This document shows, one piece after another, positions 1 through 35,120 of a stretch of DNA of 35,120 bases (positions within the stretch are counted from its first letter, which is position 1; each line of letters starts with the position of its first letter). Under the pieces are notes generated by a model. It had not been told where the DNA came from and searched no databases. It was given only the letters and a program-made list of their open reading frames with translations. This DNA comes from a virus: positions 1 to 35,120 of the IMG/VR virus record IMGVR_UViG_3300036800_000259; one strand, written 5' to 3'. The translations under genes and the position numbers were made by a program.

Positions 1-2
1 TG

Positions 3-437
3 GCTCTCGACGGCACGCAGGAGGTAGCAGTCGGGAGCCGACGTGCTGATGTGCTGGCGCCAGGTGGCTATGCCGTCGAATTTCAGTCATCCCCACTTAC
101 TCAAGAAGAGGTCGAAGAAAGAGAGCACGACTGGAATGAGAAACTTGTTTGGGTGTTCGACGCGAGAGATGCTTATGGCAGTAACAGGCTTCGGCTACTA
201 GGTGAGTCGTATGACAAACGTAAAGGACTGTTCTGGTTCAAAGCACCTGAAAGAATTAAAGGTGCAATGTGTCCTACCTACTATGATATCGGAGACAACA
301 CACTGATTCGAGTTGCGCAGTTGCGAATCAGTGGCGCGTCAGTAAAAGGCATTGGATTTATTATCGAGCAGAAAGCTTTTGTTACGAAAGTGCTGCGAGG
401 CAGGGCATGCCCGATGCCGCCAGTGTGGGTCAGCTAG
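3..437 (+). CDS. CoiA-like protein, C-terminal part (5' truncated by window edge)
   Basis: The reading frame is open to the left edge of the window, so this is the 3' end of a longer gene; 144 residues are visible. The stretch RRADVLAPGGYAVEFQSS followed by EEVEEREHDW and KLVWVFDA matches the general pattern of competence protein CoiA-like proteins, in which a nuclease-like fold has an Asp-containing strand and a VEFQ(H)S strand. CoiA family proteins are putative nucleases linked to DNA processing and also occur in actinobacteria and their phages. A GTG at 51 would be a possible internal start, but the homologous pattern begins upstream of it. The family call rests on pattern recognition only. 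Confidence 0.6.
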   Translation, partial: ALDGTQEVAVGSRRADVLAPGGYAVEFQSSPLTQEEVEEREHDWNEKLVWVFDARDAYGSNRLRLLGESYDKRKGLFWFKAPERIKGAMCPTYYDIGDNTLIRVAQLRISGASVKGIGFIIEQKAFVTKVLRGRACPMPPVWVS

Positions 438-448
438 CGTGAGCACCT

Positions 449-718
449 ATGGGCAGAGCACAAGCCGGCGAAACCTGGCCGCTGAACCTCAGCCGGGTCA
501 ACGACGAGTTAGACGCTGCGATCAACGACGCCGCGGTGCGGACTGTGCTGCGCTACGCCAAGCGAGCGAGCATGGCAGTCGATGAGATCGGAGACTGCTG
601 TGCGCGGCTCGGACTGGACCTGGCCGCGGCGCTGGAGCGGGCCGCACTGCCGCGTCCTGGCGCCGTAGAGCGCCTAGAACCCCTCCAGCCATACCCGAGT
701 GGCCCTCTGGCGGTCTGA
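449..718 (+). CDS. hypothetical protein, 89 aa
   Basis: ATG start 11 nt after the CoiA-like stop, in the same direction, so probably the same transcript. The product is mainly helical and Ala/Leu/Arg-rich, with a DCCARLGLDL segment in the middle and a Pro-rich tail. No recognisable family. High third-position GC on this strand supports coding; a reading frame on the other strand over the same stretch is its shadow. Confidence 0.55.
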   Translation: MGRAQAGETWPLNLSRVNDELDAAINDAAVRTVLRYAKRASMAVDEIGDCCARLGLDLAAALERAALPRPGAVERLEPLQPYPSGPLAV

Positions 719-785
719 GGGCCGCAGAAGCTAACCTGGCGCCTGCAGCCGCTTGGTTGCCCCAGCGGACTGCTGATTGCCCCTC

Positions 786-854
786 GCTCGACGCAACCCC
801 CAGCGTCGAGCACAGTCCGGGGAGCCTGGTCCCCACGGTTCAGCCAGGCTTCCC
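786..854 (+). other. structured intergenic region with two strong hairpins
   Basis: The 220-nt gap between two rightward genes contains a perfect 9-bp inverted repeat (GCTCGACGC at 786-794 with GCGTCGAGC at 803-811, 8-nt loop). It is followed by an 11-bp stem with one G-U pair (819-829 with 844-854, 14-nt loop). Neither is followed by a T run. They may end upstream transcription, or the stretch may belong to a structured RNA. It is GC-rich and lies just upstream of a leaderless promoter. Confidence 0.5.
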
Positions 855-910
855 GGCTCCCAGGGCTTCGCGGCTAGAACCAGCCGCTCGCTTACTCTCC
901 AGTAGCTTTC

Positions 911-932
911 GCAGTGCAGCCTGTGATAGGAT
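911..932 (+). promoter_or_regulatory. rightward leaderless promoter cassette (short class)
   Basis: GCAGTGCAG, then CCTGTGA, then the -10 hexamer TAGGAT (927-932), 7 nt before the ATG at 940. This is the only clear rightward copy of the repeated cassette found otherwise on the minus strand; it is nearly identical to the copy at 28475. No Shine-Dalgarno can fit between -10 and ATG, so the mRNA should be leaderless. Confidence 0.7.
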
Positions 933-939
933 GCTGCTC

Positions 940-1287
940 ATGACGAACGAACCTGTAGAGACCGAACCCGTTGATCCTGTCCAGCTGTCTGAGTACACCG
1001 TGGTAGGACGAAAACGCTATCCGCAGAAACTGACGCGTGAGCAAGCTGGTGAGATAATGGGGATGGGGGTATCCGGCGTCAGTTACCAGCGTAAAAAGTA
1101 TGAGACCTATCTTAGAAAGTATGGAAAGAAACCACCGGCAGGCTATGGAATTCGTGGTACTTATAATGCAGTTGGTAGGACTCGGATTGATTTAAATGAT
1201 GCTTTGGAATTTGCAAAGATAATGGAGTCTTATGATCAGGATAAGCGACCGTGGCAGACTGGTGGTAGCTATGGTTACGTCGGTTAG
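940..1287 (+). CDS. hypothetical protein, 115 aa, leaderless
   Basis: The ATG at 940 is chosen because it lies 7 nt behind the -10 of a cassette promoter; the frame stays open upstream, but that part is the promoter and a hairpin region. The product begins MTNEPVETEPVDPVQLSEY and contains KLTREQAGEIMGMGVSGVSYQRKKYETYLRKYGK, which reads like a helix-turn-helix or recognition-helix segment, then a Gly/Tyr-rich tail. It could be a small DNA-binding protein, but no family is recognised. Third-position composition drifts towards AT from about 1080 on. Confidence 0.7.
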   Translation: MTNEPVETEPVDPVQLSEYTVVGRKRYPQKLTREQAGEIMGMGVSGVSYQRKKYETYLRKYGKKPPAGYGIRGTYNAVGRTRIDLNDALEFAKIMESYDQDKRPWQTGGSYGYVG

Positions 1288-1289
1288 TC

Positions 1290-1517
1290 ATGAAAGCTGA
1301 TCGAGAGTTATACGACGCATGGGTAAAAGCACAGGTCGCTAGGCGACTGGATAATCGCCAGCAGATCCCAATTATTATTCTGTTGTCGTTAGCAACGATC
1401 ATTTATCTAGCGACTGTGATTATTCCGTGGTCGATAGTTTCATTAGTATTGGATGGGATCAATAGCGTAGTTCTGATGGGAGTGGCTGTGCTCATGTACA
1501 GAAGCTGGCCACGATGA
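1290..1517 (+). CDS. small membrane protein, 75 aa, two TM helices
   Basis: Starts 2 nt after the preceding stop. After a charged N-terminus (about residues 1-25), two hydrophobic segments follow (about 27-50, IPIIILLSLATIIYLATVII, and 51-70), ending in RSWPR. This is consistent with a small inner-membrane protein. Its stop overlaps the next start (ATGA), so it is translationally coupled to the zinc-finger gene. No family recognised. Confidence 0.65.
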   Translation: MKADRELYDAWVKAQVARRLDNRQQIPIIILLSLATIIYLATVIIPWSIVSLVLDGINSVVLMGVAVLMYRSWPR

Positions 1518-1762
1518 TTGTGCACAGTAAGTGCGATCAGCAGTGGACTGCGTTAGGTGCAGCACACTGCGGCGCCTGTCATCGTACTTTCAGCAGTGTT
1601 GGCTTATTTGACAAACATCGCTATGTTTATGGCGAGCACGGCGCTTGTATCGATCCGGCTGAGATGATGCATCAAGGTCAGCGAGCGGCATACTTCCGTG
1701 ATGGAATGTGGCGCGGACCTGAACTGTCTGACGAACAGAAAGCCAGGTTGTACGGTGGCTGA
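1514..1762 (+). CDS. FDXHR-type zinc-binding protein, 82 aa
   Basis: The pattern W-x-A-x(5)-HCGACHRTFSSVGLFDKHR-x-GEHGAC-x-DP is that of the FDXHR putative zinc-binding family, common in actinobacterial phages and plasmids. Cys19 and Cys22 with His35 and Cys45 form the likely metal site. The function of the family is unknown; a nucleic-acid-binding role is inferred. The start overlaps the upstream stop by 4 nt and the gene overlaps the next one by 8 nt, so the three genes form one compact operon. Confidence 0.8.
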   Translation: MIVHSKCDQQWTALGAAHCGACHRTFSSVGLFDKHRYVYGEHGACIDPAEMMHQGQRAAYFRDGMWRGPELSDEQKARLYGG

Positions 1763-1973
1763 AGTAATAGGTGTTCGTAAAGCATCAAAGCTATTGTGCG
1801 TATCTGCAGATACAGTGCGTCAGTTTCGTGATTCTGGTGTGCTTACCACAGCATTGTTAGTTGGTCGTGAAGCGTATTTTCTGCTTAGTCAGGTGCTGGA
1901 ATTAAAGCAGGCTCGCGATTCTGATCCACGGAAGAGGAAGATTTACCAAGGATCAGGAAACATATTGTCGTGA
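1755..1973 (+). CDS. MerR/excisionase-like HTH protein, 72 aa
   Basis: The GTG at 1755 overlaps the end of the zinc-finger gene and is preferred to an upstream ATG that would give an unrelated N-terminus. The product VRKASKLLCVSADTVRQFRDSGVLTTALLVGREAYFLLSQVLELK has the layout of a helix-turn-helix_17/MerR-type winged helix (SADTVRQFRDSG is the recognition helix, GREAYF the wing). Such proteins act as excisionases or small regulators in phages. The gene is followed by a strong terminator, so it is the last of this operon. Confidence 0.65.
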   Translation: MAEVIGVRKASKLLCVSADTVRQFRDSGVLTTALLVGREAYFLLSQVLELKQARDSDPRKRKIYQGSGNILS

Positions 1974-1983
1974 GAAACCTAAA

Positions 1984-2033
1984 GGGGAACCTGCCCCGCG
2001 GGGCAGGTTCCCCCTAGCGAACTTCGTAGTTCG
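1984..2033 (+). terminator. strong palindromic terminator plus second hairpin
   Basis: A perfect 14-bp inverted repeat (GGGGAACCTGCCCC with its complement at 2000-2013, 2-nt centre) starts 11 nt after the HTH gene. A second 6-bp hairpin (CGAACT/AGTTCG, 2018-2033) follows directly. There is no long T run, which is usual for actinobacterial terminators. Confidence 0.8.
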
Positions 2034-2071
2034 TAAGCAACCTGTGACCGTACTGGTGCGTCCAGTCATCG

Positions 2072-2713
2072 ATGGCCGCAGTAGATGATCTGTATGCCGC
2101 GGTCGACGCGTTGCTCAACCCGCGTCTGGTCACAGTTCGTGAGCAACTGCAAACGACAGTCCCCAGCCGACTCGACCAGCTAGAACAGGCCATCGAGCCG
2201 TCCAGCGGAGTCACCGGCACCGGCAGCGTCTACCGCGCGCCGGCTCATCTCGACGTGATGGCGCTGCTGGCTGAGATCGATCTGGTGACATCGGCAGGGC
2301 TGCGGCAGTCCGGCTACCGCGGCCGGCTTGACCAGACCCGCAGCTGGCGAATCAGAGCTTGGACGGCTTACGGGCCACGATGGTCAATCGGCGCTCCGTA
2401 CTACCTCGAAGCAGCGATCGAGGACGCCCGGAAGTGGACTCAGCGCACCGATGGCATCCTCGCGCCCGACCCGCAGACCGTCGAGACACGCGCTCAGCCG
2501 TGCCCGAGTTGCGCCAACCGCACGGCGATGATCTGGGACCCGACGATGGGCGAGCGCGTCCAGCGCAGCGCCCTGTACCTGGACAAATCGCAGATGACGG
2601 TTTACTGCAGGCGCTGCCCCGCCGCGTGGGGCGCGAGCCTGTGGCCGCTGCTGTGCAAGATCCTCGAAGGCTCCACCACCAAACCCGGTGGCGGAGCTGA
2701 AGATCGACAGTGA
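2072..2713 (+). CDS. phage protein with C-terminal zinc ribbon, 213 aa
   Basis: The N-terminal half is helical. Residues from about 85 (YRGRLDQTRSWRIRAWTAYG) lead to a region with CPSCANRTAMIWDP and VYCRRCPAAWGASLW, two CxxC pairs that form a probable zinc ribbon. This layout is common in hypothetical proteins of actinophages located among DNA-metabolism genes, but no function is known. The gene has no visible Shine-Dalgarno and stands alone behind a terminator. Codon use is strongly GC-biased, unlike the AT-richer small genes nearby. Confidence 0.75.
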   Translation: MAAVDDLYAAVDALLNPRLVTVREQLQTTVPSRLDQLEQAIEPSSGVTGTGSVYRAPAHLDVMALLAEIDLVTSAGLRQSGYRGRLDQTRSWRIRAWTAYGPRWSIGAPYYLEAAIEDARKWTQRTDGILAPDPQTVETRAQPCPSCANRTAMIWDPTMGERVQRSALYLDKSQMTVYCRRCPAAWGASLWPLLCKILEGSTTKPGGGAEDRQ

Positions 2714-2792
2714 CAAACTTGTTAGCCATCCGTTATGGTCCGGTCACGCGGCAGAGCTGTCTCTGCGCTCGGCTCGTGGGCTGAAGTGAAAA

Positions 2793-3017
2793 TCAGTATT
2801 CATTCAAATACGCGATGTATTGTGTTGAGCAGCTTGTGCTGCATATCTCATATGTATCCCATGCTTCTGTAAGTTGATATGCTATACCACAGTTAGCGCA
2901 CTTACTCCATCTTTCACCGTGGTCACGAATACCGATGTTGGCACGTGCGTATTTTTTGTGGATGGGATGCGCGCGTGGGTCTGTGATAATGGCATCTGGA
3001 TCGTAGGTTTCTCTCAT
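2793..3017 (-). CDS. small zinc-ribbon-like protein, 74 aa, leaderless
   Basis: The ATG lies 6 nt behind the -10 hexamer of a cassette promoter. The product has KCANCG at residues 40-44 and CSTSC near residue 60, the two halves of a probable zinc ribbon. The N-terminal part is rich in Asp, His and Arg. This is one of many short Cys-pair proteins in the window; function unknown. Confidence 0.7.
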   Translation of the reverse strand: MRETYDPDAIITDPRAHPIHKKYARANIGIRDHGERWSKCANCGIAYQLTEAWDTYEICSTSCSTQYIAYLNEY

Positions 3018-3069
3018 GACTGAAGTTTACCACACTCGCACTCATACTGCACTGTCATCACTCGAATGG
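3018..3069 (-). promoter_or_regulatory. leftward cassette promoter, long class
   Basis: Minus-strand -10 TAAACT (3024-3029), 6 nt before the ATG of the 74-aa gene. TGTGG lies directly upstream, and GACAGTGCAGT is 11 nt further upstream of that. The distal end carries the conserved CCATTCGAGTG block (plus strand CACTCGAATGG). Confidence 0.8.
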
Positions 3070-3103
3070 GCTACTAGTCGACTGATCTGGGGGGAGATCA
3101 ATA

Positions 3104-3526
3104 ATGCTTCGTTCTGTTCTCATAGCGTTGCTCAGCATTGTCTCACTGTTACTGTTCACGCCTAGCGCTTCGGCGGCGACGTCGACGTTTCGTGATGTAG
3201 CGACGCTGCACTGCCTGGACTCGAATACGTCAGGCAATGTGTATGCGATCGGCTGCAATGGCGGCAACTTCCAGAACTGGATTAGTTCTGGTACGACCAC
3301 TACAGTTCGTGATGTCTCTACGCTGTTCTGTCTCGACTCGAATACCAATGGCAACGTCTACACACTGCCGTGTAATGGCGGCAACTTTCAGAAGTGGCGA
3401 GTAGAGCGATCAGGCCATCGCGTCGTTGATGTGGCTACCGGTCGCTGCCTCGACTCGAACACGGCTAACAGTGTCTACACTCTTCCGTGTAATGGTGGTA
3501 ACTTCCAGAACTGGTATCATAATTAA
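3104..3526 (+). CDS. secreted ricin-type beta-trefoil lectin, 140 aa
   Basis: Residues 1-24 are a signal peptide (basic start, hydrophobic core, ASA cleavage site). The mature part is three repeats of exactly 39 residues (29-59, 68-98, 107-137), each with RDVAT-x-x-CLDSNT, N-x-VY, CNGG and NFQ(N/K)W. The FQxW motif is the hallmark of ricin B/R-type lectins. The paired Cys 14 residues apart in each repeat (37/51, 76/90, 115/129) suggest one disulphide per lobe. A complete trefoil in a mature protein of about 116 aa is minimal. It is predicted to be exported and to bind carbohydrate. A GGGGGGAG ribosome site lies about 9 nt before the ATG. The gene stands alone between leftward genes, which fits a lysogenic-conversion or moron gene; its role for phage or host is unknown. 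Confidence 0.85.
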   Translation: MLRSVLIALLSIVSLLLFTPSASAATSTFRDVATLHCLDSNTSGNVYAIGCNGGNFQNWISSGTTTTVRDVSTLFCLDSNTNGNVYTLPCNGGNFQKWRVERSGHRVVDVATGRCLDSNTANSVYTLPCNGGNFQNWYHN

Positions 3527-3591
3527 CGCGGATACAGCATGTTTGGGTGGTCTGCGATGGTGCGGTGTTGGTGAAACGCGGTATGCCATAA

Positions 3592-3777
3592 TTATTCATT
3601 TCGACTGATCGCTCGAAGGCGCGCGTTTGGTATGCCGTTGGTGATATGACCTAGCGGGCACTTTACTTTATGATGCAAACCTGATGGAATTAGCTCATTA
3701 GTGAATATCACTGTAACATCTTCTAAGCACCGTGAGCAGGTGTAGTTACTGGCGTTTTCGTTCTTAGCTGTTGTCAT
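3592..3777 (-). CDS. small zinc-ribbon protein, 61 aa, leaderless
   Basis: ATG exactly 6 nt behind a cassette -10. CSRC (residues 14-17) and CPLGH (40-44) form a probable Cys3His or Cys4 zinc site. It lies downstream of the helicase gene on the same strand but has its own promoter. Function unknown. Confidence 0.7.
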   Translation of the reverse strand: MTTAKNENASNYTCSRCLEDVTVIFTNELIPSGLHHKVKCPLGHITNGIPNARLRAISRNE

Positions 3778-3829
3778 ATCTGAAGTCTACCACACTCTCA
3801 CTTATACTGCACTGTCATCACTCGAATGG
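3778..3829 (-). promoter_or_regulatory. leftward cassette promoter, long class
   Basis: -10 TAGACT (3784-3789) preceded by TGTGG and, 11 nt further, GACAGTGCAGT. Six nt separate the -10 from the ATG at 3777. The distal CACTCGAATGG block abuts the stop codon of the helicase gene. Confidence 0.85.
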
Positions 3830-3830
3830 C

Positions 3831-5009
3831 TTAGAAGCCTCGGCTGAACAGCCAGTCGCGTACCCGCTGCACCATGCGCGGCCGCACTACTGCGGTACGA
3901 CGCCTGCGTGGCCTGATCTCGGAGTCGTCGTAGAGAGCGCTGGGAACCATGTTCACGAGTGTGATCAGCTTCTGGCCTCTACTGATTCCCACTACGTCGA
4001 GTACCAGGCAGTCAGCCTTGCCCTCAGCCAGCCGTAGCCCACGGCCCATCATCTGCTGGTACAGGCCAGGCAGCGCGGTGGGGCGAGCCATCAGCACGCA
4101 GGACACTGGTGGGCAGTCCCACGCCTCAGTCGTGACCATCACGGACACCAGTACGCGGGTCTGACCGGCTGCCAGGCGAGCGTAGATGGTCTTGCGGTCA
4201 TCCCTAGGCGTCGAGCCGATAACGACCTCAGCAGGCACGCCCTGAGCCAGGAAACCGTTGCGTAGCGCTTTGGCACTGGCAATCGTCGGGGTGAACGCTA
4301 CGGTGATCCGATCGCCGGCGTTGTTCATCCACGCTTTGACGATGGCCTCGCTACCGGCGTCGATGGCCGGTCCCAGTTCTGAGTCCGCGTAGTCGCCGTG
4401 GCGTACGGTCATCGCTTGGAGATCGAGGTTGCGCAGCAGGACAGCCTTGCCGCGGGGCAGCACCAGCCAGCGGTGGCGCACTGCCCAGTCGATGCCTTTC
4501 GAGTCGGCAACGGACTGGAACAGCTCACCGAAGCCGCGGCCATCGCCACGGACCAGCGTCGCGGTCACACCTAAGGTGCGAGTCGTCTCGAAGCTACCGG
4601 CCCATCGCAGGATCTTGATGTAGCTGGCGGCCATGCCGTGATGCGCTTCGTCAATGATGACCATCGTTGGTCTGGGCAGCTGTGCGAGTCGCTTGTCATG
4701 ACACAAGGTCTGCACTGAGGCGACGATGATCCGGGAATTGGTTTCGTTGCGCTCTGCCTGGACACGGCCAACTGAGATAGTCGGGTCAGTCTCTAGACAG
4801 CAGTCAGTCATCTGATCGAGTGGCTCGCTGCGATGCGCGAGGAGCAACACTCGCCCGCCAGTGGCAGCTTCGTCAGTGGCCAGTTTCGCGATGATCGAGG
4901 TCTTGCCCAAACCAGTCGCGTGCACGATGACGGTGCGGATAATCCCGCGTGACCACTCGGTGCGGATGTCATGGACTGCTTCGTCTTGGTAGTCTCGCAG
5001 CTGGCGCAT
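3831..5009 (-). CDS. SF2 DEAH-box helicase, 392 aa
   Basis: ATP-dependent nucleic-acid helicase of superfamily 2, of the kind (XPB/Rad25- or restriction-subunit-like) common in phages. Visible motifs are the Q-like N-terminus LRDYQDEAV, motif I ATGLGKT (31-37), motif II DEAH (120-123), motif III GVTATL (147-152), and C-terminal motif V/VI regions including VMVTTEAWDCP and QQMMGRGLRL. The start at 5009 is chosen because it directly follows the stop of a 37-aa ORF (TAA-T-ATG), giving translational coupling; an upstream ATG at 5066 would overlap that ORF without similarity to helicases. It probably acts in replication or recombination of phage DNA. Confidence 0.9.
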   Translation of the reverse strand: MRQLRDYQDEAVHDIRTEWSRGIIRTVIVHATGLGKTSIIAKLATDEAATGGRVLLLAHRSEPLDQMTDCCLETDPTISVGRVQAERNETNSRIIVASVQTLCHDKRLAQLPRPTMVIIDEAHHGMAASYIKILRWAGSFETTRTLGVTATLVRGDGRGFGELFQSVADSKGIDWAVRHRWLVLPRGKAVLLRNLDLQAMTVRHGDYADSELGPAIDAGSEAIVKAWMNNAGDRITVAFTPTIASAKALRNGFLAQGVPAEVVIGSTPRDDRKTIYARLAAGQTRVLVSVMVTTEAWDCPPVSCVLMARPTALPGLYQQMMGRGLRLAEGKADCLVLDVVGISRGQKLITLVNMVPSALYDDSEIRPRRRRTAVVRPRMVQRVRDWLFSRGF

Positions 5010-5010
5010 A

Positions 5011-5124
5011 TTAGTGACTCCGGTAGGGAAGTAGCACCAACGACGTGAGACAGATAGCGAGTGCAATAAGTAGTAGTCGTACTGGGAGATAGTGCTCGAA
5101 TCCGTAGACCATCATGAAGAGCAT
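5011..5124 (-). CDS. 37-aa hydrophobic leader ORF upstream of helicase
   Basis: ATG exactly 6 nt behind a cassette -10, so leaderless. The product MLFMMVYGFEHYLPVRLL continues with a hydrophobic stretch (LLIALAICLTSLVLL) and is one predicted TM helix. Its stop lies 1 nt before the helicase ATG. It may be a genuine small membrane protein, or mainly a way to bring ribosomes to the helicase start, which has no promoter of its own. Confidence 0.6.
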   Translation of the reverse strand: MLFMMVYGFEHYLPVRLLLIALAICLTSLVLLPYRSH

Positions 5125-5163
5125 GACTGAAGTCTACCACAGACTACTCGATACTGCACTGCC
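5125..5163 (-). promoter_or_regulatory. leftward cassette promoter, long class
   Basis: -10 TAGACT (5131-5136), then upstream TGTGG and an 11-nt gap to GCAGT. Six nt to the ATG at 5124. The distal CACTCGAATGG block is missing in this copy; the conserved part ends at GGCAGTGCAGT. Confidence 0.8.
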
Positions 5164-5191
5164 AATTATTGTCTGAGTAAAATCTTAAGTT

Positions 5192-5228
5192 GATCTTAGA
5201 TCCTGGTGAGCCTAAGATCTTTATGCTA
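5192..5228. repeat. 8-bp inverted repeat and direct repeat AGATCTTTATGCTA
   Basis: GATCTTAG (5192-5199) and CTAAGATC (5212-5219) can form a hairpin. The right arm runs into AGATCTTTATGCTA (5215-5228), which recurs at 5872-5885, also upstream of a leftward terminator. It is intergenic and probably a remnant of the same recombined joint. Confidence 0.5.
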
Positions 5229-5242
5229 CAGACGCACAACAA

Positions 5243-5268
5243 CCCCCAACCTAAGATCAGGCCAGGGG
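5243..5268 (-). terminator. leftward terminator after the 71-aa gene
   Basis: On the minus strand CCCCTGGCCT pairs fully (with three G-U pairs) with AGGTTGGGGG around a 6-nt loop, followed by TTGTTGTG. It lies about 30 nt after the stop of the leftward gene ending at 5298. Confidence 0.65.
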
Positions 5269-5297
5269 TCGCGGCAAATGGCTTCTGAAAACTTGAC

Positions 5298-5513
5298 TCA
5301 ATGTATCTTACGACGTCCGAGATATTCGCCATTGTCATCCCAACGAGACAAACAAAGTGAGCACTGAAGTACTCCGGTGCATGGAATACTTCCGGTGTAT
5401 GCTAGCTGATGGTCTAGGCAAGGCGATTCAGAATCAAAAATTGCGTTTACTCGTAGAGGCGTGATGTCAGGTAGCTCTATCGGTCGGCCGAATGGAGTTC
5501 TGTTGCCGGACAT
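5298..5513 (-). CDS. small Cys-rich protein, 71 aa
   Basis: Product with Cys at residues 32, 45, 51 and 54 (CTGVLQCSLC), a likely zinc site, ending EYLGRRKIH. Unlike most leftward small genes here, it has a 5' leader of about 35 nt behind its cassette promoter and a GAGGAG ribosome site 7 nt before the ATG. Function unknown. Confidence 0.65.
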   Translation of the reverse strand: MSGNRTPFGRPIELPDITPLRVNAIFDSESPCLDHQLAYTGSIPCTGVLQCSLCLSRWDDNGEYLGRRKIH

Positions 5514-5552
5514 TTAGTGACTCCTCTTCTCTGAACTTTTTCTTCTACCTGA

Positions 5553-5598
5553 AGTCTACCACACTTTATCTCATACTGCACTATTACCACTCGAATGG
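5553..5598 (-). promoter_or_regulatory. leftward cassette promoter, long class, with leader
   Basis: -10 TAGACT (5553-5558) with TGTGG and GTGCAGT at long-class spacing and a distal CACTCGAATGG block. No start codon occurs 6-7 nt downstream. The first ATG with a ribosome site is at 5513, so this copy makes a leadered transcript. The sequence after -10 (TTCAGGTAGAAG) is shared with the copy at 7725. Confidence 0.75.
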
Positions 5599-5642
5599 AC
5601 TAACGAAGAAATCCCCCTGCTCTACGGATCACCGGAGGGAGC

Positions 5643-5831
5643 ATGGCAAATCAACACGATGTATTAGTATGGGGTCCAGCTCAAGAAGGCGAGCGCACAT
5701 CACTAGGACGAATATTGCCTGCCGGATATGTGTGGTCCTGCTCTTGCGGTGAATCTGGGGTTGGCTTTCAATCCGAAGACACCGCTAGCGATGACTCAGA
5801 TTTACATCAGTTAACCTTCATCAGCAAGTAA
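5643..5831 (+). CDS. hypothetical protein, 62 aa
   Basis: ATG behind GGAGGGAGC. The product MANQHDVLVWGPAQEGERTS has CSCG at about residue 33-36 and an acidic tail (SEDTASDDSD). The 30 nt before the ATG would encode LLYGSPEGAW in another frame, matching the N-terminus of the gene at 6238, so this start region looks recombined. No family recognised. Confidence 0.55.
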   Translation: MANQHDVLVWGPAQEGERTSLGRILPAGYVWSCSCGESGVGFQSEDTASDDSDLHQLTFISK

Positions 5832-5833
5832 CG

Positions 5834-5853
5834 CACTCTCATCACCTGAATGG
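5834..5853. repeat. remnant of a promoter cassette
   Basis: CACTCTCATCACCTGAATGG resembles the distal half of the long-class cassettes, but the -10 and GCAGT parts are absent. It lies just after the 62-aa gene, in a gap without a leftward start codon, and reads as a decayed or deletion-fused copy. Confidence 0.5.
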
Positions 5854-5910
5854 AGTACTGAAGAGACTTGTAGATCTTTATGCTATGTTGAGTGAACGTT
5901 CAACGAAGAA

Positions 5911-5934
5911 ATCCCCCGACCGAGATCGAGGGAT
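5911..5934 (-). terminator. leftward rho-independent terminator
   Basis: 9-bp stem with one mismatch (5911-5919 with 5926-5934, loop CCGAGA), followed on the minus strand by TTCTTCGTT. It ends the leftward gene that stops at 5948. The 16-nt U-tract side (AACGAAGAAATCCCCC) recurs at 5602-5617 without the other stem arm. Confidence 0.75.
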
Positions 5935-5947
5935 GACTTCTGAATAG

Positions 5948-6178
5948 CTATTTACGTGCTGTTTTCCAGGCTGGTTGGAAGCGAACTAATTTTGCTTTCT
6001 TGTTACGTGAGTAGCTCTTTGGTTCTGCATCTTTGGCGCATAGATGGCAAGCGGTGAGTGTAAGCGGCGTTCCTTTGAGTGAGTTAATGGTGACATTAGT
6101 GGTTCCTATATTGTCACATTCCATCGGAATTCCGAGTTGACACTTCTCGCCTGGTGTGACTCCCTTGTTTTCGCTCAT
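5948..6178 (-). CDS. small Cys-rich protein, 76 aa, leaderless
   Basis: The ATG at 6178 is chosen because it is 6 nt behind a cassette -10; an ATG 18 nt upstream would lie within the promoter. The product MSENKGVTPGEKCQLGIPM has ECDN and CHLC (two zinc-ligand pairs, about residues 13-21 and 44-47) and a basic C-terminus (RNKKAKLVRFQPAWKTARK) suited to nucleic-acid binding. Function unknown. Confidence 0.7.
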   Translation of the reverse strand: MSENKGVTPGEKCQLGIPMECDNIGTTNVTINSLKGTPLTLTACHLCAKDAEPKSYSRNKKAKLVRFQPAWKTARK

Positions 6179-6230
6179 AGTCTTAGTGTAGCACACTCTA
6201 CCTCATACTACACTACTACCACTCGAATGG
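6179..6230 (-). promoter_or_regulatory. leftward cassette promoter, long class
   Basis: -10 TACACT (6185-6190), TGTGC upstream, GTAGT(A) block 11 nt further, distal CACTCGAATGG. Six nt to the ATG at 6178. On the plus strand the cassette ends in TGGAG, the ribosome site for the TTG start at 6238. Confidence 0.8.
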
Positions 6231-6237
6231 AGCACTG

Positions 6238-6585
6238 TTGTCTGACCAGTGGCAGGTGCTCTATGGATCACCAGAGGGAGCGTGGCTGGTGCTGCGAGGC
6301 TCGTACGGACGCGTGCCGCCCGGTGACATCGCCGGCCTGGCATTGCTCGGTGAAACTGGTGACATCATCCGCGGCGTGCTGACATTCCGTATGTCTACGA
6401 TGAGCCGGCACGGCGACACACGCTCGGACCTGGCCGGCTACGTGCGCCGCACGTTCGCCGCTGAGCTGGGTGTTGATGAGGCCAAGCTGGTGGAGTACGC
6501 AGACGACCGGACAGTTCCGTCACTGTCGTCCACGGGTTGGTCGAAGCTGGCGAAAGCTTACTGTTTCATCTCAGCTTCAGTGTGA
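6238..6585 (+). CDS. hypothetical protein, 115 aa, TTG start
   Basis: The TTG start lies 6-7 nt behind the TGGAG supplied by the cassette. The product begins SDQWQVLYGSPEGAWLVLRG and has mixed alpha/beta character without Cys pairs. Strong GC-biased codon use contrasts with the neighbouring small genes. It is followed by a bidirectional terminator. No family recognised. Confidence 0.7.
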   Translation: MSDQWQVLYGSPEGAWLVLRGSYGRVPPGDIAGLALLGETGDIIRGVLTFRMSTMSRHGDTRSDLAGYVRRTFAAELGVDEAKLVEYADDRTVPSLSSTGWSKLAKAYCFISASV

Positions 6586-6586
6586 A

Positions 6587-6613
6587 GTCCCCGACCATTA
6601 TCTGATCGGGGAC
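6587..6613. terminator. bidirectional terminator between convergent genes
   Basis: Perfect 8-bp inverted repeat GTCCCCGA/TCGGGGAC with an 11-nt loop, located 2 nt after the rightward stop and 7 nt before the end of the leftward gene. Confidence 0.7.
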
Positions 6614-6619
6614 TGAAGA

Positions 6620-6859
6620 TTACCTCTTGGCTAGCCAGTTCTGCGCACTTCGCACGGCGTGGCTACGGTGCGGTCGAGCTGACAGATCGCTACTTTCGAT
6701 TCCTTCTGCGAAGTCAGGAGCCCAGGTCTTCGCGTACCAGAGGCCAACTGGCTCTAGTCCGGGCTGGCAGCCACCTTGAGCGTCGAAGTGAATTTCGGCC
6801 CATGCTCCGTTAGCGTTGGTGTACCGGACTCCGGTTTCGAGGTTTTCGCTCTTTCGCAT
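6620..6859 (-). CDS. hypothetical protein, 79 aa, leaderless
   Basis: ATG 6 nt behind a cassette -10. Product MRKSENLETGVRYTNANGAW has Trp/Ala-rich segments and an Arg-rich C-terminus (SHAVRSAQNWLAKR). The first codons (MRKSE) are shared at DNA level with the start at 8242, so the repeated cassette reaches into the coding region. No family recognised. Confidence 0.7.
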   Translation of the reverse strand: MRKSENLETGVRYTNANGAWAEIHFDAQGGCQPGLEPVGLWYAKTWAPDFAEGIESSDLSARPHRSHAVRSAQNWLAKR

Positions 6860-6911
6860 AGTCTAAGTGTAGCACACTCTACCTCATACTGCACTGCTAC
6901 CACTCGAATGG
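6860..6911 (-). promoter_or_regulatory. leftward cassette promoter, long class
   Basis: -10 TACACT (6866-6871), TGTGC, then GCAGTGCAGT at long-class spacing, and the distal CACTCGAATGG. Six nt to the ATG at 6859. The TGGAG at its right end serves the GTG start of the HNH gene. Confidence 0.85.
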
Positions 6912-6920
6912 AGTACTTGG

Positions 6921-7250
6921 GTGGTCAAGACTGGGCCTGGTCGCACCACGGGTACGTGGCAGCGGCTGAAGGCAGAGACGCTGGCCTGGTCTGCGCTGCA
7001 TCGCAGGCCGTGCTACTTGTGCCGGCGACCGATCGACTACGCGCTCACGCAAGTCCAGCCTAACCATGGCCAGGCGGCTACGGTGCATCACATCGTAGGC
7101 TTAGAGCAGGGTGGCGCGCCGGAAGATCCGGCAAACCTGGCAGTAGCTCACCGCGGGTGCAACACGCGGCACTCTAACCGCTTGCGTGGGCTGGCCAGCG
7201 CACGCCGCAAGTCGCTAGCTGCGCTAGCGACTTGCTCACGTAGGTGGTGA
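6921..7250 (+). CDS. HNH endonuclease, 109 aa
   Basis: HNH nuclease with the zinc-stabilised beta-beta-alpha-metal fold: CYLC (31-34), catalytic HH (56-57) in ATVHHIVGLEQGG, Asn72 in DPANLAVAH, and GCNTRHSNR with Cys80 and His84. Such phage HNH proteins usually lie beside the terminase and assist DNA packaging and cos cleavage. Here the terminase genes are 7.5 kb away, separated by the accessory block, which suggests that block was inserted between them. GTG start 8 nt behind the TGGAG of the cassette. The 3' end overlaps the leftward gene at 7236 by 15 nt. Confidence 0.9.
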   Translation: MVKTGPGRTTGTWQRLKAETLAWSALHRRPCYLCRRPIDYALTQVQPNHGQAATVHHIVGLEQGGAPEDPANLAVAHRGCNTRHSNRLRGLASARRKSLAALATCSRRW

Positions 7251-7251
7251 T
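7209..7251. repeat. 11-bp hairpin plus 29-bp 3'-end repeat (copy 1)
   Basis: AAGTCGCTAGC (7209-7219) and GCTAGCGACTT (7223-7233) form a perfect hairpin just beyond the stop of the leftward gene. The stretch 7223-7251 recurs with one mismatch at 8033-8061, again at the 3' end of a leftward gene, so it looks like a mobile or recombined terminator segment. Confidence 0.6.
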
Positions 7252-7397
7252 GGCTGTTCGTTGTCGATTATTTCTTGCAGGATATTACGATGTTTATCAC
7301 AAAGATCGAGATTATGGATCTGTCCGGTGGCAGGCTCTCCACATCGAGGGATGCGACTGCTCCATCGAGCACGGCATAGTCGCTCGTTATCGTGCAT
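7236..7397 (-). CDS. small Cys-rich protein, 53 aa
   Basis: The start at 7397 overlaps the end of the preceding leftward gene by 11 nt (ATGCACGATAA). Product with Cys8, Cys19, Cys33 and His36 (CDKH), a plausible zinc site of the type seen in many small actinophage proteins. It is second in a two-gene unit driven by the promoter at 7725. Function unknown. Confidence 0.65.
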   Translation of the reverse strand: MHDNERLCRARWSSRIPRCGEPATGQIHNLDLCDKHRNILQEIIDNEQPSPPT

Positions 7398-7551
7398 AAC
7401 GCTTCCTTCGTGTGGCATTGTTTGCTCTGGCTTGTGCCCACAGAGCGGCTTCTGCTGCGTCACGAGTGGCGATGTGTGCTTCACGTACCGGGTCACTGAC
7501 GATAGTTCCGTGGCTGACGATGATGCGAATGCCTGGCCGATTGGTACTCAT
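7387..7551 (-). CDS. hypothetical protein, 54 aa
   Basis: ATG behind AAGGAAAGG (ribosome site, 6 nt spacing). The product MSTNRPGIRIIVSHGTIVSD continues with a basic, Ala-rich helix (RDAAEAALWAQARANNATRRKRYAR). It is too short to stand out as an open frame but has a good ribosome site and overlaps the next gene, which supports it. It follows an unusual leader of about 170 nt with repeats. No family recognised. Confidence 0.6.
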   Translation of the reverse strand: MSTNRPGIRIIVSHGTIVSDPVREAHIATRDAAEAALWAQARANNATRRKRYAR

Positions 7552-7571
7552 CAGGTCACCTTTCCTTAGAG

Positions 7572-7688
7572 GAAGTCAGAAGCGATGGCTGGAACGCGGG
7601 TGTCGCGATGGCTAGCGGGCGTTGGCTGTGAAGCGAAGACCCAAGAACGATGGCGACTTGCAGCGAGGAAGCGATGGCTTCTGATTTC
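7572..7688 (-). other. long leader with 12-bp inverted repeat and four GCCATCG repeats
   Basis: GAAGTCAGAAGC (7572-7583) and GCTTCTGATTTC (7677-7688) are inverted repeats with one G-U-type mismatch. Between and around them, CGATGGC occurs four times (7583, 7606, 7648 and 7672). The stretch lies between the promoter at 7725 and the gene at 7551 and has no start codon behind a ribosome site. It could be a structured regulatory leader. Confidence 0.45.
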
Positions 7689-7724
7689 CCCTGTGTAGTT
7701 GTCTTGCTTTTTCCTTCTACCTGA

Positions 7725-7780
7725 AGTCTATCACACTCTGCCCCATACTGCACGATCAACTACTGAGTTCACTTGAATGG
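7725..7780 (-). promoter_or_regulatory. leftward cassette promoter, long class, with long leader
   Basis: -10 TAGACT (7725-7730), TGTGA, then GTGCAGT at long-class spacing, and the distal TTCACTTGAATGG (about 4 bp further away than in other copies). The first credible start is about 170 nt downstream, so this copy is not leaderless. Confidence 0.7.
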
Positions 7781-7815
7781 AGTAGTAGTTAGCCAGGGGC
7801 GTTAGGTTGCGTGCT

Positions 7816-7971
7816 TCACAAGCTGATCAAATACCGGCTGTCGGCAGTACACGCGGCACACCACTTCGCGTTGCCCTGAGTGCAACCACAGCCGCGGGCT
7901 TCACGGGCGTTGAGTGCACGGTTGATTTCTTTGCTGGTCTTGCGGAGCTGGGCTGTGGTGAGCTTGCGCAT
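7816..7971 (-). CDS. small Cys-rich protein, 51 aa
   Basis: GAGGAG lies 6 nt before the ATG. The product MRKLTTAQLRKTSKEINRAL is a basic helix followed by GCGC and CAAC, a probable zinc site near the C-terminus. It has a leader of about 30 nt behind a short-class cassette promoter. Probably nucleic-acid binding, judged only from charge and Cys pairs. Confidence 0.65.
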   Translation of the reverse strand: MRKLTTAQLRKTSKEINRALNAREARGCGCTQGNAKWCAACTADSRYLISL

Positions 7972-8001
7972 TGTGTGCTCCTCGTTCTTGGTGTTAACAC
8001 T

Positions 8002-8026
8002 AGTGTACCACACACTGCACTGCCAC
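8002..8026 (-). promoter_or_regulatory. leftward cassette promoter, short class
   Basis: -10 TACACT (8002-8007). The 17-nt spacer is GGCAGTGCAGTGTGTGG and the -35 is TAGCGT. The -35 overlaps the right arm of a small hairpin (CGCTAG-tg-CTAGCG) that may end the upstream leftward gene. Confidence 0.75.
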
Positions 8027-8028
8027 GC

Positions 8029-8061
8029 TAGTGCTAGCGACTGGCTCACGTAGGTGGTGAT
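8029..8061. repeat. 3'-end hairpin repeat (copy 2)
   Basis: Contains CGCTAG/CTAGCG and a 29-nt segment (8033-8061) matching 7223-7251 with one difference. It lies immediately after the stop of the leftward gene ending at 8061. Confidence 0.55.
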
Positions 8062-8201
8062 CAGCAGTGGTATCGGATGTTGGTGAGCCTTGCGGTAGCG
8101 AACGCACCAGCAGCGGTGAAGAACCAGATAGCGCCAGGGATGGTGCCGAATGAGAAGATTCCGAGTACGACTGCGATGACTGCAATGAGGCTGAAGATCA
8201 T
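8061..8201 (-). CDS. small membrane protein, 46 aa
   Basis: Starts MIFSLIAVIAVVLGIFSFG and continues with a second hydrophobic segment (PGAIWFFTAAGAFATA), so two TM helices are predicted. The ATG overlaps the stop of a 14-codon leaderless ORF (ATGA), which puts its translation under coupling. Function unknown. Confidence 0.6.
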   Translation of the reverse strand: MIFSLIAVIAVVLGIFSFGTIPGAIWFFTAAGAFATARLTNIRYHC

Positions 8202-8242
8202 CGATAGGGTGGTGGCTGGCTGGTGGTCTCGCTCTTTCGCAT
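8198..8242 (-). CDS. 14-aa leaderless leader peptide
   Basis: MRKSETTSQPPPYR, with its ATG 6 nt behind a cassette -10 and its stop overlapping the next ATG (ATGA). The first codons match those of the gene at 6859 at DNA level. Most likely a leftover start region that now couples translation to the membrane-protein gene. Confidence 0.5.
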   Translation of the reverse strand: MRKSETTSQPPPYR

Positions 8243-8294
8243 AATGTAAGTGTAGCACACTCTATCACACACTGCACTACCACCACCTGAATGG
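8243..8294 (-). promoter_or_regulatory. leftward cassette promoter, long class
   Basis: -10 TACACT (8249-8254), TGTGC, GTGCAGT at long-class spacing, and the distal CACCTGAATGG. Six nt to the ATG at 8242. It borders the AT-rich repeat region. Confidence 0.8.
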
Positions 8295-8674
8295 ACTAGT
8301 GCATGAATACTCACAAAGTATTCACTAGGCATGATCAAATGAATACTATTACTTTAATAGTAATACACACAGTTACTCGTGGTCATTTACAGTGACAGTT
8401 TGAATACTTTCAAAGTAATAATGTAACACACGGTTACTATCAAAGTATTCTTTTGATCATGAATAAATATACATTGCAAATGCAAATGAGTAAGATTATA
8501 CTTTCATTTCATGATCAACTTGCAGGCTTAATCATTGTTTATTTGTTTCATGATCAACAAATGGGATGGTCACCATCATTTTTAGCGATGGTCATAACAA
8601 TATAATGAAGCTTGATTTGCATATTTACGAGAAACGAATGAGCACAAAATGATCTACGAGAAAACAAAAGATAG
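8295..8674. other. AT-rich non-coding region with iteron-like repeats
   Basis: About 380 nt without a credible gene and far more AT-rich than its surroundings. CATGATCAA occurs four times (around 8331, 8453 inverted, 8511 and 8550). Three palindromes built on the same theme are TGAATACT/AGTATTCA (8304-8324), TACTATTA/TAATAGTA (8344-8362) and TACTTT/AAAGTA (8405-8417). A further TCAAAGTATTC lies at 8440-8450, and ACACACNGTTACT occurs twice (8365 and 8426). This fits a replication origin with iterons, a multi-operator regulatory site or a partition-like site. Position between a promoter and the 3' end of a gene does not decide which. Confidence 0.6.
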
Positions 8675-10099
8675 CTAAATGATCTTGTGATAGTGCTTCG
8701 CAAGAACGCGTCGAGTCATCGCGCGGTAGCGGCGTGTCGAAGCAGGCCAAGGATTGACCACGCGGCCGGTAGCGGTCTTGTACCAGCTACGGCAGCTCCC
8801 CTGCCACACAGTATGCCGAAGGTTGTCTGCTAGCCAGCGCCGGTAGCCTTCCATTGCTTCAGCAGTGACTTCCACCGCAGAAGATTCGAGGCAGCGCAGC
8901 ACATAGCGCGTCTGACATTCGATCATGAAGATATTGCTGTTGTGTCCGAGAATCGTGTTCGGTCCGTGGACAAGGAACATATTCGGGAAGCCTGGCAGGG
9001 TCATGCCGAGATAAGCCTCAGCACCATTGCGCCACTGCTTGTGTAGGTCAATGCCGTCTCGACCGCGCACGTCCAGCGGCACCAGAAACTCTGAGGTTTT
9101 GAAGCCGGTAGCATAGATCAGCGCATCTGCGTAATGATGCCATCCGTCAGTGGTGACAACACCTGTTTCAGTTAGTCGTTTGATAGGTTCTGCGATCAGC
9201 TCGACGTTGGACCGGCACAGCGCGGGGTAGTAGTCGGAGTCGATGACGATCCGCTTGCAGCCGATCTCGTGCTGTGGAGTCAGCGCAGCCCGCAGCGCGG
9301 CATCGGGGACTTGACGGTGCAGGTGCCAGCGTGCCAGCCAGGCCAGCGGGCGAACAGTCCAGCCGCGGGTGAGAACTGGCGTGAGCAGTGTGTCCGCAGC
9401 CAGCCAGGTGCCAGCTCGATAAGCAGTGTGCAAGCCAGGAGTCCAGCGCAGCAGCGCTGCGGTTGCTTGGCTGAACTTCTGGGCTGGTTTGGGCAGGACC
9501 CAGTTCGGGGTGCGCTGGTAGACGTCGACCTGGCCGGCGATTTTCGCTAGTTGCGGCACGAGCTGAGCCGCACTGGACCCGGTACCGATCACAGCGACAC
9601 TCTTGCCGGTCAGATCGAGGTCGTGATCCCAGTGTGCGGTGTGGAATGACGGACCAAAGAATATGCCAGGTAGTTCTGGCGTGTACGGCCGGTGCAGCTG
9701 GCCGACAGCGAAGACCACGGCGTCAGCAGTGCAGGCAAAGCCGTCTAGCGATCTCAGTACCCACAGCGTGCCGTGCCACACAGCAGACATGATCGGCATA
9801 TCGCACCAGATATGCGGGCGAAGACCGAAGTCATCGGCAACTCGGCAGAGGTAGTCCAGGATCGCTGGTTGTTTCGGATACCGAAGCTGGGCATTCCGAT
9901 ACCGGGCGAACGAGAACGAGTAGAGATGACTCGGCACATCGCAGCCGCACCCTGGGTAGGTGTTCCACTGCCAGATGCCGCCGACTTCACTGCCTTTCTC
10001 GAACACCACGAAGTCATCGATACCAGCTTTCTTGAGCTGGACAGCCATACCAAGGCCGCCGAAGCCGGCACCGATAATCGCTACCCGCCAGTGCTTCAT
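8675..10099 (-). CDS. flavin-containing monooxygenase, type I Baeyer-Villiger type, 474 aa
   Basis: FAD- and NADPH-dependent oxygenase. Visible are the FAD Rossmann motif GAGFGG (10-15), EVGGIWQWNTYPGCGCDVPSHLY (39-60, typical of BVMOs), the BVMO fingerprint FxGxxxHxxxW(P/D) at 147-158 (FFGPSFHTAHWD), the NADPH Rossmann motif GTGSSAAQ (172-179) and the ATGF motif (YATGFKTSEF). Family members insert oxygen next to a carbonyl or oxidise S or N atoms; the substrate here is unknown. Its ATG overlaps the stop of the DUF2063-like gene (ATGA), so it is made together with the MNIO enzyme. Length is normal. It is unusual in a phage. Confidence 0.88.
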   Translation of the reverse strand: MKHWRVAIIGAGFGGLGMAVQLKKAGIDDFVVFEKGSEVGGIWQWNTYPGCGCDVPSHLYSFSFARYRNAQLRYPKQPAILDYLCRVADDFGLRPHIWCDMPIMSAVWHGTLWVLRSLDGFACTADAVVFAVGQLHRPYTPELPGIFFGPSFHTAHWDHDLDLTGKSVAVIGTGSSAAQLVPQLAKIAGQVDVYQRTPNWVLPKPAQKFSQATAALLRWTPGLHTAYRAGTWLAADTLLTPVLTRGWTVRPLAWLARWHLHRQVPDAALRAALTPQHEIGCKRIVIDSDYYPALCRSNVELIAEPIKRLTETGVVTTDGWHHYADALIYATGFKTSEFLVPLDVRGRDGIDLHKQWRNGAEAYLGMTLPGFPNMFLVHGPNTILGHNSNIFMIECQTRYVLRCLESSAVEVTAEAMEGYRRWLADNLRHTVWQGSCRSWYKTATGRVVNPWPASTRRYRAMTRRVLAKHYHKII

Positions 10100-10251
10100 T
10101 GAGCTTTCTCCAGGATGTTCAGAGCACGGCGAAGCACGCGGATCTTGTAGCTGTGCGCGTAGACGTCGAGCCGACCCGTGATGTGTTCGGTAGAGTTGCC
10201 TGTGAGAATAGCGGTCAGCATTGCTTGCTGTAGTGCTTGTAAGTTATCCAC
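10096..10251 (-). CDS. short DUF2063/BufC-like MNIO partner, 51 aa
   Basis: GTG start inside the end of the MNIO gene (8-nt overlap) and stop overlapping the monooxygenase ATG. The product VDNLQALQQAMLTAILTG then GRLDVYAHSYKIRVLRRALNIL follows the pattern of the N-terminal domain of DUF2063 (PF09836) proteins such as HvfC/BufC: LQxxFxxAL, then RLxVYxxNYxxRLxxAL. These partners bind the precursor and present it to the MNIO oxidase. The usual protein is 150-260 aa; here only the first helices remain and the gene then ends in a tight overlap, so it is either a minimal functional partner or a truncation. Assignment rests on motif pattern and position next to DUF692. Confidence 0.6.
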   Translation of the reverse strand: MDNLQALQQAMLTAILTGNSTEHITGRLDVYAHSYKIRVLRRALNILEKAQ

Positions 10252-11101
10252 AGATAGCTCTAGCTTTGTCTAGTTCGGTCACTAGTTCAGGAAAGCTAGG
10301 AATATTCGAGTCCCACTCCAGCAAAGTTGGCAGGTACTCACCCAGCGAAGTGCTGGCGTAGTGCTGAGCAAGCCGGTACAGCGACCATACTTCAGAGATC
10401 ACTGGTCGATCATGCGTATCGATCAATATCCCGCTGAAATCGTCGGTAAGATTCACCGCTGGGTTTAGCGGTGATTCACTGTGGCCTGCAATATGTAGGT
10501 AGGCGACAGCGCTCATCGGGAAGTTCTGGAGATACTCGATCGGGCTGCGTCCCTGGTTGTGCGCAGTGACGTAGGCGTTGTTCACGTCGAGCAGCAGACT
10601 GCAGCCGGTGCGGCCGATGAGGCATTTCAGAAACTCGGTCTCAGTCATCTCAGATGCTGACCACTGGATGTAGCTACTCGGGTTCTCCAGTACGAGTGGC
10701 CGGTCCAGGTACTCCTGCACCGCGTGCACCCGGCTGGTGACGTGCGCCAGTGTCTCTTCAGTGAGTGGCAGCGGCAGCAGGTCGTGGGTGTCGACGCCGG
10801 CCACGCCAGTCCAGCACAGGTGATCAGAAATCCACCGCGGATTGGTTTGCTGAGCAAGGATCTTCAGCTTGTGCAGGTAGTCGAAGTCTAGCGGGTCGGT
10901 ACCACCGATGTTCAGCGAGACGCCATGCAGCGCGATCCGCTTGTGCGCCAGGATTCTGGCCAGCACTCGGGAGCCAAGGCCGTCGAAGAAGTCTTCTGAG
11001 ATGATCTCGAACCAGTCGACACCCCACTGTTCTGACGGTGTGGTCATCAGGTAGTGGTGGTGCGGCCAGCGCAGCCCGACGCCGAAGCTGAGATTATTCA
11101 T
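10244..11101 (-). CDS. DUF692 multinuclear non-heme iron oxidase (MNIO), 285 aa
   Basis: TIM-barrel oxidase of the MbnB/TglH/BufB family, which uses two or three iron ions to oxidise Cys residues of peptides (to oxazolone-thioamide, thiooxazole, or by carbon excision). Nearly all family signatures are visible: GVGLRWPHHHY (8-17), DWFEIISEDFF (29-39), LHGVSLNIGG (58-67), ISDHLCW (91-97), LLPLPLTEE (108-116), LENPSSY (138-144), CSLLLDVNNAYV (167-178), YLHIAGH (201-207), IDTHDRP (227-233), EVWSLY (237-242), LLEWDSNIP (260-268). The usual His, Asp and Glu ligands are all present. The start at 11101 overlaps the stop of the wHTH gene (ATGAATAA); the longer frame upstream is antisense to conserved wHTH coding and is rejected. 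A phage-encoded MNIO is unusual. Confidence 0.92.
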   Translation of the reverse strand: MNNLSFGVGLRWPHHHYLMTTPSEQWGVDWFEIISEDFFDGLGSRVLARILAHKRIALHGVSLNIGGTDPLDFDYLHKLKILAQQTNPRWISDHLCWTGVAGVDTHDLLPLPLTEETLAHVTSRVHAVQEYLDRPLVLENPSSYIQWSASEMTETEFLKCLIGRTGCSLLLDVNNAYVTAHNQGRSPIEYLQNFPMSAVAYLHIAGHSESPLNPAVNLTDDFSGILIDTHDRPVISEVWSLYRLAQHYASTSLGEYLPTLLEWDSNIPSFPELVTELDKARAICG

Positions 11102-11525
11102 GCTCACCAGCTTCTTGACGATGCTGCCGTGCCAGCGCACGGGCACTATTTCGATTGTCAGCGCAAGCTGACCAACCACAGACACATACTGCTTTAGACG
11201 CTTGACTGACCAACATTACTCGATCACGCCCGTTGGGCCGGAATCGCATGTCCATCTCATTACTGAGAAGGAACGTGCGTGTCTTGTGTTGAGCAGGTAG
11301 TGGGAATAAAGCAATAGCATTCCATCCAGCATGAGTAATGTGATCTGTTAATCCATAATGTATAGCAAGCCCAAGTTTAGCAAGTCGGTTGAACACCTGT
11401 GTCGAACAGCGGATTCGTCCATGGTCATCTACAGAGTCCAACGCTCGTATCATAGCTGGAGTGATCTCGCTGATGGAGAATATACCCATTGAGCTGATAA
11501 AAGTGGTGGCGTTGGTTTTGCTCAT
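11094..11525 (-). CDS. winged-helix protein with C-terminal Cys motif, 143 aa, leaderless
   Basis: Residues about 17-75 (ISEITPAMIRALDSVDDHGR, CSTQVFNRLAKLGLA, LTDHITHAGWNAI) fit a small winged-helix DNA-binding domain. The C-terminus VCVCGWSACADNRNSARALARQHR resembles the short CxCGW zinc/treble-clef motif of actinobacterial phage proteins. The ATG is 7 nt behind a short-class cassette -10, and the stop overlaps the MNIO start, so it is the first gene of the MNIO-DUF2063-monooxygenase operon. A role as local regulator, possibly of the cassettes themselves, is an inference. Confidence 0.75.
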   Translation of the reverse strand: MSKTNATTFISSMGIFSISEITPAMIRALDSVDDHGRIRCSTQVFNRLAKLGLAIHYGLTDHITHAGWNAIALFPLPAQHKTRTFLLSNEMDMRFRPNGRDRVMLVSQASKAVCVCGWSACADNRNSARALARQHRQEAGEHE

Positions 11526-11556
11526 AGTTCAGACACTACCACATACTGCACTGTCA
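11526..11556 (-). promoter_or_regulatory. leftward cassette promoter of the MNIO operon, short class
   Basis: -35 TTGCAT, 17-nt spacer GACAGTGCAGTATGTGG, -10 TAGTGT (11533-11538), 7 nt to the ATG at 11525. One of the best -35/-10 combinations among the cassettes. Confidence 0.8.
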
Positions 11557-11562
11557 TGCAAC

Positions 11563-13407
11563 TCACGTTGCCGGTGGTAGTACGAGACGAAGATCGTTGG
11601 GTGGCTCTGCTTCACCTAGTTCTGAACCTTCGAGGTACTTGTAAGCACGTATCGCTACTTCGTGCACTGGCTCTCCCTTAGCAAATTTCATCTGATCAAC
11701 TGGCTGACTGTCGTTGTCGTAAAGTTGCATCGTCCCGCTCTGCACGAGCAGCTGGGATGCTGCGATCGGGACTGCACAGCCGCCCTGGCCGGCGCAGGCG
11801 TTGGCACTGGGAGCGCTGAACAGGCCATTGGTAGCGGCTTTGGCCTTCACTGCAGCGAAGCCATGCTGGCCAGGCTGCGCAGCGCTGATCTTCTGTACGA
11901 AGCCACAGCCGCCTTGACCAGCGCAGTTGTTCGCGCCGCGGCAGGAGTGGTAGACCCCGATCGCAGCGCAGGTGTTGCCTGGCTCTGTCAGGTTCAGGCC
12001 CTGGCAGGCATGCGCAGGCCTACTGACAGAGCCAGTGTCAGCGCCTACTGACAGGTCTGGCGGCAGTTCGAACAGCGCCCAGCTCATGGTCATCCGGTCA
12101 CCGGAGCCGACCATCGCCGGGTAGGGGAAGATCACATCAGGACCAGCCCAGTATTGGTTGAGTACAGTTGTGATGCCGGCCAGCGAGCCTACCGCGGCCT
12201 GGTTGAACAGTGGTCGCATCAGCTCAGGTGATGAGGCTATGCGGTTCATCGCATCAGCGACGTCAACAGCACTGGGGATGTCGTAGAGACTGGGCGCCGT
12301 CTCTCCAGGTTGCAAATCGTCAGCTGTCCACGGACCATGCTCCTGGTGCCAAGCTGGCCAGGTTGTCACCTGATCGATCATCTCTAGCAGAGTAGAGAAT
12401 CGGTCGTAGTGGTCCCAGTCTCCGTAGGTGTAACGAGCCACCGCATCGGCTGAGGGAGCCAGCTCTCCGGTATCACTGTACGAGGGGTAGTCGGCTTCCA
12501 TCGCTGTTTGATCTGCTTCGTATTGTGTCGCTACTTCTGACGGGTCATCAGAACGCTGGTCAAGTACGGAGCCCTCGCCTTGGTCGGTAATGGCGTTCAT
12601 CATCGCTAATGCTTGTGAGTACGCTTTCGCTGGGTTAGCTGTGGTAATGAGAGTCCGAAAGCCGGTGTACTCTTTCTGAGGATGGCCGGTGTTCTCGACA
12701 TTGAACAGATCATTCTGCTGGGAGTCGGGAACGAATACGTGATCCCAGAGTGTCAAACCATCTTCATAGACGAAGCTCAGATACTCGTAATAGCATGAGT
12801 ACATCCAGCCGATAGTGCCGAACATCGGCAGGTCGACTTCGGTCATCTCTTCAGTCCAGCCAGCAAATGGCACAGCGGGAAAGTATTTCTCGGGTGCGGT
12901 GATATGACTTTGAGACGTTACTTCGGACTCTTCGATGATCAGGAACAGCTCTAGTTGAGTAGCTGTGAGGCCATCGATTCTTACCATGGATTCGTGGTGC
13001 ACAGTGTCTTTCAGATCTACGACATGCGGTATGACAGAGCTGTCGTAGCAGGTCCAGCCGTACTGCTCATCCTGCAGCACTGGTGAGGTGAACAGCGGTG
13101 TCACGCCGATGGCGCTGGCAAGATTGGCAGCGAGCTGTAGATGTAACATCTCTTCGACATGCACTGAGAACATGAGATTGTAGGCAGTCTCGTTGGCGGT
13201 CTGCGGGCTGGCTGTGGTCGCCGCTCCTGGCCACCAGCGGCCGGTGTAGAAGTTGCTGTCCTTGCCCGTGATCTGGTGCATGTCGGCGATTGAGGTAGCA
13301 GCGGCGAGGTACAGCGGGATGGTGAACAGTTCGACGTTGACGCATGCTTGGGCGATGGCGCGCACCGCAGCGGCATCAGCGGATCTAGCAGAGACTGGCC
13401 TTGTCAT
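11563..13407 (-). CDS. VioB/ferritin-like protein with Cys-rich C-terminus, 614 aa; candidate MNIO substrate
   Basis: The N-terminal part is a ferritin-like four-helix domain of the iminophenyl-pyruvate dimer synthase (VioB) type: VNVELFTIPLYLAA (23-36) and HVEEMLHLQLAANL (83-96) carry the usual Glu and ExxH iron ligands, and GDWDHYDRF (329-337) and EESE (159-162) are further candidates. The C-terminal part holds seven Cys (468, 480, 489, 495, 501, 538, 544) in the motifs HACQGLN, NTCAAIG, HSCRGANNCAGQGGCG and NACAGQGGC. Such Gly/Asn-flanked Cys are typical of peptides modified by MNIO enzymes; an MNIO gene lies 0.5 kb downstream. The start overlaps the methyltransferase stop (ATGA). The VioB fold is well supported; the substrate role is an inference. 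Confidence 0.8.
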   Translation of the reverse strand: MTRPVSARSADAAAVRAIAQACVNVELFTIPLYLAAATSIADMHQITGKDSNFYTGRWWPGAATTASPQTANETAYNLMFSVHVEEMLHLQLAANLASAIGVTPLFTSPVLQDEQYGWTCYDSSVIPHVVDLKDTVHHESMVRIDGLTATQLELFLIIEESEVTSQSHITAPEKYFPAVPFAGWTEEMTEVDLPMFGTIGWMYSCYYEYLSFVYEDGLTLWDHVFVPDSQQNDLFNVENTGHPQKEYTGFRTLITTANPAKAYSQALAMMNAITDQGEGSVLDQRSDDPSEVATQYEADQTAMEADYPSYSDTGELAPSADAVARYTYGDWDHYDRFSTLLEMIDQVTTWPAWHQEHGPWTADDLQPGETAPSLYDIPSAVDVADAMNRIASSPELMRPLFNQAAVGSLAGITTVLNQYWAGPDVIFPYPAMVGSGDRMTMSWALFELPPDLSVGADTGSVSRPAHACQGLNLTEPGNTCAAIGVYHSCRGANNCAGQGGCGFVQKISAAQPGQHGFAAVKAKAATNGLFSAPSANACAGQGGCAVPIAASQLLVQSGTMQLYDNDSQPVDQMKFAKGEPVHEVAIRAYKYLEGSELGEAEPPNDLRLVLPPAT

Positions 13408-14498
13408 GCTGGCAGGCTAGCGGTTCGCTCCAGCCGTTGGATGCTCCAGGCGATCGAGTCAGGATCGCTGTCGATCAAGATAGCTGACATGCCCTCAGCG
13501 CGGGCAGCCTCACCGGTACTACCGCTGCCGGCGAACATATCGAGCACAGTTCCGTCCGGTGGAGTGATCAGTCGTATTAGCCAGCGCATGAGTGCTAGTG
13601 ATTTGACCGTATTATGTGATTTGCCGTCGATCTTAGGCCGTTCTGAGGTGGGCGCTTTAGCCTGATATCGAAAGACAGGAAAAAATCGAGATGCACCGCC
13701 GTTGTCTAAATATTCGGCTCCAGTAGCTTTCATTCCCCAACCATTACCTGGTATTTTCGACGTACAGGGTTTTCCAACTGTAGAAAGGCTATTGCCGCTT
13801 TGATGGTCTAGTTCAGCCACTGGGCAGCCGTCTACGCACCCATCAGCGCAAGCGTCGTATCCGTCTGGCGTATTGGCATGGCTAATGATCACATTCGATG
13901 GCCATCGACCATCAGCACCGGGTACCATATAATTTGTGGCTTTACCCCAAGACATTGGCTGTGGTGCCGTTCCTTGGTGATTACCATTAGAATGTGTTGT
14001 GCGCGGCTTTGTATTTACTCGACAAGCGTTAATATTGAGTGCGCCGACACCATGTTTGAGAACTATTGCGGCAACGGCACCATTGAACGGCTTACGCACC
14101 AACCACCAGTGCTCACTGGCTGGTTTAAGAACTGACTTGCTCTTTGGGAAGCCAGTTCCAAACAAGTGTGTAATGCAGTCTCTAATCTCAAAACCAGCAT
14201 CTTCGAGAGCTAGTGCGGTCCAGTGTGAAGTGCGTGGTAGTGCCCAGACCAGCGCGTGACCTCCTGGCTTGAGCACTCGATAGGCTTCTTCCATGCGTTC
14301 GGTAAGCCAGTCGACCCACTTATCTCGGCCACCTCGATCTTTATCCCAGCCTTTGCCCATGAAAGCGATGCCAGCAGGCGGATCAGTGACGATAGAGTCG
14401 ATACTGTTAGTAGGGGTATCCCAGAGATGATGCAAGCAGTCACCTCGCCAGAGCTGCACGTTACGTTGATCATATTCGAGTACTGGCGAAGTAAGCAT
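13404..14498 (-). CDS. DNA methyltransferase (N6-adenine/N4-cytosine type), 364 aa, leaderless
   Basis: SAM-dependent amino-methyltransferase of the beta arrangement. The catalytic motif IV comes first (IVTDPPAGIAFMGKGWDKD, DPPA at 39-42), and the SAM motif I near the C-terminus (VLDMFAGSGSTGEAA, FAGSGSTG at 322-329). The aromatic residue usual in DPPY is replaced by Ala, as in a subgroup of phage enzymes. A middle insert with several Cys (DACADGCVDGCPVAELD) may bind zinc. No restriction gene is adjacent, so it is probably an orphan enzyme protecting phage DNA. The ATG is 6 nt behind a long-class cassette -10, and the stop overlaps the ferritin-like gene. Confidence 0.9.
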   Translation of the reverse strand: MLTSPVLEYDQRNVQLWRGDCLHHLWDTPTNSIDSIVTDPPAGIAFMGKGWDKDRGGRDKWVDWLTERMEEAYRVLKPGGHALVWALPRTSHWTALALEDAGFEIRDCITHLFGTGFPKSKSVLKPASEHWWLVRKPFNGAVAAIVLKHGVGALNINACRVNTKPRTTHSNGNHQGTAPQPMSWGKATNYMVPGADGRWPSNVIISHANTPDGYDACADGCVDGCPVAELDHQSGNSLSTVGKPCTSKIPGNGWGMKATGAEYLDNGGASRFFPVFRYQAKAPTSERPKIDGKSHNTVKSLALMRWLIRLITPPDGTVLDMFAGSGSTGEAARAEGMSAILIDSDPDSIAWSIQRLERTASLPA

Positions 14499-14540
14499 AC
14501 GTGAAGTCTACCACATCTTATCTCATACTGCACTGAGGAG
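14499..14540 (-). promoter_or_regulatory. leftward cassette promoter of the methyltransferase/ferritin-like operon, long class
   Basis: -10 TAGACT (14505-14510), TGTGG, then GTGCAGT at long-class spacing. Six nt to the ATG at 14498. Its right end (GAGGAG) is the ribosome site for the rightward gene at 14546. Confidence 0.8.
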
Positions 14541-14545
14541 AGCTG

Positions 14546-14824
14546 ATGTCGGGACCGACTGCGCTGGGCTCTTACCTCGCACAGGTGCGCCTGCTGCCGG
14601 CTGAGCTAGTGGAGCGGGAGAGCTGTCTCGTACAGATCGGCCGCCAGCACGCCATGGCGTTCGACCAGGGCCACCAGCCGAGTGGCTGCGCACTGCAGCG
14701 GGTCCTGGCGGAGCTGCGCAAGCTAGCGCAGGAGAAAGAACGAGTCGCGCTGGGACGGCCGAAGAGTAACGATCTAGACCGGATTCGAGCTAAGCGTGAT
14801 AAGCGGCTGAGCAATGGTGCTTAG
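14546..14824 (+). CDS. candidate terminase small subunit, 92 aa
   Basis: An all-helical small protein (LGSYLAQVRLLPAELVERES, then ALQRVLAELRKLAQEKERV) with a basic tail, located one insertion module upstream of TerL. Position and the LxELRxL helix fit the very short small-terminase proteins annotated in some actinophages, which recognise phage DNA. There is no specific motif to prove it; it could equally be a hypothetical helical protein. Ribosome site GAGGAG 6 nt before the ATG. Confidence 0.45.
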   Translation: MSGPTALGSYLAQVRLLPAELVERESCLVQIGRQHAMAFDQGHQPSGCALQRVLAELRKLAQEKERVALGRPKSNDLDRIRAKRDKRLSNGA

Positions 14825-15018
14825 ATGGTGTTGCTTTGATCTGTGATCAATTGCAAAGTTTGTACTAGCCCATCTGCGACAGCATTACGATATTTAGTGG
14901 ATTTTTGGTCACCTCTTTCGAGAGCAGTTTGCGCACCACGTACGTGATCATGATAAGCTTCGCGGATTTTTGCAGCTTGTCTGTTAGCGACTTGTTGCTC
15001 AAGTGATGTGTTAAACAT
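14821..15018 (-). CDS. hypothetical helical protein, 65 aa, leaderless (insertion module)
   Basis: ATG 6 nt behind a short-class cassette -10. The product MFNTSLEQQVANRQAAKIRE is charged and helical, with no Cys. Its stop overlaps the stop of the rightward gene (TTAG), and its promoter cassette supplies the ribosome site of TerL. It is therefore a compact leftward insertion between two late genes. AT-richer than the flanking genes. Confidence 0.7.
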   Translation of the reverse strand: MFNTSLEQQVANRQAAKIREAYHDHVRGAQTALERGDQKSTKYRNAVADGLVQTLQLITDQSNTI

Positions 15019-15060
15019 AACTGGATACTACCACAGACTGTACTGCCAAGCAAGAGGGAG
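15019..15060 (-). promoter_or_regulatory. leftward cassette promoter and TerL ribosome site, short class
   Basis: -35 TTGCTT, 17-nt spacer GGCAGTACAGTCTGTGG, -10 TAGTAT (15025-15030), 6 nt to the ATG at 15018. On the plus strand the cassette ends GAGGGAG, 5 nt before the GTG of TerL. Confidence 0.85.
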
Positions 15061-15065
15061 CCAGT

Positions 15066-16514
15066 GTGTCTGCTCCTAAGCTGGTCGGCAGTCAGGTGCC
15101 ACGGATCGAGTCGGTACCACCGTGGGCAACCAGCTCCGGTGCTGATGCGATCGAGCTAGCTGCACTGACCGGCATGCCGATGGACCCGGCACAGAAGCGG
15201 ATCCTCTGGGGAGCGCTAGGGCACACTGAAGATGGCGACTGGTCAGCGCCTGAGGTCGGTCTGGTCGTGCCGCGGCAGAACCTCAAGACAGTGACCATGC
15301 AGGTAGCCGCGCTGCACGCGGTGTTTCTGATGAAGTCTCGCGTTATCTACACCAGCCACATCATGACGACGACGCAGAAGATCCATGAAGAAACCATACG
15401 CATGATCGAGAACGCGCCTGATCTCGATCGTGAGGTCAAGAAGGTCAAAGCTAGTACCAATGATTACTCGATCACATTGCGGTCAGGCGCGAGAATAGAT
15501 TTCGTTGCCCGAACCGCCACGAGTGCCCGTGGCTGGTCGGGATATGATGTGATCCTCATGGATGAGGCATTTGCGCTGGCCGCTACCCAGACAGGCGCGT
15601 TGATGCCGATTCTCTTTGCACGGCAGAACTGGCAGATCTGGTATATCTCCAGTGCTGGCCAGAAAGATTCTGACGCGTTGCGCAGGATACGCAACCGTGG
15701 CATCGAGAAAGATCCGGGACTGGCCTACTACGAGTGGTCGGTGCCCAGTGAGGTCTATCAGGCCGCACCTGAGTATGTCGCGAACATGCCTGCTGCTTGG
15801 GCGCAAGCCAATCCTGCTCTCGGAATACGGATCAAGCCTAAGACACTGCAGATCGCCCAGCGGTCTATGCCGGAAGAGCAGTTTGCTCGTGAAGTGTTAG
15901 GCGTCTGGGAAGATCCACTGGGCGCGCCGATCATCGACCTCAACTTGTGGTCACTGCTGGCCGACCCTCTGTCGTCAATTTCAAGTCAGATGGTGTTCTC
16001 GATAGAAGTTGACGAAGATCTATCGTACGGCTGCATTTCAGTGTCTGGCTACCGGTCGGATGGCATCCCGCACGTTGAGGTGACCAGCCGGGATGAGGTG
16101 CTGGATCATCGTCAGGGCGTGGCGTGGTTGATAGAACGGGCTGCAGAGCTACAGGAGCAGTGGTCGCCGGCAGCCTGGGTACTCGATCCAGCGGGACCGG
16201 CAGGAGCGCTGCTGGAAGACCTCCGAGCCGCGGGCATCGAACCTGAGCTAGTCGGGGTACGTGAGCTAGGACAGGCGTGCGGTGCATTGCACAAGGCCAC
16301 CACCACGATAGACGAGTTACGTCACCTCAACCAGCCTTGTGTCGCTGAAGCGATCCGGATAGCGCAGAAGCGGGACATCGGTGACGGTCTGTGGAGCTTC
16401 AGTCGCCGACGCAGCGAGGACAGCGTATCGCCGGTACTCGGGATCGCACTAGCGTTGCATGGGCTCGCGGTGTACGGAGCGCGGGCTTACGACGTGCTGG
16501 AGTCGATGTGTTGA
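15066..16514 (+). CDS. terL: terminase large subunit, 482 aa
   Basis: ATP-driven DNA packaging motor and nuclease. The ATPase part shows the atypical Walker A VVPRQNLKT (67-75), Walker B VILMDEA (162-168) and a coupling region ISSAGQKDSDAL, the usual pattern of actinophage terminases. The C-terminal half has nuclease-type acidic residues (FSIEVDED and WVLDPAGPAGALLEDL). Full family length. GTG start behind GAGGGAG. It marks the start of the morphogenesis region. Confidence 0.93.
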   Translation: MSAPKLVGSQVPRIESVPPWATSSGADAIELAALTGMPMDPAQKRILWGALGHTEDGDWSAPEVGLVVPRQNLKTVTMQVAALHAVFLMKSRVIYTSHIMTTTQKIHEETIRMIENAPDLDREVKKVKASTNDYSITLRSGARIDFVARTATSARGWSGYDVILMDEAFALAATQTGALMPILFARQNWQIWYISSAGQKDSDALRRIRNRGIEKDPGLAYYEWSVPSEVYQAAPEYVANMPAAWAQANPALGIRIKPKTLQIAQRSMPEEQFAREVLGVWEDPLGAPIIDLNLWSLLADPLSSISSQMVFSIEVDEDLSYGCISVSGYRSDGIPHVEVTSRDEVLDHRQGVAWLIERAAELQEQWSPAAWVLDPAGPAGALLEDLRAAGIEPELVGVRELGQACGALHKATTTIDELRHLNQPCVAEAIRIAQKRDIGDGLWSFSRRRSEDSVSPVLGIALALHGLAVYGARAYDVLESMC

Positions 16515-16615
16515 GAAAACTCCTGATCGTGAGTGTAGCGGGATTGGCTTGGTGGGGTCTGGCTACGCTGGCCTATGAGCTGATGAGTCTGACGACACCG
16601 AAGTGTCCTGACTAG
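16508..16615 (+). CDS. small membrane protein, 35 aa
   Basis: GTG inside the end of TerL (7-nt overlap). The product LRKLLIVSVAGLAWWGLATL continues AYELMSLTTPKCPD and has one predicted TM helix with a basic start. Its stop shares CTAG with the stop of the opposite gene. It could be holin-like or a small accessory membrane protein; too short to assign. Confidence 0.5.
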   Translation: MLRKLLIVSVAGLAWWGLATLAYELMSLTTPKCPD

Positions 16616-16803
16616 AGTTTTCTGTATTTTCTGATGTGTTGTTGAATAGCTTTGATTTGTGGGGATAGCATGTTACTGCCGAGATCAGTATCAGAGTATA
16701 TCTCTAGTCGATCTATGAAGTCATTCCAATCAATGCGCGTATCTTCTGTGAACCATCCGTCATAGACGTTTTCTGCTGCCGCTAGTAACTCTGTGTCAAG
16801 CAT
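16612..16803 (-). CDS. hypothetical acidic protein, 63 aa (insertion module)
   Basis: AGGAG 9 nt before the ATG, so unlike most modules this one uses a ribosome site, and no cassette promoter is visible. The product is acidic and aromatic (ENVYDGWFTEDTRIDWNDFI, then DRLEIYSDTDLGSN) with a basic C-terminal helix (IKAIQQHIRKYRKL). Convergent with the rightward gene, sharing a CTAG stop overlap. The acidic character would suit a DNA-mimic or inhibitor, which is speculation. Confidence 0.65.
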   Translation of the reverse strand: MLDTELLAAAENVYDGWFTEDTRIDWNDFIDRLEIYSDTDLGSNMLSPQIKAIQQHIRKYRKL

Positions 16804-16822
16804 GTGAGTAGGCTCCTGCTCT

Positions 16823-17014
16823 GTGCGGCTGATACATGAGATCGTGATCCTGGCGCTGGAGGTGCTGGGCATCCTGTTGGTGGCGGCTGGGCTGGGCTTC
16901 CTGGTGGCTGTCTGGATCGGCTGGGCTGGGCTGGCGGTGACCGGCGTCGTGCTGCTGGGTGCTGCTGCGCTCGTCGCCCGACGCCAGCGCGAGATGTCAT
17001 CTCCTACTAAGTAA
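16823..17014 (+). CDS. small membrane protein, 63 aa, two TM helices
   Basis: GTG start. Hydrophobic segments about 7-34 (IVILALEVLGILLVAAGLGF and on) and 35-52, followed by a basic tail RRQREMSSPTK. A holin-like layout (two helices, basic end) but also common in other small phage proteins. It lies between two leftward modules and overlaps the second by 18 nt. Ribosome site is weak. Confidence 0.55.
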   Translation: MRLIHEIVILALEVLGILLVAAGLGFLVAVWIGWAGLAVTGVVLLGAAALVARRQREMSSPTK

Positions 17015-17164
17015 TTCTTGGCAATGTGGGCAGTCGACAAGACGATCGGTGAGAATAAATTTCTTAGGGCGATGTTCTTGTGAGATGCGACAGAGCGGCC
17101 ATAGATATTCAGGGTCTCCATTACGATGAACAATGTGTTTGTCACTGTAGGCAATATTTTGCAT
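16997..17164 (-). CDS. small zinc-ribbon-like protein, 55 aa, leaderless (insertion module)
   Basis: ATG 6 nt behind a short-class cassette -10. The product MQNIAYSDKHIVHRNGDPEY continues with WPLC and CPHCQ (Cys25, Cys45, Cys48), a probable zinc-binding site. A leftward insertion between late genes; its promoter cassette provides the ribosome site for the 48-aa gene at 17214. Confidence 0.65.
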   Translation of the reverse strand: MQNIAYSDKHIVHRNGDPEYLWPLCRISQEHRPKKFILTDRLVDCPHCQELLSRR

Positions 17165-17208
17165 AACTAGATACTACCACAGACTGTACTGTCACGCAAG
17201 CAAGGGAG
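17165..17208 (-). promoter_or_regulatory. leftward cassette promoter, short class
   Basis: -35 TTGCGT, 17-nt spacer GACAGTACAGTCTGTGG, -10 TAGTAT (17171-17176), 6 nt to the ATG at 17164. The plus-strand end AAGGGAG lies 7 nt before the ATG at 17214. Confidence 0.85.
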
Positions 17209-17213
17209 CCCGT

Positions 17214-17360
17214 ATGCCGTGCTCCGAAGATCAGACTGCACTGTGCTTTAGCTGCACAGACGTCCAGCATCTGGAGACAGAGCTAGCGCATTTACAGATC
17301 TTGCTGGCTGTGTTCGCGTGGCCCTGGCCAAAGCTGCTGCAGGGGAGCGACATTTCGTGA
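17214..17360 (+). CDS. hypothetical protein, 48 aa
   Basis: ATG behind AAGGGAG. The product MPCSEDQTALCFSCTDVQHL has three Cys and continues as a helix (ETELAHLQILLAVFAWPWPK). Its stop overlaps the portal GTG (GTGA), so it probably serves translational coupling to the portal gene. No family recognised. Confidence 0.55.
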   Translation: MPCSEDQTALCFSCTDVQHLETELAHLQILLAVFAWPWPKLLQGSDIS

Positions 17361-18583
17361 GCTTGCTATTCCGGACAGCCAATATCGAGGGGCCGTACTT
17401 CGGCGAGTTCCCCGGTGCGATGGCCTCTGATGTGATCCCACATCGGCTGAGTATGCAGCTTGCACCGGGTCACATGATCAACAACGACTCGGCACTACGG
17501 CACTCAGCGGTCTGGGCTTGCTTGCGGTTACGCGCGAACCTGATCTCGACGTTTCCGATCGACTGCTACCGCAAGGGTCAGTACGGCATCGCTGATGTTG
17601 AGGTGACCAAGCCACCGATCCTGATCAACCCTGGTGGTGAGTGCGTCGACTACATGGAGTGGATGTACAGCACACAATTTGACCTTGATCGTGCCGGCAA
17701 CAGCATCGGCCTGATCACCGAACGCAATGGCTTCGGCCTGCCGGCTGTGATCCAGCTAGTGCCGCTGGCCTGGGTGTCGGTGAACATCGTGGACAACGTG
17801 CTGGTGGAGTACTTTATCCGTGGTCATCCTTACCCTCCGCGGCAGATCTGGCACGAGAAACAGTACACAGTCGCAGGTTTTCACTTAGGGCTGTCTCCGA
17901 TTATGTATGCTGCCTGGAGCATCGGTGAGCACTTGAGTATTCAGGATTTCGCTATCTCTTGGTTCACTAATGGTGGTATCCCGCGTGGTCATCTGCAGAA
18001 CACCATGCTCCCGACACCAACTCGTGACCAGATGCGCGATGTTAAGGCGTTGGTGAAAGAATCAGTGAACAGCGGTGATGTGCTGGTCACTGGCAAGGAC
18101 TGGGAATACAATATGGTTCAAGCCGAACAGACGGGAATGGAATGGATCGAAGCTCGCAAACTTGGCCCCACTGAGATAGCGCGATTCTTCGACTGCCCTT
18201 CTGACTTGATTGACTCAGCTATTTCTGGGTCAAGCGTAACTTATGCGAATGTGACTCAGAGAAACTTGCAATTCCTAACAATGAGTCTCGGGCCAACAAT
18301 TATTCGTCGTGAGAATAGCTTGAACAAGCTATTGCCTAATCGCCAGTTCTGCAAGCTGAACACCAAAGCGTTGTTGCGTATGGACCCACTGACGCAAGCA
18401 CAGATCATCAATCTTCAGGTAGCTGGCCGCGTGCTCACCCCGTCTGAAGCTCGCTTGCTTGACGATCGGCCACCACTGACCGCTGCGGACAGAGCTGAGT
18501 TCGACCAACTGTGGCCGCCACGTCCGCAGCCTGGACCGACAACACCATCGCCTACCGCCCCTGTACCTGCTGAATCTGAGTAA
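17357..18583 (+). CDS. HK97-type portal protein, 408 aa
   Basis: Dodecameric portal through which DNA enters and leaves the head. Family hallmarks are HSAVWACLRLRANLISTFPI (about residues 50-69), the central LDRAGNSIGLI region, the NGGIPRGHL loop and the GMEWIEARKLGPTEIARFFDCPSDLI block, followed by a Pro-rich disordered tail. The GTG at 17357 overlaps the upstream stop and has AGGGGAG 9 nt before it, so it is preferred over a GTG at 17318. Confidence 0.9.
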   Translation: MSLLFRTANIEGPYFGEFPGAMASDVIPHRLSMQLAPGHMINNDSALRHSAVWACLRLRANLISTFPIDCYRKGQYGIADVEVTKPPILINPGGECVDYMEWMYSTQFDLDRAGNSIGLITERNGFGLPAVIQLVPLAWVSVNIVDNVLVEYFIRGHPYPPRQIWHEKQYTVAGFHLGLSPIMYAAWSIGEHLSIQDFAISWFTNGGIPRGHLQNTMLPTPTRDQMRDVKALVKESVNSGDVLVTGKDWEYNMVQAEQTGMEWIEARKLGPTEIARFFDCPSDLIDSAISGSSVTYANVTQRNLQFLTMSLGPTIIRRENSLNKLLPNRQFCKLNTKALLRMDPLTQAQIINLQVAGRVLTPSEARLLDDRPPLTAADRAEFDQLWPPRPQPGPTTPSPTAPVPAESE

Positions 18584-18589
18584 TTGTTT

Positions 18590-18751
18590 CTAGCCCCAGT
18601 CCTGGCTGTCAGCGACATCACGAGCAATGCTAGTGATCATGTTTACGTGCCATGCGCACATAGTCTTTAGCTCTTCCTCACCATTTTCTCGTGTGACCAC
18701 AAGAGTGGCGTCAGCATCGCGCTTGCAGTGATGTGCTGGACATTTGCTCAT
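18590..18751 (-). CDS. small zinc-binding protein, 53 aa, leaderless (insertion module)
   Basis: ATG 7 nt behind a short-class cassette -10. The product MSKCPAHHCKRDADATLVVT has CPAHHC at the start and CAWH at 32-35, a likely zinc site. It converges on the portal gene with a 6-nt gap. Function unknown. Confidence 0.7.
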   Translation of the reverse strand: MSKCPAHHCKRDADATLVVTRENGEEELKTMCAWHVNMITSIARDVADSQDWG

Positions 18752-18793
18752 AAGCTAGACACTACCACAGACTGTACTGTCAACGCAAGGGAG
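18752..18793 (-). promoter_or_regulatory. leftward cassette promoter, short class
   Basis: -10 TAGTGT (18759-18764), spacer block GACAGTACAGTCTGTGG, -35 TTGCGT at 18 nt. Seven nt to the ATG at 18751. The plus-strand end AAGGGAG serves the GTG at 18801. Confidence 0.85.
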
Positions 18794-18800
18794 ATCTCTC

Positions 18801-19250
18801 GTGACTGTCAACCGCGCACGTACCGGCACGTTCCGTCCGGCTGCTGCGACACCGCCGGTGACCCGGCAGAACGTGACACCGACCAGCCAGCGGCAGGCCA
18901 GCAGCTTCCGCGTGGGTGAGCTGACGCGGGCTGCGACCTTGGATCGAGCGGACATCAAGAGCAAGACCGGTAAGCCGAAAGATGATGAGTCGTTGTTCGC
19001 TGATGACAAAGAGAAGATCTCGGTGCAGAAAGACGCCGCAACCGAAGATGAGAAGGACAAGGACAAGAAAGATGCTGACGAAGCGGTAGGTGTGAAGAAA
19101 GCTGCTGGTGATGCAGACGACTTTGAGCCGATGCATGGTGATCTGACGATTGACGACGACGACTCGAATGCTCACTCATCGACGCCAGCTAAGAATGACA
19201 CTGGAGTACCGAGTACGCCTAGCGGTGTGAAGGCTCCGAGTAACGCCTGA
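18801..19250 (+). CDS. disordered charged protein between portal and protease, 149 aa (scaffold-like)
   Basis: Pro/Thr-rich N-terminus, then a very acidic and Lys-rich low-complexity middle (ATEDEKDKDKKDADEAVG) and an acidic run DDDDS near the end. No fold expected. Position between portal and prohead protease and the charge pattern allow a scaffolding or accessory assembly role, but this is inference. The stop overlaps the next ATG (TGATG). Confidence 0.6.
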   Translation: MTVNRARTGTFRPAAATPPVTRQNVTPTSQRQASSFRVGELTRAATLDRADIKSKTGKPKDDESLFADDKEKISVQKDAATEDEKDKDKKDADEAVGVKKAAGDADDFEPMHGDLTIDDDDSNAHSSTPAKNDTGVPSTPSGVKAPSNA

Positions 19251-20233
19251 TGCCGTACTCCGTCGCGCACGGTGGCGGCATGTGCGGTGCTTCGCAATGG
19301 GCCGTGCTGAAAGACTCCGATGGTTCGACAATGGGCTGTCACGACACCAAAGATCAAGCAAACGCGCAGCTATCGGCGCTCTACGCTCACGAGAGTTCGA
19401 GGATGATTGATCTAGAGGTGACGCGGGCCGGTGCCGCTCGCATGCGCCGGGAGGCGATCGAGAACACCGACGTGCCAGGGCTGAAGCTGGCACGCTCCGC
19501 ACAGCCACTCGACGTCGGTACCTCCCGCACGCTGGCATTTCCCGCCCAACTGACAGCCGGCCTGCACCGCCGCGGCTGCTCTGACACCGCGTGCGAGTGT
19601 GCCAGGGCGCCACAGGATGACGGTGACAGCCTCTGGCATCGGCTCGCTGGTGTGGCCTCAGTGGTGGAGACACCGTATGAGATGTGGGATATGTTCGGTC
19701 CTTATACCGAGAAAGTCTCTTCACGAGCGTTCGAGGCATCACTGTCTCGGCAGCCTGACGTCGCATTCCTGGTCAACCACAAGGGCTTGACCATGGCTCG
19801 GACTACTAACGCCACATTGAAACTCAGCTCTAGTGAAGATGGTTTGGCCACTGAAGCATGGCTCAATCCACTGCGCACTGACGTCTCGGATCTCATGGTG
19901 GCGATCAAAGACGGTTGTGTCGACCAGATGAGTTTCGCCGCCATGTTGCAAGAAGGTGAGTGGGACGATGAGTACACGACTTTCACCATGCTGGAGCTCG
20001 ACTTGCACTGTGGCGACGTCAGCGCCGTTAACTATGGAGCTAACCCGCATACAAGCATCTCAGCAAGAGCACATCGCTTGCTTAACGAAGTTGATCGTCT
20101 ACCTTCTGGCGCAGCACGCGCAGCATTGAGCCAGTTACAGGCGCGATTCGACAAGCCTGAGGACAAGTCGAGACAGGCCAGCGGCCGGTCGATCAGTCTG
20201 ATTCGGAGTGCGTTACTCGCTGACGAAGGTTAA
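19250..20233 (+). CDS. HK97-family prohead protease with N-terminal extra domain, 327 aa
   Basis: Serine protease that matures the capsid. The protease domain runs from about residue 130 (RLAGVASVVETPYEMWDMFG) with the catalytic His177 in FLVNHKG and Ser228 in DQMSFA, and ends with DVSAVNYGANPHTSI, the usual S78-type pattern. Residues 1-48 are a separate small domain (HGGGMC, WAVLKDSDGSTMGCHDTKDQ, ALYAHES) often seen fused to actinophage head proteins. It follows the scaffold-like gene by direct stop/start overlap. Confidence 0.88.
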   Translation: MPYSVAHGGGMCGASQWAVLKDSDGSTMGCHDTKDQANAQLSALYAHESSRMIDLEVTRAGAARMRREAIENTDVPGLKLARSAQPLDVGTSRTLAFPAQLTAGLHRRGCSDTACECARAPQDDGDSLWHRLAGVASVVETPYEMWDMFGPYTEKVSSRAFEASLSRQPDVAFLVNHKGLTMARTTNATLKLSSSEDGLATEAWLNPLRTDVSDLMVAIKDGCVDQMSFAAMLQEGEWDDEYTTFTMLELDLHCGDVSAVNYGANPHTSISARAHRLLNEVDRLPSGAARAALSQLQARFDKPEDKSRQASGRSISLIRSALLADEG

Positions 20234-20382
20234 GTGTTTTCTTTACTTAGTTTTCGTAATTCTTGTGCTCGAACCCGTAACTGTCCTACGGCTAAAGCAA
20301 GACCAAAGCTAAAGTCTTGTGATTTTCTTGCTAAAGCTGCGATGACATCAGCCATACGCTCAAGCTCATCTGCAGTATCCAT
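20230..20382 (-). CDS. hypothetical helical protein, 50 aa, leaderless (insertion module)
   Basis: ATG 6 nt behind a canonical TATAAT. Product MDTADELERMADVIAALARK continues QDFSFGLALAVGQLRVRAQE; heptad-like and fully helical. Its stop overlaps the protease stop (TTAA). Its promoter differs from the repeated cassette. Confidence 0.65.
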   Translation of the reverse strand: MDTADELERMADVIAALARKSQDFSFGLALAVGQLRVRAQELRKLSKENT

Positions 20383-20394
20383 GTAGTGATTATA
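20383..20394 (-). promoter_or_regulatory. leaderless promoter with consensus -10, not of the cassette family
   Basis: TATAAT (20389-20394 on the plus strand as ATTATA) followed by 6 nt and ATG. Upstream there is no GACAGTGCAGT block and only a weak -35 (TGTAAC at 18 nt). Confidence 0.65.
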
Positions 20395-20433
20395 GACCCC
20401 CGCCGGCTGGCGGTTACAGGAGGAAGGACCGTT

Positions 20434-21855
20434 ATGCCGAGTACTACCATCGGGGACCTGGAAGCAGGTACCGAGTTCGAGAAGGAAGCAGCAGAGAAGC
20501 GTCGCACCAAGATGCGCATGGAAATCCTGGCGATTATCAACCAGGCGCGTCAGGAGGGCCGGTCTAATCTTACCCCCGAAGAGGATAATCGCGTCGCTGA
20601 GCTGGAAGTCGCGGGTACGCAGGTACAACACGATATTGAGGGTATTAACAATAAGCTAGCGAAGATTCTTCGGCTGAAGTCCGAAGAGATGAGCGACCAG
20701 AAAACTGCGCGTGAGATCACCCCGACTGGTACGCGTAAGCCTGCTTACGATGAGGTGACGCGAGTAGGTCGTGAAGAGCGCACCTACCATAAGGGCAATG
20801 ACCGCAAGGGCGCTGCGTTTTGTCAGGACGTGATTCGTCAGCATCTCTTCAGTGATGTCGGTGCCAGCACTCGGCTTGCCAAGCACATGCACGAAGAGCA
20901 GATCGAACGCGGTCAGTACCTGGAGCGGGCAGTAGGCACTGGCGCATTCACAGGGTTGACGGTTCCACAATATCTAACCGATATGTATGCGCCGGCTGTG
21001 GCTGCATTGCGTCCGTTCGCTGATGTGTGCAACCATCACGACTTGCCGGCGAGTGGTATGACGGTAAACATCTCGCAGATCACGACACCAGCTCAGGTGG
21101 CTGCACAAGCATCAGAAAACAGTGCGGTCGCTAACCAGGACATGGATGACACGCTGTTGACGGAGAACATCCAGACCGCGGCCGGTCAGCAGACCATCTC
21201 CCGGCAGGCTGCGGAACGTGGCACCGGCATCGAAGAGATCGTGATGGACGATTTGTTTCGTCGTTACGCCACTAACCTTGACTCAACGCTGATCAACCAG
21301 GCAACGACCGGGCTCGCTGCAGTAGCTGCGACGATCACCTACACCGACGCCAACCCGTCCGGTGTCGAGGTGTGGCCGAAGTTCCTGGCTGGTGCTGCCG
21401 CTACGGAAGCAGCGCTGCTGGGCTTTGCACAGCCTGATGTTGTGCTGATGCACTCTCGACGCTGGTACTGGCTACAGAGCCAGCTCAGCTCTCAGTGGCC
21501 GCTGTTCGGGCAGCCGAACATCGCTGACAACCGCGGTGGCGAGAACTACGCTACCTCTTACGGCCGCGGCGCGAGAGGCATCCTGCCGAACGGAATGGTT
21601 GCTGTAGTAGACAACAACATCGCAACGAACACAGGTGCTGGCACTAACCAGGATGCGGCTTTTGTTATCGCTACTGACGAATGCCATTTATGGGAAGATC
21701 CGGCAGCGCCAGTATTCCTACGCTGCGAGCAACCGGCTGCGGCTAACCTTGGCATCTTGCTAGTCCTGTATGGATATTTCGCCTATTCCATGAGGCGTTA
21801 TGCTAACGCTATGTCAGCAATTGTCGGCACCGGCATGGTAACACCTACGTTCTAG
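20434..21855 (+). CDS. HK97-fold major capsid protein, 473 aa
   Basis: Main shell protein. Residues 1-100 form a charged helical delta domain (scaffold-like coiled coil, removed on maturation). The shell domain follows with the family blocks AVGTGAFTGLTVPQYLTDMY, RPFADVCNHHDLPASGMTV, VLMHSRRWYWL and the final ATDECHLWEDPAAPVFLR. The ATG at 20434 has an AGGAGGAAGG ribosome site; an upstream in-frame ATG lies inside the promoter of the opposite gene and is rejected. Confidence 0.92.
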   Translation: MPSTTIGDLEAGTEFEKEAAEKRRTKMRMEILAIINQARQEGRSNLTPEEDNRVAELEVAGTQVQHDIEGINNKLAKILRLKSEEMSDQKTAREITPTGTRKPAYDEVTRVGREERTYHKGNDRKGAAFCQDVIRQHLFSDVGASTRLAKHMHEEQIERGQYLERAVGTGAFTGLTVPQYLTDMYAPAVAALRPFADVCNHHDLPASGMTVNISQITTPAQVAAQASENSAVANQDMDDTLLTENIQTAAGQQTISRQAAERGTGIEEIVMDDLFRRYATNLDSTLINQATTGLAAVAATITYTDANPSGVEVWPKFLAGAAATEAALLGFAQPDVVLMHSRRWYWLQSQLSSQWPLFGQPNIADNRGGENYATSYGRGARGILPNGMVAVVDNNIATNTGAGTNQDAAFVIATDECHLWEDPAAPVFLRCEQPAAANLGILLVLYGYFAYSMRRYANAMSAIVGTGMVTPTF

Positions 21856-21892
21856 ATCAACTTCTCGAGCTAATGGTTTGAGGAGATGAAGC

Positions 21893-22105
21893 ATGGCTAA
21901 CTATTTCAAAGCTGGTAACTCATACTGGCACGAAACACAGATAACCAATATCGAAGTGCAAACTAATGGTGATGTCTGGGTATACTACAGCGGCCGAGAC
22001 TATTTTAAGGCGCATTTAGGCTCTAGTGCCGCTGCAGCTATTACCGCATTGAATACGCTGATAACCGGCGCAAGCCCGTATGACTTTACCTCGACACTGA
22101 TCTAA
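21893..22105 (+). CDS. hypothetical protein, 70 aa
   Basis: ATG behind GAGGAG. Product MANYFKAGNSYWHETQITNI with beta-rich first half and Ala-rich second half, directly after the capsid gene. Position fits a head decoration or small head protein; no family recognised. Confidence 0.6.
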   Translation: MANYFKAGNSYWHETQITNIEVQTNGDVWVYYSGRDYFKAHLGSSAAAAITALNTLITGASPYDFTSTLI

Positions 22106-22118
22106 GGAGCGCTATCTT

Positions 22119-22481
22119 GTGTCGCTAAGACCTATGTTGGTGGATACCGCGATACCGGTAGCCACCTTGCGAGCTGCTGGCACGTACTCATCGGGGCCGA
22201 TCGCTAACCCTGGTGCGACCAGCAACGTCGGCCTGTGGGTGTTCGTCTCAGCGGTGGGTGGCACCACACAGACGCTGGATGTCGTACTGCAGACCAGCCC
22301 GGACGGCTCGACCTGGACATCACTGACCAGCTCGGCCATTACGCAGATGACTGCGATAGGCAGTGCGCATAGCAACGCCTACGTACCGGCTGAGTACGTC
22401 CAGGTGCTGGCCACAGTCGGTGGAACAGGGTCACCTACGGTGACTTTCCGTGTCGAGGTATTGGTGGTGCCTGGTGGCTGA
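22119..22481 (+). CDS. beta-rich head/decoration-like protein, 120 aa (paralogue of the one at 32440)
   Basis: GTG start. A beta-sandwich-like protein with QTSPDGSTWTSL and VQVLATVGGTGSPTVTFRVE. The same pattern (ESSPDQVTWTLI and VVSTVGGTGTPSITYR) occurs in the protein at 32440, so the two are paralogues. Both are probably exposed structural proteins, one on the head side, one on the tail side. Overlaps the next gene by 8 nt. Confidence 0.65.
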   Translation: MSLRPMLVDTAIPVATLRAAGTYSSGPIANPGATSNVGLWVFVSAVGGTTQTLDVVLQTSPDGSTWTSLTSSAITQMTAIGSAHSNAYVPAEYVQVLATVGGTGSPTVTFRVEVLVVPGG

Positions 22482-22947
22482 CGACGACACGGATACAGGG
22501 CCAGAGAAGTATGTCCTGCCAGATCCGGAGACTGCGGGCTCGGAAGCGGTGACCGACATCCCAGCGCCAGGAGCTGATCTCAGCGACGCCGATCCGGAGA
22601 GCGACCCTGGCATCCGGAAGGCCCAAGAGCTGGGATCTGACTACCAACGCGCCGGTCAGATCCGCCAGGCTCTCTCTGAGCACCGCAACGCTACGCGCCA
22701 CGGCAACGACGAGCGGGTGAAAGCAGCTCGAAAGAACCTGACTGCCCTCGGCTTCGAGGGTGATCCTGAAGCTGACGATGAGACTACTGAGGATGACGGC
22801 AAGACACCCCGCGGCCGGCAGACTCGCGAGAGTAAGGCAGTCAGAACTGACGCACCGACAACGAAGGATACTGGCAGCACGAGCAGTACGCCGCGGTATT
22901 CAACGTCGACACCAACGTCATCGAAGCCGGACGTGTCTAAGCGCTGA
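22474..22947 (+). CDS. acidic, partly disordered protein, 157 aa
   Basis: The GTG at 22474 overlaps the preceding stop and is preferred over an ATG 24 nt upstream that lies in conserved coding of the other frame. Acidic N-terminus (ADDDTDTGPEKY), a helical centre (GIRKAQELGSDYQRAGQIRQ, then ALSEHRNATRHG) and a Ser/Thr-rich tail. Located between the head protein and the connector gene; function unknown. Confidence 0.6.
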   Translation: MADDDTDTGPEKYVLPDPETAGSEAVTDIPAPGADLSDADPESDPGIRKAQELGSDYQRAGQIRQALSEHRNATRHGNDERVKAARKNLTALGFEGDPEADDETTEDDGKTPRGRQTRESKAVRTDAPTTKDTGSTSSTPRYSTSTPTSSKPDVSKR

Positions 22948-23279
22948 TGGCTCAGGTTCAGTGGGTGACGCTTGAAGCACTGAAGAATGATCAGACGCTG
23001 GACAACGCGCTGACCCCACATGATGACGAAGCACTACAGCGGACCCTGGACTCAGCGATGGTCTGGGTTCAGGCACACCGGCCAGACCTGGACTACCACG
23101 GAAGCTGGACAGTGCCACTCGACGTACAGCTCGGCACCATCCGGCTGGCTGCCCGGTGGTTCGTGCGCCGGATCTCACCGGATGGTCTGGTGGGATTAGG
23201 AGACGTCGGTAGTGGCATGGTGATGCGCGTCGATCCCGACATCTACATGCAGCTAGGGATTATGGGCGGTCTCGCTTAA
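22947..23279 (+). CDS. head-tail connector protein, 110 aa
   Basis: Mostly helical protein with DNALTPHDDEALQRTLDSAMVWVQAHRPDL and LGTIRLAARWFVRR, the layout of the gp6/gp15-type head-tail adaptor found in this position. Starts on the upstream stop (TGATG). The 3' end overlaps the opposite gene by 27 nt. Confidence 0.7.
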   Translation: MAQVQWVTLEALKNDQTLDNALTPHDDEALQRTLDSAMVWVQAHRPDLDYHGSWTVPLDVQLGTIRLAARWFVRRISPDGLVGLGDVGSGMVMRVDPDIYMQLGIMGGLA

Positions 23280-23486
23280 AAATTGGCCTAATTCAGCAAG
23301 TTTTCTAGCGGGATTTCGTACGATTACGCCCGCTTCACTGCGTAGGCAAGTCCAACAAGTAATAACATCTCGATGGCTGTTTATGTATCTTCCGTAGCTA
23401 TTGCACAGCGGCCATGGGTAAGTATGACAGCCACTTTGTATATGCACTATCTTATGTCCGTATTTCGCATGGCATGCGTTTTTCAT
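23253..23486 (-). CDS. small Cys/His-rich protein, 77 aa, leaderless (insertion module)
   Basis: ATG 6 nt behind TATCAT. Product MKNACHAKYGHKIVHIQSGC with further CHTYPWPLC and CWTC, at least five Cys and several His, so one or two zinc sites (HNH-like arrangement cannot be excluded). The promoter is not of the cassette family. Overlaps the connector gene tail to tail. Confidence 0.65.
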   Translation of the reverse strand: MKNACHAKYGHKIVHIQSGCHTYPWPLCNSYGRYINSHRDVITCWTCLRSEAGVIVRNPARKLAELGQFLSETAHNP

Positions 23487-23498
23487 CTTAGGATGATA
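23487..23498 (-). promoter_or_regulatory. leaderless promoter, non-cassette -10
   Basis: -10 TATCAT followed by CCTAAG (6 nt) and the ATG at 23486. No conserved upstream block. The adjoining GGAGG on the plus strand is the ribosome site for the gene at 23512. Confidence 0.55.
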
Positions 23499-23511
23499 TC
23501 GGAGGTGTCAG

Positions 23512-23898
23512 ATGACTGCTGCGCTGACACCGATCGCTGACGCTACTCAGCGACTCGCTGCTGCATTGATCATTATTCCTGGCATCCGGATCAGTACCAA
23601 CATTGCTACTCCGATCAGCCCGCCGGCAGTGGTCGTCGGACCGCCGCGGCTGGGGTATGTCGGTGAGGCCAGCGTGGGCGGCCAGCCACTCACGGTGCAG
23701 TGGAGCCTGTATCTGGTGACGGGTGTCTCGCAGTATGCGCTTGACCAGTTGCTGACCCTGGTAGGAGCTATCACTGAGGCTGTGGAGCGCTACACGCCGG
23801 GGGTGGTGCTGTCGTCAGGACCAGGCACGTATCCGAGTCCTAGCGGTCCGCTGCCGTGCTATATCACTGTGGCTCAGATGGAGCTAAACGCTCGATAA
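23512..23898 (+). CDS. probable tail completion/neck protein, 128 aa
   Basis: ATG behind CGGAGG. Beta-alpha protein with AAALIIIPGIRISTNIATPI and a central LTVQWSLYLVTGVSQYALDQ, the pattern of tail terminator or neck proteins located between connector and major tail protein. Position is the main support. Confidence 0.55.
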   Translation: MTAALTPIADATQRLAAALIIIPGIRISTNIATPISPPAVVVGPPRLGYVGEASVGGQPLTVQWSLYLVTGVSQYALDQLLTLVGAITEAVERYTPGVVLSSGPGTYPSPSGPLPCYITVAQMELNAR

Positions 23899-24217
23899 TG
23901 CGTAAAGCTGCTGCGTTTATGTGATTTGCTACAGCTTGCCATGGGTCTGGAAGATGCGTATCGAGAGTGAAAACAACACCATGCTCATCTGTCATCTCAA
24001 TGACGACATGCTCAGGTATGATAATCTCATAAGTGTCGCGATATAGCCCAAATGGCTCATGTTCGCAAATTGCAACATACTCTCTGTATGAGTTACGCAT
24101 GATATCTTTATGTGAGGCATGCATGATGTAATCGCTCATGAGGTCTATGGCTGAATAGTCTCGACGTATGTCAATACCTATAAGCCGTTTGATCGGATAC
24201 CAAGGAAACATAGTCAT
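23864..24217 (-). CDS. hypothetical protein, 117 aa, leaderless (insertion module)
   Basis: The ATG at 24217 lies 7 nt behind a cassette -10; an earlier in-frame ATG is within the promoter. Product MTMFPWYPIKRLIGIDIRRD is Tyr/His/Ile-rich with EIIIPEHVVIEMTDEHGVVF as a beta core and a helical C-terminus. It overlaps the neck gene tail to tail by 35 nt. AT-rich codon use differs from the structural genes. No family recognised. Confidence 0.65.
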   Translation of the reverse strand: MTMFPWYPIKRLIGIDIRRDYSAIDLMSDYIMHASHKDIMRNSYREYVAICEHEPFGLYRDTYEIIIPEHVVIEMTDEHGVVFTLDTHLPDPWQAVANHINAAALRIIERLAPSEPQ

Positions 24218-24260
24218 ACTAGGCATAATACCACACACTGTACTGTCAGTCAACTGGAGG
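24218..24260 (-). promoter_or_regulatory. leftward cassette promoter, short class
   Basis: -35 TTGACT, 17-nt spacer GACAGTACAGTGTGTGG, -10 TATTAT (24225-24230), 7 nt to ATG. This is the copy closest to the sigma-70 consensus. The plus-strand end TGGAGG serves the ATG at 24266. Confidence 0.85.
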
Positions 24261-24265
24261 CACAA

Positions 24266-24730
24266 ATGACTGCCCCAATTTACTATGGTGGTCCGATCAC
24301 TGCACCCAGTGGCTTATTGGTTCATACTCGCAGGCTGAAGATTGTTGTGTTTACTCTCAATGGCGTAGATCAGTCGATGCAGCTCAATAACTGGAGCATT
24401 CTTAATAACACAGTAGACGGCACTAAAACGTGGTCGTATGGGGGGAACCTTAGCGAATTCAGGACTGAAACTGATAACGATTATGCTTTGCAAGTGAAGT
24501 TCTTTGCTGACTGGCGAGCTGGTGGGATCTCTGATTATCTGTGGAACAACAGCCGTGCGTATGCTGCTTTCGTCCTTGATCATATGCCTGATGTCGTCGG
24601 TGAGCACGTACGATGGTCAGGAACTTGTGTGATCAAGGCACCAACTGTAGGTGGTGACTTGCGCACGATTGAAGAGACATCAATTACTATGCTCATTCTT
24701 GGCGTGCCGACGTTTACTCGGGTTGGATAG
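24266..24730 (+). CDS. probable major tail (tube) protein, 154 aa
   Basis: Beta-rich protein with VVFTLNGVDQSMQLNNWSIL and VRWSGTCVIKAPTVGGDLRT, then IEETSITMLILGVPTF, the layout of small siphovirus tail-tube proteins. Located after the neck gene and before the chaperone genes. ATG behind TGGAGG. Confidence 0.6.
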   Translation: MTAPIYYGGPITAPSGLLVHTRRLKIVVFTLNGVDQSMQLNNWSILNNTVDGTKTWSYGGNLSEFRTETDNDYALQVKFFADWRAGGISDYLWNNSRAYAAFVLDHMPDVVGEHVRWSGTCVIKAPTVGGDLRTIEETSITMLILGVPTFTRVG

Positions 24731-24890
24731 CTCCGCTTTCAATAATTTTTCTGGACGCACGTGTTTCCCAAGTTATGCCATTAGAAGCAGTGAGTTTCAC
24801 ATTAACTTGTTCTTGATCTTCTACAACTTGAGTAACTATGCCATTGCAGTTTAGCCAGTTAAAGCGCTGTCCTTCAGTGCATTTTCTCAT
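24714..24890 (-). CDS. hypothetical protein, 58 aa, leaderless (insertion module)
   Basis: The ATG at 24890 is 7 nt behind a cassette -10. Product MRKCTEGQRFNWLNCNGIVT has two Cys and a beta-rich middle (VTQVVEDQEQVNVKLTASNG). An SH3- or OB-like small fold is possible. It overlaps the tail gene tail to tail by 17 nt. Confidence 0.65.
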   Translation of the reverse strand: MRKCTEGQRFNWLNCNGIVTQVVEDQEQVNVKLTASNGITWETRASRKIIESGAIQPE

Positions 24891-24932
24891 AGCTAACATA
24901 CTACCACAAGCTGCACTGTCAACACAAGGGAG
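24891..24932 (-). promoter_or_regulatory. leftward cassette promoter, short class
   Basis: -10 TAGTAT (24898-24903), block GACAGTGCAGCTTGTGG, -35 TTGTGT at 18 nt, 7 nt to the ATG at 24890. The plus-strand AAGGGAG decides the start of the next gene: it lies 6 nt before the GTG at 24939 and directly abuts the GTG at 24933. Confidence 0.8.
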
Positions 24933-24938
24933 GTGTCT

Positions 24939-25454
24939 GTGGCACTCTCCACAGTGATCAGCCTGTCGGTATCAGCGACGATCGCCAGCAACCCGATCAC
25001 CGGCTCTACAGTCAGTGCTAACTGGTCGAAGGCTTACGGTGCGTCGCTGATCAGTGGCACGGTCGCTGGCGCAGCTGACACCGCGTGGTGGTCGTTCCGG
25101 ACACTGACAGCCAGTGCTACGGAGAACATCGACTTTGCCGGCGCGTTGGCTGACCCTAGCTCGGGCGCGACACTGACCTTCGCCCGGATCAAGGCTCTGA
25201 TCGTCTCAGCCGCGGCAGCCAACACCAACAACGTCGTCGTCGGTGGTGGCACAACCACCATGACCGGCCTGTTCGGTGCGACCACGCACACCACGATCTT
25301 GCGGCCAGGAGCTACCGCGATGTGGATAGCGGGAGTCGCCGATGCTACAGCTTATCCAATAACCGCTAGCTCGACTGACTTACTGCAGATTGCCAACTCA
25401 GCAGGCACGACGTCAGTCTCTTATGAAATAACAGTGATCGGCGCCAGCGTCTGA
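24939..25454 (+). CDS. tail structural protein, 171 aa
   Basis: Ala/Thr/Ser-rich beta protein (ANWSKAYGASLISGTVAGAA, then LTFARIKALIVSAAAANTNN and VVVGGGTTT), a type common among actinophage tail genes. The GTG at 24939 is preferred for its ribosome-site spacing. Probably a tail tube or tail-associated protein. The stop overlaps the next ATG. Confidence 0.65.
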   Translation: MALSTVISLSVSATIASNPITGSTVSANWSKAYGASLISGTVAGAADTAWWSFRTLTASATENIDFAGALADPSSGATLTFARIKALIVSAAAANTNNVVVGGGTTTMTGLFGATTHTTILRPGATAMWIAGVADATAYPITASSTDLLQIANSAGTTSVSYEITVIGASV

Positions 25455-25726
25455 TGATGACGATACGGATCAATCCGGACAGTGGCGAGTCTTACGATCT
25501 TGTTGTGGGTAGTCGTGACATCGTGGTCTGGGAGAAAATCGACCGAAACAACAACATGGCACGTCTCGAAGCTGATCCGAGAATGTCTGACATGTATTCG
25601 GTGAGTCACATAGCCGCACGACGTCAAGGCAAGTTTGTGGGTACGCTGGCTGAATGGGAGACTTCAGTAGACCTTGACCTGGACGTTAATGGAGCTGACT
25701 CAACCCCTACCCAGCCGGGTCGGTGA
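25454..25726 (+). CDS. probable tail assembly chaperone, 90 aa
   Basis: Small acidic protein with VWEKIDRNNNMARLEADPRM and AEWETSVDLDLDVNGADSTP, located between the tail protein and the tape measure, the usual place of the chaperone pair. The next ORF starts in the -1 frame on its stop (GTGA). Confidence 0.6.
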   Translation: MMTIRINPDSGESYDLVVGSRDIVVWEKIDRNNNMARLEADPRMSDMYSVSHIAARRQGKFVGTLAEWETSVDLDLDVNGADSTPTQPGR

Positions 25727-25875
25727 CTCGGCTTATCATCTCTATTGCATTGGCATCGGGCAGCTCACCTAGTGACTGGTTTGACCAGGACTGGCGAACC
25801 ATTGTGACCGCTGCTGAGATGTTGAGTAAGCAGAACGAGAAAGAAGACCCTCAAGGCAGGCAGATGTCGGGATGA
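25723..25875 (+). CDS. second tail-chaperone-like ORF, 50 aa
   Basis: GTG overlapping the preceding stop. Product VTRLIISIALASGSSPSDWF continues DQDWRTIVTAAEMLSKQNE; the pattern LASGxSPSDW is typical of the second part of actinophage tail assembly chaperones. No slippery heptamer is visible in the short window where a -1 shift could work, so start-stop coupling is more likely than a frameshift fusion. Confidence 0.65.
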   Translation: MTRLIISIALASGSSPSDWFDQDWRTIVTAAEMLSKQNEKEDPQGRQMSG

Positions 25876-26843
25876 CTAGCTTTTTTGGTTTGCTCTTCGG
25901 CAGCAGTAGCAGCACCAGCGGCCAAGATCCGTCTACGCAGGATGCAGCAGCGCAAGATGCGTTCGAGGGTGACAGTGGCATCGCTGCTGATAGTCAGCTG
26001 TACTCATTCGATCATCCTGATGTCGGTGACGCTGATCTTAACACCGGAGTAGCCGGCACGACGGTACGGCCTAATGATGAGCCGGTCGAGGGCGCGCAGC
26101 TCAACACCGACATGGCTGGCGCGGAGATGGACCCGCAGATGGTCGCGGGAATGTCACAAGCTAATGCTCAGCTCGGGCCGAGCATGCTGGACAATATGCG
26201 TGGGGCAATATCGGATAACGCACCACCTAGCAGTGACGTGGGGTCGACCATACCGCCGATCAGCGGCAGTGATCAAAGCATACCGTTGCCAGATCAAAGT
26301 CAACCTTATGGAGCTAGCTCATCATCGGTAAGCGGCTTTCCGTCTTCTTTGACGCCATGGAATCAGAGTACATCGATGGCGATGAGTGGTTCACCGCCAT
26401 CTGACGATCCTAGCCAGGTGGCCACTCAGCAGGCAATGGACAAGTCACTGTCTGGATGGGGTGACAGTGGTGGCAGCAGTAGCAACGACACAGCACAGCA
26501 GAACTATGGAACTGGGTTTGATGATTCGGTGTGGTCTGGTATCGATGGTGTGAGCACGGTTGGCCAGGACCAGGCTGCCGGTGACACTGACGGAGCCTGG
26601 AGCAACCTAGGCGGCTGGACGACGGTAGCGCAAGACGACGCTAGCGGTGCGAACACGCCTGGGACTGGCTTCAATTCGCTAGGCGGATCTGAGGGTGGTA
26701 GCTGGGCAGGAAACACCGCGTACATGCCGGATTCTGGGCCTGAGTCGCGAGGCTATGACGAAGCAGCAGGATCGAACTTAATCAAATCTGGCGACCTGTA
26801 CAGCGCTAACCCGTCGTTTATGGCTAAACTTTACTCAGGTTAA
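25872..26843 (+). CDS. low-complexity Ser/Gly/Asp-rich protein, 323 aa
   Basis: ATG overlaps the preceding stop (ATGA). After a short hydrophobic start (MTSFFGLLFGSSSSTSGQ) the whole protein is low complexity, rich in Ser, Gly, Asp, Pro and Gln, with imperfect repeats such as GWGDSGGSSSN and NLGGWTTVAQDDA. Almost no Cys or Lys. It is located just before the tape measure and is probably a disordered virion or assembly protein. No family recognised. Confidence 0.65.
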   Translation: MTSFFGLLFGSSSSTSGQDPSTQDAAAQDAFEGDSGIAADSQLYSFDHPDVGDADLNTGVAGTTVRPNDEPVEGAQLNTDMAGAEMDPQMVAGMSQANAQLGPSMLDNMRGAISDNAPPSSDVGSTIPPISGSDQSIPLPDQSQPYGASSSSVSGFPSSLTPWNQSTSMAMSGSPPSDDPSQVATQQAMDKSLSGWGDSGGSSSNDTAQQNYGTGFDDSVWSGIDGVSTVGQDQAAGDTDGAWSNLGGWTTVAQDDASGANTPGTGFNSLGGSEGGSWAGNTAYMPDSGPESRGYDEAAGSNLIKSGDLYSANPSFMAKLYSG

Positions 26844-26858
26844 AAGGAGGCGCAGTAA

Positions 26859-28049
26859 GTGACTGCTGCCTCTGCTAGTGGTGCGATGGCCACACAACGC
26901 ACTGTCTTTATCAATTTCAAGGGGTCGGTTAGTAGCTTACTGTCTTCAACTAAGCAGGCTACCGCGATCCTCGGTAAGATGGGTGACTCCGTTGTCAATG
27001 TCGGCAAGATGTTCGGAGCCGCACTGACTGGTAATATCAAGCCGCTGGTTAATGGTGTGTTCAATGCGTTGGGTAAGATCGCTAAGCTGTTTTTGATTAT
27101 GCCAGGGTTCTTGCTCGCTCTCGTGAACCCAATGAATGTCGCACAAATGGCGATGGCAAACTTCTCGACAGCCATTAGTGCGTCATCTCCAGCAGCGTTT
27201 GTGGCGGCTACTCGTAACATGGCACCAGCCATGAAAGACGCTGTGATGGCTGTTCGGTTACTGGAGCCACAGCTAAAGAATTTGTATGGCATCATTCAGC
27301 AAGGCTTCTGGGCTGGTTTCGCCGGAGATGTCAACCAGTTAGCGACAGCATACTTCCCGATCCTCAGCACTGGTTTGGGTGGCATCGCTACCTCACTGGG
27401 TGACCTGCGTGAGAAGCTGGTTCAGTTCTTACTGCAACCACAGGTAATAGCAGCAATTCAGAATTGGATGACAGCGTTCTCTGGTATGGGCGCGAAGATC
27501 CTGCCGATTATTGAGTCCATGTTGCCGACCATGATTTCACTGTTTACGAGCTTTGCCAATATCCTGATCAGTTTGCTGCCATTGTTGCAGATACTGATGG
27601 GATGGCTCGGCAACATTATGAACTTCATAGCCCCGATCCTGTCCGGCCTCAGTGGTATCACCAGCAGTACTGGTGCGATTGGCAGTGTGGCGGGAGCTAC
27701 TGGCGGCACAACCAGCACCAGTAGCAGCGGTGGCATTGGTGGATTCTTTAGCGGCATTATCCACGGTATCAGCGGTTTCTTCTCATCACTGTTTGGTGGT
27801 GGTAAAGCTGCTGGTGGTCCGGTGATGGCTGGACGAAGCTACCTTGTGGGCGAGCACGGTCCCGAGATCCTCCGCATGGGAGGCAGTGGCTTCATCACGC
27901 CGAACGCAGTCATGGGCGGCAACCATTATCACCAGGTCACCGTGAAGATCGGGGAGACGGAGCTGCAGAACATGGTCACCAACCAGATCAGCATGATGAC
28001 TCAAGGCGTCGCGGTCGCCGCGCGCATGGGCCGCGGGTCCATCGTCTGA
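26859..28049 (+). CDS. tape measure protein, 396 aa
   Basis: Sets tail length. Hydrophobic helical N-terminal and central parts (FLIMPGFLLALVNPMNVAQM; SMLPTMISLFTSFANILISL), a Gly/Ser linker (ATGGTTSTSSSGGIGGFF), then the diagnostic tape-measure motif GGKAAGGPVMAGRSYLVGEHGPEILRMGGSGFI near residue 320. GTG start behind AAAAGGAGG. At 396 aa it is short for the family, which predicts a short tail (about 60 nm by the usual 0.15 nm per residue rule). Confidence 0.88.
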   Translation: MTAASASGAMATQRTVFINFKGSVSSLLSSTKQATAILGKMGDSVVNVGKMFGAALTGNIKPLVNGVFNALGKIAKLFLIMPGFLLALVNPMNVAQMAMANFSTAISASSPAAFVAATRNMAPAMKDAVMAVRLLEPQLKNLYGIIQQGFWAGFAGDVNQLATAYFPILSTGLGGIATSLGDLREKLVQFLLQPQVIAAIQNWMTAFSGMGAKILPIIESMLPTMISLFTSFANILISLLPLLQILMGWLGNIMNFIAPILSGLSGITSSTGAIGSVAGATGGTTSTSSSGGIGGFFSGIIHGISGFFSSLFGGGKAAGGPVMAGRSYLVGEHGPEILRMGGSGFITPNAVMGGNHYHQVTVKIGETELQNMVTNQISMMTQGVAVAARMGRGSIV

Positions 28050-28195
28050 TGACTAATTGTGAATGCGGTAATTTAATAGAAGGTGCTAGCCAATTTTGTT
28101 ATTGGTGTATGGAGGCAGAAAAAGAGTTGAGAGAGCTAACGGTAGTTGAGATGCGTCCTGTTACTGCAGAAGAAGAGAAAGAAAATTACTGGTAA
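28049..28195 (+). CDS. small zinc-ribbon protein, 48 aa
   Basis: ATG overlaps the tape-measure stop (TGATG). MTNCECGNLIEGASQFCYWC forms a clear CxC-x-CxxC zinc ribbon, followed by a charged helix. AT-rich codons unlike the tape measure. Function unknown. Confidence 0.6.
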   Translation: MTNCECGNLIEGASQFCYWCMEAEKELRELTVVEMRPVTAEEEKENYW

Positions 28196-28196
28196 A

Positions 28197-28349
28197 ATGC
28201 CTCAGCACCGCCGCGCACGCCGGCACCAGCACTGGGAGGTCACGCGACAGTGCTCGACGTTGTGTGACTGTGGTGCGGTGTGTCACGAGCTGCACCAGCC
28301 AGTCGATCAGCGTGAGCATGATCCGGCTAGCTGTGTTGCGCTTCGTTAG
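28197..28349 (+). CDS. small His/Cys-rich protein, 50 aa
   Basis: ATG 1 nt behind the preceding stop. Product MPQHRRARRHQHWEVTRQCS continues LCDCGAVCHELHQPVDQREH with five Cys and a basic N-terminus, a likely zinc-binding, nucleic-acid-binding protein. The stop overlaps the opposite gene (TTAG). Confidence 0.6.
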   Translation: MPQHRRARRHQHWEVTRQCSTLCDCGAVCHELHQPVDQREHDPASCVALR

Positions 28350-28474
28350 TTGATTGAGTCATATAGTAATTGGTCTTCGATACAATGATGACATACGCTT
28401 TCTTCAATACCGTCAATTAAATTACCTTCACAATGGTCACATCGATTATGCTCGCCATCCCAGTAATTTAGCAT
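28346..28474 (-). CDS. small zinc-ribbon protein, 42 aa, leaderless (insertion module)
   Basis: ATG 6 nt behind a cassette -10. CDHC (12-15) and CHHC (28-31) make a textbook four-Cys zinc ribbon in MLNYWDGEHNRCDHCEGN. Stop overlaps the rightward stop by TTAG. Function unknown. Confidence 0.7.
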   Translation of the reverse strand: MLNYWDGEHNRCDHCEGNLIDGIEESVCHHCIEDQLLYDSIN

Positions 28475-28504
28475 GATTAGACGCTATCACAGACTGCACT
28501 GCAA
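28475..28504 (-). promoter_or_regulatory. leftward cassette promoter, short class
   Basis: -10 TAGCGT (28481-28486), spacer TGCAGTGCAGTCTGTGA, no clear -35. Six nt to the ATG at 28474. Nearly the same sequence as the rightward copy at 911. Confidence 0.8.
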
Positions 28505-28554
28505 AGCTAGTTGTTGCTCCGTACGGGTGAACTAGAGGACTGGAGTATTTTTCC

Positions 28555-29973
28555 GTGGCCTCACTGACTCTTACCTACGATGACACCACGGCGAGAGTCC
28601 TGCTGTCGGCGACCTCGCTGCCTGCGACAGCGGATGTAGCACTGTTCGAGGTCAGCACAGACCAGATCCACTGGACGCAGGTGCGTGGCGGTAGTGCGGT
28701 GACGATCTCCAGCACTGCGGCCAGCCTCATCGACTATGAGTTCAGCCCTGGTGTGGTCAACTATTACCGGGTGTCCGCAGTCGACACCGACCTGCCGACG
28801 TTCGTAGCGTCAAGCACCGCGGTCAGCGCCAGTGGTGCCGCGGTGTCCCCGACTGTGCCGGTGGGCTATGCCGAAGGTGACCTGCTGGTGATCTGGGCAA
28901 GCATCAGAAACTCTGGCACTGGCACGGTGGTGTGCCCCACTGGCTGGACTGTCATGATGCAGACCGACAACATCGGGCTGTTCGGCAAACGGGCTCTGAG
29001 CAGCGAATCTACGCCGACTGTCAGTGTCACAGGCGGTGTCACGGGTACGTCTGGCAGCGACGTGATCGCTCAGATGGCCTGCTTCCGCAACTGCGAGCGC
29101 ACGCCGGCCGCCACCGCCTACCAGCTCAACCCGAGTGCGCAGAACATCACCTACCCACCGATGGCCGGTGTCGAGTCAACGTGGACCGCGGTGCTCTACC
29201 TTGGCTGGAAGGCCGACGACTGGACGGGCGTAGCCACGATCTCAGGCGCTACGGAGATCGGCGAGCCGGTGAGCACCGCTGGCCTGGACGCCGGCTTGGT
29301 CTGGGACTACCAGCTGCTCACCACGCCGGCTGCAGTCAGCTCAGGTGTGTTCACGGTGACTGGCGGGACTTCCGTCATCAGCTACGGTGCGACGGTGGCG
29401 CTGCGCAACGCCGACTATGTGACCCGCACGAGCGCGAGCATCACCCCGGCGATGAGTCTGGTGTGGCTGAAGTTTCCCAGTGCTCCCTACCTCAACCGAT
29501 CGGTGATGCTGATCGGCTGGGAGGAGACAGAGCGCACCACACGCCTGGGATTCTTCCCGATCGTCGGCAAGCGCACTGCCATTGCGTCAACTGATCTACA
29601 TTCCCCGCGAACAGTGACTATCTCGCTGTTCACACAGGATGACGTCGAGGTAGCGGCAGTAGATCTGGTGCTCTCGTTAGGCATTATTATGCTCTTGCAA
29701 ACGCCAGTGAATCTAGCGTTGAAGAGCATGTATGCGGGGGTCGGGACCTACAACTACGTCAAGCCAGCGCACCTGTCTCATCGCAATACGATCACCGTGC
29801 CATTGACTGAGGTCAGCATGCCGGATCTCAGTATTGTCGGAGCTACGGTTACTTGGGCAACTTTGATTACTAATTACACAGACTGGTCAGCTGAGCTAGT
29901 GGCTAATGCAACATGGACCGCTGTTTTAGCGCTACAAGGCACTCCTGCTGACGCGCTCGTAGGGGTGTCGTAA
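28555..29973 (+). CDS. minor tail protein, 472 aa
   Basis: Follows the tape measure, where the distal tail protein is expected. N-terminal residues 1-90 look like a fibronectin-III-type domain (ALFEVSTDQIHWTQVRGGSA, VNYYRVSAVD). The middle is a beta-rich region of the kind in hypothetical actinophage tail proteins (GDLLVIWASIRNSGTGTVVC). The C-terminal third (SLVWLKFPSAPYLNRSVMLI) resembles tail hub proteins. Possibly a fused distal-tail/carbohydrate-binding protein. GTG start with GGAG 10 nt upstream. Confidence 0.65.
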   Translation: MASLTLTYDDTTARVLLSATSLPATADVALFEVSTDQIHWTQVRGGSAVTISSTAASLIDYEFSPGVVNYYRVSAVDTDLPTFVASSTAVSASGAAVSPTVPVGYAEGDLLVIWASIRNSGTGTVVCPTGWTVMMQTDNIGLFGKRALSSESTPTVSVTGGVTGTSGSDVIAQMACFRNCERTPAATAYQLNPSAQNITYPPMAGVESTWTAVLYLGWKADDWTGVATISGATEIGEPVSTAGLDAGLVWDYQLLTTPAAVSSGVFTVTGGTSVISYGATVALRNADYVTRTSASITPAMSLVWLKFPSAPYLNRSVMLIGWEETERTTRLGFFPIVGKRTAIASTDLHSPRTVTISLFTQDDVEVAAVDLVLSLGIIMLLQTPVNLALKSMYAGVGTYNYVKPAHLSHRNTITVPLTEVSMPDLSIVGATVTWATLITNYTDWSAELVANATWTAVLALQGTPADALVGVS

Positions 29974-29984
29974 CGTTAGTACGA

Positions 29985-29996
29985 TAGAATAGCTTC
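29985..29996 (+). promoter_or_regulatory. rightward leaderless promoter, non-cassette
   Basis: -10 TAGAAT (29985-29990), AGCTTC, then the ATG at 29997. It follows the same 6-nt rule as the cassettes but has no GACAGTGCAGT block. It lies just behind the stop of the minor tail gene. Confidence 0.55.
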
Positions 29997-30341
29997 ATGG
30001 ATGACCCACTGGAAGAACAGCATTTACTTGATGTACTTGACGACGCACGAGTATCATTGCAGGCGTATAAACGTTGGGTGCGCATCTTTGTCGCATTTTT
30101 GTTGTTTTTCTTGACTCTTATTGCTTTAGGCGTCTACGCTGGTTTTGAAGGCTCGTTGCATCATATAGATACAGCAGGTTGGGCTGCGGCGGCTATAACA
30201 GTTGGATGTATTGGGTCTGTTATCACTATCATTGTAGTAGCAATAATTATAAATGCTACTGTTGGCGAGAACCATCCAGATATTGAATTAAGGAAAGCAC
30301 AACGTGCGCATCGTGATTACATTGTGAGGCAATCATTGTGA
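29997..30341 (+). CDS. membrane protein with two TM helices, 114 aa
   Basis: Charged N-terminus (MDDPLEEQHLLDVLDDARVS), TM helix about 30-50 (IFVAFLLFFLTLIALGVYAG), second TM about 62-85 (AAAAITVGCIGSVITIIVVA), then a charged tail. Leaderless by its -10 spacing. Located amid tail genes; could be a holin-like, superinfection-exclusion or other membrane moron protein. Codons are AT-rich. Confidence 0.65.
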   Translation: MDDPLEEQHLLDVLDDARVSLQAYKRWVRIFVAFLLFFLTLIALGVYAGFEGSLHHIDTAGWAAAAITVGCIGSVITIIVVAIIINATVGENHPDIELRKAQRAHRDYIVRQSL

Positions 30342-30538
30342 TCTACCGATGGCAGCGTGAGAAGCTGCGCCAGTCGCTACCAGCAGGTAACTACGCTGGC
30401 TTGTGCTGCTCAATGCATGGCTCGATCTGTGAGCCTCCGAAGACTATGTGTTGCCGTCAGTGCACCGAGTGGCAGCACCCGCAGCACAAGGACGGCTCAG
30501 CCTGCAGCAACCCTGACCCGTCGTGGCTGAGACTCTAG
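30338..30538 (+). CDS. Cys-rich zinc-binding-like protein, 66 aa
   Basis: GTG overlaps the preceding stop (GTGA). Product has seven Cys and several His (GLCCSMHGSICEPPKTMCCR, then QCTEWQHPQHKDGSACSNPD), a pattern fit for one or two zinc sites. The stop shares CTAG with the opposite methyltransferase gene. Function unknown. Confidence 0.65.
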   Translation: MIYRWQREKLRQSLPAGNYAGLCCSMHGSICEPPKTMCCRQCTEWQHPQHKDGSACSNPDPSWLRL

Positions 30539-31194
30539 AGCTGCTGGATCAGGAATCGACCGATGTATTCAGCGTATGTAGGTGGTATTGCTTCGTTGAG
30601 TTCGTCTTTGGTCATCCAGTCTATGCCCATCGCACGACTGGCATTGGCGACAGTGCAATTACCGCCACCGTTGACGGAGACGAATGACGTATTCTGATCC
30701 ACCTTGCCGTATTGGCTCTTACGCTTGTCATAGGTGAATACCAGCGGATGTGGTCGAACGCAAGGGCGATTGGGAATGATGATGTTCGACTCGAAACCCC
30801 GATGCCTGATCACGGATAGCTCTGAGAATGTGGTGCCGCACAACCATATTGGATCGATCAGCGGCGCACCCTCGACATTCTCGATTACGTAAGGCAGTCC
30901 AGTGGCTCTCATTGCCTCACGCATCGGAGTCAACAAATCTGGCCATGCTGATGCGTTACCGTTACGTTTGGCCAGGTCGGAGAATCGTTGACACGGTGGT
31001 GATCCGTGGACGGCATCGAACTCGTGATGGTTTTCTTTCAGAAACTCGATTGCGTCGTCTTGATGAAACTCGTCTCCGATGTATCGGGGTTGGTTCTTGA
31101 TGTCGACACCGGTCACATGGAAGCCGGCGAGTTGGTAGCCACGAGCACTGCCGCCAGCACAACAGCACAGATCGAGTAGTCGAAGTTTTCTCAC
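30535..31194 (-). CDS. C5-cytosine-type DNA methyltransferase, 219 aa, leaderless GTG start (insertion module)
   Basis: SAM-dependent DNA methylase. Motif I LLDLCCCAGGSARGY (6-20), catalytic motif IV HGSPPCQRFS with Cys68, motif VI VIENVEGA (ENV 105-107). The protein is short: the target-recognition region is reduced compared with bacterial C5 enzymes, as in other phage members. The GTG at 31194 lies exactly 6 nt behind the cassette -10; a GTG two codons earlier would overlap the spacer. No restriction partner is adjacent, so it is probably for self-protection of phage DNA. Confidence 0.85.
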   Translation of the reverse strand: MRKLRLLDLCCCAGGSARGYQLAGFHVTGVDIKNQPRYIGDEFHQDDAIEFLKENHHEFDAVHGSPPCQRFSDLAKRNGNASAWPDLLTPMREAMRATGLPYVIENVEGAPLIDPIWLCGTTFSELSVIRHRGFESNIIIPNRPCVRPHPLVFTYDKRKSQYGKVDQNTSFVSVNGGGNCTVANASRAMGIDWMTKDELNEAIPPTYAEYIGRFLIQQL

Positions 31195-31235
31195 TACCAC
31201 AGTGTATCACAGACTGCACTGTCCTAGCAAGGGAG
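31195..31235 (-). promoter_or_regulatory. leftward cassette promoter, short class
   Basis: -10 TACACT (31201-31206), spacer GACAGTGCAGTCTGTGA, -35 TTGCTA at 18 nt, 6 nt to the GTG at 31194. The plus-strand end AAGGGAG serves the GTG of the tail gene at 31240. Confidence 0.85.
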
Positions 31236-31239
31236 CTGA

Positions 31240-32439
31240 GTGCACTCGGTTTCAGCGCGGTTCCTCAGTGCTCTGCAGGGGCCGCACAAGATCGCTGTGA
31301 GAGCTGTGCTGTGTAATCCGGTGCCACAGTTCGGGACGAACCCGACTGGCACGGAGGTGCCGGTGATCTCGGGTAACGTGACCATCCAGTCACTGTCCGA
31401 CATCAAGAGCACCCTGACGATCACGATCCCAGGAGCATACTGGGATCAGGTGCAGCCTTTCGGACAGGAGATCTACATTGAGCGCGGTATCGAGTTCGCT
31501 AATGGAGACAGGGAATATGTACCTCTTGGCTACCATAGGATTGAACAAGCCAGCCAGGACGACGCGCCTTATGGCCCCATTGTCATCACCGCTCTGGATC
31601 GCATTGCCCAATTACAGCAAAATAAACTTGTCTTCCCTCTCCCCCTCAATAATGGAGACTCGCACCGCAACGTCTTCCAACGACTTGTCAATGGAATAGC
31701 GATACCACAGCAAGCCACTTACCCTGGCCTGTCTCCCGATGGCTATGGGATGTATCTCGACGCTCGGGTGCCGATCTACTGGTCAGGATATGACCCCGAT
31801 GCGACAACTATCATCGGTGATCAGATAGTCGAAGATGATGCTTACGCTTACCTTGCTCAGCTCATCAAGTTTTACTACGCGGCTATTCGGTTCAACAACG
31901 CCGGCGAGATGATCGTCTATTCTCTGAAGTTCGACTTCAGCCATCCTGTTGCTACTCTACAAGGCGGTAGCGGCGGTGCGATCTCCTCTATCAAACGCGT
32001 TGTCAAGCGCACTGACGTCCATAACATAGTAACGGCGTACGGGTCAGATCCGTCGAGTATTACAGATTTCATAGTGACATTTAATGCCGATCCGAACAGC
32101 CCTCTGGCATGGAACAAGACGACGTTCCCGCAGTTCGGCCCTAGCCCCACCTACTACAGCTCGCCACTGCTACAGGTAGACGCTGATGTCGAGCTGGCCG
32201 GCGAGGTGCTGCTACGACGTTACATCGCACTGCCAGAGACGTTCACCATCTCGACCATCTGCAACCCCGCACTGGAGTGCAACGATCCGCTCGACGTCAG
32301 CGTGCGTCCTGGCTTCCCGCTGCAGCGCTGCATGCTGGACACCATCATGATCCCACTCGTCGCTAACCAGCTCGGCACGATCACGACGCGCATCCCGACT
32401 GCTACTGAAGGTTTGTCTCTGGGATTGGGGATTTTATAA
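31240..32439 (+). CDS. minor tail protein (DUF5047-like), 399 aa
   Basis: Beta-rich protein starting with a region for SFLSALQ-type motifs (VSARFLSALQGPHKIAVRAV), then SGNVTIQSLSDIKSTLTITI and DREYVPLGYHRIEQASQDDA. This is the pattern of DUF5047-type tail hub proteins of actinophages. Located between other tail genes. GTG start behind AAGGGAG. Confidence 0.7.
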   Translation: MHSVSARFLSALQGPHKIAVRAVLCNPVPQFGTNPTGTEVPVISGNVTIQSLSDIKSTLTITIPGAYWDQVQPFGQEIYIERGIEFANGDREYVPLGYHRIEQASQDDAPYGPIVITALDRIAQLQQNKLVFPLPLNNGDSHRNVFQRLVNGIAIPQQATYPGLSPDGYGMYLDARVPIYWSGYDPDATTIIGDQIVEDDAYAYLAQLIKFYYAAIRFNNAGEMIVYSLKFDFSHPVATLQGGSGGAISSIKRVVKRTDVHNIVTAYGSDPSSITDFIVTFNADPNSPLAWNKTTFPQFGPSPTYYSSPLLQVDADVELAGEVLLRRYIALPETFTISTICNPALECNDPLDVSVRPGFPLQRCMLDTIMIPLVANQLGTITTRIPTATEGLSLGLGIL

Positions 32440-32832
32440 ATGCCGCTGCCAGCAGGATATGGCTTTCCTATTACTGCTCCTGATTCCTTCGCTTTAGTTG
32501 CACGAAGTACGGGGACGTATACTTCAGAGCCTATTTTTGATCCGCACGGCGACTTCAGTCTTGTTCGAGGGGTCCAGCTTTTGGTCTATACCAGTGAAAT
32601 CAGTGGGTCTCCGACATTGGGTTGTGCATTAGAAAGCTCTCCAGATCAAGTGACCTGGACATTGATTGCTGGCAGTGATATGGCGCCTATGTCTGATGTA
32701 GGTAATGCGTCTGTCAATGTAGCTGTGTCAGGCTCTGACTATATTCGTGTTGTATCGACTGTGGGTGGAACAGGTACACCTAGTATTACTTATCGGGCTG
32801 TTGCACTCCTCATCGTCCCGAATGACAGCTGA
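32440..32832 (+). CDS. beta-rich structural protein, 130 aa (paralogue of 22119)
   Basis: ATG directly after the upstream stop. ESSPDQVTWTLIAGSDMAPM and VVSTVGGTGTPSITYRAVAL align with the protein at 22119 over the same order of motifs. It is therefore a duplicated head/tail surface protein, probably with an Ig-like or jelly-roll fold. The stop overlaps the next ATG. Confidence 0.65.
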   Translation: MPLPAGYGFPITAPDSFALVARSTGTYTSEPIFDPHGDFSLVRGVQLLVYTSEISGSPTLGCALESSPDQVTWTLIAGSDMAPMSDVGNASVNVAVSGSDYIRVVSTVGGTGTPSITYRAVALLIVPNDS

Positions 32833-34073
32833 TGACTGCGGCTGATGCGTTTGGTTTGACTCGGCTGTTCATCACCCCTTCCAGCGTGCCGCCAGATCCG
32901 ACCTTGGCGCAGGACTGGGTTGGTGGAGTGATGACGCAGTGGGATGCAGTGAGCTTCGCCAACACAGTCACAGTAGGCCCTGTGACGTACCGGAATCTGC
33001 CGGTGGTCAGTCCGAACGGACTCACCGAAGGCACGGTGCTGCTGGCTAAAGCACCGGGCGGTTACATCGTGGTCGGGATGCTCGGCAACTCGGCGAACAT
33101 CACGTTGATAGATCCGATCCGCTATCGGTCACTGCGTACCGATGTGCCGTTTTCGAGTACGACATTGATTGACGCAGGGCCATTGAACTTCCTGCTTAAC
33201 GAGAACACACAGTATGCGGTTGATGGCGGATTGTTCTATACTGCTGCAGCACAAGGTAATATCAAGTTCGCGTGGAATGGCCCACCGAACATGGCGTGTA
33301 AATGGACTATGTATGGCACGGTTGACAGCTCTATTCACACCTTCATTGATGTTACCTCGTTCACCTCCTATGGAGATTCGACTACACAGACGCTGTGGCT
33401 CTATGCTAATGAACAGATGTGTGCGCCACGCGCATGGTTTTCCACTACAGACACTGGCGGCTTGCTTCAGCTTCGAGTAGCTGAAGGTAGCGATGCCAAA
33501 GCAGGAACACTGCAGGCCGGTTCATGGATGCGTATCAGTGAGTTAGGTGCAGGCTCAGGCACGACGACGTATATCAAGATCTACCCCGCTACCGGCTCTC
33601 GCTCTTACGACCACACGGGCGCGTATATCGGAGCAACCGATGGCGACAACAATATGTACATGGGTACGTTCAGCGGACGTAGCTTCGGCAATGAAATGCA
33701 TATGTGGACGTTCGACGCAGCGACAATGCGCAGTGACTTGGCTGGCGCGACGATCCTGTCGGCGCAGATGTTTCTTTACTGCTTCCAGTGCGGCAGCACG
33801 CAAGGTGACTACAACTGGTATTGGTCGACAACATCATCACTAGTGACACCAGCGCCGACTAATAGCTTTGGTGGCACTGACGTACAGAACCTATGGACAG
33901 TGAACAGTTGGAATAACTTTGACATCACTTCACAGATACATTATGTAATCAGTAGCAACGCTAATTCAGTGCTCGGAGGCCCAGCAGCATTTAATGATGC
34001 GGCTACCGCATTCCGTGGCTATGGCTTCAGTTCATCCTACCGGCCGTATATCCAGCTGACCTACGCTGTTTAA
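32832..34073 (+). CDS. tail fibre/receptor-binding candidate, 413 aa
   Basis: N-terminal part is a virion-anchoring region (QWDAVSFANTVTVGPVTYRN, then GGYIVVGMLG). The middle is beta-rich and aromatic. The C-terminal half (DNNMYMGTFSGRSFGNEMHM; ATILSAQMFLYCFQC) resembles DNRLRE-type domains of actinophage tail proteins and ends with YRPYIQLTYAV. Probably binds the host surface. Confidence 0.65.
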   Translation: MTAADAFGLTRLFITPSSVPPDPTLAQDWVGGVMTQWDAVSFANTVTVGPVTYRNLPVVSPNGLTEGTVLLAKAPGGYIVVGMLGNSANITLIDPIRYRSLRTDVPFSSTTLIDAGPLNFLLNENTQYAVDGGLFYTAAAQGNIKFAWNGPPNMACKWTMYGTVDSSIHTFIDVTSFTSYGDSTTQTLWLYANEQMCAPRAWFSTTDTGGLLQLRVAEGSDAKAGTLQAGSWMRISELGAGSGTTTYIKIYPATGSRSYDHTGAYIGATDGDNNMYMGTFSGRSFGNEMHMWTFDAATMRSDLAGATILSAQMFLYCFQCGSTQGDYNWYWSTTSSLVTPAPTNSFGGTDVQNLWTVNSWNNFDITSQIHYVISSNANSVLGGPAAFNDAATAFRGYGFSSSYRPYIQLTYAV

Positions 34074-34082
34074 GAGGGGCAG

Positions 34083-34592
34083 ATGCCGAACACGTCTAAA
34101 TTAGCACTGCCCTATCCCGCTCTCTCAGACGCTCCGAATGGTCCACTAGCGATACAGAACCTGGCTAATGGTGTCGATGCTCTCGGTATTCTCGGCGGTA
34201 AACGTCGTACCGGCATCAGTTCAGCTGTCAACACTATTGAGTCAATCGTCTGTGACACACAGACGCTCTCACTAGCGGCTAGCAGTGTCTTTCTTATTGA
34301 TTTCTACTGTGCTTTCACTGTCACAGTAGCTGCTACTGATATTACGATGCGGGTGAGACTGACCAGTGTATCTGGCACAATCGTAGGTGAAGCTGCTGCA
34401 TTCGGTGTTTACGTTTCGCCACAACCTAACCATGGGCATGTTTCTTTGCTTTATAAGACAACAGCAGCGGAGTTGGACTATTTCGCGGGCTCTATTGTTC
34501 GTATTGCCGGTACGGGCAATGCAAACGCCATTGTTCCGACTGCTATTACCGTCACTGCATTAGGTCCTTCAACTATTATCGGGGACTTCTAG
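34083..34592 (+). CDS. tail appendage protein, 169 aa
   Basis: The N-terminus PNTSKLALPYPALSDAPNGP and IQNLANGVDAL is a recurrent motif of small actinophage tail-associated proteins. The rest is a beta-rich jelly-roll-like domain (LAASSVFLIDFYCAFTVTVA). ATG behind GAGGGG. Probably an accessory fibre or baseplate protein. Confidence 0.6.
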   Translation: MPNTSKLALPYPALSDAPNGPLAIQNLANGVDALGILGGKRRTGISSAVNTIESIVCDTQTLSLAASSVFLIDFYCAFTVTVAATDITMRVRLTSVSGTIVGEAAAFGVYVSPQPNHGHVSLLYKTTAAELDYFAGSIVRIAGTGNANAIVPTAITVTALGPSTIIGDF

Positions 34593-35011
34593 TGTCCGAT
34601 ATCATTCGACAAGGCACCGACTGCTGGATCATTGCTAGCAACTTAATCGACGTGCGCACCGGCCTGCAGATGAACGTCACCGGCTACAAAGTGACTGGCG
34701 TGGCTCGCGCACGGTATCAGCGTCGGGTGCTCGGTCGCCGAATCTACCACTACCGGATGCTCGATCCTATCGTGGCTACCTGGAATACCACGCCGACCGG
34801 CACTGACGGAGTGGCGACAGCCGGCACTAACGCCATCATGACGTCACAGCCGATCGATCAAGTGCAATTGCACATCACGCCAGCTCAGACAGAGACCTGG
34901 CGGTGCCCGCTGGTGCTGATACAAGCTGAGTTGATCGACCCTGTAACGGGATATGTCGCTCGAATAGTAGATGAGATCTTCGAGGTATCTTTTGATGCTG
35001 ATAATGACTAG
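34592..35011 (+). CDS. tail/baseplate-associated protein, 139 aa
   Basis: GTG on the upstream stop (TAGTG). Starts SDIIRQGTDCWIIASNLIDV with a later LIQAELIDPVTGYVARIVDE, the layout of BppU-like or deficient-fibre N-terminal domains of actinophages. Function inferred from position and pattern. Confidence 0.55.
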   Translation: MSDIIRQGTDCWIIASNLIDVRTGLQMNVTGYKVTGVARARYQRRVLGRRIYHYRMLDPIVATWNTTPTGTDGVATAGTNAIMTSQPIDQVQLHITPAQTETWRCPLVLIQAELIDPVTGYVARIVDEIFEVSFDADND

Positions 35012-35019
35012 GGAGTGGT

Positions 35020-35120
35020 ATGTCTGAAGAACCAGCGATGTTTGAGTCTGAGCTGCAGATAGAAGTTGTCGCAACTGTCACGCATCCTCCTGGTACGACG
35101 TTCGATGATGACGGTTTACC
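35020..35120 (+). CDS. start of a further late gene (3' truncated by window edge)
   Basis: ATG behind GGGAG; 33 codons visible (MSEEPAMFESELQIEVVATV, then THPPGTTFDDDGL). Too little to assign; position suggests another tail or appendage protein. Confidence 0.55.
   Translation, partial: MSEEPAMFESELQIEVVATVTHPPGTTFDDDGL

What the first reader, a model, noticed from the sequence alone, without database searches (positions are those of the whole stretch)
8675..13407. Phage-borne MNIO (DUF692) modification locus with a VioB/ferritin-like protein and a flavin monooxygenase
Seen: three leftward genes overlap stop-to-start (MNIO, 51-aa DUF2063-like, monooxygenase), led by a winged-helix gene that also overlaps the MNIO start. 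A ferritin-like gene with repeated Cys-Gly motifs lies directly upstream on the same strand. Known: MNIO enzymes such as MbnB, TglH and BufB oxidise Cys residues of ribosomal peptides and usually need a DUF2063-type or similar partner. Inference: this phage carries a complete post-translational modification pathway. Its product could bind metal, alter host physiology, or act as a toxin or defence factor. I know of no described phage locus with this gene set.
Basis: partly seen in the sequence, partly recalled or inferred. Interest (0 to 1): 0.9.

Follow-up and report, generated by a model that had tools for sequence, protein, structure and literature searches.

The report
Phage-borne enzyme modifying a ferritin-like protein
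An uncultured phage carries a three-gene bacterial cassette that probably oxidises cysteines in a flexible tail of a ferritin-like protein; the same cassette is an unreported, widespread operon in bacteria, and the phage has shrunk the enzyme's helper protein from about 280 to 51 amino acids.

Summary
The locus is real and lies inside a tailed-phage contig, beside the terminase gene. Its conserved core is three genes: a ferritin-like protein with a Cys-rich tail (11563-13407), an MNIO/DUF692 enzyme (10244-11101) and a 51-aa DUF2063-like partner (10096-10251). A genome scan that used only N-terminal ferritin-like motifs returned 50 bacterial loci. In 48 of them the same three genes follow in the same order (Actinomycetota, Pseudomonadota, Bacteroidota, Acidobacteriota); the other two are a decayed copy and a contig end. 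Six tail cysteines are invariant in 30 aligned proteins. The tail is predicted disordered, and in two actinobacteria it is a separate small gene in an operon with MNIO, partner and ferritin-like protein. The tail is therefore the likely MNIO substrate. A second phage keeps the three-gene core under purifying selection but lacks the monooxygenase and the 'winged-helix' gene. A third has the monooxygenase beside the terminase genes without the MNIO cassette. Those two are separate cargo. I found no published account of ferritin-like MNIO substrates or of a phage MNIO in the library searched. The chemistry (probably Cys to 5-thiooxazole) and the benefit to the phage are inferred.

The parts
11563..13407 (-). 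Ferritin-like (PF12902) protein, 614 aa, with Cys-rich tail; probable MNIO substrate
   Evidence: Pfam PF12902 E=9.5e-20; 48 bacterial homologues, each followed by MNIO and DUF2063 genes; dN/dS 0.11 against L002; AF2 pLDDT 82
11776..12006 (-). Cys-rich tail segment (residues 468-544): HxCQG ... YHxCxGxNxCxxxGGCGF ... APxxNxCxxxGGCAVPIxxxQ; six invariant Cys
   Evidence: C468, C489, C495, C501, C538, C544 conserved in 30/30 sequences; low pLDDT (<50) over most of 460-545; homologous to separate small Cys proteins in L080/L084
10244..11101 (-). MNIO enzyme (formerly DUF692), 285 aa, BufB-like
   Evidence: PF05114 E=3.6e-92; NCBIfam BufB 302.6 bits, cut-off 310; conserved residues aligned with 3BWW; dN/dS 0.08
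10096..10251 (-). 51-aa mini-partner, remnant of a DUF2063 partner protein (Q8, R27, Y31, Y35, R38 invariant), no RRE
   Evidence: Alignment A3; best of 337 window ORFs against a cell-only partner profile, E=0.009; dN/dS 0.21, Fisher p=8e-5; conserved at 52-53 aa in L002
11537..11561 (-). Promoter-like phage repeat (TTGCAT, 17 nt, TAGTGT), 11 nt upstream of the 143-aa gene, the first gene of the unit 143-aa gene-MNIO-partner
   Evidence: 4 copies in the window, 0 expected in shuffles; exact equivalent before the MNIO unit in L002
11094..11525 (-). 143-aa unidentified gene between ferritin-like gene and MNIO; not part of the conserved core
   Evidence: No Pfam/NCBIfam/PHROG family; replaced by an unrelated 53-aa Cys-containing ORF in L002 (read)
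8675..10099 (-). Flavin monooxygenase (type I BVMO-like), neighbouring independent cargo
   Evidence: Pyr_redox_3 and FMO-like above cut-off; absent from G001; present without the cassette in L060
13404..14498 (-). N4/N6 DNA methyltransferase, directly upstream and overlapping the ferritin-like gene; absent at this place in L002
   Evidence: PF01555 E=4.3e-27; no match in L002
15066..16514 (+). Terminase large subunit: phage context
   Evidence: phrog_9 E=3.9e-55; portal, protease and major head protein follow

Best explanation
It is a phage-carried version of a bacterial MNIO cassette whose substrate is a protein, not a small peptide. The MNIO, activated by the 51-aa mini-partner, oxidises cysteines in the flexible tail of the ferritin-like protein inside the infected cell. 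By analogy with every characterised MNIO-DUF2063 pair, the product is probably 5-thiooxazole. The modified tail then binds a metal (copper or iron) next to the ferritin-like, probably di-iron, domain, making a cytosolic metal-handling or redox protein that serves the phage during infection. Shown by sequence: family membership, the conserved three-gene order, invariant cysteines, purifying selection in phages, and partner reduction. Inferred: substrate identity (strong), 5-thiooxazole chemistry (moderate), metal role and phage benefit (weak).
For: All 48 uncut bacterial relatives, found through N-terminal motifs only, have ferritin-like + MNIO + DUF2063 in that order. Six tail Cys are invariant in a segment predicted disordered while the rest folds well. 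The Cys segment and ferritin-like domain are separate genes around an MNIO-partner pair in L080 and L084; the Cys homology scores 24.9 bits against a shuffled maximum of 10.7. PF12902 proteins without the tail show no MNIO next to them in the two short loci inspected, L070 and L075. Both phages keep the core under purifying selection. MNIO residues are conserved. Characterised MNIO-PME1 pairs install 5-thiooxazole and generally bind Cu (PMC12668002).
Against: No experiment exists. The window MNIO falls just below the BufB cut-off (302.6 against 310), and FonBC did not accept some non-EGKCG Cys motifs, so the chemistry may differ. The phage tail lacks one near-invariant Cys (column of residue 515). 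The phage partner lacks most of DUF2063 and the whole RRE, so activity is not assured. No copper gene was recognised among the recurrent flanking genes.
Confidence: 0.6

Rival explanations
1. The ferritin-like protein is an oxidative enzyme, like the PF12902 domain of VioB in violacein synthesis, and the MNIO builds a protein-derived cofactor or metal site in its tail. The cassette then makes a small molecule or oxidant rather than storing metal.
For: Large conserved fold with invariant N24-E26, E86xxH89, E159 and QGEG. A phosphatidylserine-decarboxylase-type gene (PF12588+PF02666 in the two tested) neighbours the cassette in 5 of 48 loci from three phyla. No Sec signal by inspection, so not a periplasmic metal buffer. 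In the phage a flavin monooxygenase lies next to it.
Against: The decarboxylase is absent from most loci and from the phage. The monooxygenase is not linked in other phages. No substrate is known.
Confidence: 0.27
2. The phage cassette is a decaying remnant: the MNIO is inactive because its partner is truncated.
For: Partner cut from about 280 to 51 aa; long MNIO branch in the tree; lost tail Cys at the column of residue 515.
Against: dN/dS 0.08 (MNIO), 0.11 (ferritin-like), 0.21 (mini-partner, p=8e-5) between two phages with dS about 0.6-0.9. Nearly the same partner length in both phages, no leftover of the missing part downstream, all conserved MNIO residues kept.
Confidence: 0.12
3. The MNIO acts on another host or phage protein, and the ferritin-like protein is a helper enzyme.
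For: In L080 and L084 the ferritin-like protein is a separate gene without the tail, so it also has a role of its own.
Against: In those loci the Cys-rich segment is itself encoded directly before the MNIO, as a RiPP precursor would be; in all others it is fused.
Confidence: 0.1
4. The first reader's five-gene pathway, including the monooxygenase and a winged-helix regulator.
For: Stop-start overlaps in the window.
Against: Absent from G001 and from bacterial loci; the monooxygenase occurs without the cassette in L060.
Confidence: 0.04

Closest known systems
Bufferin / captophorin clusters (BufABC, HvfABC, FonABC): Cys-rich precursor + MNIO + DUF2063-RRE partner
   Same: Order precursor, MNIO, partner; BufB-like MNIO; Cys-rich modified segment. 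The Pseudoalteromonas MNIO homologue passes the BufB model (346 against 310 bits).
   Different: The Cys segment is the tail of a 600-800-aa ferritin-like protein; no Sec signal seen; different Cys motifs; BufA2 model only 7.7 bits (cut-off 60); in the phage the partner is 51 aa with no RRE.
PME-type 2 short MNIO partners (PMC12452194)
   Same: DUF2063-like partner without a full RRE, encoded after the MNIO
   Different: 51-53 aa, shorter than the smallest example named in that paper's text (115 aa); related to full-length DUF2063 partners in homologous operons
PF12902 ferritin-like family (VioB-like; Caulobacter CC_0557, PDB 3HL1)
   Same: Fold and conserved helices
   Different: 3HL1 is about 317 residues and its matched stretches cover only the ferritin-like part; no published MNIO link found
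Prophage-carried RiPP clusters such as sublancin on SPbeta (own knowledge)
   Same: Phage carrying a modification-enzyme cassette as cargo
   Different: Different enzymes; no exporter or immunity gene here

Membership tests
MNIO (MbnB/TglH/ChrH, PF05114) | Pfam model above cut-off | tested here: met
   308.8 bits, cut-off 25
MNIO (MbnB/TglH/ChrH, PF05114) | Conserved metal-site residues, including the site-3 N, D and H needed in HvfB | tested here: met
   H59, D93, H94, E139, N140, D172, N174, N175, H203, D228, H230, E262 invariant in 20 sequences; DVNN and DTH motifs align with 3BWW (site-3 roles from PMC13419390)
BufB equivalog (NF050167) | Score above 310 | tested here: not met
   Window 302.6; Pseudoalteromonas homologue 346.3 passes
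Bufferin (BufA1/BufA2) precursor | BufA model match | tested here: not met
   BufA2 7.7 bits, E=3.9
Bufferin (BufA1/BufA2) precursor | Sec signal peptide | tested here: not met
   By inspection: N-terminus runs straight into ferritin helix 5-37; no signal-peptide predictor run
DUF2063 partner (PME-type 1) | PF09836 above cut-off and RRE domain | tested here: not met
   Phage 13.3 bits, cut-off 27.2, 51 aa, no RRE. Bacterial partners L006 and L007 pass (57.2 and 67.8 bits)
Ferritin-like PF12902 | Pfam model above cut-off and fold | tested here: met
   71.8 bits, cut-off 22.3; Foldseek 3HL1 E=3e-9
5-thiooxazole metallophore (captophorin) | Cys converted to 5-thiooxazole; Cu binding | not testable with these tools
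   Needs mass spectrometry/NMR and metal assays
Type I BVMO (monooxygenase) | FAD/NAD folds plus FxGxxxHxxxW[P/D] fingerprint | tested here: met
   FMO-like 50.8 bits, cut-off 22; FFGPSFHTAHWD read; activity untested

The most novel reading that the evidence does not exclude
A new class of MNIO-matured proteins, in which a ferritin-like enzyme carries a post-translationally built metal or cofactor tail, has been captured by phages. These run the MNIO with a two-helix 51-aa activator that lacks any RRE, which would separate the activating role of the partner from its substrate-binding role.
Probability: 0.4. Interest if true: 0.85.

Novelty: new variant of a known kind. Interest (0 to 1): 0.7.

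Why it matters
It adds to MNIO substrates a conserved, multi-phylum family of large ferritin-like proteins that the 2025 MNIO landscape paper does not mention in its main text. It also gives a natural minimal partner: HvfC was recently shown to be needed for the active mixed-valent iron state of HvfB, but which part of the partner does this is open. The 51-aa phage version makes that directly testable. And it shows phages carrying a cysteine-oxidising protein-maturation cassette under selection.

Tried and rejected
Known phage relatives: none in 50,697 INPHARED records by DNA (window 8600-24000) or by tblastn with the ferritin-like protein and the MNIO; none by fold in BFVD. Three further IMG/VR pattern scans with wider alignments found only this phage group, but such scans see close subfamilies only. 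Host: terminase hits are mostly actinobacterial phages at about 35% identity, the ferritin-like protein groups with Pseudonocardiaceae, but only the query genome itself among 397 Actinomycetota genomes had a full-length relative (one weak 23-bit match elsewhere), so the host stays unknown. MNIO tree placement of the phage is unresolved. Structured RNA: no Rfam match in 8000-15500. Bacterial contamination rejected: the locus lies between phage helicase and terminase genes in two divergent contigs. A winged-helix regulator was not supported by family searches.
Full report
What is there. The window is a 35,120-base IMG/VR virus record with terminase, portal, head protease and major head protein genes rightward of 15 kb. 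Leftward of the terminase lies a block of leftward genes: a DNA methyltransferase (13404-14498), a 614-aa ferritin-like protein (11563-13407), a 143-aa gene (11094-11525), an MNIO enzyme (10244-11101), a 51-aa gene (10096-10251) and a flavin monooxygenase (8675-10099). The winged-helix label is not supported by Pfam, NCBIfam or PHROGs.

Which genes belong together. A second phage record (L002, in the 71,198-base G001) shares terminase, portal, protease, head protein and helicase with the window. It carries ferritin-like gene, MNIO and a 52-53-aa partner, but neither monooxygenase nor 143-aa gene nor methyltransferase in this region. G001 also encodes DNA polymerase, primase/helicase, exonuclease, endolysin and tape measure protein. 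A third record (L060) has the monooxygenase (91% identical) beside the terminase genes with no ferritin-like or MNIO gene between. Two further records are cut inside the ferritin-like gene at the same place beside the terminase (L003, L057/L061); L057 appears to be the same phage species as L002. So the phage unit is ferritin-like + MNIO + mini-partner, and the monooxygenase is separate cargo.

Bacterial counterpart. tblastn against plasmids found a full-length homologue (34%) on Pseudoalteromonas replicons, followed by an MNIO and a 291-aa DUF2063 protein. A genome scan with an alignment, whose search patterns lay only in the N-terminal ferritin-like part (AQAxxNVE, YxGRxWPG), gave 50 loci. 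In 48 of them (L007-L054) the ferritin-like gene is followed by MNIO and DUF2063 on the same strand. The two exceptions are a decayed copy lacking the MNIO (L055) and a contig end (L056). Many of the 48 are close relatives (Sphingomonas, Pseudoalteromonas), but they span Actinomycetota, Pseudomonadota, Bacteroidota and Acidobacteriota. The family is rare: in a sample of 397 Actinomycetota genomes only the query genome gave a full-length match.

The substrate. In 30 aligned ferritin-like proteins six tail cysteines are invariant, in the motifs HxCQG, YHxCxGxNxCxxxGGCGF and APxxNxCxxxGGCAVPIxxxQ. A seventh, at the column of residue 515, is nearly invariant but is His in the window. An AlphaFold2 model has mean pLDDT 82 with a well-folded body; pLDDT is below 50 over most of residues 460-545, which holds the cysteines. 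Foldseek matches only 3HL1, a ferritin-like protein. In Saccharothrix sp. NRRL B-16314 and another genome of the same order, a second type of locus has a small Cys-rich protein, MNIO, DUF2063 partner and a separate PF12902 protein in a row (L080, L084). Its Cys segment is homologous to the fused tail: 24.9 bits, E=1.7e-7 in 154 ORFs; best of about 1,000 shuffles 10.7 bits. This 'split in some, fused in others' pattern supports the tail as the MNIO substrate and a joint function with the ferritin-like domain. As a small control, two PF12902 proteins without the tail in these genomes (L070, L075) have no MNIO in the roughly 3.6-kb loci inspected.

The partner. Bacterial partners in these loci are about 250-300 aa with DUF2063 above cut-off in those tested. 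The phage ORF covers only the N-terminal part of this domain, including Q8, R27, Y31, Y35 and R38, which are invariant across 17 sequences, and nothing of the rest. It is the best of 337 window ORFs against a profile made only from bacterial partners (E=0.009, next 0.5), and no leftover of the missing part lies downstream. On its own this score is marginal; the position directly after the MNIO makes the assignment convincing. AlphaFold2 gives two helices at low global confidence (pTM 0.40). In HvfBC the partner is needed for activity and for the mixed-valent iron state (PMC13419390), so a natural 51-aa partner without an RRE is a useful test case.

Selection and expression. Between window and L002, dN/dS is 0.11 (ferritin-like), 0.125 (Cys part), 0.08 (MNIO) and 0.21 (mini-partner; Fisher p=8e-5), against 0.03-0.08 for other phage genes. 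A promoter-like element occurs four times in the window (0 in shuffles), each on the minus strand; one copy lies just before the 143-aa gene that heads the MNIO unit, and the exact equivalent precedes the unit in L002. The cassette is thus wired into the phage's own expression system (inference).

Mechanism. Shown by sequence: families, order, conservation, selection. Inferred: MNIO plus mini-partner oxidises tail Cys in the cytosol. All characterised MNIO-PME1 products carry 5-thiooxazole and generally bind Cu (PMC12668002), so the likely product is a metal-binding tail on a ferritin-like body. Unlike bufferins, the substrate has no Sec signal (by inspection), no BufA match, and no recurrent neighbour of a known bufferin type was identified. 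A phosphatidylserine-decarboxylase-type gene recurs beside 5 of 48 loci from three phyla, which keeps the enzyme/cofactor rival open.

Novelty. The MNIO landscape paper does not contain the words ferritin, VioB or phage in its main text, and literature searches found no report. One study linked marine DUF692-type RiPPs to phage interaction by co-expression on the host side, not phage-borne (PMC11118758). Supplementary files could not be read, so the family may be listed there.

Noticed in passing
L080:2832-6454 and L084 (same order, second genome): Split version of the cassette: separate small Cys-rich protein, MNIO, DUF2063 partner and PF12902 protein, followed on the other strand by a conserved gene of unknown family (L080:6503-7648).
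   Followed up: partly
L009:9609-10919, L028:922-2235, L029, L033, L048: A phosphatidylserine-decarboxylase-type gene (PF12588+PF02666 in the two tested) recurs beside the bacterial cassette in three phyla; a clue to the pathway.
   Followed up: partly
window 11537, 15029, 17175, 24229 (minus strand): Repeated promoter-like element TTGC.TG.CAGT.CAG..TGTGGTA upstream of leftward genes that face the structural genes.
   Followed up: partly
window 3104-3526; L002:15346-15768: Small secreted-looking protein with three CLDSNTxGNVYxxxCNGGNFQNW repeats, ricin-B-lectin-like by eye, in both phages.
   Followed up: no
window 30535-31200 (-): Leftward ORF LDLCCCAGGSARGYQLAGFHVTGVDI..., methyltransferase-like by eye, inserted among the tail genes.
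   Followed up: no
L055:5899-7133 (Pseudoalteromonas peptidolytica): Decayed copy: a 125-aa ferritin-like fragment directly followed by the partner gene, MNIO missing.
   Followed up: no
L002:9861-10022: In the second phage a different 53-aa Cys-containing ORF (MNERCTCEYPV...) replaces the 143-aa gene, also overlapping the MNIO start.
   Followed up: no

Follow-up and report, generated by a model that had tools for sequence, protein, structure and literature searches.

A Cys-rich segment of a phage-encoded ferritin-like protein is a probable substrate of the adjacent MNIO

MNIO enzymes are known mainly as makers of small metal-binding peptides. Their established chemistry is the oxidation of Cys residues, and Cys-rich substrates that are protein-sized or fused have already been described (PMC12452194, PMC13097082); known fusions are Buf1-cytochrome c/FGE-sulfatase, MerC-bufferin and EF-hands (Antoine et al. 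2025, PMC12452194). Adjamnio-I substrates are Cys-rich proteins of 122-293 residues without a signal peptide, which precede the MNIO and occur with PME-type 2 (PMC12452194). Borosins are fused in types I-III and split in type IV (PMC8429565). The locus described here resembles the bufferins and Cu-associated thiooxazole RiPPs (Buf1 DUF2282, Buf2, EGKCG oxazolins/captophorins) in having an MNIO near the BufB group and a likely Cys-rich substrate, and its bacterial counterparts share the substrate-MNIO-DUF2063 gene order. It differs in that the substrate is fused to a ferritin-like protein, carries another Cys motif and has, by inspection, no Sec signal peptide; DoxX was not seen as a conserved neighbour in the bacterial loci, and the phage copies lack DUF2063.

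The window, that is, the whole stretch of DNA analysed (35,120 bases), comes from a linear virus record of the same length. Profile searches identified its terminase and portal as clear phage genes. The terminase is closest, at no more than 36% identity, to those of an uncultured phage and of Rhodococcus and Mycobacterium phages, from which we infer that the host is probably an actinobacterium. A tblastn search for the MNIO in 50,697 phage records returned no relative, and the same collection held no relative of the ferritin-like protein; given this absence, a phage-borne MNIO is unusual. The genes and protein segments discussed first are these:

11563..13407 (-): ferritin-like (PF12902) protein of 614 aa with Cys-rich core and C-terminal element; PF12902 E 9.5e-20, AlphaFold pTM 0.87
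12034..13407 (-): folded ferritin-like body, residues 1-458; pLDDT mostly above 80-90
11752..12012 (-): Cys core, residues 466-552, proposed MNIO substrate; Cys conserved in 51/51, disordered in the model, profile match to standalone cores
11566..11760 (-): ordered C-terminal element, residues 550-614, ending R-L-x-x-P-P-x-T; pLDDT about 65-86
11094..11525 (-): 143-aa ORF between the ferritin gene and the MNIO, overlapping the MNIO start; generic phage gene
10244..11101 (-): MNIO (DUF692, PF05114); 308.3 bits against a cut-off of 25, domain positions 2-261 of 263
8675..10099 (-): FMO/Baeyer-Villiger-like flavin monooxygenase downstream of the MNIO, phage cargo; PF13738/PF00743

The 614-aa protein meets the requirements for PF12902 membership (71.8 bits, gathering score 22.3) over residues 20-292, and Pfam returned no other family for it, so that borosin membership (alpha-N-methyltransferase) is not met. 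In an AlphaFold model built with 39 sequences the body (residues 1-458) is confident, and its closest solved fold is 3hl1, a Caulobacter ferritin-like protein (TM 0.74 by target). Residues E26, E86, H89, E159 and E278 are invariant in the 39-sequence alignment and are likely diiron ligands, a role inferred from the family. The protein thus shares a ferritin-like body and conserved acidic/His residues with PF12902 proteins such as 3hl1 and VioB/RebD, whereas ordinary members have neither the Cys core nor an MNIO neighbour. It had been assigned to the VioB family. This holds at the level of the domain, PF12902 being the VioB/RebD N-terminal domain, but not beyond it: NCBIfam models gave no match at E values up to 1, and therefore no assignment as a VioB/RebD iminophenyl-pyruvate dimer synthase.

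The original prediction placed seven Cys in the C-terminal part, beyond the end of the ferritin fold, and both points are borne out. Cys 468, 480, 489, 495, 501, 538 and 544 are exactly where it put them, within the near-identical motifs NNCAGQGGC (493-501) and NACAGQGGC (536-544) among others; in the model the folded body stops near residue 458. The three remaining Cys of the protein are at 22, 120 and 205, and the occurrence of seven of ten in the last 163 residues has a hypergeometric p of 0.005. Conservation is stronger evidence than this clustering. The core (residues 466-552) follows the pattern HACQG..C..HSCRGxNxCxGQGGCGF...SAPSxNxCxxxGGCAVPIxASQ; in a set of 51 aligned proteins Cys 468, 489, 495, 501, 538 and 544 are invariant, and Cys 480 is present in 38. 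An additional Cys, in the column of residue 513 (GGGxCG), is found in 48/51 and is missing from the two phage copies. Tail Cys number varies from 7 to 19 among relatives through extra C-G motifs, the Sphingomonas copies having many of these in a Pro/Ser/Thr-rich linker and up to 19 tail Cys. A BufA2 precursor model (NF050166) scored the window tail at an insignificant 8 bits (cut-off 60).

AlphaFold gives residues 460-548 pLDDT values mostly near or below 50, apparently disordered. All seven Cys lie in this low-confidence stretch and none in the ferritin domain, so that structure prediction, one of the two refutation tests set with the original proposal, does not refute it. The Cys segment is not a free end in the model: it is predicted to be a disordered stretch before the ordered element 550-614 (strands 558-563 and 569-575, helix 581-592), which is conserved in relatives and is a possible recognition element, by inference. 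The predicted disorder also bears on a rival explanation, in which the conserved Cys stay unmodified and serve the ferritin-like protein as a metal site or as disulphides, while the MNIO acts on some other, unseen peptide. Disorder of all seven Cys speaks against it, but a metal site made up of unmodified Cys and the invariant His 487, which sits among the core Cys, is not ruled out by such a prediction; AlphaFold cannot model metal sites.

Relatives were collected by a genome scan with two patterns, AQA[CA][VI]NVE and Y[TP]GR[WY]WPG, which lie in the N-terminal domain only, so that the scan was blind to the tail. Fifty loci were recovered, and 48 of them had a ferritin-like protein with the MNIO directly downstream and DUF2063 next; one of the other two is decayed (L053) and one is at a contig end (L054). 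In the decayed locus, from Pseudoalteromonas peptidolytica (5845-7130), an N-terminal ferritin fragment is followed directly by DUF2063, and Cys core and MNIO are both lost. The 51-protein set combines these 48, which come from Actinomycetota, Pseudomonadota, Bacteroidota and Acidobacteriota, with a Pseudoalteromonas plasmid copy and the two phage copies (L003 and the window). Proteins carrying the core have roughly 600-800 residues. An MNIO lies directly downstream of the ferritin-like gene in 51/51 and the DUF2063 partner is present in all 49 bacterial loci; by crude ORF clustering, only the ferritin-like, MNIO and DUF2063 genes recur across phyla. A phosphatidylserine decarboxylase-like gene adjoins the operon in L007, L026, L027, L031 and L046, from three phyla; the gene in L007 (9591-10916) matches PF02666 and PF12588.

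Whether tail and MNIO go together, the other refutation test set with the original proposal, was examined by searching for PF12902 in 394, 369 and 385 genomes of three classes, which yielded 71 matches, a few of them fragments. All seven proteins with a Cys tail were beside an MNIO, compared with 4 of 64 without (Fisher 2.5e-7). Three of the seven lie in the survey centres, chosen for having a tail beside an MNIO; with these removed the count is 4/4 (Fisher 8.6e-5). Both tests ignore species relatedness. The four tailless exceptions (G003, G251, G271, G310) encode a separate core: the tail profile matches an ORF just upstream of the MNIO, and the order in 4/4 is core protein, MNIO, DUF2063, tailless PF12902 protein. 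These separate cores have about 180-215 aa, with the motifs HVCMGLNxC, HVCHGxNxCRGQGGCGY and CxxNGSCAxPIN. Of the 394 genomes of the class concerned, 4 contain a match to their profile, each time together with MNIO, DUF2063 and PF12902; this count leaves out the core that is fused in G003 and a match in G291 that was inspected and rejected as chance; weak matches in G117, G304 and G358 were taken as chance without inspection. Profile comparison of fused and separate cores gave 98.1% probability (E 1.3e-13). The separate core matched BufA2 NF050166 only weakly (E 2.5e-4, best 21.2 bits, cut-off of 60 not met). It resembles the adjamnio-I proteins, although identity with them was not tested and PME-type 2 is reported there (PMC12452194) versus DUF2063 here.

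The core occurs in both split and fused forms, some actinobacteria encoding it as a separate precursor protein alongside a tailless PF12902 protein. Nothing argues more strongly for the tail being a precursor module than the homologous core that stands alone upstream of the MNIO. Its separate existence also weighs against the unmodified-Cys explanation, as do the 60 of 64 tailless PF12902 proteins that have no MNIO neighbour and the absence of any other conserved Cys peptide next to the phage MNIO; we regard that explanation as very unlikely. The comparative evidence supports the original proposal of a Cys tail fused to a diiron protein as MNIO-modified core, while the modification itself is not shown.

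We therefore favour, with a probability of about 0.75, the reading that residues 466-552 are a RiPP-type core on a ferritin-like diiron protein, whose Cys are oxidised by the adjacent MNIO and whose arm acts with the ferritin-like domain. The MNIO would oxidise several of the six conserved core Cys, a step inferred without mass-spectrometric or biochemical evidence. The products would most likely be thiooxazole-type or oxazolone/thioamide groups, if the chemistry is that of related MNIO enzymes, and in bacteria the DUF2063 partner would present the substrate to the MNIO. The modified arm may then stay on, or work together with, the ferritin-like domain, and would probably serve metal (copper or iron) binding or redox chemistry, the metal role again being an inference. 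Against this reading, the C-x5-C-x5-C spacing differs from that of the characterised EGKCG and DUF2282 substrates.

It is also possible that tailoring involves a second enzyme, the ferritin-like domain, which oxidises the MNIO-modified core in cis or, in the split form, a separate precursor in trans. The invariance of the five candidate diiron ligands and the presence of a tailless PF12902 gene with the separate core in 4/4 split clusters are consistent with this, and borosins, fused and split, show that an enzyme can be joined to its own core (PMC8429565). The borosin likeness, a core fused to the enzyme in some lineages and separate in others, is an analogy only; there the enzyme is an N-methyltransferase rather than ferritin-like, and here the modifier is a third protein, the MNIO. 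No activity is known for the clade, 3hl1, the nearest solved relative, is annotated only as ferritin-like, and the evidence does not separate an enzyme from a carrier or metal store, so this role can be proposed only tentatively.

The phage MNIO shares its His/Asp/Glu motifs with bacterial copies and sits on a long branch. The BufB maturase model NF050167 scored it at 302.1 bits, short of the equivalog cut-off of 310. Its probable start is the ATG at 11101, a longer GTG frame running from 11185. Downstream of the ferritin gene, on the same strand, come the 143-aa ORF, the MNIO and the flavin monooxygenase. The 143-aa ORF was considered as a DUF2063-type partner and rejected: it shows no DUF2063 similarity, shares 39% identity with a stretch of Gordonia phage EMoore that carries no annotation and is replaced in L003 by an unrelated ORF, which makes a partner role unlikely and places it probably outside the modification system. 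Its single-sequence fold, with a pLDDT of only 40, was uninformative. The ORF in L003 (53 aa, 11860-12021) also overlaps the MNIO start, and both may be leader cistrons for MNIO translation. Membership of the flavin monooxygenase is doubtful, with no match in the related viral records G001 and G002. No small Cys ORF that could be a separate precursor near the phage MNIO was common to the window and L003. A 51-aa four-Cys ORF with CGCTQGNAKWCAAC lies at 7816-7971 (-), shortly after a phage promoter repeat; it has no match in L003, L004 or L141. No DUF2063 gene was found in viral records G000, G001 and G002 (G002 only 7 kb), so that in the phage the activity may depend on a host partner or on no partner at all; the DUF2063 gene expected of an MNIO-RiPP with a PME-type 1 partner is missing from the virus records and present in the 49 bacterial loci.

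Dispersed repeats and the methylase gene bear on expression of the phage genes:

14508..14535 (-): repeat of phage promoter type immediately ahead of the methylase gene; exact consensus match
methylase gene (-): overlaps at its end with the start of the ferritin gene (13404/13407)
11526..11555 (-): repeat of phage promoter type immediately ahead of the 143-aa ORF and MNIO; repeat families D3-D5, script scan, promoter role inferred

The repeat, CAGTGCAGTNTG...TGTGGTAG..., is dispersed over window positions 3008-31223, mostly just before the ATG of minus-strand genes (for example 5556-5583 and 31194-31221 (-), besides that before the methylase gene), and occurs also in L003 and L004. Its consensus has eight matches in the window at up to three mismatches, with none expected by chance, and it has the look of a phage promoter that drives leaderless mRNAs, a function we infer. 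The same element precedes the MNIO at the corresponding place in L003 (11832 +). Repeats before the methylase-ferritin pair and the 143-aa ORF-MNIO pair suggest, again by inference, leaderless expression within the phage's own programme. A separate repeat of 104 nt occurs three times at window 3177-3514 (117-nt spacing, 62-72% identity to the first copy), and L003 encodes, at 17346-17768 (-), a secreted-looking protein with three repeats that resemble, by eye only, ricin-type lectin.

A further alternative is that the phage pair is a captured host fragment, functionless because its partner gene is missing. The absence of DUF2063 from the three viral records searched, the long branch of the phage MNIO and the loss from phage copies of one Cys common in cellular copies would fit such a history. 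Against it, four viral contigs (the window, L003, L004 and L141) have the ferritin gene beside the same terminase, L003 also having the MNIO and the other two ending inside the ferritin gene, and phage promoter repeats precede the genes. Comparison of the window with L003 gives a dN/dS of 0.11 for both the ferritin-like gene and its core and of 0.08 for the MNIO, values indicating that all three are under purifying selection. A functionless fragment is, on balance, unlikely.

The idea that a core fused to a ferritin-like protein is a different substrate architecture survives in part. The protein-sized substrates and bufferin domains fused to other domains described by Antoine et al. 2025 (PMC12452194) are precedent for MNIO cores on larger proteins, but those fusions involve MerC, cytochrome c/FGE-sulfatase and EF-hands rather than a ferritin-like protein; no ferritin-like fusion was found in that paper, and ferritin, VioB and PF12902 are absent from its main text. 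A literature search, with supplements and subscription papers outside its scope, found no paper joining MNIO/DUF692 with ferritin-like proteins or VioB, and we found no published description, in the literature searched, of a ferritin-like protein with its own MNIO core. More speculatively, these proteins might define a class of RiPPs whose ferritin-like diiron protein itself bears the MNIO-modified core and works on it or by means of it, as a cis-tailored metal cofactor arm, with fused and split forms in four phyla, and as expressed cargo of an actinobacteriophage lineage without its own partner protein. What is normally a free-standing small precursor peptide is here, it seems, part of a large protein that resembles an enzyme. 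The likely MNIO substrate lies within a large ferritin-like protein, and the split counterpart marks where the module begins; because that counterpart exists in nature, the function of the core, and of the little-understood PF12902 proteins, is directly testable.
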